NCBI GenBank assembly: GCA_034670405.1
Contig: JAXDDX010000011.1
Coordinates: 6,888,501 to 6,952,500 of the forward strand
Length of the DNA stretch: 64,000 bases
Origin: Hoplostethus atlanticus
Taxonomy: Eukaryota > Chordata > Actinopteri > Trachichthyiformes > Trachichthyidae
Reading direction: 5' to 3'
Shown: piece by piece, positions 1-64,000 of the stretch
Numbering within the stretch: position 1 is the first letter of the stretch
Layout: the number at the start of each line of letters is the position of its first letter
The notes under the pieces: generated by a model
Seen by the model: only the letters and a program-made list of their open reading frames with translations
Database searches by the model: none
What the model was told of the DNA's origin: nothing
Translations under genes and position numbers: made by a program

Positions 1-185
1 GGAAGAGAAAATGAGAAGTAAAAAGCTCGACTAAGTTTTATTTGTAAAACTCACAGCAGAGTTACTATGACTGCGTTTTTCTGGTGCCACCAACACCCCT
101 TTCGATTATTTGCATGATCTGTAAGCAATTTATAAAAGCATATCGCTGCGCAAAAAATATATATTTTTTTTAAATAAATGTTTTA

Positions 186-948
186 CAGTTGCGACAAAAG
201 TTTGTGAACCCTTTTAAATTACATGCTTTCCTGCATAAATGGCTCCTAAAATATAGTCATAGTCCAAGGCATAACAATAGATAAACACAATGTGATTTAA
301 CAAATAACTTTCACATGTTTTTATTCAACATGTTCAAACATTAACAGCCTAAGCTGGAAAATCTATGTGAACCTCTAGGACAGTGGTCCCCAAATCAGGT
401 CCTCGGGGGCCGGAGTACTGCTGGTTTTCTATTCTGCCAGGTAGTTTCCATTCTAGCTGTCTAGTCAGTCCAGGTGAATGCAATTAACTACCTGGTAGGG
501 TAGAAAACCAGCAGTACTCTGGCGCCCGATGACCTGATTTGGGGACCACTGCTCTAGGATAATGACTTCTATTTAAGGGGGTAATTGAAGTCAGGTGATC
601 AATCAATGAGATGACATTCAGGTGTGGGTTAGAGGTGTCCTGTCATATAAAAACCCCACAAAGTTTGGTTACCAACAGAGTCTGCTCTACAAAAAAAAAA
701 GAGATCTGTTGAAGTGGAATATGCCCCTTTGAGAGCCCTCCAGAGTTGTTGAGGCTGGAAAAGCATTTCCAAAGACTTGGGCCTCCATCAGTCTACAGTC
801 AGACAGACTGGATACAAATGGAGAAAATTCAGCTCCATTTGCTGCTCTCCCTAGGAGTGGATGTCCAGCAAAAAACATATTTTAGACATATTTTAGGAGC
901 CATTTACACAGGAATGCAGGTAATTGAAAAGTATGTAACTCACAACTG
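186..948. mobile_element. Tc1/mariner-like DNA transposon, decayed, internally deleted, with a nested MITE
   Basis: The ends read CAGTTGCGACAAAAG and ...CACAACTG as inverted termini, each flanked by TA (184-185 and 949-950), the Tc1 target duplication. The left terminus continues with the TTTGTGAACCC stretch that I recall from teleost Tc1-like elements. On the plus strand, 700-870 still encodes a remnant of the transposase N-terminal helix-turn-helix region ending in ALPRSGCPAK, the usual linker motif of Tc1 transposases. At about 760 bp, or 590 bp without the nested element, most of the gene is missing, so the copy is non-autonomous. It lies downstream of the last visible REPS1 exon, probably in an intron. 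Confidence 0.75.
381..551. mobile_element. hAT-type palindromic MITE nested in the Tc1-like element
   Basis: A 171-bp near-perfect palindrome. The left arm begins CAGTGGTCCCCAAATCAGGT and the right arm ends in the complement ACCTGATTTGGGGACCACTG. It is flanked by a perfect 8-bp direct repeat CTCTAGGA (373-380 and 552-559). The 8-bp target duplication and CAGTGG... termini are hallmarks of hAT elements. It interrupts the older Tc1-like copy, so it is the younger insertion. One-ended relatives occur at 12622 and 13065. Confidence 0.85.
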
Positions 949-1328
949 TATGTGAAAAGTATTAAATCATTGTTTTTCCGACTGCAGTTTAAAATGTGAG
1001 ATCCAATCTAATTTAACTTGACTGTCTATGGCTAGAAACCACATTCACATGTCCCTCACTGGAATCCCACAACCTTTTACAGTTTCCATGTCTTTCACAT
1101 TATGTTTCACGACCTCTGACATTGTGGATAAACTTACTTAACATGTTGATTTTCATTGGCTGTCACCTATTGCTGAGAATAAGGCAGGGGGTAATCACAG
1201 CCCCAGCATATTAATGAATAAGTTCAGAACACCAAGGTGCTGTTACCCTTGAGTTTTATGAACAAGGGAACAAGTATTGAAATTACCGGGGGGAGGGAGC
1301 GTTGGAGAGAGTGAGGCTGGCTGTGTAC

Positions 1329-3115
1329 CTGCTGAGTCATCCAGGTCAATCAGCTTTGGCATCAGGCTCTCAGGCAGCTTCTCTGGGAGGTCGTAGCCAT
1401 TCTTCCTGGCCACAACCAGGTGGAAGGCGGCGCAGAACTCGTCCAGGGTCAGCGCTCCGTCTTTGTCAAAGTCTGACAGCTCCCTGGGAAGCACACAGTG
1501 GACAATCATGACAAAATCCATAACGGCAGCAGATGCAGCGAGGAGCTCATCCAAAATGGGCAAGGCACATAAAAAGGTGTCTGCCTCCCAATTTGATATT
1601 ATCCATACCACAGCATTCAAAAAGTCAGCATCTGCTCTTGGCAGTTCAGAATGATTGATGCATGTTACTGCGGGGGGGGGGGGGGGGGGGGGAATTCTTC
1701 GAGTCTCCATGCAGCCGACACACTTATACAACAGCTTTACACACAGAGTGGTCTGTCAGACAGCAGCGACTAGACAGTGGCACACAACAACCCCAACAAC
1801 GCAAAGAACAACAGTTATTCTTAAATAATATATTGACTATATTTGGTTATGATGCATGTTTTCCAAAAACAGTGTTAGCGAACTACAGTGACTGTAATTA
1901 ATTGCACCTATGACTCCCACTGGCTGTGCCGGCACAAACTGAACAGAGACAACGTTAGAGACGTGGCCTAAATGACAGAATGAGGAGGCAACCCATTTGT
2001 AATACGTTATACATTATAAAGTATTTGCTTCACCCAACTAGCGATAATCAAATGGGAGTGCAATAGTTCTGTGTTTCCCGCCACAATATCAGCCAAGTTG
2101 GTCAATCTAAGTTGATCTCTAACACGGCCCCTCTGAGGTGCACATTACATCATGTTATCTGTCACACCAGAGACTAATCTCACTCAGCCGTTGCTTGTGA
2201 ACACACCGCATGCACAAGCCTTTTTTCCTCACTTGAGTGAGACAGATATCACCTGCTAGACTGACAAGGGTGCAGTGTGACCTAAAAAAAAAAAAAAAGC
2301 TGTAACAAAAACCTGATATCGGCTTGACAACAGAAGGTAATTCTTAACTTCTTTGTTACGAGGTGACATTACCGCAGCTGCTAGCAGAGTCTATATATAT
2401 ATATATATGTACACACACACACACACACACACGTCACGTAATCAAACATCAAAGTGGCAAGCCTGTGCATTGGATGCTTGTTCCCTCAGATAAGCATTGA
2501 AAAGTATTTTACAAGGACAAGGCGCCAAGAGGAGGAAGAAAGTCAAAGGAAGGTAGATATAAAACGTGCAGATTAACCCAAATCTAAAATCCTAAAAAAT
2601 ATATTTCAGGAGCAGCTACAACGATATCAGTTATTATCACAATGTAGAGGGAATGCATTGAAATGAAATGTTTAGGCCATGACAGAATCAAGCGGTTTAT
2701 TTTGAAAAGTTGGCTGGATGCGAGAGACTGCAACAGCAACCCCAAAGACACGGTTAAACCGGTTCCGGGCTGCAGTTGTCCGATTAGTCTTAATTGGCTG
2801 CTGCCGGTTGGATGTAGGGAAGGAGAATCAGGGTGGTAGTCTGGTTCTCCCTCGCATCCGGCCAACGCCTCAACATGTGATGGGTCAAGTCAAGTCAAGT
2901 CCATCATTATATGAACAGACATCTGCACAGTATACCAAAGCTCTCCATGACAGAGCAACATAGCAAAGATGGACAGAACAACAATGGCTCACCAAATGTG
3001 TGACAGCTCTAGAATTGGTAGCTTTGATTTGGTGAAGAACTCTTTTGCTGCTGAACCTGGAACACATAAAAACATAGGGAATGGGATTACGTCAAACTGT
3101 GTTACAGAATGGTTA

Positions 3116-3146
<31 letters not shown>

Positions 3147-6100
3147 TCTCACCAGGTATGAAGCCGTTGAGGTCCGGCTGGATGGTTTTGAACTGATTAA
3201 TGTAATACTGTCTCTGCTCATCTGTGATCTTCCACGGATCGTCGTAACTGCTGGACTGTCTCTGGATCTCGTTGGTCGTTGCCGCTGAGGCCACTGTTCG
3301 TATCGTTGTGCTCTCCTATGGCGAGCCGCAAGGGACATTTAGCAAGACACAGGAAAACGCAAAGACTAAGAAACCCCTTGAAAGTTGTGTCATTTTAAGT
3401 GAACAGTTGAAAGGACAAAGATATGAACATTATATGAGGTCCTACAGTGGCATTGTTTTATCTATTTTTATGACTTAGATGAAGATCAGACCATACTTAG
3501 GAGCCATTTATACAGGAATGCAGGTAATTCGAAGGGGTTCACAAACTTTTTCTTGCAACCCTATTTAGCTATAATCTAGTTAACTAACACTTCACACCAC
3601 CTTTGAGGATGACTGGTACAAAAAGAGCAATAGGTTTTGATGAAGAAGGAATAGGCCTCTGGCTAGAGCTGAAACAGGCAGAGGATGCTGCCCTACCTGG
3701 ACTGATGAGGGATGCATTGCTGGGAGTGCACTGGAGGGCGGAGTGTCCGCTGTGAAACTGACCCAGCTTTCCTGAACTGGAAGAGGGGGCGAGTGGGACG
3801 ACCACATCCCATCAGCAGGTACTGGAGCTGGGTGGAGGGAGGAGGACAGTATGTTTTGTTTGTTTTTTTGTAGAAAAAGCGCTGCCTCAACCACATTTTC
3901 TGCTAATAATGAAAAGCTGGTCGCAGGTCATGCAATGCCCACTTTGTCTCCACAATGACAAGCTGCAAAAGCTGCCACTAGCAGCAAACATTATTAAGGT
4001 ACGAGTCGCAAACAGAAAACACCACAATACAGCCGATGTGCTCCATACTGATCAGAGTAACAACGACCAACTTTTCTACCGCTACTTTCTCCATTTTCTT
4101 TATGGTTGTTATCATAAAATGTCAGTGGCCTACAAAGTGTGACACCTTTCACCTCCTCAACCACCTCTTCTTCACTGCGATTGGTTGGCTCACAAAAAAC
4201 ATGCTTCCTTGTTATGTGGTAGTCTTTATAAAGTATAGCAATGCATGTGTGTATGTGTTACCTGTCTGTGGTTCTCTGAACTGTGTCCAGACGGCTCCAG
4301 TGGGGGCCATCACTGGAGGTCTGTCGGCGTTTCCTCCGCTGGGCTGCCGCTTGTGTTTCCTCCAGGAGTGGGGGGAGGTGGGAGGGGACTGGTGGGGGGA
4401 GACCACCGGGGACGTGGAGTCGGGCTGACAACAGACAACCAACAGATACAACCAGGTAAAACACACAAAATACATGCAATAAATGCAGAGTCTCAAACGG
4501 ATTCCCAAAATTAACTTTTTGGCTCAGGGCTGGTAAAAAATAAACAAAAAAACAAAAATATTGCCAAGAATAATTTTTACCATCCAAAATAATTCATTAA
4601 AAAAATGTTCATAGAAAAGTCAGACTCCACATTTTGAATCCACATTTATACAATTAATCTTTCTTGTCTTTATTTTTTCTTTTTGGTGGCCTCACACATG
4701 CTATGTGTCTCCACGTGGGAATAATAATAATAATAATAATGGGAATAATGTTAAGTTTAAGCTAATGTCTAGTTAATCATCCAGGTAGAGAAGAAACAGG
4801 AGGAAAGGTTTTCAAGTTTAGACACTACTGCTTTGTGTAGAGCAGGCAGCCAATCGATACAGAGCCATTGTTTTGCTTTCATCTGATTGGCTCACGGTCA
4901 GAGAGAGAGTATGGTAGTTTACAAGGACAAAGTGAGTGAGAGCAGGCAAAGTAACCCTTACTGATTTATCCACCACACACTAATTTTACTGGTATTCATT
5001 TCACACCCTGTCTTAAACAATATCATATTTCTATCTTGTCTGGGGAGCACACCACATAAAAGCTAATAAATGCGGGCCTCCAATAAATACCAGTTCAAAA
5101 GTTTTTTTTATCTGCTTGTTACAGCAGGCAGATCATCAGCTGAGTACAGAACTCTGAAACTAAGGTAAACGGATACAGTCTTTATAACAAAGGTTACATG
5201 AGTTATATAAGGATGTTTAGATCTCTCACTGGTCTATAATCTATAATTATCCCAACAACAGGCAATAATATTAGAACATGTAGGTTACAAAATGTTTTCT
5301 GTTATGTAATTAGTCACTCCCTAAAGTAGCATACCAGAGCTTGACCTTCTCAGGGGACCTGCATAATGAACATGACCTCTTAGAGCATCGTATAAAGTCA
5401 ACTTCAGCAGATGTCATTCTCAAGTAGTATTTTCCATCCATACAATCTTTCTACTTCTACACAGAGATAAGATGCTCGTGCGATGATCTAATGAAAAACA
5501 ACAGTACACAGAGGAAGACCTCGGGAACAGCAGTATTCCAGTAACGTGCCTCTAGTAAGTGCTGGGTTCAGTCGTTACAGGAAATAAAACACTTGTTGGA
5601 TTTGTACAGTAATTAAGACGTTCCCCGAAGGACAGATAATGCCGGAGTCCATTTTTAGCGTAACTGCACACTTCAGTGTAGCTGCACAAATTGGGAAAAG
5701 AAAGCATGCTTGTCTCATAAAAAGGTACAACATCAGAGGTACTAACCTGTGATTCTATGGTGGGTGCCAGGGGCTGGATCACCTCGTGGACAGGGACCGT
5801 AGAGGAGGAGGAGGGGGGGCCTTTCTTGTTCTGGTGGCCCCTGGCAGGCGGTCTGGGTATAACACCGGCGCCAGAGCCGGAATACAACCCCTGACTGTCG
5901 GCGTCCTGGTACAGCGCTGCATGCCTCGCCTCTGCCTCGTTCTTCCCCACCACAAACCTGGGCAGCGGCAGGTCCTTTACTGGGGAGAAGGAATCCAGGA
6001 GGAAAGAGCAGAGGGTTTTGTTTTATATTTGTTTTATTTGAAATTGTTGAAATGTCTGTTGTATTTTTGCTAGCGATAATCTAATGTCTAACGGTCAACT

Positions 6101-9100
6101 TACGTGGCAGTACTAACTTAATGCTAGCCTCATTAGCACACACTAGAGAAAGAGACTTAACTGCCTGAAGAAAGACAAGATACTGATCTCACTAAATGAA
6201 ATGTATACCAAAACAGACAAAATATAAATAACTTTTAAACAAGGGATGGCCAGTCATGTTTGTAATAAAGCGTGTGTTTCACAGATATTGCCTCCCCCTC
6301 ACCAAAGTAAATTTCAAACCGGTAACCTTGAACTGAGAGATTTAATACACATGCTGTATAAGCCTCAAGGTTTGAGGAGCAGACCAGTGGCAGGACAAGA
6401 CAGCAGAGACAATATGGGGGGCTGACAGAACCAGGAGATAGATGACACCGTCGTGTCCCGGAAGCGGACCAGAAGCTGCAATGGACGGTGTCCTGGAGAG
6501 CTCACACAGCTATCTTTACTTCTTGACAACACACCAGCCACCTAATCAACTCTTTACTTATCCTGTCTGCACGTGAATTATTTCACTACTTCTTTAGTTC
6601 CTGAAATGGCTCAATTATCAAAATGTTTTTTCAACAGCACATAATATAGTTTCAACCAAAGGTTCTCACTTACAGTATGCAATATATTATGAATTTATCA
6701 GAGACGGCACCTCTACTTCTGTAACTGTAACTTTCCCCTCCGTGTAAGAGAAAGAGATTTCCATGGTTCAAAACACGCCCCATAAAAACAATATTTTATA
6801 CTTCATGGCCATCTTGGTGTGAGGAAGTAGCTATGTGCTTCCTTATTATAAATTTATAAACTTGTGCAATCAGTTTAGTAACTTCATGTTGCAAGGGTTG
6901 AGACCGAGCGAGTGCCTTCATGTAGTATAAATTGTTTTTTAACAGAAGCCACACCAAAGGCAAACAGAAAGAACGCCATTTTCCGGTTAGACCCTGAGGG
7001 GCTTAGACAACAAACTCCATTAGGCCTCTTACGATCAATCACCTGCTACCACAAATGTTGGGCTGTCGCTACCAACTTGGCAAAATAGTTCACATAAAGA
7101 GGTTTCAAATAATTTGTGATGCGATGAGATGTGCTTGATTTATATTATCCTACAAATGATGCATCCACTGCCTGGACTTTTCAGGTGTCTGATGAGTTCA
7201 ATGAAGTGCATTTCACGCAGATAAAATATTTTAAAACCATTTTCAATATAGGCCGGTTATAGGTCTGGTTAGGTTACACTGTAACTGTACAACACAGCAT
7301 TGTAAAGGGCAAAGTCTTATCATCTGCCCCTCACATCCTGTCTCATGATATCTTCAAAACATATTTGACCAAGAGGGAAAGACCAGTCACTTCTATAACA
7401 AAAGACCGGAGCAGCAAAAAGAAAAGAAGAATCTGACATAGCCAAGGCTTTGCGTTAAGAAGAAGATTCCACTGTTTAGCCAAGTGGCGTGGTGTGTTGT
7501 TAAGCGATGGCACTGTGCGGGGATCCTTTTCAGCGCTTACCTTCTTGTGCCAGAGGGGATTCTGAAATAAGGTCAGGGGAAGAGGACAGGCTAACAAGGC
7601 ATCAAACGAGAACTTGTGATTAGATGCATGTCAACTGTGGACTCACCCGAGTTGAGGCTTTCCACCCTAAGGGGCTGTCCGGACTGGGCAATGGCAATGA
7701 GCTTGAGAGCAATGTAGAACTGGCTCCGCCCAAAGTGACCCAGCCGAGTGGCTCCACATAGCTCTGTGATCTGAAGCGACACACATAAGGAGGAACAGTT
7801 AACACCATTGTATTCATCCAAAACTCTGACATTACCCATTACTGACTGGCCGTTTTTGATTAAATGCTTGGTATGAATACAAATAGAAAAGAATAGAACT
7901 TTGTCCAACTAAGGTTGAAAAATTGTCTTTGGACTCCCCTCTGACAAATCACACACACAGGGTAAATGTTATACAAGAGGGGAAAGCAAGGAATAAAAAA
8001 CAAACACATCAAGAAACAGATAGGATTAATAAAAGTTTGCTCTAACAATGGTCTATATTTTTTGCTGGTCAGTCAGTGGTCACAAGCAACACTGGGAACA
8101 CCCAAGGTCATCAAAAGATTCAAATGGGAGAGAAAATCATGCAAACTGGACAATCCTTATTGACTCAGAGTTCTTATAAGACTCTCATTAAGCAAGTAAA
8201 GTAGAGACACTGCATAAAAATATCAGTACCATATCTCTGAGCCACAGAAATAAAGCAGGATATCAAAAAGTGTTGAAATTCCCCAGCAAAGACTTATTTA
8301 AAATATGAAATGTGCCTCCACACAAATTCTGAAAAGCACTTTGCAATCCAATTGGAAGTTTAACTGCTTAAAGTCACATTCGTCATTAAGAAACTTGCCA
8401 TTAGGCATAAGCAATGTTCTCATTCGCTCAGTTTTGTAAAAGAGCAAAAGATGGATGCACAGTGGGTCTGTTCAGTAGTAAGTCTGATTCTTAGATATTT
8501 TTGTCACACTTGATCTCATGCAGAGTAGGCTTTGTGTGAAATGGGAGAGGGGGGCAGAATATACAAAATGAATGAAATGTGTACACAAACACTTTATGAG
8601 ATAAAGCATAGTCTGGTGAAAGTGTATAGTGCATGGTATAGCTGTGTTAGTTGGCCCCATATGTGGACCCCAGAAACCAGTGACCAATGCATCCCCAGTT
8701 CAACTTCACAACATCAACATGAAATACCATGCAAAGTCCGTAAGCACGCTTCAGCTGGCTGAACCTTGTTTTTGCTGACTATGTACTAATTCTTCGTATG
8801 CATGTAAACAAAGCACCAATCACTTTACTTAGCCTGGTAGACTACATCACTACACTAGCTTCATTGCACGTGTTTCATAGGCCACAAGAATGTTCATCCT
8901 ACAGATTGGGAATAGAAGATTACAACAGCTTGATTCTTCCACACAGCTCCCTTGTTGACCTTGAAAAGGATGCTGACTCACAAACTCTAAATACTGGCCT
9001 GCTGAGAGACCCAGAGTCACGAGAATGGGCTGCTGCAGTTAATCTGGCTGCTCAAACCTCATAATTCAAAAACAGACCAGGGCTCTGGGTGGGATCATTT

Positions 9101-9988
9101 GCGGTGTGACCGCAACATTAATACTGTAATCTAGCCAGTTAGGAGCACATGTCTCAATTTGGCCAATACAGGCTGATAGGCATTACATAAGCACCTGACT
9201 TGTGGTGTTGAATGATACACCAGCCATCAGCACTGGATTTAGAGACTGTTCTGTTGTACACATGATCAGGTTAAGTGACAACTTTTAAAAGGGCACACTG
9301 TGGGTATGTGGACATGTGTGACACTGGGTCTACAAGTCAGCTCAATCCAGTGGTGAACAAAATAGCAGATGTTGAAGGAATGACTAAGAGGACAGGAAAG
9401 AGTGGGTAGTGAGCTGAAGCAGAGGGGTGACGAGGACAGAATGTGTTACGTTACGTACATATAAAGCTATTCGACACATAAACCACAGACTGAGATTACC
9501 CACAAAATGATAGTTGGAGAGCAGACCATGACACATGCCATCTACTTTATATGTAGGATCGTGTGTACGGTCCACCCTACATTTTCAGCCAGTGTTAATT
9601 AACTTGGCTACCTACTATCTTTGGCTAAAGCTAACATTAGCCAGAAGAAGGTGTGTCTCTTCTGCTACGCAACATAGCTAACCAACAAGGCTAACGATAG
9701 CTTTACTGGATGGTAGGTCAGCTTTCACCGCCAAGCAAGTTTGTAATATAACTAAATAACATTGCTTAGTTTGGTCACCAGCTCGTTAGTCTGACAGTTT
9801 ATATTACAGACTGTAACTTGCTAACGTTAGCTTACCTGCAGGACAACTTCGCTGGGTAGCTGGGCCGCCCGGAAAAGGTCAAGAACGCTCCCATTGGACG
9901 CCACTTTTTTGGTGTTGTCCGTGTCGCAATAAACGAACAAATCGGAGTAATATTTCTGCTCGACATCAGTTAATGTTAGACTTTCCAT
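1329..9988 (-). CDS. reps1: REPS1, RalBP1-associated EH-domain protein (5' eight coding exons; 3' part beyond left edge)
   Basis: Endocytic scaffold that binds RALBP1 and, through EH domains, NPF-containing adaptors. Coding exons on the minus strand: 9836-9988, 7647-7770, 5747-5979, 4262-4424, 3697-3827, 3153-3315, 2993-3056, 1329-1483. All have GT/AG borders and compatible phases, giving about 395 residues. The start [18 protein letters not shown] matches the family N-terminus. EH1 spans roughly residues 5-115, with the signature [18 protein letters not shown] Ser/Pro-rich linker follows ([16 protein letters not shown]). EH2 spans about 290-378, beginning [13 protein letters not shown], with one EF-hand loop [13 protein letters not shown] (Asp348, Asp350, Asp352, Glu359). 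The last visible exon ends after [13 protein letters not shown] in phase 1, so the RALBP1-binding and coiled-coil end must lie to the left of the window. REPS1 is preferred over REPS2 from memory of the EH2 and linker residues. Adjacency to ABRACL and HECA supports it. Confidence 0.95.
1672..1692. repeat. Poly-G/poly-C homopolymer run
   Basis: An uninterrupted run of 21 G on the plus strand, inside the REPS1 intron between the exons at 1329-1483 and 2993-3056. Runs of this length are often mis-sized in assemblies. Confidence 0.85.
2391..2432. repeat. Compound (TA)n(CA)n microsatellite
   Basis: An alternating TA tract is followed by a CA tract, in a REPS1 intron. Confidence 0.85.
3118..3145. 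repeat. (GT)n microsatellite beside a REPS1 splice donor
   Basis: Fourteen or so GT units, reading CA in the REPS1 transcript. The tract begins only a few bases inside the intron, after the donor that closes the exon at 3153-3315. CA-rich RNA at such a place is a known hnRNP L binding substrate. A regulatory role here is inference. Confidence 0.85.
3470..3561 (+). mobile_element. Solo right end of the same Tc1-like family
   Basis: This stretch contains TTAGGAGCCATTTATACAGG and then GGGGTTCACAAAC and TTTTTCTTGCAACC. It closely matches the inverted complement of the left end at 186-260 and the right end near 890-948. Only one end is present, in the REPS1 intron between the exons at 3153-3315 and 3697-3827. 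Confidence 0.6.
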
Positions 9989-12621
9989 TGTCGTATTAAA
10001 TGAACCCGAAACCGGACTAGTTGGCTATTGATTAGCCCTTAGCCAATGGCTGGGGCAGGATCCAAAAATGGGCGAGACTTCAGGATCCCAACTTGGCTAG
10101 CGTTAACGCACTAGCTAATGCTTAAGGTTAGCAATAATAATATTCACAACGCGCTGCAGATCTTGTACCGCCTTGTTGTCTTCTGATCCACCTTTCAGTA
10201 AATGTCCCAAATACAGTCTATCTGCAATCTGAGGTGGACGATGAACTATTCAAATGTGGGATGCTTTCAGACAGTTTATCACTTAACTTGTTGGGCTAGC
10301 CAAGCCAAGTAGCCAACAGCTGGCTAGTACAAGCGAGCGAGCTAACAGCTACCTTGAATCAAAGTCAGCGGCACTAAGCTAACTAGCAAGTCTGAAAGTG
10401 TGTCCCTCTGCTTAGCCTGGACGTCTAGCACGTTAACCTTGCTGAATACTACTTCGTCTCCCTCTATTCCGTTACGGGGCGGTGTCTCTGTGTTTCACTT
10501 GGAATAAATTCCTCTGCGGAGCCGTTAGAAGTAAAGTTTCAGGGTCTTTTGGTTCCTTCCTCAGCAGTCATAGCCGCCATTCCTACCACCAGTGTCAAGC
10601 CAGTCAGAATTGAAATAAGACTTCCGGCAAAAATCTTCAAATTAAAACCCTCATTGGCGCACATATATCGCACCGATTTTTTGAGTAATAGAAAGAACCA
10701 AAGTGACAATAAAGAAAATATATAAGGACATTGATAGTTAATCAAATGCAATAGCTTTTTTTAATAAATGTTCTTTTTTTAGTATAACAGGAGGAATTTC
10801 GTTCTGTACAGTGTACACCCCGATGCATGTTCTTATACTAGCGAGTCAAACGTTACTCTTTTATTTTGAAGCCAAAGCCACATAACTTCTGGTCTTATCT
10901 TGGATAACTCTGGCTACCTTGACGGCCGGTGACGTCACTCGGCAGACGGTGCGCGTCAGCGCGAGTTTGCTTGCCCAGCAGAATCCCGGATGAGGGATTT
11001 CAAAATAAATGTTACATTGATGTTATTGCCGGTTATAACGACATTCTATTATAGCAGACCCAATTTGGTGGATGAATTGGAAGAGATTAAAAGTTGAGAC
11101 TGTTTTGTACACTTGTTTTTGTGTTAGTCACCTTGCTCAGGTCAGTTATTCTTAATTCTGGGTGACGATAAATAGTATGATATTATGACTGTTAACGTCA
11201 CTGAGGCTACAATAGTTACACAATTAGCATAAGGGTAATACAACCATACAAAGACTCGTGGTAATTTTGCAAAACTAATTCTATGTTTTCATAGTTTTTC
11301 ACACAAATTACAACATTGCAAATACCAAACACCAAAACAAAACTACGTACGTTTCAAATTTCATTCATGATATTGATGTCAGCTTGGTTAGTAAAGCCCA
11401 TAGCCCAGGAAAAGGCTAGCTGATTTGCACAGCAATGATTAGTTACTTCACCATGTACAAAAGGAGTCACTTAAAGTAGCATAACAGATAGCTACAGTAT
11501 GGAGCGGGCTGGTGTGAAAGTTACAAGAAGAGTGAGATGCAGATAGGGAAGGAAGAGGAAATAGGAGAGGAGGGAGGGGTAGAGGTGTAAGAGGGAAATG
11601 GAGTGGCAGAGTGCAAGAAAGAAGAGTCTCCAATAACTGAAGAGAAACTAAGTTACTGCCCGTTGTCATTAGTCTTTCCCTGAGAGGCTGGTGAAAAGCA
11701 AATGTGAATCATGGGAGTATTACAGTATAGTGTATTGTAAATGGCTGCAGCCTGTGCACTGTATTTTTAATATACTGTAGACTATGTTTATATTGTACTG
11801 TAACATATTTTGAAACATTAGTATAATTACTGTAAAGAAACAATGAATAAGTGAAAAGCCAACATGTTTATCCTCTTCAGTAAAGCCAAAGAGTAAACGA
11901 ACACACCCAGAGCAACACTAAGGCACCTCTTTATGACAGCAAGCAGTAATTATATCATGGTATTACAATTAATTGGACAATGACATGAAGCAGATGTAGA
12001 TGGACCAAACACCATTTTTTCCTAGCATGGCTAGAGAAAACATACAGTGACGTATACCTCCCACCCGCTTTGCATGTAGACAAGCATTTAGGACATGTTA
12101 ACACTGTGAAATCAACAAATTATGGATCATGAAATAATTCAGCGCATGAAAAAAAAAAAGCATTGAGGTAACTTTCTGATAAACGGGTTTTACCATTGGT
12201 ATTCCTGCGTGGATGTAGTTGAATATACTTCAGCTGCATGTTTAGAAATGTTGTGAACTAGGTATGAGCTTGGTAGAGTAGTTACATCCTGTGTATTGGT
12301 TAATATGATCTAATTGACGGTTATAGTTTTGATATTATTAATATTTATACATTTTGCAGTGGGATTTGGGCTGTTATGCAAAATGAAAGCGAGTTCAGAT
12401 GGGCTGTGTTAACCGTTTTGAGTATGAACCTTAGTTTGGAGGACTGAATGGAACTTGATTGTGGAAGTAGAAGCACTGGTACAGCCTCTACTTCCTCGAT
12501 CCCATATATGGTGCGGGGTCACGATGAAGTCAGATGAGCACGCATGCTGCCTTCATGTGCTATGGGAAATATCATTATTACAGGAAGAGCACATATGAAA
12601 GACCCAACAAAGCGGTAAATA

Positions 12622-12680
12622 CAGTGGTCCTCATATCTGGACCAAAGTACGGCTGGTTTTCTGTTCTGCCGTGTAAAATG
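12622..12680. mobile_element. hAT-type MITE fragment
   Basis: Starts CAGTGGTCCTCATATCTGG and continues with CTGGTTTTCTGTTCTGCC, matching the left arm of the element at 381-551. No opposite arm was found, so this is a truncated, diverged copy. Confidence 0.5.
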
Positions 12681-13064
12681 CAGATTCATTTACTCAACAC
12701 ATTTATTTTTGCTAATAAATGTGTTAGATTAAAGTTGTTCTATGTGCGTGACAACTAAAAGTTAAACAGAGAGTGAAAATAGAAATATACTACACGGAGC
12801 ATCATATGTTGCATTCATATCACATACGTAGGAATACATGATGGCAATGTTTGACAGTTAAAAGAAACAATTTGGAAGTTGTTAATTTTATTTTTATTTA
12901 CCCCAAGTTCCCATGTAGTATTTACGACCTGAATGCTGACGTGAACGGCATCTTCAAGCACGATGCTTGCACCTATACCGTCTGTCCCACATTATGTGAG
13001 TGCAGCAATAGAAAACTCTGACATTTGATGTTATTATATCCCGCCATTATAATGTATCCTAGAC

Positions 13065-13112
13065 CAGTGGTCCTCAAATCTGGTACTGCTGATTTTCTAC
13101 CAGGTAATTAGA
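13065..13112. mobile_element. hAT-type MITE fragment
   Basis: Starts CAGTGGTCCTCAAATCTGG and runs into GCTGATTTTCTACCAGGTAA, matching the arm of the element at 381-551. Only one arm is visible. Confidence 0.5.
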
Positions 13113-13139
13113 GATGATCTCAGTATTCAGTCAAGTCAG

Positions 13140-14562
13140 GAATCATGTGTTGGTTAATTTGTGTTATGGGGGTAATAATGTACAGGAGATCTAGCAGCTC
13201 ATTACTGATATAGCAGATAGACATGATGTTATTTGTGCTCAGGAAACGTGGCTTAAATCAAATTTGGATTTTGGATTTGAATACCCATAATATACCCCGG
13301 GGAGGGAAACGAACAGATACAAATTATTGAAGGTCTGATTGAGAAGAAAGGGTTTGTTTGTTTGAATCATGGGAGGAGACTAGGGGAGATGTAAATACAG
13401 GAAATAAGTCAGTCCTGGATCTCAAGTACTATCTCTAGGAATTATGAATGGGACGTATGGGAAAAGACAACAGTAGGGTGTGATCTTTATCCAGTGATGT
13501 GTAAGTTAGAGGTAGTATCAATGGATATGTGGAAATAAGTAAGCTTGGCATGAGTGAGGTTAACCTTACAGGAGATGTTGACGGTGCCAATGGAAATGTA
13601 ATGGAAAGCTGAGGAGATCAGAGGAGATTATTGAAAAGGGAGCATCATTTCCAAAAACCTACAGTACAAATAAGCCCAGGTGGGTGTAAGGAGGACAATT
13701 CAAAGAGCAGCAAGATGACAGGGGTATTGTGAGACTATTGGCAGGACAACTCCAGAAATGTTGGCAGTTATAAAGAAGATGATGTGTAGAACAGAGTGGC
13801 ATTATTAAATTCTAAAGACGGGAACAGGAAAGAGGCAGCAAAGGATGAAGAGAAGGCAGAGATGGTGGAAAAAGCATTAAAAAAAAAGAAAGCTCAGTTG
13901 CATAGTTCAGATAATCTCTCTGAGGATGGGAAGAGAGGAAGGAAGACATCTGATATGGAATATGGTGGAGTGGTGAATAGGAGGGAGGATGAAAATTATA
14001 TCCTCCACGTGCCAAAAGCAAATTTGGGAGGGAGGGAAGACTCACATTCATTGTGATCCCAATCCTGAAACCAAGCCAACGAGCTAGCACCTCATTAGCT
14101 CTAACAAAGATACACGTGGATAAAACCTAGGCAGAGGCGGGTAAAACAGGGTCAGCTTTTATGGTCCCAAATGACAAGATCAATGGGACAGATGAACAAA
14201 AGGAAGGCATTTGTATCAATTACTGGATATACGGTCAATACTGCAAGGAATTTAGGGAGAAACAGGAGAGAGGAGGTTGTAGTCACAAGACTTAAATTGG
14301 GACCCATGTGACAATTGTCATGAAGAAGAATCTGTGTGACATTTAGATGTAGGAGGGAAAGAGAAATAATGGAATCAAGAATGAGAGAGGCAGTAAAGAG
14401 TAAAGAGAATTTTAAATGAAATGCGGGATTATTGGAAAGACTCTAGTTAAACAATGGAGGATGGGTTTGTTACCATTTTAAGACAGAAGGTGGCGGTAAT
14501 GCAACATGTTTGGATACCAACCTCTGTTAAACTATTAAACTACAAGGAGGAGGAGAAATAGG
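13140..14562 (+). mobile_element. Decayed I-clade (Nimb-like) LINE, largely deleted
   Basis: Near 13210-13270 the plus strand encodes DVICAQETWLKSNLDF, the endonuclease motif (QETWL) of APE-type LINEs. Near 14310-14360 it encodes a degenerate Cys/His tail (C-DNC-HEEES). The end, AGGTGGCGGTAATGC at about 14488 followed by CCAACC...TTAAAC and GGAGGAGGAGAA, resembles the 3' tail I recall for fish Nimb/I-clade LINEs. At 1.4 kb and full of stops, it is a dead copy that has lost most of its reverse transcriptase. The clade assignment is from memory of the tail. Confidence 0.6.
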
Positions 14563-14565
14563 ATC

Positions 14566-14640
14566 CAGTATCATTCTGCTCCGGCGTCGGCTGCCTACAC
14601 GTACCCATCCCTCAACTAAAAAGCTAGCCATTGCTGTCAG
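14566..14640 (+). promoter_or_regulatory. Predicted ABRACL 5' non-coding exon and promoter area
   Basis: GC-rich sequence (CTCCGGCGTCGGCTGCC) leads to a good donor, CTGTCAG|GTAAATA, at 14640/14641. It lies 0.6 kb before the coding start exon, and small Costars genes usually have a leader exon. This is an inference without transcript support. The LINE tail ends directly upstream. Confidence 0.35.
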
Positions 14641-15251
14641 GTAAATACACATTTCAGACTAACGGTTGCATTAAAACTGATTTCTTATCGATTTTCAAGG
14701 TTATTTCTCCACCATATAGTACATTCAGTTTGTTCCCTCAGTCCTTCCGCAGTAATAACCGTCCGCCCGGACTAAAGCTAAAGCACTGCTAGCTAGCGGC
14801 GAGCTAACGACGTCCGTCTGCTGCTCAACGGGATAACAGGAGTGTTAAACGTGTTAATGCCACTGCAGTCATCTAGTGTAGCAATTTGACTGTGAGTATT
14901 GATGGCCACTGATTACTGTACTGAATGAAGTGTAGCAAGCGTTACTGCCAAGCTAGCCAGACGTGCTAATCGCCTACTTCCGCATTGGTGATAGTTTACA
15001 GATGTCATGCCGTAGGAATGACAGAAATACGTGCCGCTGCATGTATTGAATGCATGTCAGGTGGAAGCGAGGATCCTACTGAATTGTAACAGATTTGTCA
15101 TGTACGAAAATGCAAGGCAACATTAAATTGGGAGACTTTTGAGCAGTTTGGCGTGATGCTCTCCATACAAGAGAGAACTGCACATCACACAACTTCTGCT
15201 TCGTGAGGGTAAACTACTCTAAACTCGATTTTGTTCCCCCTTCTAGTGACG

Positions 15252-16146
15252 ATGAATGTCGAACATGAGGTACGTTTGCTGGTGCAGGAGATTAAGCGAC
15301 TTGGCAGCAAAAGTGAGTCCAGTTTTTTGTTTGTTTGTTTGTTGTTCCATACAGTTTTATAGGTATAAGGAGACGACGTAGCCAGCAGTTACTGTAAAGA
15401 GTGTAACAAAATGAACTGAGGGCAAACCGCAGTCTGGACTGATGCTCAGATATTTCTTCATGTGTATTTAACTGGTATGAACTCCAGAGGACGTAAATTA
15501 CAGCAAAGAGCACACACCAAGTCCATTACGTTAAGCTAAAGTTACGAGGGCTGGAGCTGGGCTCCCAATTCCCGACTGCCAAAATTTCCAAACTGGCGGG
15601 ACAACAGGTTACCAAAACTCTGTCCAACAGATCATTGTTTCTTTAAATGGGAACAGTGTATTTTTATTTGATATCAATAGACAAACATCTCTGTTATCAA
15701 AGTGTGTTATTCTTTAACACTCACTCCTTCGAATAATTCACGGCGATCTCACCCATGTTCTTATGTGTTTGACGCTACTGTTAGTAGATTGGGTAACTAT
15801 GTTTCCCATACATCCTGGGGTGATTATGTTTTGTGGTCTGTGACAACTAGGAAGTGAAGTAATGTTGTTGAAATAAACGAACTCTACAACAAGGAGTTGT
15901 CAGCGTGTTTCCCTAGCGCACAACTTCCACAGTACCATAATGTCCCTTTTTTGAGAGTCAGAACAGAAATTTCGGTGTAGCTGAGTCTTTACGGTTACAA
16001 AACCGTGACGTTTTAAACCGTGGTTAATAGTGAAATCGGTTAATCGCTGCATCCCTAACTCCTTCACACACTTATTACACTGATCATTGCTCTCACACAC
16101 ACTGTCATGTAAAGCACAAGGCAATTGTGTAAAAGGGGCTTTCAAA

Positions 16147-16239
<93 letters not shown>

Positions 16240-17019
16240 CCCTCAGTCAGTCTGTGAGCAGTTGTAAACCCTCTGGCTAGCACTAAGAGCTTTCTTGGCT
16301 GTTTACACTGTTCCATGCTCTCGCTGCTTTTTCCTGGTACAAAAATGTACCAGGTGATGGTACATTTTTCCAATTTTGGATTGGAAACCGAGCACCGAGT
16401 TATTTGACTGGTCTACACGTCGCCGCATTGCTCCATAGGATATGTAGTTTTCTTTGTTTGTCCCGTGACACCCAATTGGTACACTACGCTCAAACCCTTC
16501 ATTTTTGGGGGGCGAATATAATAGTTTTTACATTTTACGTCGTATGTTTACATCCCAGTGGATAAACCAGAAACGTTCCAACGTGAACAAGTCTGTTCGC
16601 TGCTCATGCTAACTACCCAGTTCTTCTGTTCCAAACAAACAAAACGCATCATTTCCTGTGTGCCAGAGAATTTTTTTTTTTTCGAGGACAGACCTACCTG
16701 ACACCAGCAAATATAAATGCTTTCATGAACTGGCTAGAGGTTGAAGAGTCACAGATTATTACTTAAAAAATATTTTCCATTGTATTAGGAAGTGACACTT
16801 TGTGTGATCAGTCAGTACCCACCTCTCATTGCAGATGACGAGGGCAAAATCAGCGTCAAGTTCGGAGTGTTGTTCAGTGATGACCAATGCGCCAATATCT
16901 TCGAGGCGCTGGTGGGCACCTTGAGGGCAGCCAAGAGGAAGAAGATGGTCTCCTTCCAGGGCGAGTTGCTTCTGCAGGGCGTCCACGACGACGTCGACGT
17001 CATCCTGCTCCAGGAGTGA
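15252..17019 (+). CDS. abracl: ABRACL (Costars-family protein), complete, 81 aa
   Basis: Small Costars-domain protein related to the C-terminus of ABRA/STARS; family members are linked to actin dynamics and cell motility. There are two coding exons, 15252-15312 and 16835-17019, spliced in phase 1 (SK|N). The product is MNVEHEVRLLVQEIKRLGSK, then NDEGKISVKFGVLFSDD, ending GVHDDVDVILLQE and stop, 81 residues like the vertebrate family. The donor AAAA|GTGAGT and acceptor TTGCAG are clean. The start is the ATG right after the upstream acceptor TTCTAG at 15241-15246, matching the conserved N-terminus MNV-HEV. The whole protein is one Costars domain, with no signal peptide or membrane segment. Confidence 0.95.
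16147..16238. repeat. Compound (CT)n(CA)n microsatellite
   Basis: About nine CT units pass straight into more than 30 CA units, inside the single ABRACL coding-region intron. It is the longest simple repeat in the window and likely length-polymorphic. Confidence 0.9.
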
Positions 17020-18005
17020 GGCCAGCAGTCGGACTAGACGCCATCCAGCAGATCCGGCGCTTACGAATGCCTTCCAAATATGTTTGAGTGATTGCTTGAG
17101 CTTTCGCAGCAGATAGACCACGAGCCTTATTGATCAGTATTTCCTTTTCGGTGAAATGCTGAAAGATGCAGAGATGCTCGGATAAAATGTAATCAATACT
17201 TTCATCATGCATCCTAGATGTTTTGAAAAAGACTGAAATTTGCTGATCGCTTGTATTTGAGATGATTTTCGTTGAAGTCTGTACATCCTCCTTGATTAAT
17301 GAGGCTCAATATTTACACTCAAGTGCAACGGCCAAACAGATTTGACCTCACAATACACTTGGGGACCCAGTTTCCACGCCTGCATATATTTTCATTTGAT
17401 TTCACTGTGCCCTACAAGCTCAATCAATCACAAAAAAATGTATTTGAGAGCATTTCAGATCCTCTCTTCAAACCAGATCTGCCTCTAGGCCCCTATTCCC
17501 AGATCTCACATGCACAAATGGGGTTCACTGTGGAGAGATTTTTGTGGTTATTACCACAGTGCCTACACATGTCAACCCCAGTTATATCCCCATGAGTGCA
17601 TAAGGGAGTAGGGTTTTAGGGGCTGAACTACAGCCACATGTGTATCTTCAGATGACGAGGAAAAGTTCGGTCTCTCTCTTTCTCAGGCGCTGCCATTCCA
17701 TCAACCACGGGTCTAAAATATCAGCCAAGCATTTTGATACACTTTTAAGACTATAAATGCACAGGTCAGGAATGTAACAATTTGTATAACACATTCATCA
17801 GGATGGTGTTCGCCATTTGTTTATTTTGGTGAAATTATATGTTAACTATGGGAACCAAATGCCTCCCTCATGAGCGCCTTTCAACGCTTAATGGTTTGTG
17901 TGGATAGTGGATGCGCAGCAAAAGATATTGACCAGATTTGTTTCTTTGAAAGTCAGGTTTTCTTGGGCGCAACCTTGAAAATGCGTCTGCAACAGAAGCT
18001 TGTTC

Positions 18006-18190
18006 TTAAAGCTGCACAAGGCAACTTTGCACTTTGGCGACCCCATGTGGCAGTGATAGGTAACTTTAAATTTGTGAAAGTTGGAAGGACCTCGAGATGA
18101 ATTTCATTTGAGTTCATAGGGTGTATCTACGTCTTCTCTGCTGCAGTGCCACTTTACTTCACATTAATATGTTGCCTAGTGCAGCTTTAA
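18006..18190. mobile_element. TTAA-flanked MITE (AGCTGCAC family), short copy
   Basis: Begins TTAAAGCTGCACAAGGCAA and ends TTGCCTAGTGCAGCTTTAA, inverted repeats of about 15-19 bp. TTAA at both edges is compatible with piggyBac-type targeting. Length is about 185 bp. Confidence 0.6.
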
Positions 18191-20689
18191 GTAGATGGAT
18201 AGTAGCGCGTGTCCACTCAGTGTCACCAAATGGCAATTCCATTTATTGTTTACATGGGCCATTTTTACTACCTCTTGTGGACTCTGTAAAATGACGCTCT
18301 TAGACCGATTCCTTTTGAAATGAAAAAAATGATTCCTTAATAGAAACTACCAAGATTTGCATGTGTTGTATTTCAAGCAAGACTTTTGCACATTTCAATT
18401 TTGTATTCATACAAATGTCCTAGAGTAGTTTTTATTCCAGCGTTTTTATATGGGGACAACAATGTATTTTCTCTGCAGATCACGCTCCAAAATTTGCCTT
18501 TTGTAATGACCAGGAAAGCAGAGGTCATAAGCCAATGGCAAATGTATTTCTTGTGCAATTCTTACCAATATATAATTATGGGGTGATTGGTACCAAATGG
18601 AAAAGTTGGTTTTGTAATGTTTCTCAGGACACCAAAATATGTGTAATTGACCTGTGACTTAAATTTAGACGTCTTACTTAGAACACAAGAAGTGTATTTA
18701 TAGCTTTATTAGTCTTTGTTTCCATTCTTTATTCTGTACTGTAGGCCAGGGTTTTAAAAGGCACATGTCACCCTCATTCCATTTAGGTGGTGGTTGTTTA
18801 TTTGATCAAAAATAAAAAAAAACTTATTTCTCTGAACGGGATGAGAGAACATTCACATTCTTTTGTATTATGACATTCTGCATGTTATACTCTAAACCAG
18901 GGTGGCTCAAATGACTTAGAATCAAGAAACATCTAAATTTAAGTATGTGTTGTTGTTTTTTTATATTAATACAATTTGAATTTAAAGTGATCTTAAGTAC
19001 TGATCTGATGCTGATGATGGATGAGACTGAAACGTAGTCCACAAAAGATCTGTCATGTGAAATGTAACCAGAGTACAACTAATGGAAAAAAGCACTGTTA
19101 AACTTGTTAGGGGGCAGTAGTAAGAAAAGTTGTGGAAGTAATAGACAAAAGCAAGAGTAAAGAAGAAAACGAATGCTTGTAATACTGCTAATCTAAATTC
19201 CTACAGTGTAGGAATTTAAGCTTATTCTACTAATGCACTCACAGTAAGTCGCTCTGGATAAAGAGTTTCAGCTAAATACCCAAAATGTAAATGCAAAATG
19301 CAAGAAAAGAACGTTGTGCACCCAGACAAAATGAACATGAACCTTTTGCCCCCCCATCTCTCTGAACTAGTAGGGTGATGTGATCAAAGTTCATCATGAC
19401 TGTCTTTAGTCATGGCAGAAACACGTTCCTAAAACAGAGGTTTCTATTACTGTGGAATACACTGCAACAAATAAAACCTTTTTAAACATTAAACCACAAA
19501 CAAAATCACATTTGATTTGGATATATATTAATACACGGCACATTGTTGCTTAGCATGCACTGTGGAATTGTAAATAAAAGCCAAAGTAGTGGCCTGGAAA
19601 AGGGATATCTTTCAACAATGACCATAGAAATGCAAATATAAGTTATTTTTCTTCATACTTTTGAGTTGAAATTGCCGCTTGTGTTATGTTTAAACACCCA
19701 CACTTTCTATTATGCTATATTTGCACTTTTTTTCTTTGCTCTATCAGACAGGAAGTGAAACGAGCACTGGGATTGTCACCATGATAGCCCGAGGAAAAAC
19801 TTGGCCTCATGTAATCTAAAGTGCTAGATAAGACAGACAGCGATGTGTCCCACCAGATATGTGAACCAGATCACCCCCCCCCTTCTCACCAATGTCACTG
19901 TATGCCTGGGACTCCCTTCTCCCCTCAGAGTCTGCTGCTGCGTTCATGTCCTATGGGAATATCCGTTACAACTATTTACAGCAACATCTTGAACTCGTTT
20001 GAAGCTGGTTGAACTTTTTTTTTTTGTTAGCTTTTGTTGCTCCTCATCAGCTTTTTCCACACTTCACACTTGCACTCAGTGAGTGACACATTTTAGTTCA
20101 TGTTTTACAGCAAACCAAACATGCCATGTCAACTACAATTGAAAAATACAAGCAATTCTGTCCAGCTATGGCAATTTAAGAGTTGTGATCACAAAATGAC
20201 TTATGTGATGAAAATCAATCATTTTAGTTGTTTTATTTGAAAAGAATATATCATTCTCTATACTAAACTACAGGTTCTTCCTTGCTGGTGATGTCAGAAT
20301 TCAGGAAGTCAGAGAAAGAGTCAGAGAAATTATTATTTCAATTAAATATTACACTTACTAATGAAAACATGTTATTTTTGTTATTACTATATCCCACTAT
20401 ACCCCAGCCCAATTAGTTTTTCTCAAAATTAGTCATTGTCCTCTCACAGTGAACTAATCTACATGCAACATGGCAGAAAAGCGTCCTTATTCTGGAAGGA
20501 CGTATCCTTGCTACTTGGTTTTATCTATCACTGCTATTCACATAGGAGAACACAGGCCAGAACACAGTGACAGAACCATAATGTAAGTAGTAGCAATAGT
20601 GTAGCAGTGAAGTAATGAATTACCTCTCCCAGGGAGTAATAAGAACATATATGTATATCTAATGCTACTTTATCTAATGTTGGTGAGGC

Positions 20690-20928
20690 CAGCTGGAGCG
20701 ATCACTCACTACTATTGAGGAGGCAGTTTGTATTTCACAAATCAAGTTTTGATTTGTCACTTCCTGTGGGTGGAGGGATAATCATCTCCAACACCTGCAT
20801 TTGGGCAAGCAGGGCAAATACACAGGATATCTAGGAGGAATGGGACACTCGTCTATCTATTGCAGCCCCACTTTCTGGATGTATTTTTACACACAAATTT
20901 TGCCCACTGCAGCTTTAAAAGTGCATTA
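20690..20928. mobile_element. TTAA-flanked MITE (AGCTGCAC family), right-end copy
   Basis: Contains the family core CACTTCCTGTGGGTGGAG, then GTATTTTTACA, and ends CTGCAGCTTTAA. The left terminus is lost or too diverged to see. Confidence 0.5.
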
Positions 20929-21672
20929 AGTACAATTTTTACTGTCCCATAGCACAAAATGACCATAATATCTCTGAAGGGGTTTGATCGGCTTGTTTGG
21001 AACCCCTTCCCCCCAACTTTATTATTTTTGTCAATTACAAGCTACCAACCTGTTGATGTTGTTGCAGTCCATTGATCTCTGATAAAAAATAATTAAATAT
21101 TAATTTATTTCCCTTTTAATATTGCTTTTTATTTTAGGCACCCATTGATGACATCTAGCCAGGGATAACAGATGGAAATTAGTTTTCCTGACCAAATCTT
21201 GCAGATTTACATTAATGTTTAGTAATTTCCATTGTCCTGTGAAATAAAAACGAATAAAATAAACAATCGACAAATAAATAGCATGAGAAAAGAATGAAAG
21301 TCGTATTTACCAGCTTTTCCATGGGATTCGAATGCAGCATAATAAACTGCCAGCCTGCCAGCCAGCCAGGACCGGGGGGCGGGTTCGATGTGACGTCGCG
21401 GGGGTGGAAGAAAACAGCAGAGCAGGAATCAAAACAAGAGACGGACACGCCTTCTTTCCTATAGGTTATACCTTATAGCTGCTGATGCTGTCAGAGCTGC
21501 AGAAAACCTGAATTGTCATGAGAATGTTAACAGCAACACCTCCATCATCGTAAAGAGAAAAGACAGCAAAACACAAGAGCCCTCTGCAGAAATGGAAACC
21601 ACAGAAATGTCAGACGTTGACAGCAGTCGTCGATAGAGGTTGCAAATAATATTGACATCTGGATCCTGTAAA

Positions 21673-24600
21673 ATGCCCAACCAGAAGAGCAACAAGGGGA
21701 AGAAAAGCAAGCGCGCCAACAGCAGCGGAGATGAGCAGGAAAATGGAGCCAGTGCGGCCCCAACAGGAGGCGCAGCCACAGCGGCGCAACCGGGGGCGAC
21801 GGCTGCTGCACCCCGAAACGAGCGCACGAGTGGTAAGAGAGGACGATAAAGGACAAGAGATAGAGCCGAAGTTACCGATGGAGTCGATTCCTGCAAGAAA
21901 AGGCTCTGTCTTGTGCGTGCGTTTGAGGCATGTATGTATTGCGCCGTTGAAAACGCCAGTAGCCCGATGCATTCGATTCTTTCTCGCGCGGAGAGAACGT
22001 TAGGCCCAAACTCCATTCAAACACCTAGCACTTTAATGTTGCCTCGCTCATAGGTAAACACACATGCCTGGTAGAACCTGACATACGATCTTTTACGAAT
22101 CCAATATGTTTTCTGGTAAATTCGGCGTAGAGACGATCCACCAGACAGCACTTTAATACATTCAAATCTCAGTTTTTCGAATTGCTTCACTATTACGGCC
22201 CGACACGGTGTATTTTGGTGGACGAAGATAGTGGGAAGAACAGGCAAACCAATAATGAAAGTTAAAATGCTATTGAAACAAGCGCTGCTTAGTATATTGG
22301 GTGTAATGCCGAATTGAAGAGTGGCACTTAACGTTTCGTAGAAGATCTTCCGTCCTGTTCTACCAGGCTTGTACGTTTGCCGATAAACAAGAAAACTTTA
22401 AATTGACAGTTTTGCAAATGGGCTTTGGCGCGAGGAGGTCTTCATACGAAAGAGGGCGGGACGTATCGGGGCTAATATCACCACTTGGTATACAATGTCG
22501 TGCTGGGAAATCATGTTTCTGCAACCTTTGATGCCAAAATTAGACGATACTTTGAATGTCATTGGGCTTTTGCTGGCGGATTCTGCACCCGCGTTAATAA
22601 GAGAGCACTGGTAGATTTGGTATGCACTGTATAAGGCCTAAGCTGTCCTGTCTGCTTTTCCTGACGCGCACCTTGTCCAGTTTTTTTTGGTTGTGGCCTT
22701 CCTCGAGGGTAATACTGACACCTCACCGCTTGTCTGCGCACTCAAGCTCAACTTCATTCCCTATACTTGGCTATAGAAAGTCCTCACCCTCCTTGACTTT
22801 GTGCACATTTTCTTGCAGTACAAATGTAGTTTAAAAATACATATACTTGGGTTGTGTTATCACTTTACAACATGTATTACCCATTCTTCATCTTCAGGTA
22901 ATGGTGAGACAATTTGAAAAGGTGTAGTTACTTTTATTTTTCTTGCTGGGACGTCTTATACTGCCCCCCTTCCATGCATTGTAATGATATTTAGGGTGTA
23001 TGGTGTTCTGCGCTTCATAATGCTGGAGCCCAGCGTTGAACACCTGTGCGGCTAATGCATGACATTTGACTCCAATTTCTGTGGTGTCAAAGAAAGAGAA
23101 AAGTATCCTCCTTCCATTGCTATATATAAAACTAGAGGGTGTGCTAATCAGTGCACTACCTATTTGAAAGTGATTTTACTATGGAAGTCATTCACGAAAC
23201 TGAACAGATGGAACTTACTGAAAGTGAACCCTCTGTACTTTCATTTATAGAGTGATGGAAGGATCATCCAATAACCCTAAATAAATGTATGTATGTTTTT
23301 TATGCACAGTAAAATGTACAAAAAGTCAAGTAAGTCACACATTTTTAGCTACTGTATTCTCCATGAAGGGATTTATTGCATTATGCTCAAAATATTATAG
23401 TATTTGAGAAAATATGAGTATTTTATATTTAGATGCCCCTGTCATATATATATATATATACACGCACACTAAATTCTGAAGGTTTGCATGCATTAGAGGT
23501 GCATATAGGAATTACACTCCACTTATTTTTGTTTGCGTGGTTTGTTAAGAAGCCATGGTGTTTTTTTTTCATTCCTCACTTTCAAAGCAAGGTGCATTTA
23601 AAAGGTGAACCTCTGTGAACCATTGTGTGGTGAGCTGAGTGAGAGGCAGAGAGAAAAGCACTGATAATGTGCAGGAAAGGGAGGAAGGAGGAAACCAGCA
23701 CCGCACATGCACTGTGTTGCTGCGAGTTGTAGAGACTGTATGCCAGTCGACACGAGGCAACTGATTCACATCCAGACTTCACAATTGGCAGGACCGGACA
23801 AGGAGTTCCTCGTGGCGAAAAGGCTTGGACAGCCTGGTCGAAATTCATAAATCATTTATAAATCATTCATAAATCCCTCATTTAACATGTACTCCGTGTG
23901 CCTTCTGCGCCTCACGTGGTGATGTTGAGGTGTTTTCTTGTAGCACTGTATTGTAATGGGAACAGTTGTACCACCTTCTACTGAAAGCAGGCTTTGTTTT
24001 TCATGCGGCAATGAACAGATCAACAGATGAACAACAGAGGTGATGAACACCCTGAACCGTAACTCATTGATTTAAAAACCTCCGGGATACCAATGCAATT
24101 GCTGCTGTCAGAATAAAAAGTTAAATTAGTCATTATTGTTTATTGTTTGGAGTATTTGTTTCGTATTCCCTTTGATAACTGGGCAAACATAGACGGGATG
24201 ACAACACGTTGAGATATTTCCATCAGCTACAATGGAGTTTAATGGCAGCGATCTAAAACATCAACGGTTTTGGTGTCAGTCCCTCAGCATCAAAGAGCAA
24301 GGGCTTCTTTCTAGACTGACGTTCAACAATCATACAGGGAGAAATCCATCGTAGAAGAAGAAGAGATACCGATTTCTCCACCGACAGCAATCCTCAATAG
24401 ACCAGAATGCAATGCAGCCACAGCTTCCATCTTTGCGGAGTGTGAAATATAACGCCCTCTTCAACTTTTGTAAGCTTTGTGAGCTTTTTTTGTCATTTGA
24501 ACAACGGGCACACCACGGCATTGTTCGCTCTCACTTCTTTCTCAACTGGAAAAACTTACTCCACTATTATAACAATAGTGAAGTAAGTTATTGATCTCTC

Positions 24601-27600
24601 CACCGACTCGTATACAGCATAGAAAACTCCCTTCTCTGGGGGTTGTTGAAAGTCATTCTGGGAAACGTAGGAGATCAGAGTAGAGTAGACACATGTAGGT
24701 CAGCCAAACTGGTCAGATTCCAACCGTAAGTCCTAAAATGCTTCAAGATATTGTGGAAATTGCCAAAAGCTGCCCACAAATACAGCATATTATGATGCAT
24801 CAATTGAATTATGATGATGACTGTTTATTATTTTACCATACAGGGACACTTGGTATATCCATAGATAGCTGAGAGCTTTTATTTTGATATGGGCTCATGC
24901 TTTCTTATTCTAGCACCAACATTTACAGAGCTCATAACTTCAAATAACCTGTGCTGATATTGTAGATACATTTGAAAGAGGTGAGCAGAGATTGGTCTCA
25001 GCTATTAGCCATAGTCCAAGACTTAGACACATATTTTATTCCAGGACTAGGGTTAATCATAGCTGAGAAATCAATTTGTTATCTACATTTCAATCCACTG
25101 TGGTCATTGTTACACCACTCTTTGTAAATGTGACACTACTGAGAATATCGTTAAGGTGTAAGCAATCTTGTAAGTCACATTTTCATACTTTCCATTGAGG
25201 AATCAACATCTAGGCATAGAGGAATTAGAACTGTCCTTTATGTATTGGCTCTATTATCTGCACACTTTCAATGAATTTGAAACCTCTGAACTCACACTCT
25301 CCCTTCTTTTGCCTCTTCATCCAGAAGCCCCTTGTGCGACCCCTCTGGTGTGCAGCCTGGGCCGGCCCATCGACCTCGAGAAAGACGACTACCAGCGGGT
25401 GCTCTGCAACAGCGAGCTCTGCCCCTTCGGCAACTGGATGCACCTGCAGTGTTTCTACGAGTGGGAGAGCTCCATCCTCGTCCAGTTCAACTGCATTGGC
25501 CGCGCGCGGTCCTGGAACGAGAAGCAGTGCCGCCAGAACATGTGGACCAAGAAGGGCTACGACCTGGCCTTCAGATTCTGCTCCTGCCGCTGTGGCCAGG
25601 GCCACCTGAAGAAAGACACAGACTGGTACCAGGTTAAACGCATGCAGGACGAGCGCAAGAAGAAGCCCTCTGAGAGGAGCTTGGGCAGGACTGGGGCCAG
25701 CGGGGGAGGTTTGGGACCCGGGGACGGGCTTCCTGATGAGCCCAAGAAAAGCAAGCCAGCTGGAGGAGGAGGTAAACTAGCCCACAGGGCCTCTAGTCAG
25801 GAGCTACCTCGCAGGCAGTCAGTGGACCGTCAGAACTCTACAGAGAGAGGAGGAGGGAACCCTGCAGGAGGACTGTTCACTTTGGGCCCTCCGCAGAAGT
25901 CTCCCTGTGATTCCCCAGGGCAGTCGCCACCTACTGGTTTCTCCTTCTTTTCCCCCACCGCTGCCTTTGGATCAGGAGCTGGAGGAGTTGGCTTGCGGGG
26001 GTCCCGTCACCTGGGAGAGTTCCTCAAGTCAGCGGTCCATATGGAGACTCATAGAAAACACCTCCTGGCCGGGGGAGCCCTCGGCCGGGGCGGCAGCTGC
26101 TCTCTAGGAGCCTCCGGCGGAGTCATCGGCGGAGCCGGTGGTTCCCACCTCGACCCTAACTCCGTTCTCCCCCTTCCACTGTCCTTCGCCCTCCCACTTC
26201 CGCACCGCCTCACCCCTAGCGGCGTGGGTGACGGCGTCCACCCTCACCCAGTGCAGTTCCTGAGGAGGCTGGACCTCTCGGAGCTCCTTGCCCACATCCC
26301 CCGCCATAAACTCAACACCTACCATGTTCGCATGGAGGACGACGCTCAGGCAGGCCAGGGAGAAGAGCTGCGCAGGTAGGGCATCTGGGATATGAGTTTC
26401 ATTGAGCATGGCCATAAAGTTGGTGCTAATATAATAATGTGATATATAAACTCTCACTTGTGGCCATATAACAGTTCAATTAAATATGAATGACATAATC
26501 TTGGGACTGCATCAAAGTTTAATATTAACAATATAATGTGAAGCAACCGCGTAGTTCCAGCAATCAGATCTCGAGTAGAATTAACCCTAACCCTAACACC
26601 GCCAGTACCGGCTAGCATAATGTGGTGAACTCTCCCTCTGTTACTGTGTAACCTGTGGGTTGCTTTTTCGGGCCTGATTTCCACTCATCAGACGGAGAGC
26701 AAGGTGAGTACTTACAACATAAAGACTCTTGAGTGATCACCCTGGCCAGCCCGTCCTTATGATCATGATGGGCGTCATCCCAGGCGCCCCTTCCAGCATC
26801 CCCCATGGATGTTAGTAGATGCTAAATTCTAGTACTAATAGCAAAATATCACGGAGTGGCTGACGTCATAACTAGATTTTATAGTTGGTTCACTGATGAT
26901 CAAAAAAGATGTGCTTTGGATGGGAACCAGTGAGGAGGAGACAAGTGTGTAGAGATCAGCCAATACTAATACCAATATTTTTGGATTGAAGCTGCCAGGA
27001 ACCATTTACATTTTTGTGCAAACAGCATTTAGTCCATCCTGGGACACTAACACTCTCCGTGTCCACATGCATATTATATCTGCACGTGCACATACATATT
27101 CATGCATACTTGTGGAATCTGATCAAAATGTGTGTGAATCAGGGAGGAACCGCCGTCAGAGGTGGATGACATGACTGATTTTTAACTTCGCCACTAGCAG
27201 CCCGATACATCTGCAAACTGATATATTGCTCGAACCTTAAGTGTGTACCCGACAAACGCTTACTTTCCAGATATCAGGAAAGCAATCACGACAAGAAAGA
27301 ATCATGGGATGGCATTGATTACTCAGAATCATTATGTTTCGAGTGCAGCGAGTCCTCTGAGGGGCGACTGTACCCAAACCACACCACAAAAAAAAAAAAA
27401 CACACCTCACACGAGCACAGAGCCACCAGACTTTATGATGGTGTTTCCATTATTTTTCCCATACCTTGTAGTTGTCCATGTTGTCCTGCAGGTTTATCCT
27501 GTCAGCCCTCAGCGCTAGCCAGCGCAACGTGGTCAACTGTGCCCTGTGCCACCGGGCGCTGCCGGTTTTCGAACAGTTCCCCTTGGTGGACGGAACGCTG

Positions 27601-29947
27601 TTCCTCAGCCCTTCGCGCCATGACGAGATTGAGTACGATGTCCCCTGCCACCTCCAAGGTCAGATCATGACACCAGCCGAGGTTGTTTTTATTTGCAAGG
27701 GCAGGTTTTAATCTGTAAAGCAACACGTCTGCAAACTGCAACAAAAAAAAGCACCGCTGTTGAGCTCTAACCCAACGACCAGGTTTGCTGGGGAAAAAAG
27801 CTGTGTTACATTTTTAATAGTTGCACATAAATATGTTATTTTTCTCAATTACATATCACTATCTAGCTAAAAGCTTCAAACTGTGTTGGCTTGCATTTCT
27901 GTGAAGACAAATGGCCCCTGGTTAATCCATCAGCAGGCCCAGTCCATCTTCCCTTTTTGGACATGAAAGGTTTTCTACTTTCATTTTCACACCATAACAT
28001 GAATTCGAATCAGGACGGCAGCTGATGATGCTTCTTTGATCTACTGGTCCACCGGCTTTGATATGTATTGTCAGTGATACGCATGAAAATGAGGCCCTAA
28101 TCATTTTTTCATGCTTTTGTGTCAGGCTGAATAAAGATGTAGGTGATAATTCGTTGAATCATGCTCAACAGTTTAAAGTGGAGTTTGATTACGAACCGTA
28201 ACGACTGCTTACCCACACTGCAACTTTTTTCGATGGGTCGCTCTAATCGGACCTAAGAGCATACCATCGACCTCAACGATGGATGCAACCGTTCTGCAAG
28301 CTTTGTTTATTCTTGCAGCCTTTTAGAGATCCGGGAAGCTTTGAATGGCTCGTCCATTTTGCACTCGCCAGGCAGAAACACCATTAATGAAATGAAATCA
28401 GGGCTGATGACCGCGACAAGTTCAGCCGTGGCCACCAAGCTTGTTGGCCGTCCACACACTGGCCGAGTTTCCCTGGTCGCTCAGCTCTACAGGAAATGAA
28501 CGGACTTCCGGTGACTTGTTGATCATGTTGCAGTGTGGAAGCATGTAAGGAGCAATAAGGAGTTTTAAGGAGTCATTGATTGCTGCAGTAACCGGAGGTG
28601 TACAAATACAACGAGAGATTAATCCAGCATGTACTTGCATGTACTTGAAGACTGATTAGATACTGAGTGACTGTTTGACTCACTTCATTTCCAACAGGCA
28701 GGCTGATGCACCTCTATGCCATCTGCGTGGACTGTCTGGAAGGCGTGCACAAGATCGTCTGCATCAAATGCAAGTCGCGCTGGGACGGGAGCTGGCACCA
28801 ACTGGGCACCATGTACACCTACGACATACTGGCCGCTTCACCGTGTTGCCAGGTAGATACCAGTGATCCCTGTGAGGGGCGGCGCTCATTACTCAAAAAA
28901 AGTAATTCGTTACACTACTTGCTTCCGTTACACCACCACAAAATTGGTTGATTGTGTTCTCGTCTACCGTCAAAAAGTCAGTTCCCTCTCCCGTGAATGC
29001 TCAGGGGAACCAAACGGTGTTGATCTTCTTGTTCATCGTGTCGCTTGCTAAAATTAAAGTAGTGGGAATATTTCCACCAGAAGAAAGCTAACTTTTCTGT
29101 TATTTCTCTTCTAAGCTAGCTTTTTGTGACACAACGGCAACTATGATTGGGTGATGGAGGTGTAATATATTTTTGGATAACAAAAGTAAGACCTTTTGTT
29201 ATAATCTTCTACTCACTACTGAGAAGAAGTAATAATATAAAGGTAACTTTATATTAACTCCTATTCATTTTTTCACACATCCAGTAAAATTGATTTTGTT
29301 GTGATGACAGTTTGTTGTGAGAAATGATGATCAATTAAAGCTGCACTTGGCAATCTTGTGCTTTGGTGGCCCTGAATGTCAGCGGGTCAGCAACTGTTGA
29401 AAATTTGAAGGACTTCACCACCCAGAAATCATGTAACATGACATCAGGGTCAAGAGGGTCAGCCGTGATTGGTGAGTCCAGCTTTCTGTGGACAGAGCGC
29501 TCACCCACTGCTGTTTAGAAGTTTTGCGTTTCACTTTCAAGTTTCGATTCATCATTTCCTGTGCGTGGAGAAGGTATCCCACCAGTGACCATACCCGACA
29601 CCTGAAATTTATTTCAATTCACGGCAATTAGCGGGGATGCTTTGTGATTTACGCTGATCAGACAGGTGTATTTTTTTTTTTTTTTACATAAAAATCTTGC
29701 CAAGCGCAGCTTTAATTGAACCCCCTTGTAATGGATACTCAATGCAGAGCAATTAGGTCCCCTCTTCCCTGTGTGTCCTCAGGCTCGTCTTAACTGTAAG
29801 CACTGCGGTAAGCCAGTGGTGGACGTGCGAGTGGGGATGCAGTACTTCTCTGAGTACAGCAACGTCCAGCAGTGCCCTCACTGTGGCAACCTGGACTACC
29901 ACTTTGTCAAACCCTTCTCCTCCTACAAAGTACTCGAGGCTTATTGA
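21673..29947 (+). CDS. heca: HECA, Headcase homologue, complete, about 565 aa
   Basis: Vertebrate homologue of Drosophila Headcase, a cytoplasmic regulator of growth and differentiation. Five coding exons: 21673-21832, 25325-26375, 27492-27658, 28698-28852, 29783-29947, phases consistent throughout (566 codons with stop). Exon 1 encodes MPNQKSNKGKKSKRANSSGD and an Ala/Gly-rich low-complexity stretch. Exon 2 opens with the Headcase Cys-rich domain (about residues 56-160), with WMHLQCFYEWESSIL and FCSCRCGQGHLKKDTDWYQ, then a Ser/Gly/Pro linker and VQFLRRLDLSELLAHIPRHK. Exons 3-5 carry further Cys pairs (CALCHRALP, CVDCLEG, CIKCKSRW, CKHCGKP, CPHCGN) and end VKPFSSYKVLEAY. The start ATG matches the family N-terminus. 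An in-frame open stretch extending upstream of exon 2 is intronic. The linker is somewhat longer than in human (543 aa). Confidence 0.95.
21833..25324. other. HECA intron 1
   Basis: A 3.5-kb intron with donor GAGTG|GTAAGA and acceptor CATCCAG. It holds a short TA microsatellite near 23445, a run of ATAAATCATT-like direct repeats near 23845-23876 and a 38-bp hairpin at 24551-24588. Nothing coding was seen. Confidence 0.7.
28862..28935. repeat. Fragment of a fish GTAAC/GTTAC-rich interspersed repeat
   Basis: Contains CATTACTCAAAAAAAGTAAT and CGTTACACTACTTGC, a multi-copy teleost signature also seen in pieces at 36420-36785. It lies just after HECA exon 4. Confidence 0.4.
29335..29715. mobile_element. 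TTAA-flanked MITE (AGCTGCAC family), longest copy
   Basis: Edges TTAAAGCTGCACTTGGCAA and TTGCCAAGCGCAGCTTTAA form 19-bp imperfect inverted repeats, with TTAA at both ends. It contains the family core ATTTCCTGTGCGTGGAG and the right-hand block ACAGGTGTATTTTTT. It sits in HECA intron 4, ending less than 70 bp before exon 5. At 381 bp it is the best reference copy of the family here. Confidence 0.7.
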
Positions 29948-30306
29948 CAAATGTTGTGCATGCATGCTAGTTGAGCTTTGATTTTATTTCATTTTTTTCT
30001 AACATAATCTAGGAAACATTTTATTTTTTGGGCCTTACAGTGGTTTTATGTTTTTAATTTTTTTTTTTTTTTTTGAATGTTTGAGTTCTACCTGTATTGT
30101 TTTCTTTTTATATGTATAGAAAGAGTATGACTCTAGTCTAACGAGTTCCACAACAGTATCTCCACTCTCAGAGGAAGGTGTTGTTAGACTCTAAACGGCG
30201 TGGAACTGGCACGTAAAGTAAAGCAAACGCATTTATCTGTGACAAGTGAATGTATCTGTACGCCAAAATTTTGCTTTTATTTTTATTTTTTACCAAAAAA
30301 CATAAA

Positions 30307-30323
30307 AATAAATCTCAAATAAA
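30307..30323 (+). promoter_or_regulatory. Tandem poly(A) signals of HECA
   Basis: Two AATAAA hexamers (30307-30312 and 30318-30323), about 360 bp after the HECA stop. A third AATAAA lies near 30475, directly before a foldback element. Which is used cannot be told from sequence. Confidence 0.45.
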
Positions 30324-30490
30324 GGAGAGAAAGGAACAATGTCGGTTTTCCATCCGTTCGATAGCGTCATCATATCTGAAACATCTCTCCATCGGTGTCT
30401 GCCTGTTCTTTTTTTCCCCGTCATACACACTTTCTCACTTTTGTAGTCACTGTAGTAGATTAGAAGTCAAAGAAAATAAACGTGCTATAT

Positions 30491-30892
30491 TATGAAGGTA
30501 TTTCCCTGCCAAAACTATTTTCAGAAGTGTAACTCATGATTCGCAAGAGTGAAAAACTATTTGAGCAAGAAAATCTGATTTGTTTTCACAAAACTCTCTT
30601 TTCCGTTACGATTTTACACTTGCAAACGTCAATTTTGCGTGCGCCGACTTTTGTCAATGTTTCAGCGCTCAAAGCCCTGCCAAAACAATTTGCAAGCGTG
30701 AGGTCCAGGATTTGCAAGGGAGATCCAAGGTTTGCAAGCAAAGGGGAGGCGGGGGCTAGAACAGAGAGCTACCTGATTGGTGCACGGAGAGTGATCACTA
30801 TGCTCTGCACTGATTGGATCAAATTGTTTTTCGCTCTTGCAAATCATGAGTTACACTTCTGAAAATAGATTTGGCAGGGAAATACCTTCATA
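30491..30892. mobile_element. Foldback/MITE element with about 70-bp inverted termini
   Basis: The left arm starts TATGAAGGTATTTCCCTGCC; the right arm ends with its complement GGCAGGGAAATACCTTCATA. Homology continues about 70 bp inward with few mismatches. A 6-bp direct repeat CTATAT flanks it (30485-30490 and 30893-30898). The interior has several TTTGCAAG-type repeats and no transposase. The superfamily is not assigned. Confidence 0.7.
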
Positions 30893-32454
30893 CTATATTG
30901 TCTTTTAATCTAGTCCTTGGCCACAGCGCTCCCTAAGGGTGAAAGCCCCACACAATATCCTTTGTGGATTGAGAAGAATTATAAGATTTCTGTCTGGAGC
31001 GGCTTCTTTACGCTCTTTAGGGATGTTGCATCGGTAAGGTGTCTCCTCAGTGAGGGTTTCGCCTAAGCAAAGCTACCGTGCAGGAATGTCCCCTTGAAGA
31101 ACCGCAGTTAACAACGGTTGGCCCTGCATATGTATGGTTTCTCCCCCCACTTGCAGGGATTCTCAAGTGTTTACCGCAACTGAATTCTTTCAAATGGAGA
31201 GTCGTTCCATCTGGACTCCCATGTGAGTGTGTGTGCAGCTTTCCCTCCAGATGGCATTCACAGTCAAAGCATGTTACAGTATGTCCGACTCCTTCTGCAG
31301 CCATTTTTGAACTGTGATAAATCCTCCAAACTGAGACTTGACCATAGGCTTGATGGATAGACTCCTATAGCCTTCCATCATACCTTCACTATTAGGAGAA
31401 TCAGGGGACCAAGGCTGTTTTCTTTATTCAGCTCTGCCATGCAGCTTCCGGGGCTGTTGAATAGCGTTCAAGAAAACAGGAACTGAACACTCGCTCATGC
31501 AAGCAACACTTCAGCTTTCACTTTAAGCAAACCTGTGAGATTTTTAGGCTATTTCTGAGGAAAAGACAAATGAGTCAAAGCTACAGATTGCTGTTGTTTT
31601 GATTAGTTTTCTTTTGTATATCACAGCAGGAAAACCTGTGAGCTCCACCAGCAGTTTTTTTTTTTTTGTCTTATTTTGAATCAAATGATGTGTGATCATA
31701 GACCTAACTTGAAATACAGATAAGGGGGGAGTACAGTTTTTTCACTATATCTACTCCATAAGAATGATCAAACCGAGCAGGAAAAGCAAGTAGAGTGAAA
31801 TCTGAAATGGAATGGATGATGAGATGACACGCCATGGGAATAACGCCAGAGAAGAAATTCATATCACAGCAAATAAACACATTTGGTCCAATCGGTACAC
31901 TCAAGCGCAAGAGACGCCATCAAAAACTATTGTCGAAGCAATATCACTGCATGACTCTTGTCAGTATTTCTCTCTTTTAAAAAGGAATTAAAGGAATACA
32001 GCAAGTTTTCTGGGAGTAGTCCCATTGGTCCACTTACCCATGATGTGATGAGAACATGGGTGATTTTAGTGTCTATGTTCTCATCACTCAAATTGGCATT
32101 TTTACCACCGGGTGTATTCTTGAACCGGAGATGTCGGTGTCGTCCACCTCCAGTATGATGCAGTTTGTTTGATGTATAATTGATCAAAACTACACTGGCT
32201 GTCTATGGGAAGGCCTTAACCTGAACTGATCCCAATGTGACATTTTGATGCATGAATGTTTTATTGTTATTTCAGAGAAATTTCCTCAGAAATCATTCCA
32301 GTGGTGTGGGAGGATTTTCCTCAACAGCTTCAGGGGTGTCAGTCTGTAAAACCTGCAAAGAAAGCTGCGTCACCCTGTCTTCAGGAGCTGCTGACCCACC
32401 TACAACTATTTCATTAGTTTGGCTTTCAATGGAGAGTTTTAGTGTCACATGATT

Positions 32455-32866
32455 TTACACGCTTTAGCATACAGGAGGTTAAGTCGTAGTAGGCGATTAG
32501 CATTATCCTAAAAGTGAGAAAATCAGAACTTGTAGCAGCTGCAGGGTGGATGGTTGGTAAACTTTAGTGACACCTGCCAGGCTCATTTAGGCAGGTGGTA
32601 AACCTTGGTTGACCTTCAAAAAAAAACTTTCAATGGTGGAAGATCTCTCTTACTGTGAGACATTGAGCATAACTTGTTTACACAGGAAGTGAGTGATTCA
32701 TAATGAACTGCACTAGTGATGAATTTTGCTTTCAGAAGTTATGAATCTGCAGGACATAGAATAAAAACCAATACCAACACTGGATTACCAAAAGGTCTGT
32801 CTTCATATTTGGGATAATGCTAATCACCTATGATTATTTAACATACTGTATGCTAAAGTGTTAGCA
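32455..32866. mobile_element. Foldback/MITE element with about 55-bp inverted termini
   Basis: The left arm carries CTTTAGCATACAGGAGGTTAA and GCGATTAGCATTATCC. The right arm carries the complements GGATAATGCTAATCACC and TTAACATACTGTATGCTAAAG, in mirrored order. Total length is about 410 bp, with no coding capacity. Exact edges and target duplication are uncertain. Confidence 0.6.
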
Positions 32867-34336
32867 TGCCACCAGACGGAGCTATCTACCAGAGACACAG
32901 ACATGATTTTGGTGCCAATCTTCTCATCACATATTGGGTAAAATGACCAGTGGTCCGAACTCCCAAACAGTCAGTGTGGTCTTTTATGAGGAATATTACT
33001 CAATTTAAGGCCACAGGTGAAAATGGCTAGATTATCAATGATGTTCAATTATGAGATAATACTGTGCGTCTGTATCTACTGTCGTTTTTTTTTAAATTAA
33101 TTTCTGTTTTCATACCCCAAATTAGCTTAACAAAAAAAACCCAACCTATCCAAAATATTTCCTCTATGCAAAAAACTTTTCCCAACGTAACTTGTAGATA
33201 TGACAACCACATTTGACATACTGCTTGTTGGCTGGTGATTTACATTTTACATGTTTTATATCTGATGTCATTTCCATTTAATGGAACATTTTACATGAAA
33301 AATAACAGAAAATCTGAGATTTTTGACAAGCACATAGTATTTTGTAAATAACTGATCAAAACTTTTTCGCATCACTGTAAATTACCAACTATTTAGTTGG
33401 TAATTCATCAGAATGGGAAAAAATGCACTTTGAATACACTGTTTGAAATTTGCAGATTTTAATGCAATCTTAGCTGTTTAAAGTGTTTGTGTCCATACCC
33501 AACACATTCAATTTAATTCTGTTAGGAAGGTTTTTTTCCCCTACTCTTGCATACATATACAACACAAACAAGTATCTCCCAAAGCCAGAAACAGAAGAAC
33601 TAAGACTTAATCCTGTAATGTCATCAGGTATAAAGTCTGGAGCACGAAGGGGGTTTCCTACTGAAAAGGGTACATTTCCTGGTTTGGAACTGAACTACAG
33701 AAAACTCCCTACACAATCAGTCTCCCATTCATTGCTACATACTTTACAGCTCGATGACATCAGAAGCCCCAGATATCCGGTATCTGCCTTTAGGAAAGAT
33801 TTGTACACGTTCTCAAATTTTGACTGGACTTGTCCTAGACCGTAGGAGCAGTACTGTGCAAATGTCTAAGGCAGATGTAAATTAATTCCTTTCAGTTGCT
33901 TTAAAAAATAATGAAATGAAAAGTTTCTAAATATAAAAAAATAAAAAAATACTATATAGAGTAGTAATGTAAAACACTAATGCAAAAAACAAAAAATCTC
34001 TGGATGCATTGACATATTTAGTGTCACATTTTGAGTGGCAGAATGAGCTATGATATGCATTATAACAGGCATGTTGTGCATGACTCACATTGTGCAGCAG
34101 CTCAGGAGAAATCAATGTTCTTTTATTAACAAATAATCTAAGCGATGCATCCTTATTATGCACCCAGCCTTAGAAATCAAATATACCCTTGTTAATGACC
34201 TTAACCACACACTATATATGAGTAAAGCCTACTGAAGGAATTCACACCTAACATCTATGAAATACAGACATGGACTTCAGTTTGTTGTTCCCCTCTCGAT
34301 GGGTTGCTCATTCAACACACACAAGTTGAAAATTAC

Positions 34337-36308
34337 TTATTTTATTTTGTCCATCAGCTCATGGCATTGAGTTGTTTTGTCTAAGGGGCTAACGGGGGAT
34401 GTGCTGGGCGGCGAGCTGGACTCTGCCGGCTGCCCTAGCGAAGGCTTGTTTTGCCCCTTCTGTGCCAGTTCCTTTGCTGAAGGTGGACGGAGAACACACA
34501 TGGCCGCTTGGCCGTCGCGTATGGCTTTCGGCTTGGAAACGAACCCCACCATCACCTCTATTTGTTGCACCATCTGCTCCAGAGTCGTGTCCTGTGGTTT
34601 AAAACACAAGTGTAGAACATTCATGTAAAATGGACTATGTACAATCATGAAAGGCTAATGCTGAAATTCACTGTTCTTCGCCCTCTTTGCCATTTTGCAA
34701 GATTCAACAGCGCAGTTTGGCAGACAGCATAAAATGAATGTGACAGAAGAGTGGACCGACACATTAGACCCCCAGAAGACTACACAAGCTGCTCCTGCAC
34801 CTGAAACCGATGCACTGGTTATTTACAAAAGAGAGCCAGCCACCAAAAAAACACTGGTTAAAAATGTAAACTAATAATCCACACAGAACTGGGTAGTTAG
34901 CATGAGCAGCGATGGCCGCCATGGCTGAACAGACAAAGAAAAGAGCTCCACCTACAGTAACTCAAACTTTGTCAACAGAAAAAGACATCACAGTACTGGA
35001 CACACTGTTTGATTGACAGGTGATCTCTGGGAAGTGCAATGAGAAACACTACAGCAATGAAGCTGAGAGACAAAGATGAGGATGGTGAGGATTTGCACTT
35101 TAATTCTGATTTACCATGGGTGACGTGAGGTTTGTCTCTCGTGATGCAGTGAGTTCCTGATGAAATAATCACCTTTAAGTGCGTATTAAAAAAAAAATAA
35201 AAAAACTTGGACTTGAAATAACTACCTGACCCGATAGCTCAGTACTCTGGGAAGCCAAGCATGGAGATGTGAGCTGACATCACTAGACTTTTATTTTGAA
35301 GGCCAGCTGTGGCGCGCAGGAGGTTTGGCTACACTGGTAGAGCTTTGATGAGCACCGTTTTCTGCCAGCAGGGTCTCTTTACCAATAGCTAACGCACCGG
35401 TTTCAGGGCCAGTAGGCGGTAAAGAGTAAACTGGAGCACGACTGGTGACTCCAAACGTGACCTTGCACAGCATACACACAATTACACTGAAATTCCTGAG
35501 TGAATTTTGAATCACTAGCAGGAGAAACAACCAGAGATTTCTCCTCACCAGGGAGACGGTGGGTTCCGCCCGTCGTGATCGCAGGGTAATCCTCACATGG
35601 TGCTTCTTGTCCAGCCAGCTCTGGACTTGTTTCAGCTTGGTTGTAAGGTCATGGCTGGCGATATCGGACGAAAACGTGAGCTCCTTCACCTGCACGGGAC
35701 CTGCAGAGAGAGAGAGGGTACAGTCCCGTTTCACAAACTATATCATGTTGTCAGATTTGAACCACTAGATAGGTGAGGTTTTGATCGCAGATTTGGATGC
35801 AAGCACCGAACGCGTGCCCGAGAATGTCCTTTTTGAATGAAGCCCATGGTCGCCGGCGGGGGCGATACATACCTGCCTTCGCCTTCTGTTTCTCGCGCAG
35901 CTTCAACTGTTCTTCGTGGATCTGTTTGCCGCTCATCAGGCGGTAGACGGGAGGGTCTTTGTGTTCATTGACGAGCACCAGCTTGAGACCCTGCTCGTCC
36001 ATGAGTCTGATGACGTCCGCGCGGTGCATGGCGCCCAGGTCCTCGCCCGTCTCGCTGATCACCTGTAGGTGCCGCTGCTGGATCTTGCGGCCAACGCTGC
36101 CGATCGTGGCGCGGGCCCGGGGGTCCTGCTTTTTTTTCTTTGGTGCGAGACTCTCTCCGGTGTCGCCTACTGTAGTGGAGAATAGAGAGCATTTCCAGGA
36201 GGGTGCGATGTTGAGGAACCTAGAGGGTGGCGTCCAATAGCCAGCACCACCACCACACATGGACCTCGCTGCATGGCTTAGCACCCACCTCAGGCAACCT
36301 GCAGACAT
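34337..36308 (-). CDS. mtif3: MTIF3, mitochondrial translation initiation factor 3, complete, 280 aa
   Basis: Binds the mitochondrial small ribosomal subunit and promotes subunit dissociation and start selection. Three coding exons on the minus strand: 35873-36308, 35549-35700, 34337-34591 (843 bp, 280 aa plus stop; human is 278). An N-terminal Arg/Ser-rich, acid-poor presequence (MSAGCLRWVLSHAARSMCGG) fits mitochondrial import. The IF3-N domain is about residues 62-145 (IGSVGRKIQQRHLQVISETG, HKDPPVYRLMSGKQI). The IF3-C domain is about 150-240 (VKELTFSSDIASHDLTTKL, DTTLEQMVQQIEVMVGFVSK), followed by a Pro/Ser/Gln tail typical of the mitochondrial form. The ATG lies 4 bp after an acceptor-like GTCTAG, so a leader exon is expected upstream. 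An AATAAA overlaps the last codons. Confidence 0.93.
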
Positions 36309-36419
36309 ATCCTAGACAGAGAGAGGACAACTGAGCTGCAGACAGCACTTAAATAGTCCCTGTGTCAAGATGTTGCATCAAATCACATGGAATTATGTGA
36401 TGCATGGGTTACAACCATT

Positions 36420-36785
36420 GTTAGGGGAAGTTACTTTTAAATGTAATTAGTTTCTCTACTTTGTTACTTACCTGAATAAGTAACTAAAGTACTTTTCTGT
36501 TACCCACTAAAGAAGCATGCTGTAGCAATCTGGCTTGTGATGCCAAGCGTGTCATTGATGCAATGCTGCTTTTAAAACAGTAACCCAATCTTATTTCTAT
36601 CAAGCAGACTTAGCCTGCGTTTTTTCAATTAACAGTTGTCTTCACAAGATGCTGCGTGATTTTCTATTTGTGCTGACAAAAAATTAAAAGTGAAAGAAAA
36701 ATAAAAGTTACGACGTTCCAATTGCAAAAGTGATGACATTGTAATTTTAAAACGTGATTACAATAATTGAGAAAGTAACGCTTTA
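36420..36785. repeat. GTAAC/GTTAC-rich interspersed repeat, diverged
   Basis: The left part reads AAGTTACTTTTAAATGTAAT and the right part ATTGTAATTTT...GAAAGTAACG, roughly inverted. This matches a widespread fish non-coding repeat type that I recall only in outline. Confidence 0.35.
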
Positions 36786-37671
36786 AGTTTCCACAAAAAA
36801 GGAATCTGAGTACTCTAATGCATTCCAAAGTAAATGAGAAAACTTCCAAATAAAACTAAAAATTACGTTCGTCATATGTACTGGCACTTTAAAATCGTAA
36901 ACTGCTCGTCTTGCAGCCAGCCCACATTTGTCATTGACCAGCTCCAGTTTTTCCGAGGAAGGACCTTTATGCACACAGTAGCCTACAAGACACATAGACA
37001 TATTTATGTCTTTTTAACACTATATAGAAGAACAAATTCAGCTGCTGGAGGCTGAGGGGTGTTCCAAGTCTAAAAGTCTTTATTGGTTCATGCACCTTGG
37101 TTGCAAGGCAAGATAGAGACAGGTTTGCTATTCTTTTTAATTAGTTTATTTAGTATAAAGTGAATTAGTAGGGTAAATTCTTCCATTCGGCATACATCAT
37201 ATACACCAAGCAGCACTTATTCCAATACAATTTTTAACTTTTAGAAATGATTCCCCTGTCATTCCCCACAATCGTCTGCCTATAAGATACCGATTCAAAA
37301 AGATGAGATTTCATTGAAATTAATTTCTGCTTCATGGTTCATCCATAAACCGATATTACCCAGAAGATTCGTAAATGGTCTTACGTCGTGTTTTATCTGT
37401 CACGCGCCTTTGACTATAAACAAGGAAACATTAAATTGCCTGTTTTTAAATACAGTCTGGCGTCAGTTCATCTCGGCTCGTATCAGGGGCTAACGTTAGT
37501 GGTTAACGTTACGAGTTTTACGTAGAGAGTACCTCTCTTTAGCACACATCCATTGATATGTGAGCTACACGGTGCCAACATAAGCGATGAACAGGAATCT
37601 TGCTAAGAAGTCAGTTCACAAAGATTGTCTTCTTTGCTAGATTGTAGTAGTGCTTACTTACGGTAGGTCAA

Positions 37672-37740
37672 TGCCGTGTATTCATGCTACTGATGCTAGC
37701 GTATCTGTTTCCGCCATGTACTTCTTCATTGAGTCTATGG
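37672..37740 (-). other. Predicted MTIF3 5' non-coding exon
   Basis: On the minus strand, GGCATTGACCTACC is followed by a strong donor GTAAGTAAG (at about 37671). It lies 1.4 kb upstream of the MTIF3 coding exon, which itself begins at an acceptor. No other gene nearby could use it. The upstream end is a guess. Confidence 0.35.
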
Positions 37741-38222
37741 GAGACTAGACACAACACAAGCACGTTGCTGCCCCCTGCAGAAGTACTGTAGCTACTACTA
37801 CTCCGAATAATAATAATGACTACCATGTATCTTAACGGCACTACTAAAGGCAATGCATGTGAAATGAAACAAAGGAAAGCACGTGTTATCAGTGCATTGG
37901 TTGTTATGAGTCCAGCGGTGCCAATTATATGACCGAAATTCTTCAAATTTCGAGACATTTTCTTATCATATTATGTTTTAGTCACAATGCCGTACTGTTT
38001 ATTGTTGGGGTTTTTTCATGATTCATGACAGGAAGGTCAGCCTAAAATGATTATATATGATTCTGTAAATACCTGAATAGCTGCAGGCATGCACAGCTAC
38101 ATCTTATGAGCATATAAGCACACACAAGCAATTATGGCCAACTGCACACACAAACACAAACACACATTTATTGTCTTTGCAACAATTGGATAGGGAGGAA
38201 TAGGGAATAGGTGAGATAAATA

Positions 38223-38421
38223 TTAAAGGTGCTACGTATAGTGTTTTAACATTAATACACCATTTCCACATTCATTTTGAGACAGTAGTATAACTAACTA
38301 ATGTAAACATATGAGATAGAGGCTACCAGTCGACTCCACCACGGTCTCATTTGTTTGTAGGTATCACTATTAAATTGACAATGATACAGTGATGTTTAAA
38401 ATGTTACTGTAGCACTTTTAA
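38223..38421. mobile_element. TTAA-flanked MITE, GTGCTAC family
   Basis: Edges TTAAAGGTGCTACGTATAGT and TTACTGTAGCACTTTTAA are imperfect inverted repeats, with TTAA at both ends. About 199 bp, no coding capacity. The termini differ from the AGCTGCAC family, so it is listed separately. Confidence 0.55.
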
Positions 38422-39095
38422 CATAAAAAGACACAAACCATTGTTATTAATGTATGAGTGTCATGTTAGAGTGCGACTCGAGTCATTGCAACTACATTAT
38501 TTTCTTGTGTTGAGGTGTGTTATATGTACGCACCTTGGCAAACTTGCTTAATAATATTAGAGCAACAATAATAATATTCAGCTTCACTGAAAATGTTCTA
38601 TTTTTTAAATTGTTTTATCAATGCAAGATATATGCACAGCACAAGTAATTCAGCACCAAGGCCAGAACCTTCGTCACCTCAAAAATAGCATTTGATGGGA
38701 AGGGTTGCAGTGGCAGTGACGTCAGACGGTGTGAAAGCAGGGTCTTTCCACAGGACTCCTCTCAACCCAGCAGCTGACTAAAGCTGTAATAGAACAAGCT
38801 TGACTAGGCCAGTGTCACAGAGAATAGAATAGAAAAACTTGAAGTGTCTTTAACTTTATGTCAGGTATATGTGTGTCTGTTTGTGTGTTGCACGTGCACA
38901 CATGTCTGAGGGAGAGAGACAGAGAGAGTCTGTCTATGTCTGTGATCTGTTTGAAAGAAACACTCCACTTCTACTAACTATATCTGAATAAAATCTGAAA
39001 TCTTTTCTAGTGCTAAAACACATAACTAATACTGACAAAGTGCAAGTGAATTTGTTTTTGAGTGACTGGGTTTATTTCTTTAAGCAGTAAAAGAC

Positions 39096-39253
39096 AGGAA
39101 AAGACCCTGGACAGGTCGCCAGTCCATCACAAGGCCAACACAGATAGACTGTCAATCACTTTCACATCTATTGGCAATTTAGAGTCTCCAATCCACCTGA
39201 CCTGCATGTCTTTGGACTGTGGGAGGAAACCAGAGGACCCGGAGGAAACCGGT
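39096..39253 (+). mobile_element. LINE 3'-tail fragment (L2/CR1-like)
   Basis: Contains CTGGACAGGTCGCCAGTCCA, GCAATTTAGAGTCTCCAATC, CTGCATGTCTTTGGACTGTG and GGAGGAAACC. This is a very common teleost interspersed block that I recall as the tail of L2-like LINEs. Only the tail is present. The clade is from memory. Confidence 0.55.
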
Positions 39254-39430
39254 CTGGGTGTCTAGGTCTAGGTGCAGGTGGTCCACGGAGGAGACGACCA
39301 GACGGCAGTTTCCCTGCTCCGGGTGAAGACACAGCGGGTGGTGCCCAGCCTGCCAATGGCTCCGCAGCAGATCAGCACAGCGTTCAAGAGGGCCACCGGC
39401 TCACTAGCCTGGAAGCCAACAGTACCCCAT

Positions 39431-39600
39431 GTCTATGGTTTGATGTCAATAATACTGTTTATAATGTGTTGTCAATAATGTCTATGGTTTGATGTCAATA
39501 ATACTGTTTATAATGTGTTGTCAATAATGTCTATGGTTTGATATCAATAATACTGTTTATATTGTGTTGTCAATAATGTCTATGGTTTGATGTCAATAAT
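39431..39600. repeat. 49-bp tandem repeat, about 3.5 copies
   Basis: The unit begins GTCTATGGTTTGATGTCAAT and ends TGTTGTCAATAAT. Copies 1 and 2 look identical, copy 3 has two substitutions, and copy 4 is partial. It is a recent minisatellite in the MTIF3-receptor spacer. Confidence 0.85.
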
Positions 39601-41305
39601 AATATGTCTTTATTATTCTTTCTCTCTTAAGTTAGATTCTGTAATATTAGTAACCCATGTGTGTAGCTGTCTTTCTGAGAAGGACACAAATCCTCATGCA
39701 ACAATTAGTTTCCATCCACAACATTGACTAGATGACGCTGGGCATAGTGGACATTATCATTTTCCTCTGTTGACTCTGTCGCTCTGTCAATATAAAGATG
39801 ATGGAGCATCAGCAAGAAAGAAATATTTAACACACCAACAAATTAACATTTGTCTGATACATATTCAACAGCACCCCCTACTGGACAGACGTTTAACTGT
39901 TGCGGTTGAATGGCTACAGGTCAACACTGACAATGTGTTGACAAGGGTCCATCATTTTGCTCCAGGGGAAACAATATAATGATCTATAATTTGTTGGGAT
40001 AGTCTAAAGTCAATAATCATAGTGTATCTGAACAAAATATTTTGCCATTGTTATAATGGCAAATCACAAAAAAAAAAAAAAGTGATGCACAAGACGGCAT
40101 CTGAGAGGTTGCAGTGGCACATTCAATAACTTGTAATCACTAGAAAATTATATTCAAGAATAAAGATAAATCTGGGCAAATATATTTCAAGTTTGCAGCT
40201 GCTGTTGCCTTCTTTTCTGATTCCAAATTAAGAACGTGGATGGGTGAATATTTTCTGATGACTACTGCCGCTTTCCTTATTGATGGCTACACGACAGTAT
40301 GACGGTTTCCCTGCTCTGAGCCTTCCTCCACACCAGCTGATTCCATAACCCCTCCTTATAAAAGAGATATGTTTGAATGGATACAGCAGCTGTGATTAAT
40401 TTGTTACTTTATAATGTAAATGATTTATAATAAAGTCTTCAACCCCATTGGATCAATTCATCACTGGGTCTTCTCGAGCTAGACTCTCCTGGCTCCGACA
40501 CACTAGGGGCCAAATCACCCTTAAATTTCTTCATGAAATTTCCTTTAAAAAATTCCACTTCCACATACAGTTAAAAGTATAAATTGGCTTGTTAAATTGT
40601 CTACTGACAGCACTGAAAGATTATCTCCTATTCTTTGATTTAGTTATCTGTGGCAGTGCTTCCATTACCTTCTGACTTGAGGAATGCTTTCAGAGCTTTC
40701 TCAAGTTCTCAGATGTGGGTTTCTAATAGGTTTTTCCTCCCCCGGGGACTTTGAGTGGTTTGTTGCTGGGGTCTTTTTGTGTGTGCATATCCTTCCACAT
40801 TTCATCGTAAGCAGATAATCCTGTCAATTCTTACCGTTCATTCCCCCAAACATGTTCAAATATTACTAATTTGATGTAGATGATCAGATCTTGATTTACT
40901 GGACATTCATCCAAGTGCAACGCGGGAGTGACACAGTGACAGTGACACACACACAAGTGACACATCGTTTATGTTGTGTACAGGCGCGAGTTTGCAAGGC
41001 AAATCGCAATAGCGGGTGGCTATGCAAAGTCAGGTCTCCGTACATGACAACGTTATTTCCAGTCGTCCAAAAGGTTCATTCAGATTTGGCAGGCGCTCTT
41101 GTTCTTCGTTACATAAACCAGAGGAAGGTAAGAAATAAAATGCTTTGGTCATACTGTAGAGGTGAACCTTTTTATTAGATTGACATGATATTAGGAATCA
41201 CAGGGGGAAAAAAGTACTTGTCTTGCAGCTTTAATGAAAGAGGACAGTGAATGCATCCATCCTGGCCACTGAAATATGATTCAGACCTCATGCCATCGGG
41301 AAAAC

Positions 41306-44300
41306 ATGACACGAAAGAGCTGGATGACTTTGTTGGTGGTTCTTCTCTGGATCTGTGAGTAGACCTTATCTACAAGTCCTACAGCCTCACGGGGCTCTTG
41401 GGGCTCTTATTCTCTTAGTATGCTATCATTTGAGCATTAAAATGGGAAGAACCTATTATAATCTGTTATAAATTGCTATTATAATGTAAAGACGATTTCA
41501 TGTTAGGACTTTACCTTGATATTTCTTTCACTTATCTAGTTGTTTTTTTTCCAGCCCTGAGTAGTAATACACCTTGTCAGAAGAAAATCCAAAAATGTTT
41601 GCCTAAAGAGGGACCTGCTGTTATTATTGTTGATAACTACGACGGTATCGTAAACCATGTACAACACGGTGAGTTAAAGCTACAATGCACATTTAATTCA
41701 ACTGTCAACTTTGATGCCCATCAGACGCTCAATTCATTTCAACCCTAAAATCTTCCCGCCAAGGTAAAGAAATGGTCACACCGATCATTGCTGGTGTGTG
41801 ATCATTTACGATTGTTGGCAGTGTTAAAAATGCTACCTAAGTATTATAGTATAGTAGTATATTATAGTAGTATACCTAGTATTGTATTATTTGACCACTT
41901 TTAAAGTTTTATTACATTTTGTTCCTGAAATCCACCCTGAATCCACCCTTCTGCTGGGATCAGGATAATGATTTTTTGGATCAAAAGTATCCCAATTCTA
42001 CTAAAACGTTTTGAACAACACATACTGAAGGTTTGATCCAGATCAAAACCAAGAGTGGATTACGTGATCTAATCCGATTTCAGAATCCTTTTTTTCTTTT
42101 GAACAACCCATTTTTAAGATTTGATCCAATCTGATAGCCGTGATCCGATCAGATTACTTCTGAACAACTGAGGTAGAAGATGAGGTAGAAGATGCGAAAG
42201 AAAGAGAAATATAAGTAGTAGTAGATTAAAAAGACAAGACAGAGAATCGAAAGAGAAAAGGGGGAGTTGAAAAGGCCAGAATAAAAGCTTTACAAGCTGA
42301 CAAATGTGCCGAACTCAGCAACTTGTTTATGTTTAAAACAAGCTCGCGGCTTGAGAGTGAAGGTAACGTTACAGAACAAGTGCCAGAAGCTGATGGTGAC
42401 GATGAGACAGGTATGCTAGCTTAGGCTACAGTGCCAAGATGTCAGGTGTGCAAAACAAAATATAACGTGTATAACGTTGCCTACAAACCACAATTCAAGT
42501 TTAGTGTCCAGGAATTGTGTGGCGTTATGGCATACAACCTATACGATACCAATAAGTGCTTTGTTAAATGCAAAATGGGATGTTGTGACGCTTGTGAGTG
42601 TGAGACACTTTGTTGTCTATTGTAGCCTGTAAGCAGCAGCAGCCTGCTGGCAGAGACAAAGCGGATGAGGGGGCCTCAACTTCAGGTAGTATTACTCAAT
42701 GTTAAAGACGATCAAAACAAAATACACTGTGAATAACAAGGTTGTAGAGAATAGTGTACTATAGCAGACTTACATAGTAAAGCTATAGTTATATAGCTCT
42801 AGTATAATAGGTTGTGAACTAAAGTGGGCTGGTCTGAGGCATGAAACTCCCGGGGCTGAAAATGAGTCCCACTGTGGCCCTGATTGAGAAACAATATATA
42901 CTACACAACTATGTATACATTTTGTATGTGTAATATTTATAAAGTTTAGTATTATTAAATGTCCAAAAATCTTTTCTTCACAGCAAGCAAATGTGTTGTA
43001 CTGCTGAATAAAACATCAACTACACTAAGGAGTGAGTACAGCCCTACTCATGATACTCACTGAATGTCAAATAAAAAAAATATTATCTTGCCAAATAAAA
43101 ATCAAACTGTATTTCTGTGTTTAATGAACAGAAGGGTGCAGGAACATGAGACTACAGATGAAGCAGATGAGTGATAGTAATCTACTGTTCCTTTCAAAAT
43201 GGCACGTCAACAGGAAACTGTCTCTATATGTCCTATCTGGGCAGAGGTGCAATAAGGCTTTGGAATCTGTCCAACATGCAGGTGATCATGAGATCAGCAC
43301 ATTTGAAATGGATGACAATAAATATTTCTGACAATTATTGTAGAGAGATTGTGTTCCAAAGTGTATACCCCCGTATTGGTATTGGTATCTTTCATGCGGT
43401 GGAGCCACTGCAGCGGGGCATGGTCCGACCAGAGGGTGAAAGGCCGAGCCAGGAGGTAGTAACCGGTCAGCCCCAGGAACCGCTTCACCTGCTTTTCCGT
43501 CCTGAGTCTCGGGCAGGCTGCAGCCGCTGCGGTCTTATCTATCTGGGGCCACACCAGCCCTCTCCCCAAGTGGTACCCCAGATACCGTACCTCTCTCCGT
43601 CCAACCGCGCACTTCTTCGGGTTGGCCGTGAGCCCCGCCTGCCTCAGCGACTCCAGCACGGCCCCCACATGTGCCGCTCCCAGCTGTCACTGTGGATGAT
43701 AACATCATCCAGCTAGGCAGTGGCATACGCAGCATGCGGGCGCAGCACCCGGTCCATGAGGCGCTGGAACATAGCAGGGGCGCCTAACAAGCCGAACGGG
43801 AGTGTAACGAATTGGTACAACCCGTACGGAGCAGTCCTTGGACTCTGGAGACAAGGGAATCTGCCAGTAGCCCTCGGTTAAGTCCAGTGTCGTTAAAAAA
43901 AAAACGACCGTCCAGTAGCTCGTCGACCATTGGCTAGGTGCCGAATTTTTTATACATAATTCACCCGCCGGTAGTTCACGCAGAACCGTATCTCATACAG
44001 CAGACACTGATGTTCCTGGTCCTGGAGCAAATTCTCGCGTGACAGCCGCCCCAGCGTGTGGGAGTTTTGCTCGCAGGTCCATAATGTACTGAATCTCATT
44101 TTTGCTTGCTCTCTGACCTTCCTCCCAGCTTTCTTTAATTAGGCCCAGCACCCCCTGGGGTCTCCTGCCGAACAGGAAGGATTACGTGAAACAGCGCTTG
44201 CGCAACACTCTTTGCTGAGATATTGCACAAAGGCACTCCAGGTATCGCGTTGCATAATCCACTAGGACTAATACAAAGCGATATCTAACTGCCCAATGAG

Positions 44301-47300
44301 GTCCATGCCAAGATGCAGATGGTTGACTAGTTGACGTTCGGGACAGGCGGCGCACCACTTCCGCACGTCGGCCCAAATGCCCGACCAATAGAAGCGGGAC
44401 ATTATCCGAGGTGCCCAGCCAGCGGGTTATGGTGAGCCACCTGGAAAAGCATTTCCCGCCACCGGTCGCCCTCTCCTCCGTGGTCCACCCGCACACGGCC
44501 GCCGACAGCTCAAAGGTGGCGAGGAAGGCCTCGGCGTCATCGTCGCTCAACACCTCCTGCAGTGCCCTGCGCTCTACCGCCTGAGGCTGTACCAAGGCCA
44601 AGAGGTTTTGGGTCCGCTGTCGGTCCCTGTTCAGGCACCTCTGTAGCCAACTCGCTAATAACCAGGATTGTGCTGGGCGGCATGCCAGGATTTATTTCAA
44701 ACACAAATCTGACACACAACCCCCCCACCCCCCCCGTCCGCCACAGAGGTCTATGCTGTAGATGAGGTATAAGCTGCCAAAATAAGCAAACCTGTTGAAT
44801 TTCTTCTATTGTTAATAAGAACTCCTGTTATTACCCAGGTTCTAACTGGAAGAACATGATCTACAATCACACGAAAGGTAGGCCTATATCTTTTACAATT
44901 CAGCTCAGAGTCAACTCAACTTAGTTCACCCTGCTGAAATACTGACCTAAAAAAAATAACAATTATAGGTAGTTTTGATGTATAGACATTGAATTGACTG
45001 AACTGAGAGTGATTTGACCCTAGCTGTGTTCCACCAAATCTGACTATGTTGGCTTACCTTTTCCATATTATTGTAAATGGGTGGATTTATGTCACACTGA
45101 CTTCTGACAGTATTTGCACTCACAGGAGATTGCAGTCTCACCTTTTTGAAGACAAAGGAAACGTGCAATAAAGCTATGTATGACGAGAACTACTGCAACA
45201 AAGGTATGTCCATCACAAGTCGGCCAACATGTTAACTATCATTGCTATCATCCATAGCCATAGATAGATTAGATGGCTCTTTATTGTCCCCGAGGGGAAA
45301 TTGCAGGTATGCAGCAGTACAAAACTGCTGAGAGAGGCACACATCACTTACAATAAACAAGTTTAAGGATAACGGTTGTATACCAAATAAATATATATAT
45401 TAAAAAATTGCGTGAGAAATAAAAACACTGCAGCAAAAAGCAGCGTCTGGTCCAAAAACTCCTTGGAGGTATTGAAAACAGACACGTCATAAATAAGCTA
45501 GTGGATTTTTGCCCCCTGTGTGCAAGCTCAGCTTTGAAATTCTAGTGGTCAGCTAGCTGTAACTTGCCACGCTGATTTTTGAATGTCATCAAAAGTTTAA
45601 ATGCTTGACTTAAAACATATCGGTCCTTGTGTGAGACTTGTGAATTTACTTCAAGTTACTTCACCAAAAAGGAAGGTATTGTATTTTTTTGGCCAGGCGT
45701 TTTTTCTTTCTGCAAAGCATTCCGTCAGTATTTTTCCAAAGGCGTGTTCACGCTACACACTACTACCTTTTAGCACCTACCTTTTACTTTAAAGTGACGG
45801 AAAGAGAGCACTGCACCTGTCTATACCGGTGAGTTAGTAGTAGTTGCTAAAAAAAAAGTAGAAACTGTAGAAAAGTTGGTAGTAGCTGTTAGGAGATGCA
45901 CTGAAACTTTGATCATAAGGAGTCAGTTTGGAGCACAGTGGCTGTCTTGTGGTCGTTTCTAGTTTCTGTTTCAGAGTTGTACCTAAGTACTGCTTGCTGC
46001 TAGTCGATATGGAACCAAGTATTATCTATATCTTGAGATCATTCAGACAGAGTGACGGTGGCCTGTAACCTAGTACCGTCTAGTACCACGAACAGTAGAG
46101 TGTCAACTCTGCTGCGGGATACGTTCTGATCCAAGTATCCCGTGTTACAATTCGCACTTCCGAGAATCCGAGAAATTTGGGGGCGAAATGTGTCAGAATG
46201 ATGCTCAGAATCACAGAGGAGCCGATGGCCCCTGTAAAGCCCGGTGACTTCGACGCACAGCGACGTGGCGTCAACCCAGCCAAAAAATGGCTTTAATGGC
46301 TGTGATCGAAATTGCATCCTTTCCTTTCCATCCTTCAAGAAACAGATTGCCATGACGCTTACTGTATATTACACTCAATGTTATGTCAGAATGTGTGCTA
46401 GAGACAATGTTGTATGCTGGGCTTGAGATAAAAGCAGATGTCCCTTTCTTTTAGGTTTATTCAACTCTAAGAATAATGACAGATACATCGTCAATGTAAC
46501 AAATGCAACACAAAACTGTTACAACTGCAATAATCCAGTGAAAGTACCCGAAGAAGAAATCCATCTGGATGTAGGATTGGGAAATGGCGACAGCGTGGAC
46601 ATTGACATTGACCCTGTTAAGGCTGCGTAAGACATGTTGCTCCTGCAAGTATGAAAGACTGAAATGCAGGGAGAATGTAGCTAGAATGTGGGAATTTGGG
46701 TTTTGACTCTCAGAAAATGTATTTCAAAGTAAGGGGCTCTGAGTACACGACACAACTGCACACGGCGCGCTCATGGTTACCAACATGACCGGTCTGTGAT
46801 GCTTTAAACCAAATGATACCGAAGGGATGAGAGAGGTTGTTGAGTCCAGCTTTCTCTGGCTCGTATTTCACTCGATTTTTCACTTCCTGTGGGCGGATAA
46901 TTGACCATACCCGACACCAGAATTCAATTTGGGGTGCAAAAAAAAAAGGGTGAACCCATGGGATGAGACGCTCTTCTCTATTGCTGCCCCACTTCATGAT
47001 TTAGGTTGATGGGACGGGTGTATTTTCATATAAAAATCTAGATGTTGTGTGACTAATCATTCATTTAGAACAATATTTGCAATATTTTTCTCATCTCTCA
47101 ACAGCGAAGCCATGAACAAAATGGCCTCAATCACCTTGAAGATGAACGAGTCGTCGGTCGCCCTGTCCCTGGGAGAAGGCGCCACGGGCGTCTTAGTGAA
47201 GGAGACACAAAAAGAGGAGCTAGATAAAATGTCCTTTGGCTACAACACCCCCAACAGCACCATTAATGTGGGTGCATTCCTTTAATTCTGCCATGATTTG

Positions 47301-50300
47301 ATATCACAAATGACAGGGCGCCATTATTATCTCACCCCCCCCCCCCCCCACCTGCTAACGTGAGAATAATGATATTACAGCACCAGCCTGCGGTGCTGTG
47401 GTTGTGTTTAGCTTTCAAGATAGTCACCCATGCCTCATTTTAAAAATCATTGAATCATCAAGTGCCGTCTCATATATAAGTGCTGTTATAGCCGCAAAAG
47501 GGGGTCCAACTCCATATTAATGCCCATGGTTTTAGAATGGGATGTCCAGCAAGCTCATATAGGTGTGATGGTCAGGTATCCACTGACTTTTGGTCATATA
47601 GTGTAAGTGGCTATGGCTAGTTTCCTTTCACGCCAAGCCTTAGAGCGTATTCCTGTGCTTTGTCATATCAACACTGTACAGTACATGTAGAGAAAAACAC
47701 TTATTTGTACTGTTTCTCTGCAGATTGTAGAAAATCAAGAGCAGCTGTCTCACTTTTCAAGAACTGTTACGGTCTCAAAACAAGCATTTGAACAAGCATT
47801 CAATTTCACCAACGGTACTGCATTTGCAGCTGTGGTTCGGTTCCTCAATATGGCTAAGGTAAATAATCAACCAGACTTATATAATGGATCCACATTGTGT
47901 GATACTCACAATTCTGTGCTGTTTTTTTTTTTTGTTTTTTTTCTTCAGGATGAGCATAACAGCACTGTTTTAAACAATGAGGTTTTAGCAATTGAAATGG
48001 GAGGTGTTATTGTCAATCTCACGGACAAAATATCCATCACTTTTCCAAATGTCAAAGCGGTAAGTGGCATCATGACAGGGTATCATCTGATGTGTTGTTG
48101 TTGTTTTTTTAAATCAAAGAACGCATTTTTAAAGACTGTCTGTCGCTTCATTTCCCAGGCGGGGACTCCAAGTTGTCGATCATGGAACGGCGAAGGTATT
48201 TCGCTGCCGCTTAAATTTCATGTCCATGCCTGATGTGAGGTATTTGCAGTTTTTGCCGGATCAAATACTGGATACATAATCTGGAAAAGAAAAAAAAAAA
48301 ACCTCTGTGCATTTGTTGCATCCACCTCCTCCTCCCTGTCATTTACTCGGGTCACATATAATGTGCTTTCCATCTCACAGGAGCTCAGCCAAACTGGACA
48401 GAGGACGGATGTTGGACATTTATGGGCAAAGACAGCATTACATGCCAGTGTACGCATTTGACGTTTTTCGCTGTACTAATGGTACGTCCTATTTCCCTCA
48501 TAATATTTGCATGACACAATCCCGCAGTTTGTTTATTCCACTGATTTGCATCCCTACTGGAAAGGGCGCCAATAATCCCCACATAAGCCATCTGTTGGTT
48601 TAGCTGCATGCACCTGCTGCAGAAGTGAAAATATTCCCCACAAAGTAAGATGATTGTCGTCTTAAAAAAAAACACGCTTGGATGGTACAGTTGGGTCATC
48701 CACCAGCATGGCACACTGATTGCCATTGCCACTGATCCAACAGCTTGACTCCAGAAGTGTTAATTTTTGTCGCACCCCTGCAGTCTCCCCTCAATACGAC
48801 CATCTCTGCCGCTGACCTGAACTCCCTCACCTACATCACCTACGTCGGCTGTGGCTTGTCCTTGTTCTTCCTCTGCATAGTCCTCTTCATGCACTTCCTG
48901 CTAAGGTAACCTTTCCCCATCTAAGAGAGACTTGGGATAGTCTTTTTAAGGGGTGTGTGTGTGTGTGTGTGGCACATCTATGTAGAGTGCAATATTGCTC
49001 ATGGAAGTCACGTGTTGTGCCGCTTTGGTTAATGCAAATGCTAAAGTGTGGCCTAATATAAACAGGCCTGTTCTCCTCGACCACAGAGAACATTATGTTA
49101 TGAACATTATGTAAAGATATTGCCAGTAAGGAAATTAGATTGTTTGAAAGCAGCCACGCTGTTGGGAATCCTATCTACCTGATCAGTTATCTGGAGGAAA
49201 AAAGAAGCTCTTCCTCTCTGTCTTTTCCTTTCACGATTGTTGAAAGTAAAAAAAAATGGCCGTGTTTCCTGGGTTGTACGGTCACCCATCTCCACGATGT
49301 TGGAGAGTGGTAACTAAGACGCCGGTTATGGTGAGGAAAAGGATGAGTTTGAAGGAGAGACTGTTCAAAGGTTGCTGGGCCCTTTTAAGGTGGTATGATG
49401 AAGAGGATGAAGGCATGACCGCAATATCACTAGCTCACGTTTCTCGATGTCACCCTTTGCCTCTTCTCATCTGAACCTTCTCTTGACATGCTCCGTGCTT
49501 TTATCCTCTGCTTCGGAGCAACAAACAGATTTTTCAAGGTTATATGCTGAATGTCTTTAGATCAGGATTGTATGAAAAGGAAAATACCATTTCAATTAAA
49601 GAATCAAGTTGTGTTTATTCTGCTTTTTGCAGCTTGTTCTTAGTCAAAAGAATCGAAAGATAGACCATCATTTGCTCAGCAATGTAGATAATTTGCTGGA
49701 TTGAGGATATACGGTATTCTCATTGAGTTATCAAATGACATTAGCAATCAAAAAGTCATGAGCAACCAAAACAAACACTAGCATACATATCACCTCACTG
49801 ACATTGAACCCACCCTCCCAGGAGGACCAAGGCCAGTAAGGCCATGAAAATCCTCGTCCAGCTCGTTCTGGCCATGTCCCTGCTCAACCTCACTTTCCTG
49901 ACCAACAACTGGGTGGCAAAGATGAAGAGCCACATTGGCTGCAGGATCATGGCATCTGTCATGCACTACTCCATGTTGGCCACCTTCACTTGGTTTGCGG
50001 TGGAGGCCTTCCACCTCTGCCTGCAGGTCTACATGGCTGGCAAGATCAGGATCCATCGCTACATACTCAAAGTCTCCCTTTCCAGTTGGGGTGAGTTGGT
50101 AACCGTTTTTCCTCCTTTTCGAGGAGGTAAGGAATAGTTTGAGCCAAAGAATAGAAAAAAATAAAGTGGATAGATTTATGTTTTTTCCATTTTTCTGCAG
50201 ACTGCTTTACACTTTGAGGTTTGAGATGTGTGTGCTTTCACAACTATTGTATAATCTGAGCATTGACCTCATGGGCTGGCACAGTTCACACACTTCAAGG

Positions 50301-51498
50301 TGGCCGCAAGATTTACCATATTAAACTGAAAGCTTTTTAGGACCTTTTTTAATGCCAGTTAGATCCATTTTACAATTGGAATAAATGAAATGAAAGAAAA
50401 AACGAATCAATTGTGTGATTGGGCGAATTTCTCACCACAAAACAGCAAACCAAGAAACTACATTTTTAAGCCCTCCGAAATTGAATTTAAGAAGGAAAAT
50501 GCTATACTCAGTGAGTGTACCTTGATTTAAGACATTTTAAGACATTTTCAGGACACCCTACAGTTGATTAAAACAAAACAACAAAACTTCAAGCTTCAAC
50601 AAAACGCCTGCAGTTCAGTGGATAACCAGTTGTTTCCCCCTCCCCCATCTCCATCTGCATCTGCAGCACTACCAGGCGTAGTTGTGACCATCCTTCTCAT
50701 CCAGGACAAATATGGCGAACGCATCATCAACACCGACGTGACCATGTGAGTCCTGACCGCATCTCGGCAAAGCCCTGCTTTCTATAGATTGAATACTTTC
50801 CCTCATAAGATCATCCTACCAATTGTTTGAGTTATTTCCAAGAAATTTCAGCTTTGGGTTTGAGAAGCTCTAGCGCATGAAGCAGGTAAACTACACGAAA
50901 CCTTTTGTTTGTGGCCGGCTGACATCTTTCCTCTCCAATACCAAGGTGCTGGATAACGGACGACGACGTCCACTACGTCGTCAACATAGGCTACTACGCC
51001 CTGGTCTTCCTCTTCACCTTCACCACCTTCATCATCATACTGCGCTGGCTCTACCACCTCAGGGGAACAGCAGCAGGCACGGCCCAGCAGATGACAACCA
51101 GCAAAAGCATTTTCACCGTCATGGGGTTGTGCTGCATGCTGGGCTTCACATGGAGTTTTGCCTTCTTCGCCTACGGTGTCCTGCAGGTGCCCTCCTACTA
51201 CATCTTCACCACCCTCAATTCTTTCCAAGGTATCCACATGCTACGACCGTATCCCCACCCACCACATTTCTTCTCTAATAATTGCTAATTTGATAATCAC
51301 AACTCACGAGTGAGCGTTTCTCCCCGCCCGGCAGGTTTCTTCCTGTTCCTCTACTACTACAACACCAGGAGGATGATTGGCGAAAACGACGAGGATGGCA
51401 ACAATAAGGAAAGCTCCAGCAGCAGCAGCAACTCGGGCACGATGAAAACCACCCTGGACAGCTGCAAGAACCCCTACAAGCTAAAAGATAAAAGATAA
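41306..51498 (+). CDS. Adhesion G-protein-coupled receptor, ADGRG group, about 638 aa, 15 exons
   Basis: Cell-surface receptor with autoproteolysis at the GPS. Exons: 41306-41354, 41555-41668, 44839-44877, 45126-45203, 46455-46626, 47105-47267, 47724-47858, 47949-48059, 48159-48195, 48381-48481, 48784-48905, 49822-50090, 50667-50745, 50946-51229, 51335-51498; all phases agree. A signal peptide (MTLLVVLLWISLSS) leads a Cys- and Asn-glycosylation-rich ectodomain without a recognisable adhesion module. GPS is at about residues 293-333: CRSW, then GCW, then TCQCTHLTFFAVLM, with cleavage expected between Leu326 and Thr327 and the tethered agonist TFFAVLM. The seven-helix region is about 344-590 (LTYITYVGCGLSLFF, FTWFAVEAFHLCLQVY, TWSFAFFAYGVLQ), with a Ser-rich tail. 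It resembles the short ADGRG1/3/5-like receptors; the exact paralogue is not assigned. An in-frame ATG at 41276 would add ten residues. Confidence 0.88.
41930..42180. repeat. Possible diverged interspersed repeat in receptor intron 2
   Basis: Contains imperfectly repeated blocks (TTTTGAACAACACATACTGAAGG-like and TTTTGAACAACCCATTTTTAAG-like, then GATCCAGATC and GATCCAATCTGAT). This looks like an old duplicated or mobile sequence. No termini were found. Confidence 0.3.
43340..44640 (-). mobile_element. Ty3/gypsy-like LTR retrotransposon fossil, broken
   Basis: Minus-strand remnants in intron 2 of the adhesion GPCR, antisense to it. Recognisable parts: a reverse transcriptase/RNase H piece at about 43380-43740 (with motifs such as NPKKCAVG and FLGLTGYY), an integrase-like piece near 44220-44290 and a gag-like piece near 44460-44600. 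No LTR pair was found. The element is far shorter than a whole Ty3/gypsy copy, has several breaks and is clearly old and inactive. Confidence 0.7.
45255..45375 (-). mobile_element. Non-LTR retrotransposon tail fragment
   Basis: Contains CTCTTTATTGTCCCCGAGGG and GAAATTGCAGG near GCAGCAGTACAAAACTGCTG, a common teleost LINE-tail signature (antisense on this strand). It lies in receptor intron 4. The clade is not assigned. Confidence 0.45.
46735..47042. mobile_element. AGCTGCAC-family MITE, diverged copy without clear ends
   Basis: Shares the internal blocks of the copy at 29335-29715: GTCCAGCTTTCTCTGG, CACTTCCTGTGGGCGGA, GACCATACCCGACACC and GGTGTATTTTCATATAAAAA. It lies in receptor intron 5. 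Confidence 0.55.
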
Positions 51499-52460
51499 AG
51501 CCTTGGCAGATGTGCAATGTTTAAGGATTAACTAACCAACAGATCGTGGTCGGCTTGAATCGTAGTCCAGTGTACTTTTACACACAGGAATAACATTGTG
51601 ATGCTACATTAACCGGCATCTTTCTAGATATATTTATAGATGCCAATAGATCTATTTTTTCAGAAATTGTCTGCACTGGTCAGTTAAAAAAATGTTCTTT
51701 ACAAAACCATGTTTGGATTCATGTTACCTCTTGGTAAAACTTGGTTTTACATTTCAAATAAGAAAGCTGTTACTGTTTGACAAAACAAAATTTAGATTTA
51801 TTACTTTACCTTGTTAGCTTTGTTTTATTATTTATGATAGGTTTGCCTGTAGGTTAGCACAACTTCCTGGATTAGGGAGCATAGCAGTTAAACAGGGTGT
51901 ATGTGTTTCATCGACTTCCAATTTAAGACTTTTTTAAAAATGCCATTGAGAATGAGATGCAAGACCAATTTTGCGACGGAAATAAAAGGCAAAAATCAGA
52001 ACCTGTAGATTTTGAGAATATTGGTCTGCATCACTGATTTTTCAATGGAAAAACAGCACTTGTAGAAACCACAACAAATGTAAGACCTCTACTACTGATT
52101 TGAAGACGTAAACTGCTTTATGTAACCATATTCAAGGTTTTTCAGGCCTTGACTGTAAGTGATATGATTTAGGACATTTTCAGGACTTGCAGACACCATG
52201 TTAAACCTGAAAGTGTGTCTACTTGTCACAGGACATCTCTAGAAAACAGACATGGGTCTCAATTACATCACATTACATCACATAATTGTCAAATACATCC
52301 AGTAAGTCCCGCCAGAAATTGCTGTGTTCAGGCGTGCTTCCACTTTGTAAATAGTGCTACCTTCAATTTTGATAACACATTTCAAAAAAGAATGATTAAT
52401 ATACTTTTTTAAATTTTTATTAATTACACTTAGATTTTACATTCTGAAAATATTTTACAT
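51499..52460. other. Receptor 3' UTR converging on KNSTRN 3' end
   Basis: AT-rich, no coding sequence. It holds the candidate receptor poly(A) signal (51981) and, on the minus strand, an AATAAA at 52417-52422, about 40 bp beyond the KNSTRN stop. Confidence 0.55.
51981..51986 (+). promoter_or_regulatory. Candidate poly(A) signal of the adhesion GPCR
   Basis: AATAAA about 480 bp after the receptor stop codon. Confidence 0.35.
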
Positions 52461-54617
52461 TTATTCCAATAAGAGCGCCTCCGCTTCCTCGAGAGCCTTT
52501 TCCATTTCAGCTACCTCCAGGGAAAAGTTCTCCCTCTCCTGCACCAGATGTCCCCGTGCTTTAGTCAGGTCTTTCATTGTTGTTTGGATCGCCTAAAAAT
52601 AAAAAAATAAAAAAATACATTTATAAAGTGGGGACATTCAAAACAAACCCCGAAAACAAAAATGTTGGAAAGCCAAAATCATTGGTCAATAATAGTAATA
52701 ACATGGTATTGCAACTTCAAAAGCCCAAGCCATTGTACTTACCTCTAGTTGAGCGTGTTGCTTTGATGCAATATCACCAAAGGCCCTTAATTCATTTAGC
52801 AGGTCTGTGGAGACACTCTGAAATTGAGAGCATGAAAGACATCTGCTTACTAGATGTCCAGTGTGCATATGATATATAAGCATAGTGTAAATTAGATTCA
52901 TTATAAAATATAGGGAACATAATTTTGCTTTACTTTAATTATGTGGTTGTGCAGGTTAGGACAAATAAATAATAAGTGCATGTCTCTGATTTTATTGCTC
53001 GTTTTTCCAGTTGTTATTTTTGTGTGTGAGCGTAATTTAATCATGCTTTGTGTGTTTATGTTTTGATATAACATAGGGCAAATACGTGAGGACAAATAAA
53101 ATGTGACTGTATATCTGAAGTCAAAGTAAATAAAATATGTACCACCGCTTCTCTTCTTTGGTCTTCACTTTGCTGGGCAGCATCTCCAATACTTTCTCCT
53201 AAAACTAACCATCAAAGGGGTTGTAATTTAGCAGTTTACTAAAGCGACAACTGACAAAAAAAAACGGTATCTTGTTTTGAGCGGCGGGGGTTCACCGTCA
53301 CCTGGGTCTATTTTTCGAGCGACCAGGAGAACGTGACAGTCCTTTAGGTGCTTCTGGACATCTGCATTCTCCTTTTCAAGGTCACTGGACTGCAGCTCCA
53401 GTTCAGCTACTCTTTGCTGCAATGCAATAATGACTTTGGGTTCACTCTGACAAGAGGCAAATACAGTACACCAATGCTATGCAAATCCAGATCTGGGAAA
53501 AACAAGTGACGTGTAGGCTACAAGGAGTCCGGCTGATGCATGGAAAAAATGACGTGTACGAAGACAGTGGCTCTTCATGCAGAATAAAGTTATGGTTGAG
53601 TGTAAATCTGGTGTACCTGTGTCACCGTGAGGTTTTTCTGTAGTTCCTCGTTGGCAGCCACCAAGAGATGATTTTGGTCCCTCAGCTCTGCCTGTTGCCC
53701 ATACCTGGTGGAGACTCTATCAAAAGGTGCACATATTGAAAGCAAGGGTGAAGCCTAGCTTAGAGCAACTTCAGGCCACAATGCAATGTGCATGACACAC
53801 ATTAAGACACAAATAAAGGTTATGTAAGGAATGCAAACCTCCAGTAAAATGTATGACTCACCCTTTGTGAACTTTAGCGGCGACATTCTTCCTGGAAGAC
53901 AAAAAAGGTGGAATATTGTCAATATATTAAAAGCTGCACAAACTGTTTGAAAGGTAGGTAACTGTTTGAAATTTTTGAAATTCTACAACTCCTACAAGGT
54001 GACGTCAGTAAACTGCACACAGCACACTAATGTTTACCAACCCGGCAGATAGGGTGAATCTACAGGGTCTCAATTAGTGGAGTTGGGACGCTCTTCTTAC
54101 AGCGCCTCTTTGTGATTTAAGCTGAGACGCTGGGTGTATTTTGGCATAAAAATCTTATATAATAAATCACACTGTGATTCAAGATATTCTTTGTTGACAA
54201 AGATACTGCTACCTACTTTTATACTTTTTTCTGTTTGACAACTGCGATATTGAGGGGGGCGAGGGCCAAAGAAGAGGCATTAAATTCAAAGGGCCTGGGT
54301 TAAATTAGGGAGTACTATTGTTATTACCTTATGTTTTCTTTTTGAGGTTTGAGGATACCGTCTGTTTTAGGGATGGCACTGGCAGTTGAGGATACAGTTG
54401 CTGTGTCTTTGGATTCAAATTTATTGGTTGTTTTCTTCATTTCGGCAGGTGGTGGCACACCTGGAACAGACAGAAGATTGTTAATTGTACATCAGTTTTA
54501 TTCAACACGATAAATAATGAAAGGCGCTTGGTCATTTGATAGTTAGGACTACGCCGGCCAAAGATATATGAGTGATTTCATCTTACTTGACCCACCTCTA
54601 GGGATTTTTGAAGACAT
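52461..54617 (-). CDS. knstrn: KNSTRN (kinastrin/SKAP), small kinetochore-associated protein, about 229 aa
   Basis: Mitotic spindle and kinetochore protein (astrin partner) needed for chromosome alignment. Eight coding exons on the minus strand: 54596-54617, 54328-54460, 53862-53891, 53617-53716, 53302-53446, 53146-53198, 52743-52817, 52461-52592; all phases agree. The N-terminus MSSKIPRGVPPPAEMKK is polar and low in structure. From about residue 75 it is a near-continuous coiled coil (RDQNHLLVAANEELQKNL, LQQRVAELELQSSDLEKEN, HLKDCHVLLVARKIDP) ending EMEKALEEAEALLLE. Human KNSTRN, as I recall it, has the same core order: NQLLEAVNKQL, then CLAILESKGLDP, and the C-terminal EMEQLLEM. This copy is shorter (human 316) in the disordered N-terminus. 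The donor of the sixth coding exon may be 3 bp further on (53143). The identification rests on the coiled-coil pattern, so it is less certain than for KNL1. Confidence 0.8.
53928..54165. mobile_element. AGCTGCAC-family MITE, copy in a KNSTRN intron
   Basis: Begins TTAAAAGCTGCACAAAC and carries the family blocks CTGCACACAGCACACTAATG, GATTTAAGCTGAGACGC and GGTGTATTTTGGCATAAAAA. The right terminus is unclear. Confidence 0.5.
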
Positions 54618-56394
54618 TTCTGCACCTGCAATGAATCCAAGTCAGGCAATGGCAACTGTACCTGTAAAGAAGGAATCTGATTAAGTTAACTAGTCTCTCA
54701 GTGATGTGTTCACTGACCTATTGTCAACATTACCCTTACAGTATGACTACGAATAGGCCTGACAGTAAATCGATCAATCTCTATGAATTGCCAGGTGTTT
54801 TTGTGGACAGCTGACACTAAGAAAATAATAATTCCCCCAGTGTTCCTTCACCAAAATACACTGTGGTGGACAGTGACAGTGTGAGCCATTTCAAAGGTTA
54901 AATGTAATTTAAGTAAATTCTGCTTGGTGGATTATATGTATGTACTTCTATGTCCTAAGTGGTGTGTTACGAGCCATGTATGTTTGCTAATAAGCAGGGC
55001 GGCGTTAAATTAACCGATTTTGACGGTCACGTATCGGAGCTTGACAGTTACGTTACCTATCCTGCAGAACTCCACACAGTAAACATGCGCTAGCTACCGA
55101 AGTTATACGTTCTCCGTAACTGAAATATTTGTGCTAATGTATGTTCCACCATTCGTTATGGAAACATCACACAATAATAACAATAATGCTAATCAGAGGG
55201 TTACCTTCACGATTACGTCTAGTTTGCAAAGCAGTTGAACGACAGACAAACAGAACCACCCGCTCAAGGATTTGAAAAGGTCCCGCCCTGTTACAGGGAC
55301 TTCCGTTTTGCACACGATAGTTCCTGTATCAATAATTAGCAAAACACTATTCAGCATTTATGTCAGTCAAAAATGATTGTATAATTTCATGATTTGTATT
55401 TAAAAATTGTATGAGCAAAATTAATTTACTTAAACAGCCCGAAAAAGCAGGGAAATCGAAAAAGTTGACAAAAACGTAGGCAAGACTGCGCATGCGTGAA
55501 GGCGGAAAATTCAAAACTGACAACGTTTGCTTCTATTCGTACATCGACCTAGACAATGTATCAACGAAGTATACTTAACATAAAATAAAGAAAAGGCTAT
55601 CTGTTTCAAAGCTCCATAATTCGTAACAACTACGAGGTATGTGTTTCCTTTGGGTTTCGCTGTTTTTTTTGTTCACATTTTGATTGGCGAACGTTAGCTA
55701 ACGTGGGCTAACATATTCGTTAACTAAGGTTACTGTTGATTAGTTTGGTAGCGAGGCAAAGCTAATCTAAGCAAAGATTTAGCGATTTTCTATGCCTATC
55801 AAAAATCGCACATTGACTTCACTGTTAATAGATATGTAATGCTTTTGCGGTTGAATTGGTATGTTTGTGGACAAGTGCTTGTCGCGGTAAAGAATAATGC
55901 AACTGAGGTCAGACATAGGAAGAGGGCTGTAGTGGAGGGTAAACCCACCTAGTACTCGACTCGGACCCTATCCCCTGTTTATTTGCGGAATTGTTTACCC
56001 ACTTTTAGACTGACATATATATTTGTGACATAAAGTAAATTTCAGTGGTTTTCGGCATACTTTGATTGTTCGTGATAATTGTCATCTTTTCCCACTTTCA
56101 CACGTATCAGAGAGTGATGCATTTGAGTTTGTTTTGCAGCAAACTAAACATTGCAATGACGACCACAAATTAAAAATCCAGCAAGTAGTTATACATACAT
56201 AGCTGTGTCCTGCCATGACAGGACTGCAGATATATCCTTGTTGAGGGGAATGCACAATTAATGCAATTGCAGTGATTTGAGAAATGTATATATGAGCTAT
56301 AGCTTATTTTAAAATATATAGTTTACTAAATTGACCTATTTCACAGATGATATAACTTCCTGTAAGTGATATTGTTTTATTTCCACAGTTGAAG
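54618..56394. other. KNSTRN-KNL1 head-to-head spacer with both 5' UTRs
   Basis: Holds the KNSTRN leader intron, the shared promoter area and the KNL1 leader exon (ending 55636) with its 0.75-kb leader intron. The acceptor TTCCACAG at 56381-56388 lies 6 bp before the KNL1 start codon. No other coding sequence was found. Confidence 0.6.
55205..55540. promoter_or_regulatory. Bidirectional KNSTRN/KNL1 promoter
   Basis: A likely KNSTRN leader exon ends with donor GTGAAG|GTAACC (minus, at 55205). A likely KNL1 leader exon ends with donor TACGAG|GTATGT (plus, at 55636). Between them lie an NRF1-type palindrome TGCGCATGCG (55487-55496), GGCGGAAAATTCAAA (55501-55515) reading toward KNL1 and, reading toward KNSTRN on the minus strand, GGCGGGACCTTTTCAAA (about 55270-55286). 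GGCGG followed by TTTGAA-type hexamers resembles the CDE/E2F plus CHR arrangement of G2/M genes. The hexamer here is in the inverted form TTCAAA. No TATA box is seen. Start sites are inferred. Confidence 0.55.
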
Positions 56395-59300
56395 ATGGAG
56401 CCACTTGATGCTGCCAAGAATGAGTGAGTAACATGTTTATTATTATTTTAGAGAAAGCAGTTGTCTGTTCCTGTGCCTAAGATGAAACTTGAAGCAAAAA
56501 TTTAGCTACTGTGTACCTAAGATGACCCTTGTCCTGTTCCTCTTGCTTAGAGATAACTTTGCATTCATACTATAAAGTCAATTTGACTATAGTCTTATTT
56601 TTACACTCATCCAATGGCCACCATTACAGAGTATAATGTGCTTCATTCATGGTTGTTCACATAAAGTTTGGACGCTAACTGCCAAAAAGCCCCGTTCCAA
56701 AAGGTATTTACCAACAAAATATTTTTAGATCTGAAATGATCTCCATAACATGAAGTTAAAAACAAAAGTGACGTAGGAGAGAAGCTTACAATCACTAAAC
56801 ATTGTTATTGGCATTTTAGATTATGCTGCTTTCTTGTTTACCTCAAATGTTCTATTTTTAATCTTCTCATTTACATTATTTTGGATCAGATATGGTTTTT
56901 GTTGAGTACTGAATAGAAGCCCCTATTTGTTGAATTTGCCGTTTGTGAGTAACAGTTGCGCCTAAAGCAGTTAGTCACTTTGTGGCCAGGGTCTAGCAAT
57001 AATAGATCAAATGTTGTGTTCTCTGGTGTTGTTGAGGGCAGCCACCTGAATATAGTTCCATGTTCAAATCAAATCAGATTTATTTATAAAGTGCACACAA
57101 ATACAATTTTAAAAAGAAGAGAAAACAAACAATACAGTAATGAATGGTACAGATCTTGTGTGTTTGTGTATGTGTGTGTGTATATGTATGTGTGTGGGTG
57201 TGGACGTGTACATGTGCATAGTGAAAATGAATACGAGAGAGCTCTGGAAATGGATAAAAATATATTAAAATGATTTCACCACATTGGCAGGACAAATTGT
57301 AATAATCAACACTAGAATGAAATGACATGTAGCTGTTGGGCTGTCTCTGCACTGGCGTTGAATATTATGTTTCATGTTATATGTTGCAGTGAAAACATTG
57401 GATCGTCCAAGCGGCGCATTTCCTCGGTCAGTGCTACATGTGTTAAATGGACAAAGTATTTCCGTTTTCTGTCTCTGCTAATGAATAAACACATGACCTC
57501 TGCTATTCCTTATTTTCAGATTTTAAAAGCACCACGGACATCCCTCAAATTTGCTGACCCAGAGCAACTGGAAACTCCGGTAAAAGGATTGCTTGATTTG
57601 ATATTTTGATTTAATTCCTCTGTCACTGCTGCTTGTATGGATTTTCCACTATAGTGTGCTTTAATCAGTTCAATCCAGCCTATCACATCATTCTGTATAA
57701 ACCCAAATTGCAATTTAATATATTTCTGCGATCATAGCTTAGTTTTATTTTTGTATATAAATATCCAATATATATTAATCAATATATTGTTTATATATAT
57801 ATATACATATACATATATATTATTTTTTATATAATTATTTTTTTTTTTAACTTATTTTAATTAATTATTATTTTCATTAAGGTGGAAGTCTGCAAACCAG
57901 TCGAAAAGAGGAATTCAAGAAGAGTCAGTTTTGCCCCCGCTAACGATGTTCTTCTGTTTTCAAAGTGAGACCCTAGAAAAATAGATGTCTTCATTTCAAA
58001 GTCTTCACAAAGATGTTGCTTGTTTAACTTTTTTTATCTCTACTTTATATTTACAGGGATGTGAAAAATGTCGCTCCTGCCCGAAGTCCTCTTCAAAACT
58101 TGTCAACAACTAGTAAGTATGTTTTAGTGATTTTGGTGTATAGGCCCAGTGCCTTTCTTTGCTGAAACAAGGACCTCTGTGGAGGTTGTAGATTAGCCTA
58201 TAGCCTTACATTAAAACAACGAGAATGAGTGGTAACGGACTACATTGAAAAGAGGAACATGAGGCCTATGTTAATAGTGTTAGGTGTGTCTTGGTCTGAA
58301 CACGTACATTGTATGTCAGTAGCCACATGCAAACTACCTGCTCCTGCAAGCTCGGATCCTGTTTGACGACACAAGATAACGCCATAATCTGGTGCCAATT
58401 TATTGATGAGCATTTGGCCCTGTTATTTCCATGGACAGCCAATTTATGTCTGTAGGATTCAGTCTGTTGCCAATCCTCAATGTATTTGTCCAGTTGCCCA
58501 ACCCCCATGTGTAAGATCCAGCTTTCCTAATAATATTATAATAATCGAAATCAGACATTTCCTGATTACGTCAATCCCAAGTAATAGTTGTGGCTAATTA
58601 AAATAAGACAGTGGTCGACTGGAAATCAGCTGTTGAACCAAAAAAGTTGCATTTGAACATAAGATACTGATTATTTTAGTCATGAAAATTGTGATAAATG
58701 GCATTGAAAAGTCAAAACAATTTTTTTAACGATAGTGTTTAAGGATGTTGATTTTATCCTATCATAACCTGTTGGAGTCTCTGGTCTTGGTGTGTTGAAT
58801 AAGAAGGTAGAATAGAGCCTGTAATGATTGACCAAAAGCAATTCTGGAATAATGCCTCCGTTCAGTAATAATTTTCACATATTTGAATTTGGGTTGGATT
58901 GCTGTTTTGTCTTCATAGTAGTTGAAGAGGATGGCTTGGATTGTTTTAAGGTTAAATAAACCACACTGGTGCAGCTCGAAAATAAGTTGCCCTGCACATG
59001 ATTATCTTTATATTTTAAACAGTTTTTAACATTTGTCCAACCTTTATTCCACAGCAGTGGCAAATGCTGAGAAGAGGTAAGTTGACTTCCACCTACTACT
59101 ATTTTAGACAATAATCATGGATTCATTGTCTGACCAAAACAGTCAATTTATATTCCCCAGTCTTCCATAGCAACAGTAATGTTACACTTTTCCTGTATGT
59201 TCTCTTACCCAAAGGGTCCAGGTGGGGGTCACTGAAGAAGGGATTCAACTAATCACTGGTAGATAGGCAAAATAACTTAATATGCTTTTTTCTACTTGCA

Positions 59301-62300
59301 ACAATAACGACAATTGCATTAATAATCACTGTTGGCATTTAAATTACCTTTTATTAAACTCCCATCGCTAATTGTAGGTATGGAAACCTTGTTGAATGCT
59401 CCTCTGCATGCCTCTCAACAAAGAAATAAGGTGAGCTTAGAAATTCACTTGCTTTGCTGTTTTGCTCATTTCACTATTTTTGGCTCAATAGGTTTGCAAT
59501 TCGTGAGGAAAAACTGATATTTGACAATTTATAACTATGTTCTTGCAGAATTTTGATATCAATCTACTGTAATGAGCTTGCACTGACTACTACTCATACT
59601 GAAGTTAATTTTTTTTGGTCAATTTTTTATTTACCAATATCTACATACAAAAATAAAACTGAGCTGGAATACTTGGGGTCAGTGAGCCACTTGGGCTGTT
59701 TTTCATCAGCCAGTTCTGCTTAAAATGTAAGGTAAACACGCATTTAGATACATTTTTGTATCCTATTGCTCACATAGTCAGATATACTGACATTAAAGCG
59801 ATGACATCGATGAAACAATGGGTTAAGTTACCCGGGCATACTGCTCTCTAAAATAATGTTCTCCTCTACTTGCAGTGACACTTTTTGTCCTGTAGGTGTT
59901 GCTGATAACCGCTGTATTCACTCAGGAACTTGGTTGACAGTTCGGTCCCAATTAACTGAAAGAGTTCAATGAAATATTGATTTTGCAAGAATTTCTCAAG
60001 GCGGTCAATAATTCTTGCTAAGGCGGCCTGCTTTGCCTATAAAGGGATGCGGGAAAACCTGCATTTTTTTCTAAGTGGAGACAAATGCTCTTTTTATGGT
60101 GGCCCACCACCACTGAATGAATGAAACACTGTAATAATGCTTATTAGGGATGTCCTCATAAAGTTAATTTTTAGTGTGCTTGCATTTACATTGAGTGACT
60201 TGTCTTCCTCAGGAGATTTTCACTTTCAACCAGGATATTGAAGATGACTGCAGAGAGAAAACGGTGATGTTTACTGCAGATGATGCATCTATGGATGTGA
60301 CCCACTGTCACACTATAATCATTGGCAATAATTCAGAATCGTATTCAGTTTCGCCAGACCAACATTGTGACCTTTTACCTACTTGTGGAAACATGGATTT
60401 TACTTTCTCCATGGAGAGGAGAAAAGGTGAGACATCCGGTCCGCCTAGAAATATATCCTCAACTGTGCATAGTTTGGATCCAGAATTTGAAAACTTCCTT
60501 GCTAGTCTCTCTGAGCCAAGTGACCCGAGGGGTAATCGTGTGATGGCAAAAGTGGTGTGCAATGCTGAACCATCCCCTCAAGAAACTGTAGATGCAAATT
60601 GCTTCCTGGTCCAGCTTAAAACACAGAGAGCTGGTGTGGATAAGGAGAATCAGGCTCCAGTTTTTACACCAACTGTCACAGAAAAGCCACTGAACAAAAC
60701 CTGGAAGATTGGAGAATCATCTAATAGAAGTGTAGTCTTTCCAGAAGATGATCTAAGCATGGATATGACTGAGGCTCATACAGGCCATATTGTGGGGAAC
60801 ACATCTTCTGATGAGCCTCTTAATTGTCTGTTTCCTACACCAGACCTTTACCCAGCCTCTGACCATTTGAAGGCAACAGAGATAACTTTGCGACAGCAAA
60901 GTAGCAAAACACTGGGATGTACATCATCTAAACCTAATGGTGTCGAAAGTACAAAGAACCCAACAGCTGTCCTTGATTCCAAGATAAGTGCTAGTGAATT
61001 GCCCTCTCTAAATAAAACAAGAAGCAAGTTGGACCTAAATTTGAATCAGGTGCCTCCCTTAACTGAAAAGGGCATAATCTCTCACACGTCTTATGATACA
61101 CATCGTATATTATACCAGGAAGAGGATACAAGGTATAAAACCTCTCCATCTGAATCTGATGACATGGACTTAACAAGAAGTCAGACAGTTGCTATTGAAG
61201 GTGAAAGCCTCTGCCCTGTCAATACTTTGCAGAAGAAAAAGCAAAAGAGTTTGTCTTTCATAACAGCTTCAAGCAAAACCAGTAATGCCTTTGAATCTGA
61301 TTCTGATGACATGGAGTTTACAAGTTGTCAAACGAGGGTCATTGAAGCAAGAAATCTTGATGCCATAAAGGCATCAGTGAGTGTTGACACTGCAGGACCA
61401 GTCAGAATGTCCAAAGTTGAAAATGGTATGGATAGAACGGTACACCAGGGAGAAGGCACAAAGGACAGTAATTGTGAATTTGATGACATGGAAATAACGA
61501 GAAGCCAGACAGTTTCCATTGATGCCAGAAGTCTCCGCACAGTCAATCCTTTGCAGAACCAAAAGCGAAAGAGTCTGGCCCTCATGACAAGTTCCACTAA
61601 AGCCAGTAATACCGCAGAAGACGAGTGTGGCATGGACATGACTAAAGCTTTCACTGTATCTATTGATCATATTTCACAGTCAGATGGCTCAAGAATGTTA
61701 GACAAGCCATTGAACAGCCTCTTCCCCAAAACAGATCAAGAAATGAAGATGTGGAGAGCAGAAGCTGATTCTGATGACATGGAGTTCACAAGGTGTCAAA
61801 CTAGGGTCATTGAAGCAAAGAATCTAGATCTTGCAAAGCCATTATTGAGTTTTAGCACTGGGGGACCAGTCAGTATACTGAAGTCAAATAAAAAACTTTC
61901 AGAAAGTGACAATGGTATTTGCATGATGGCGCACCAGGGAGAAAGCACCAAGTACAATAATTGTGGCTCTGACGACATGGAAATAACAAGGAGCCAGACA
62001 GTTGCAATTGATGCCAAAAGCCTCCACACAGTCAATCCTTTGCAGAAGAAAAAGCGAAAGAGTCTGGCCTTCATGACAACTTCCACTAAAGCCAGTAATA
62101 CTGCAGAAGACGAGTGTGGTATGGACATGACTAAAGCTTTCACTGTATCTATTGATCATATTTCACAGTCAGATGGCTCAAGAATGTCAGGCAAGCCTTT
62201 GAACAGCCTCTTCCCCAAAACAGATCATGAAATGAAGACATGGAGAGCAGAAGCTAATTCTGATGACATGGAGTTCACAAGGTGTCAAACTAGGGTCATT

Positions 62301-64000
62301 GAAGCAAAGAATCTAGATATTGTAAAGCCCTTATTTAGTTTTGGCACTGGGCGAGCAGTCAGTATACTGGATTCAAAGAAAAAGCTTCTTTCAGAAGATG
62401 ACAGTGGTATAGATAAGATGGCGCACCAGGGAGAAAGCACCAAGTACAATAATTGTGGCTCTGACGACATGGAAATAACAAGGAGCCAGACAGTTGCAGT
62501 TGATGCCAAAAGCCTCCACACAGTCAATCCTTTGCAGAAGAAAAAGCGAAAGAGTCTGGCCTTCATGACAACTTCCACTAAAGCCAGTAATACCGCAGAA
62601 GACGAGTGTGGTATGGACATGACTAAAGCTTTCACTGTATCTATTGATCATATTTCACAGTCAGATGGCTCAAGAATGTCAGGCAAGCCTTTGAACAGCC
62701 TCTTCCCCAAAACAGATCATGAAATGAAGACATGGAGAGCAGGAGCTGATTCTGATGACATGGAGTTCACAAGGTGTCAAACTAGGGTCATTGAAGCAAA
62801 GAATCTAGATATTGTAAAGCCCTTATTTAGTTTTGGCACTGGGCGAGCAGTCAGTATACTGGATTCAAAGAAAAAGCTTCTTTCAGAAGATGACAGTGGT
62901 ATAGATAAGATGGCGCACCAGGGAGAAAGCACCAAGTACAATAATTGTGGCTCTGACGACATGGAAATAACAAGGAGCCAGACAGTTGCAATTGATGCCA
63001 AAAGCCTCCACACAGTCAATCCTTTGCAGAAGAAAAAGCGAAAGAGTCTGGCCTTCATGACAACTTCCACTAAAGCCAGTAATACCGCAGAAGACGAGTG
63101 TGGTATGGACATGACTAAAGCTTTCACTGTATCTATTGATCACATTTCACAGTCAGATGGTTCAAGAATGTCAGGCAAGCCTTTGAATAGCCTCTTCCCC
63201 AAAACAGATCATGAAATGGCGACATTGAATAAAACAGAAGCCGATCAGGTCTTCTACAGAGAAAGGGAAAGTCTGTCACCCCTAGATGGGAAAACTACAG
63301 ATTTAAGCGAGATGATTCCTTACTCTGATCAAAGCCCACGAATGGACGTGAAATTTCACTTTGGGACCGAAGGCTTCAATAATAAGATGCCCATATCATC
63401 TGATTCTGATGAGTTTCGATATGACAAGAACTCAGACTGTTGTATCAAGAGACGTCTACATTGCAGATGACACTTCAAAGAAAAATGGAAACCCGGACAA
63501 CTTCCCACAGCCAGTTGTGCCATTTGAGGGCCTCTCAAAGGCATTACACGACCAAGCAAATGGTACAGAAGCACATCTTATAGATTGCAGGCGTAACATT
63601 CCTGATGGCTCTACAGACCTAGGAGACATGGAAATGAACAGAGTCAAAACTATTCCAATGGAAACAAACCAAGGAAAGGCTAATATCTCATTGTCTACAA
63701 GTGTGTTGCCAGAAGATCATGAAATGATGGTCACCAAAGCCTACACAGTGAATATTGAACAATTGAAAGCACCTAGGAATGCACTGATATCCGTACCAGT
63801 TCCTGAATGTCCATTTGACAACCTGACAAACCATCCAGATTCTCTTGACTCAAAGGAAATGGAGAGCAGAAAAGACCCTGAAGTAAGACATGAAAATGGT
63901 TCTTTGTCACAGGGTTTGGAAAGCTCACCCAATGTTAGTCCTGCAGTCCACGAAGTTGATAAGTTATCTTCAAGAAATGCTCAGACCAGACGAATGAGTT
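56395..64000 (+). CDS. knl1: KNL1 (CASC5/Spc105), kinetochore scaffold; 5' part, continues past right edge
   Basis: Outer-kinetochore scaffold whose phosphorylated MELT motifs recruit BUB3-BUB1 for the spindle checkpoint. Exons: 56395-56423, 57390-57426, 57520-57579, 57882-57964, 58057-58112, 59055-59076, 59215-59258, 59378-59430, then a large exon from 60213 beyond the window. Both PP1-docking motifs are present: SILK (residues 22-25, across the exon 2/3 border) and RVSF (56-59). The large exon (codon 129 on) has at least 15 MELT-type motifs, from MDVTHCHT through repeated MEFT-RCQT, MEIT-RSQT and MDMT-KAFT. Four tandem units span 61299-63219. One surplus base near 63417 moves the frame. Reading resumes one frame over at DMTRTQTVVSRDVYIADD and stays open to 64000, so sequencing error or a real indel is likelier than a true end. 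The C-terminal coiled coil and RWD domains lie off the right edge. Confidence 0.93.
57066..57112. mobile_element. LINE/SINE tail-like fragment in KNL1 intron 1
   Basis: AAATCAAATCAGATTTATTT followed by ATAAAGTGCACACAAATAC resembles the very common teleost retroposon tail (AAATCAAATTTATTTATATAGC-like). It is short and diverged. Confidence 0.4.
57161..57204. repeat. TG-rich imperfect microsatellite
   Basis: Interrupted (TG)n/(TA)n tract in the first coding intron of KNL1. Confidence 0.7.
61299..63219 (+). repeat. Coding tandem repeat of KNL1: four units, 468-492 bp, each with three MELT motifs
   Basis: Units start at the (D/N)SDDMEFT motif at 61299, 61767, 62256 and 62748, spaced 468, 489 and 492 bp. 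Each codes, in order, for a MEFT motif with CQT, a MEIT-RSQT motif followed by VNPLQ (KKKRKSL in units 2-4, NQKRKSL in unit 1), and a MDMT-KAFT motif with SIDHISQSDGSRM. Units 3 and 4 are almost identical over their whole length. Unit 1 is the most diverged. All lengths are multiples of three, so copy number can change without breaking the frame. Confidence 0.92.

Follow-up and report, generated by a model that had tools for sequence, protein, structure and literature searches.

The KNSTRN and KNL1 genes

The window, that is, the whole stretch of 64,000 nucleotides of Hoplostethus atlanticus DNA analysed here, carries KNSTRN on the minus strand and KNL1 on the plus strand in a head-to-head arrangement, with 1777 bp between the ATG codons of the two gene models. 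The identity of both genes, their orientation and the spacing of 1.8 kb between coding starts, all put forward in the original prediction, are confirmed, the identities by protein alignment and motif matches.

The KNSTRN (kinastrin/SKAP) coding region, defined by a gene model and by alignment with the human protein, spans 52461..54617 on the minus strand and comprises eight coding exons (54587-54617, 54328-54460, 53862-53891, 53617-53716, 53302-53446, 53143-53198, 52743-52817, and 52461-52592). The model has GT/AG exon ends throughout and encodes 233 aa without an internal stop; with a crude matrix, two of its donors score poorly, those at 53143 (-1.6 bits) and at 53617 (0.2 bits). The product shares 28% identity over 190 aa with human KNSTRN (blastp 2e-10), its C-terminal coiled-coil region being homologous to residues 159-316 of human SKAP in the alignment, and the alignment score was reached by none of 1000 heptad-register shuffles and none of 1000 local shuffles. 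Near the N terminus, the model contains the SxIP-type motifs SKIP and SAIP, putative sites of EB1 binding, whose human counterpart is SLLP (PMC4843017). The human sequence used for alignment agrees with that source in length (316), in the SLLP motif and in six lysines (K140/149/161/164/168/170).

That the minus-strand gene might be a different coiled-coil gene is highly improbable. Such a reading could draw on the absence of any Pfam family above cut-off (best 0.0023, weak coiled-coil matches) and of any PDB chain below 0.19, and on the spurious similarity that coiled coils give. Nevertheless, a score reached in 0 of 2000 shuffles, the agreement of the human sequence used with PMC4843017 in six residues, length and motif, the N-terminal SxIP-type motifs, and a position where a single inversion predicts KNSTRN all speak against it and, judged by its sequence, the gene is KNSTRN. 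A search of prokaryote genomes for stray vertebrate contigs gave no match to this protein, and the corresponding search of viral contigs gave none to the part of KNL1 that was used.

The KNL1 coding region runs from the ATG of the gene model at 56395 to the end of the frame at 63470 on the plus strand, with exons at 56395-56423, 57390-57426, 57520-57579, 57882-57964, 58057-58112, 59378-59430, and 60213-63470. Its translation contains the N-terminal SILK and RVSF motifs and 15 MELT-like pattern matches (PF19221 at 2.8e-50), and it matches the PDB chain 8ppr_K, 'Kinetochore scaffold 1' (2.5e-6), the match to CASC5 6czo_B being non-significant (0.67). Near 63.4 kb, the MELT-type text crosses into a second frame, an open stretch of 446 codons at 63352..64000 on the plus strand that continues beyond the window end (63352-64689). 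The C-terminal RWD domain (PF18210), whose expected place is beyond the window and whose coding sequence introns may interrupt, was found in neither the one genome searched nor the 14 control genomes. A candidate small exon at 59055-59076 was rejected, as it breaks the frame, and a Pfam BCAS3 match to the KNL1 exon (1.7e-6, above the cut-off) was judged spurious, no stretch passing alone.

The probable divergent promoter stretch

Leader exons were predicted by a donor scan of 54690-55600 on the minus strand and 55350-56380 on the plus strand, with a threshold of 3 bits and a crude donor matrix. The best donors lie at 55205 (minus), the only one above 3 bits on that strand within the scanned range, and at 55636 (plus), 431 bp apart. 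Since each strand has a single donor-like site above 3 bits, the earlier estimate of 0.25-0.3 kb between leader exons is plausible as a prediction. The predicted KNSTRN leader, a non-coding exon together with its core promoter, would occupy 55205..55330 on the minus strand (donor after 55205, upper boundary a guess) and contains no ATG; the predicted KNL1 leader would occupy 55516..55636 on the plus strand (donor after 55636, lower boundary a guess) and is non-coding save for one upstream ATG at 55556. Both transcription starts would then fall within the 432 bp of 55205-55636. Divergent pairs are defined by opposite strands and starts less than 1000 bp apart; KNSTRN and KNL1 lie head to head on opposite strands, with starts predicted from the donors. 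In medaka, 13% of genes (1737 pairs) belong to divergent pairs with starts less than 1 kb apart and, therefore, the layout alone is ordinary; the main text of that study names neither KNSTRN nor KNL1 (PMC11676430). The genes themselves are ordinary as well, and divergent pairs of such a kind are common.

The pair would be driven from a CpG-enriched promoter stretch of about 0.4 kb, in which 400-bp windows centred on 55500-55650 have an observed/expected CpG ratio of 1.44-1.45, which puts them at the 99.7-99.9th percentile of the window. The scan used about 18 motif patterns, and the motifs recognised in the stretch form two clusters. The first, at 55271-55305, could represent a core promoter directed toward KNSTRN, and combines an E2F/CHR-type element with a 6-base spacer (GCGGGACCTTTTCAAA, 55271..55286, minus strand), an overlapping E2F-type 7-mer GGCGGGA (55281-55287), and an ETS/GABP-type motif CGGAAGT (55299..55305, minus strand), one of seven in the window. 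The second, at 55487-55515, could serve as the KNL1-directed core promoter, and consists of an NRF1-type motif, TGCGCATGCG (55487..55496, plus strand), and a CDE/CHR-type element, GGCGG-AAAA-TTCAAA, with a 4-base spacer (55501..55515, plus strand). The NRF1-type motif occurs once in the window against 0.01 expected, and one of 100 shuffles contained it. E2F, ETS, and CHR motifs are also found elsewhere in the window (8 GGCGGGA, 7 CGGAAGT, and 103 TTTGAA in all). The clusters are separated by 181 bp at 30% GC (42% in the window). No CCAAT box is present within 55205-55636, the nearest one noticed being at 55683.

Outward-facing CDE/CHR-type elements

TTYRAA is the CHR consensus defined for LIN54; the same work describes a model in which four nucleotides separate CDE from CHR, and its CDE code is SGCGCS (PMC4974476). 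On the KNL1 side, read along the direction of transcription, a GC-rich element stands four bases ahead of a TTYRAA CHR; on the KNSTRN side, the spacer between the GC-rich and the CHR-type element is six bases instead of four. SGCGCS occurs on neither strand in 55150-55700 (21 are listed per strand across the window) and, for that reason, the elements are termed CDE/CHR-type only; the SGCGG half of the pattern used here is our own choice.

SGCGG-N4-TTYRAA is found once in 64 kb against 0.07 expected; 7 of 100 shuffles contained one, and when the 432-bp stretch alone was shuffled 20,000 times, 36 of the products held at least one. When the spacer was widened from 4 to 4-6, a change made after the KNSTRN-side site had been noticed, three matches were obtained in 64 kb, a number in itself unexceptional (11 of 100 shuffles). 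Two of them lie in the promoter stretch, one per strand, each toward its own gene. Among 20,000 dinucleotide shuffles, a match on each strand never arose in the 432-bp stretch; for a 1-kb stretch, it arose in 6 of 20,000.

Regulation of the pair

The best reading of these sequence features is a divergent cell-cycle promoter between KNSTRN and KNL1, which probably consists of a pair of core promoters set back to back at a distance of about 215 bp, with an E2F/CHR-type element in each. DREAM would repress both genes in resting cells through the outward elements, and MuvB-type activators would raise both in G2/M through the same elements; we infer this control because DREAM sites are reported separately for the mouse orthologues. 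Indeed, mouse Casc5 (Knl1) and Knstrn have separate DREAM sites, each tested with luciferase, so that adjacency is not needed for co-regulation (PMC10581385). The proposal that a shared promoter would tie the dosage of the two genes therefore exceeds the evidence.

The original suggestion that one promoter may serve both genes is possible in itself, although a pair of core promoters that face outward, each with its own element, fits the sequence better. A truly shared promoter, with a single set of factors driving both directions and coupled output, seems unlikely: the crowding of NRF1-, ETS-, and E2F-type motifs into 432 bp is in keeping with it, as is the enrichment of GABPA and E2F1 motifs in human bidirectional promoters (PMC3121118), whereas the two separate clusters, the 181 bp of low GC between them and the directional element within each argue against it. 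It is quite possible, if short of probable, that the adjacency is incidental and that independent cell-cycle promoters without a common regulatory element were joined by rearrangement and gene loss. The separate mouse DREAM sites (PMC10581385), the outward element of each gene here and the frequency of divergent pairs in medaka (PMC11676430) would all be compatible with this; nevertheless, predicted starts within 432 bp point to one open CpG-enriched region, probably common to both genes.

Gene order and a putative inversion

In goat, the order is RAD51, KNL1, tRNA, RPUSD2, C15orf57, CHST14, BAHD1, IVD, KNSTRN, DISP2 (PMC10763158), which bears out the earlier statement that the two genes are not adjacent in mammals. 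Another contig of the H. atlanticus genome, C4, carries DISP2-like(+), RPUSD2-like(-), CCDC32(+), BAHD1-like(-), and IVD(-), that is, the mammalian intervening block reversed. The cited papers state the order of the genes without their strands, and the human strand directions are presumed. BAHD1 on C4 was called by visual inspection, its BAH-type match being weak (0.014) and Pfam giving none; CHST14 was not located, and the interior of the C4 block holds a PCMT-like frame and a 7tm_1 receptor frame, both absent from the goat list. GCHFR lies on the same contig, at a distance of 2.5 Mb.

One inversion of the KNSTRN-IVD-BAHD1-(CHST14)-CCDC32-RPUSD2 block would explain the link between the fish and mammalian layouts. 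The KNSTRN|KNL1 adjacency at the present locus would be one of its junctions relative to mammals, and DISP2|RPUSD2 on C4 the other. Moreover, differential gene loss from the two copies of the teleost duplication may have left KNSTRN and KNL1 alone on contig C11. The recognised neighbours of the pair in the window, however, are not genes of the goat block. A search of this genome with the KNSTRN protein scored 14 candidates (E cut-off 0.01), and all five matches fall at the present locus, with no second locus among them. No second MELT locus was matched either, but the search reported only one motif of the array described here and therefore says little about a second KNL1. The 13 RAD51-family matches, in which RAD51 and its paralogues were not told apart, lie on C33, C47, C140, C218, and C129, and none on C4 or C11. 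Taken as a whole, the explanation by a divergent pair, two back-to-back core promoters, an inversion junction and loss of duplicate copies appears rather likely.

The question of an ancestral or fish-specific layout, raised in the original prediction, comes down to the direction in which a single inversion took place. The order RPUSD2-CASC5-RAD51 is common to Xenopus tropicalis, anole, chicken, mallard, mouse, and human but not to zebrafish and stickleback, and zebrafish CASC5 was placed on chromosome 1 in assembly Zv9 (PMC3229566), which does not suit a simple shared teleost location. It is conceivable, although doubtful, that KNSTRN|KNL1 was an ancestral joint cell-cycle unit of bony vertebrates and that a tetrapod inversion broke inside the promoter, each gene keeping its own half and DREAM element.

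A limited literature search found no earlier description of the inversion or of the outward-facing element pair. If conserved in fishes, the pair would offer a natural experiment, with the same two kinetochore genes under one divergent stretch in fish versus two separate promoters in tetrapods; a single inversion, of which the second junction can be seen too, would connect the two states. Such a comparison could test whether physical linkage adds to co-regulation beyond similar cell-cycle elements.

Comparison with known systems

The pair resembles vertebrate bidirectional-promoter pairs in its opposite strands, predicted starts less than 1 kb apart, CpG enrichment, and E2F/ETS-type motifs (PMC11676430, PMC3121118); in human, cell-cycle terms are over-represented among 822 annotated divergent pairs (PMC3121118). 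It differs from divergent pairs in general in that both genes serve the kinetochore and a directional cell-cycle-type element is present on each side. As in the DREAM-regulated promoters of mouse Casc5 and Knstrn, which are orthologous genes, a bipartite GC-rich and AT-rich element lies along the direction of transcription (PMC10581385). In contrast to the mouse promoters, the two fish elements point outward within a single stretch, and the spacer on the KNSTRN side is 6 bases long. Another pair of adjacent mitotic genes in a 15q15-type region is NUSAP1-OIP5, which we take to be head to head. NUSAP1 and OIP5 are neighbours in the same goat block, in which KNL1 and KNSTRN are separated by five protein genes and a tRNA (PMC10763158), and the accessible part of PMC10318543 contains nothing on a promoter shared by NUSAP1 and OIP5. 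Unlike the adjacency of KNSTRN and KNL1, that of NUSAP1 and OIP5 is present in mammals.

Gene Models of KNSTRN and KNL1

The original prediction that KNSTRN (minus strand) and KNL1 (plus strand) stand head to head is borne out by the gene models, in which the two ATGs are 1777 bp apart. The KNSTRN model encodes a 233-amino acid coiled-coil protein in eight coding exons, from 54617 to 52461 on the minus strand, with GT/AG ends. No Pfam family passes its cut-off for this protein, nor does any PDB chain match below E 0.19, but it aligns with human KNSTRN at 28% identity over 190 amino acids (blastp 2e-10). None of 1000 heptad-register shuffles, and none of 1000 local ones, reached that score. The human sequence used was compared with details given in PMC4843017, with which it agrees in length (316), the SLLP motif, and the six named lysines (6/6). 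Translation of the gene model places SKIP and SAIP, both SxIP-type motifs, near the N terminus. Motifs of this type are used by SKAP, another name of KNSTRN, for EB1 binding. When the protein was searched against the 633-Mb H. atlanticus genome (14 candidates scored), all five matches fell at the window locus and none on C4, another contig of the same genome.

KNL1 starts with the ATG at 56395, and its translation contains SILK, RVSF, and 15 MELT-like motifs, with matches to the Pfam MELT family (2.8e-50) and to PDB chain 8ppr_K, 'Kinetochore scaffold 1' (2.5e-6). The MELT-family search of the genome found one place, the window locus, but since it reported only one motif of the array, it says little about whether a second KNL1 exists. 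Within the array, a 492-bp unit with about three MELT-like motifs is repeated 3.6 times at 61443-63225 (95% match), which looks like a recent tandem expansion. The reading frame moves by one base at about 63352-63470, and MELT-type text goes on in the other frame, open from 63352 to 64689, beyond the window end; this shift is either an assembly error or a real frame break.

Gene Order and a Proposed Inversion

CCDC32, which we take to be the C15orf57 of the goat gene list, has all three of its genomic matches on C4 and none on C11, the contig of the window. It lies on C4 (5513027-5514274, plus) in a block formed by a DISP2-like gene of Patched/sterol-sensing type (5500601-5503990, plus), an RPUSD2-like gene assigned by Pfam family and position (5506230-5507652, minus), a PCMT-like frame (minus), CCDC32 itself, a 7tm_1 receptor frame (plus), a BAHD1-like frame (5532080-5533792, minus; by eye, with a weak BAH-type match of 0.014), and IVD (about 5549360-5557513, minus; PDB IVD, 3.9e-27), after which an inositol-trisphosphate 3-kinase (plus) and then an ALK/LTK-type kinase (minus) are listed. 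Pfam gave matches for 7 of 10 frames around CCDC32 in one set and 3 of 7 in another and, since it provides families only, position also entered into the assignment of DISP2 and RPUSD2.

The goat order is given as RAD51, KNL1, a tRNA, RPUSD2, C15orf57, CHST14, BAHD1, IVD, KNSTRN, DISP2 (PMC10763158). Among the five genes common to C4 and goat, the block after DISP2 appears reversed relative to goat. Their strands on C4 fit a simple inversion, provided that the strands assumed for human are correct. An inversion of KNSTRN-to-RPUSD2 in the mammalian order would create two junctions, DISP2/RPUSD2 and KNSTRN/KNL1 head to head; both are present, the former on C4 and the latter in the window. If the teleost genome duplication was followed by loss of a different copy at each place, the two junctions could have ended up on different contigs. 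One inversion would account for the difference in KNSTRN/KNL1 layout between H. atlanticus and mammals.

Neighbouring genes identified in the window are an EH frame, REPS1-like by eye (1246-1755), HECA (25174-26376 and 29732-29944), an IF-3-type (IF3_N) frame, MTIF3-like by eye (35754-36311), and an adhesion-type (7tm_2) receptor (49808-51285), none of them from the goat block; Pfam matched 7 of 10 neighbour frames, one being a retroelement. A retroelement fragment lies at 43297-43686 (minus); it matches reverse transcriptase as well as RNase H, in each case under the Pfam curated cut-off.

As for polarity, PMC3229566 gives the order RPUSD2-CASC5-RAD51 (CASC5 being KNL1) for X. tropicalis, anole, chicken, mallard, mouse, and human; turkey lacks CASC5, and in zebra finch the segment has moved. 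In zebrafish, RPUSD2 is on chromosome 17 and CASC5 on chromosome 1 (Zv9), and stickleback is similar. Tetrapods therefore share one state and H. atlanticus has the other, and it is less likely than not that the head-to-head layout is ancestral.

Predicted Starts and Motifs of the Intergenic Stretch

Splice acceptors immediately precede both ATGs and, thus, a non-coding leader exon is expected for each gene. Donors were scored with a crude frequency matrix, and a single one per strand exceeded 3 bits: 55205 for KNSTRN, in a scan of 54690-55600, and 55636 for KNL1, in a scan of 55350-56380, so that both predicted transcription starts should fall inside these 432 bp; the matrix is a guide only, because some KNSTRN coding-exon donors score low with it (53143, -1.6; 53617, 0.2). 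An upstream ATG occurs at 55556, inside the predicted KNL1 leader exon, and no ATG at 55205-55330 on the KNSTRN strand.

For 400-bp intervals with centres at 55500-55650, the CpG observed/expected ratio amounts to 1.44-1.45, which ranks at the 99.7-99.9th percentile of the window. On the KNL1 strand (plus), SGCGG-N4-TTYRAA at 55501-55515 is the only one in 64 kb (expected 0.07), and the NRF1-type TGCGCATGCG at 55487 is also single in the window (expected 0.01). On the KNSTRN strand (minus), TTCAAA comes after an E2F-type 7-mer at 55281, with a gap of 6 bases between GCGG and TTCAAA, and an ETS motif at 55299 adjoins this element. TTYRAA is described as the LIN54 consensus and SGCGCS as the stricter CDE code (PMC4974476); SGCGCS is absent from 55150-55700, and 55205-55636 has no CCAAT box. 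With a spacer of 4-6, a range widened after the KNSTRN-side site was seen, the pattern has three matches in the window, two of them in the KNSTRN/KNL1 stretch, one per strand and each directed at its own gene. At least three matches over the whole window occurred in 11 of 100 shuffles and, thus, three is not unusual; one element per strand occurred in 0/20,000 shuffles of the 432-bp stretch and 6/20,000 of a 1-kb stretch, and at least two anywhere in 1/20,000 and 13/20,000, respectively.

Probable Promoter Function

The further proposal that one promoter may serve both genes is plausible, but is better put as two outward-facing cell-cycle promoters: because the motifs form two clusters separated by 181 bp of 30% GC, two back-to-back core promoters seem to fit better than a shared one. 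Medaka is reported to have 1737 divergent pairs, covering 13% of its genes (PMC11676430), so that head-to-head pairs of related function are no rarity. DREAM would repress KNSTRN and KNL1 in resting cells, and both would be activated in G2/M. In mouse, bipartite DREAM sites of Casc5 (Knl1) and Knstrn were tested by luciferase; mutation of the Casc5 site abolished p53-dependent repression, and the Knstrn site is among the 21 tested, which according to the abstract affected expression (PMC10581385). Co-regulation does not require adjacency, as the two mouse genes each have a site of their own. The fish stretch carries, for either gene, an element broadly of this type, oriented along the transcription of that gene.
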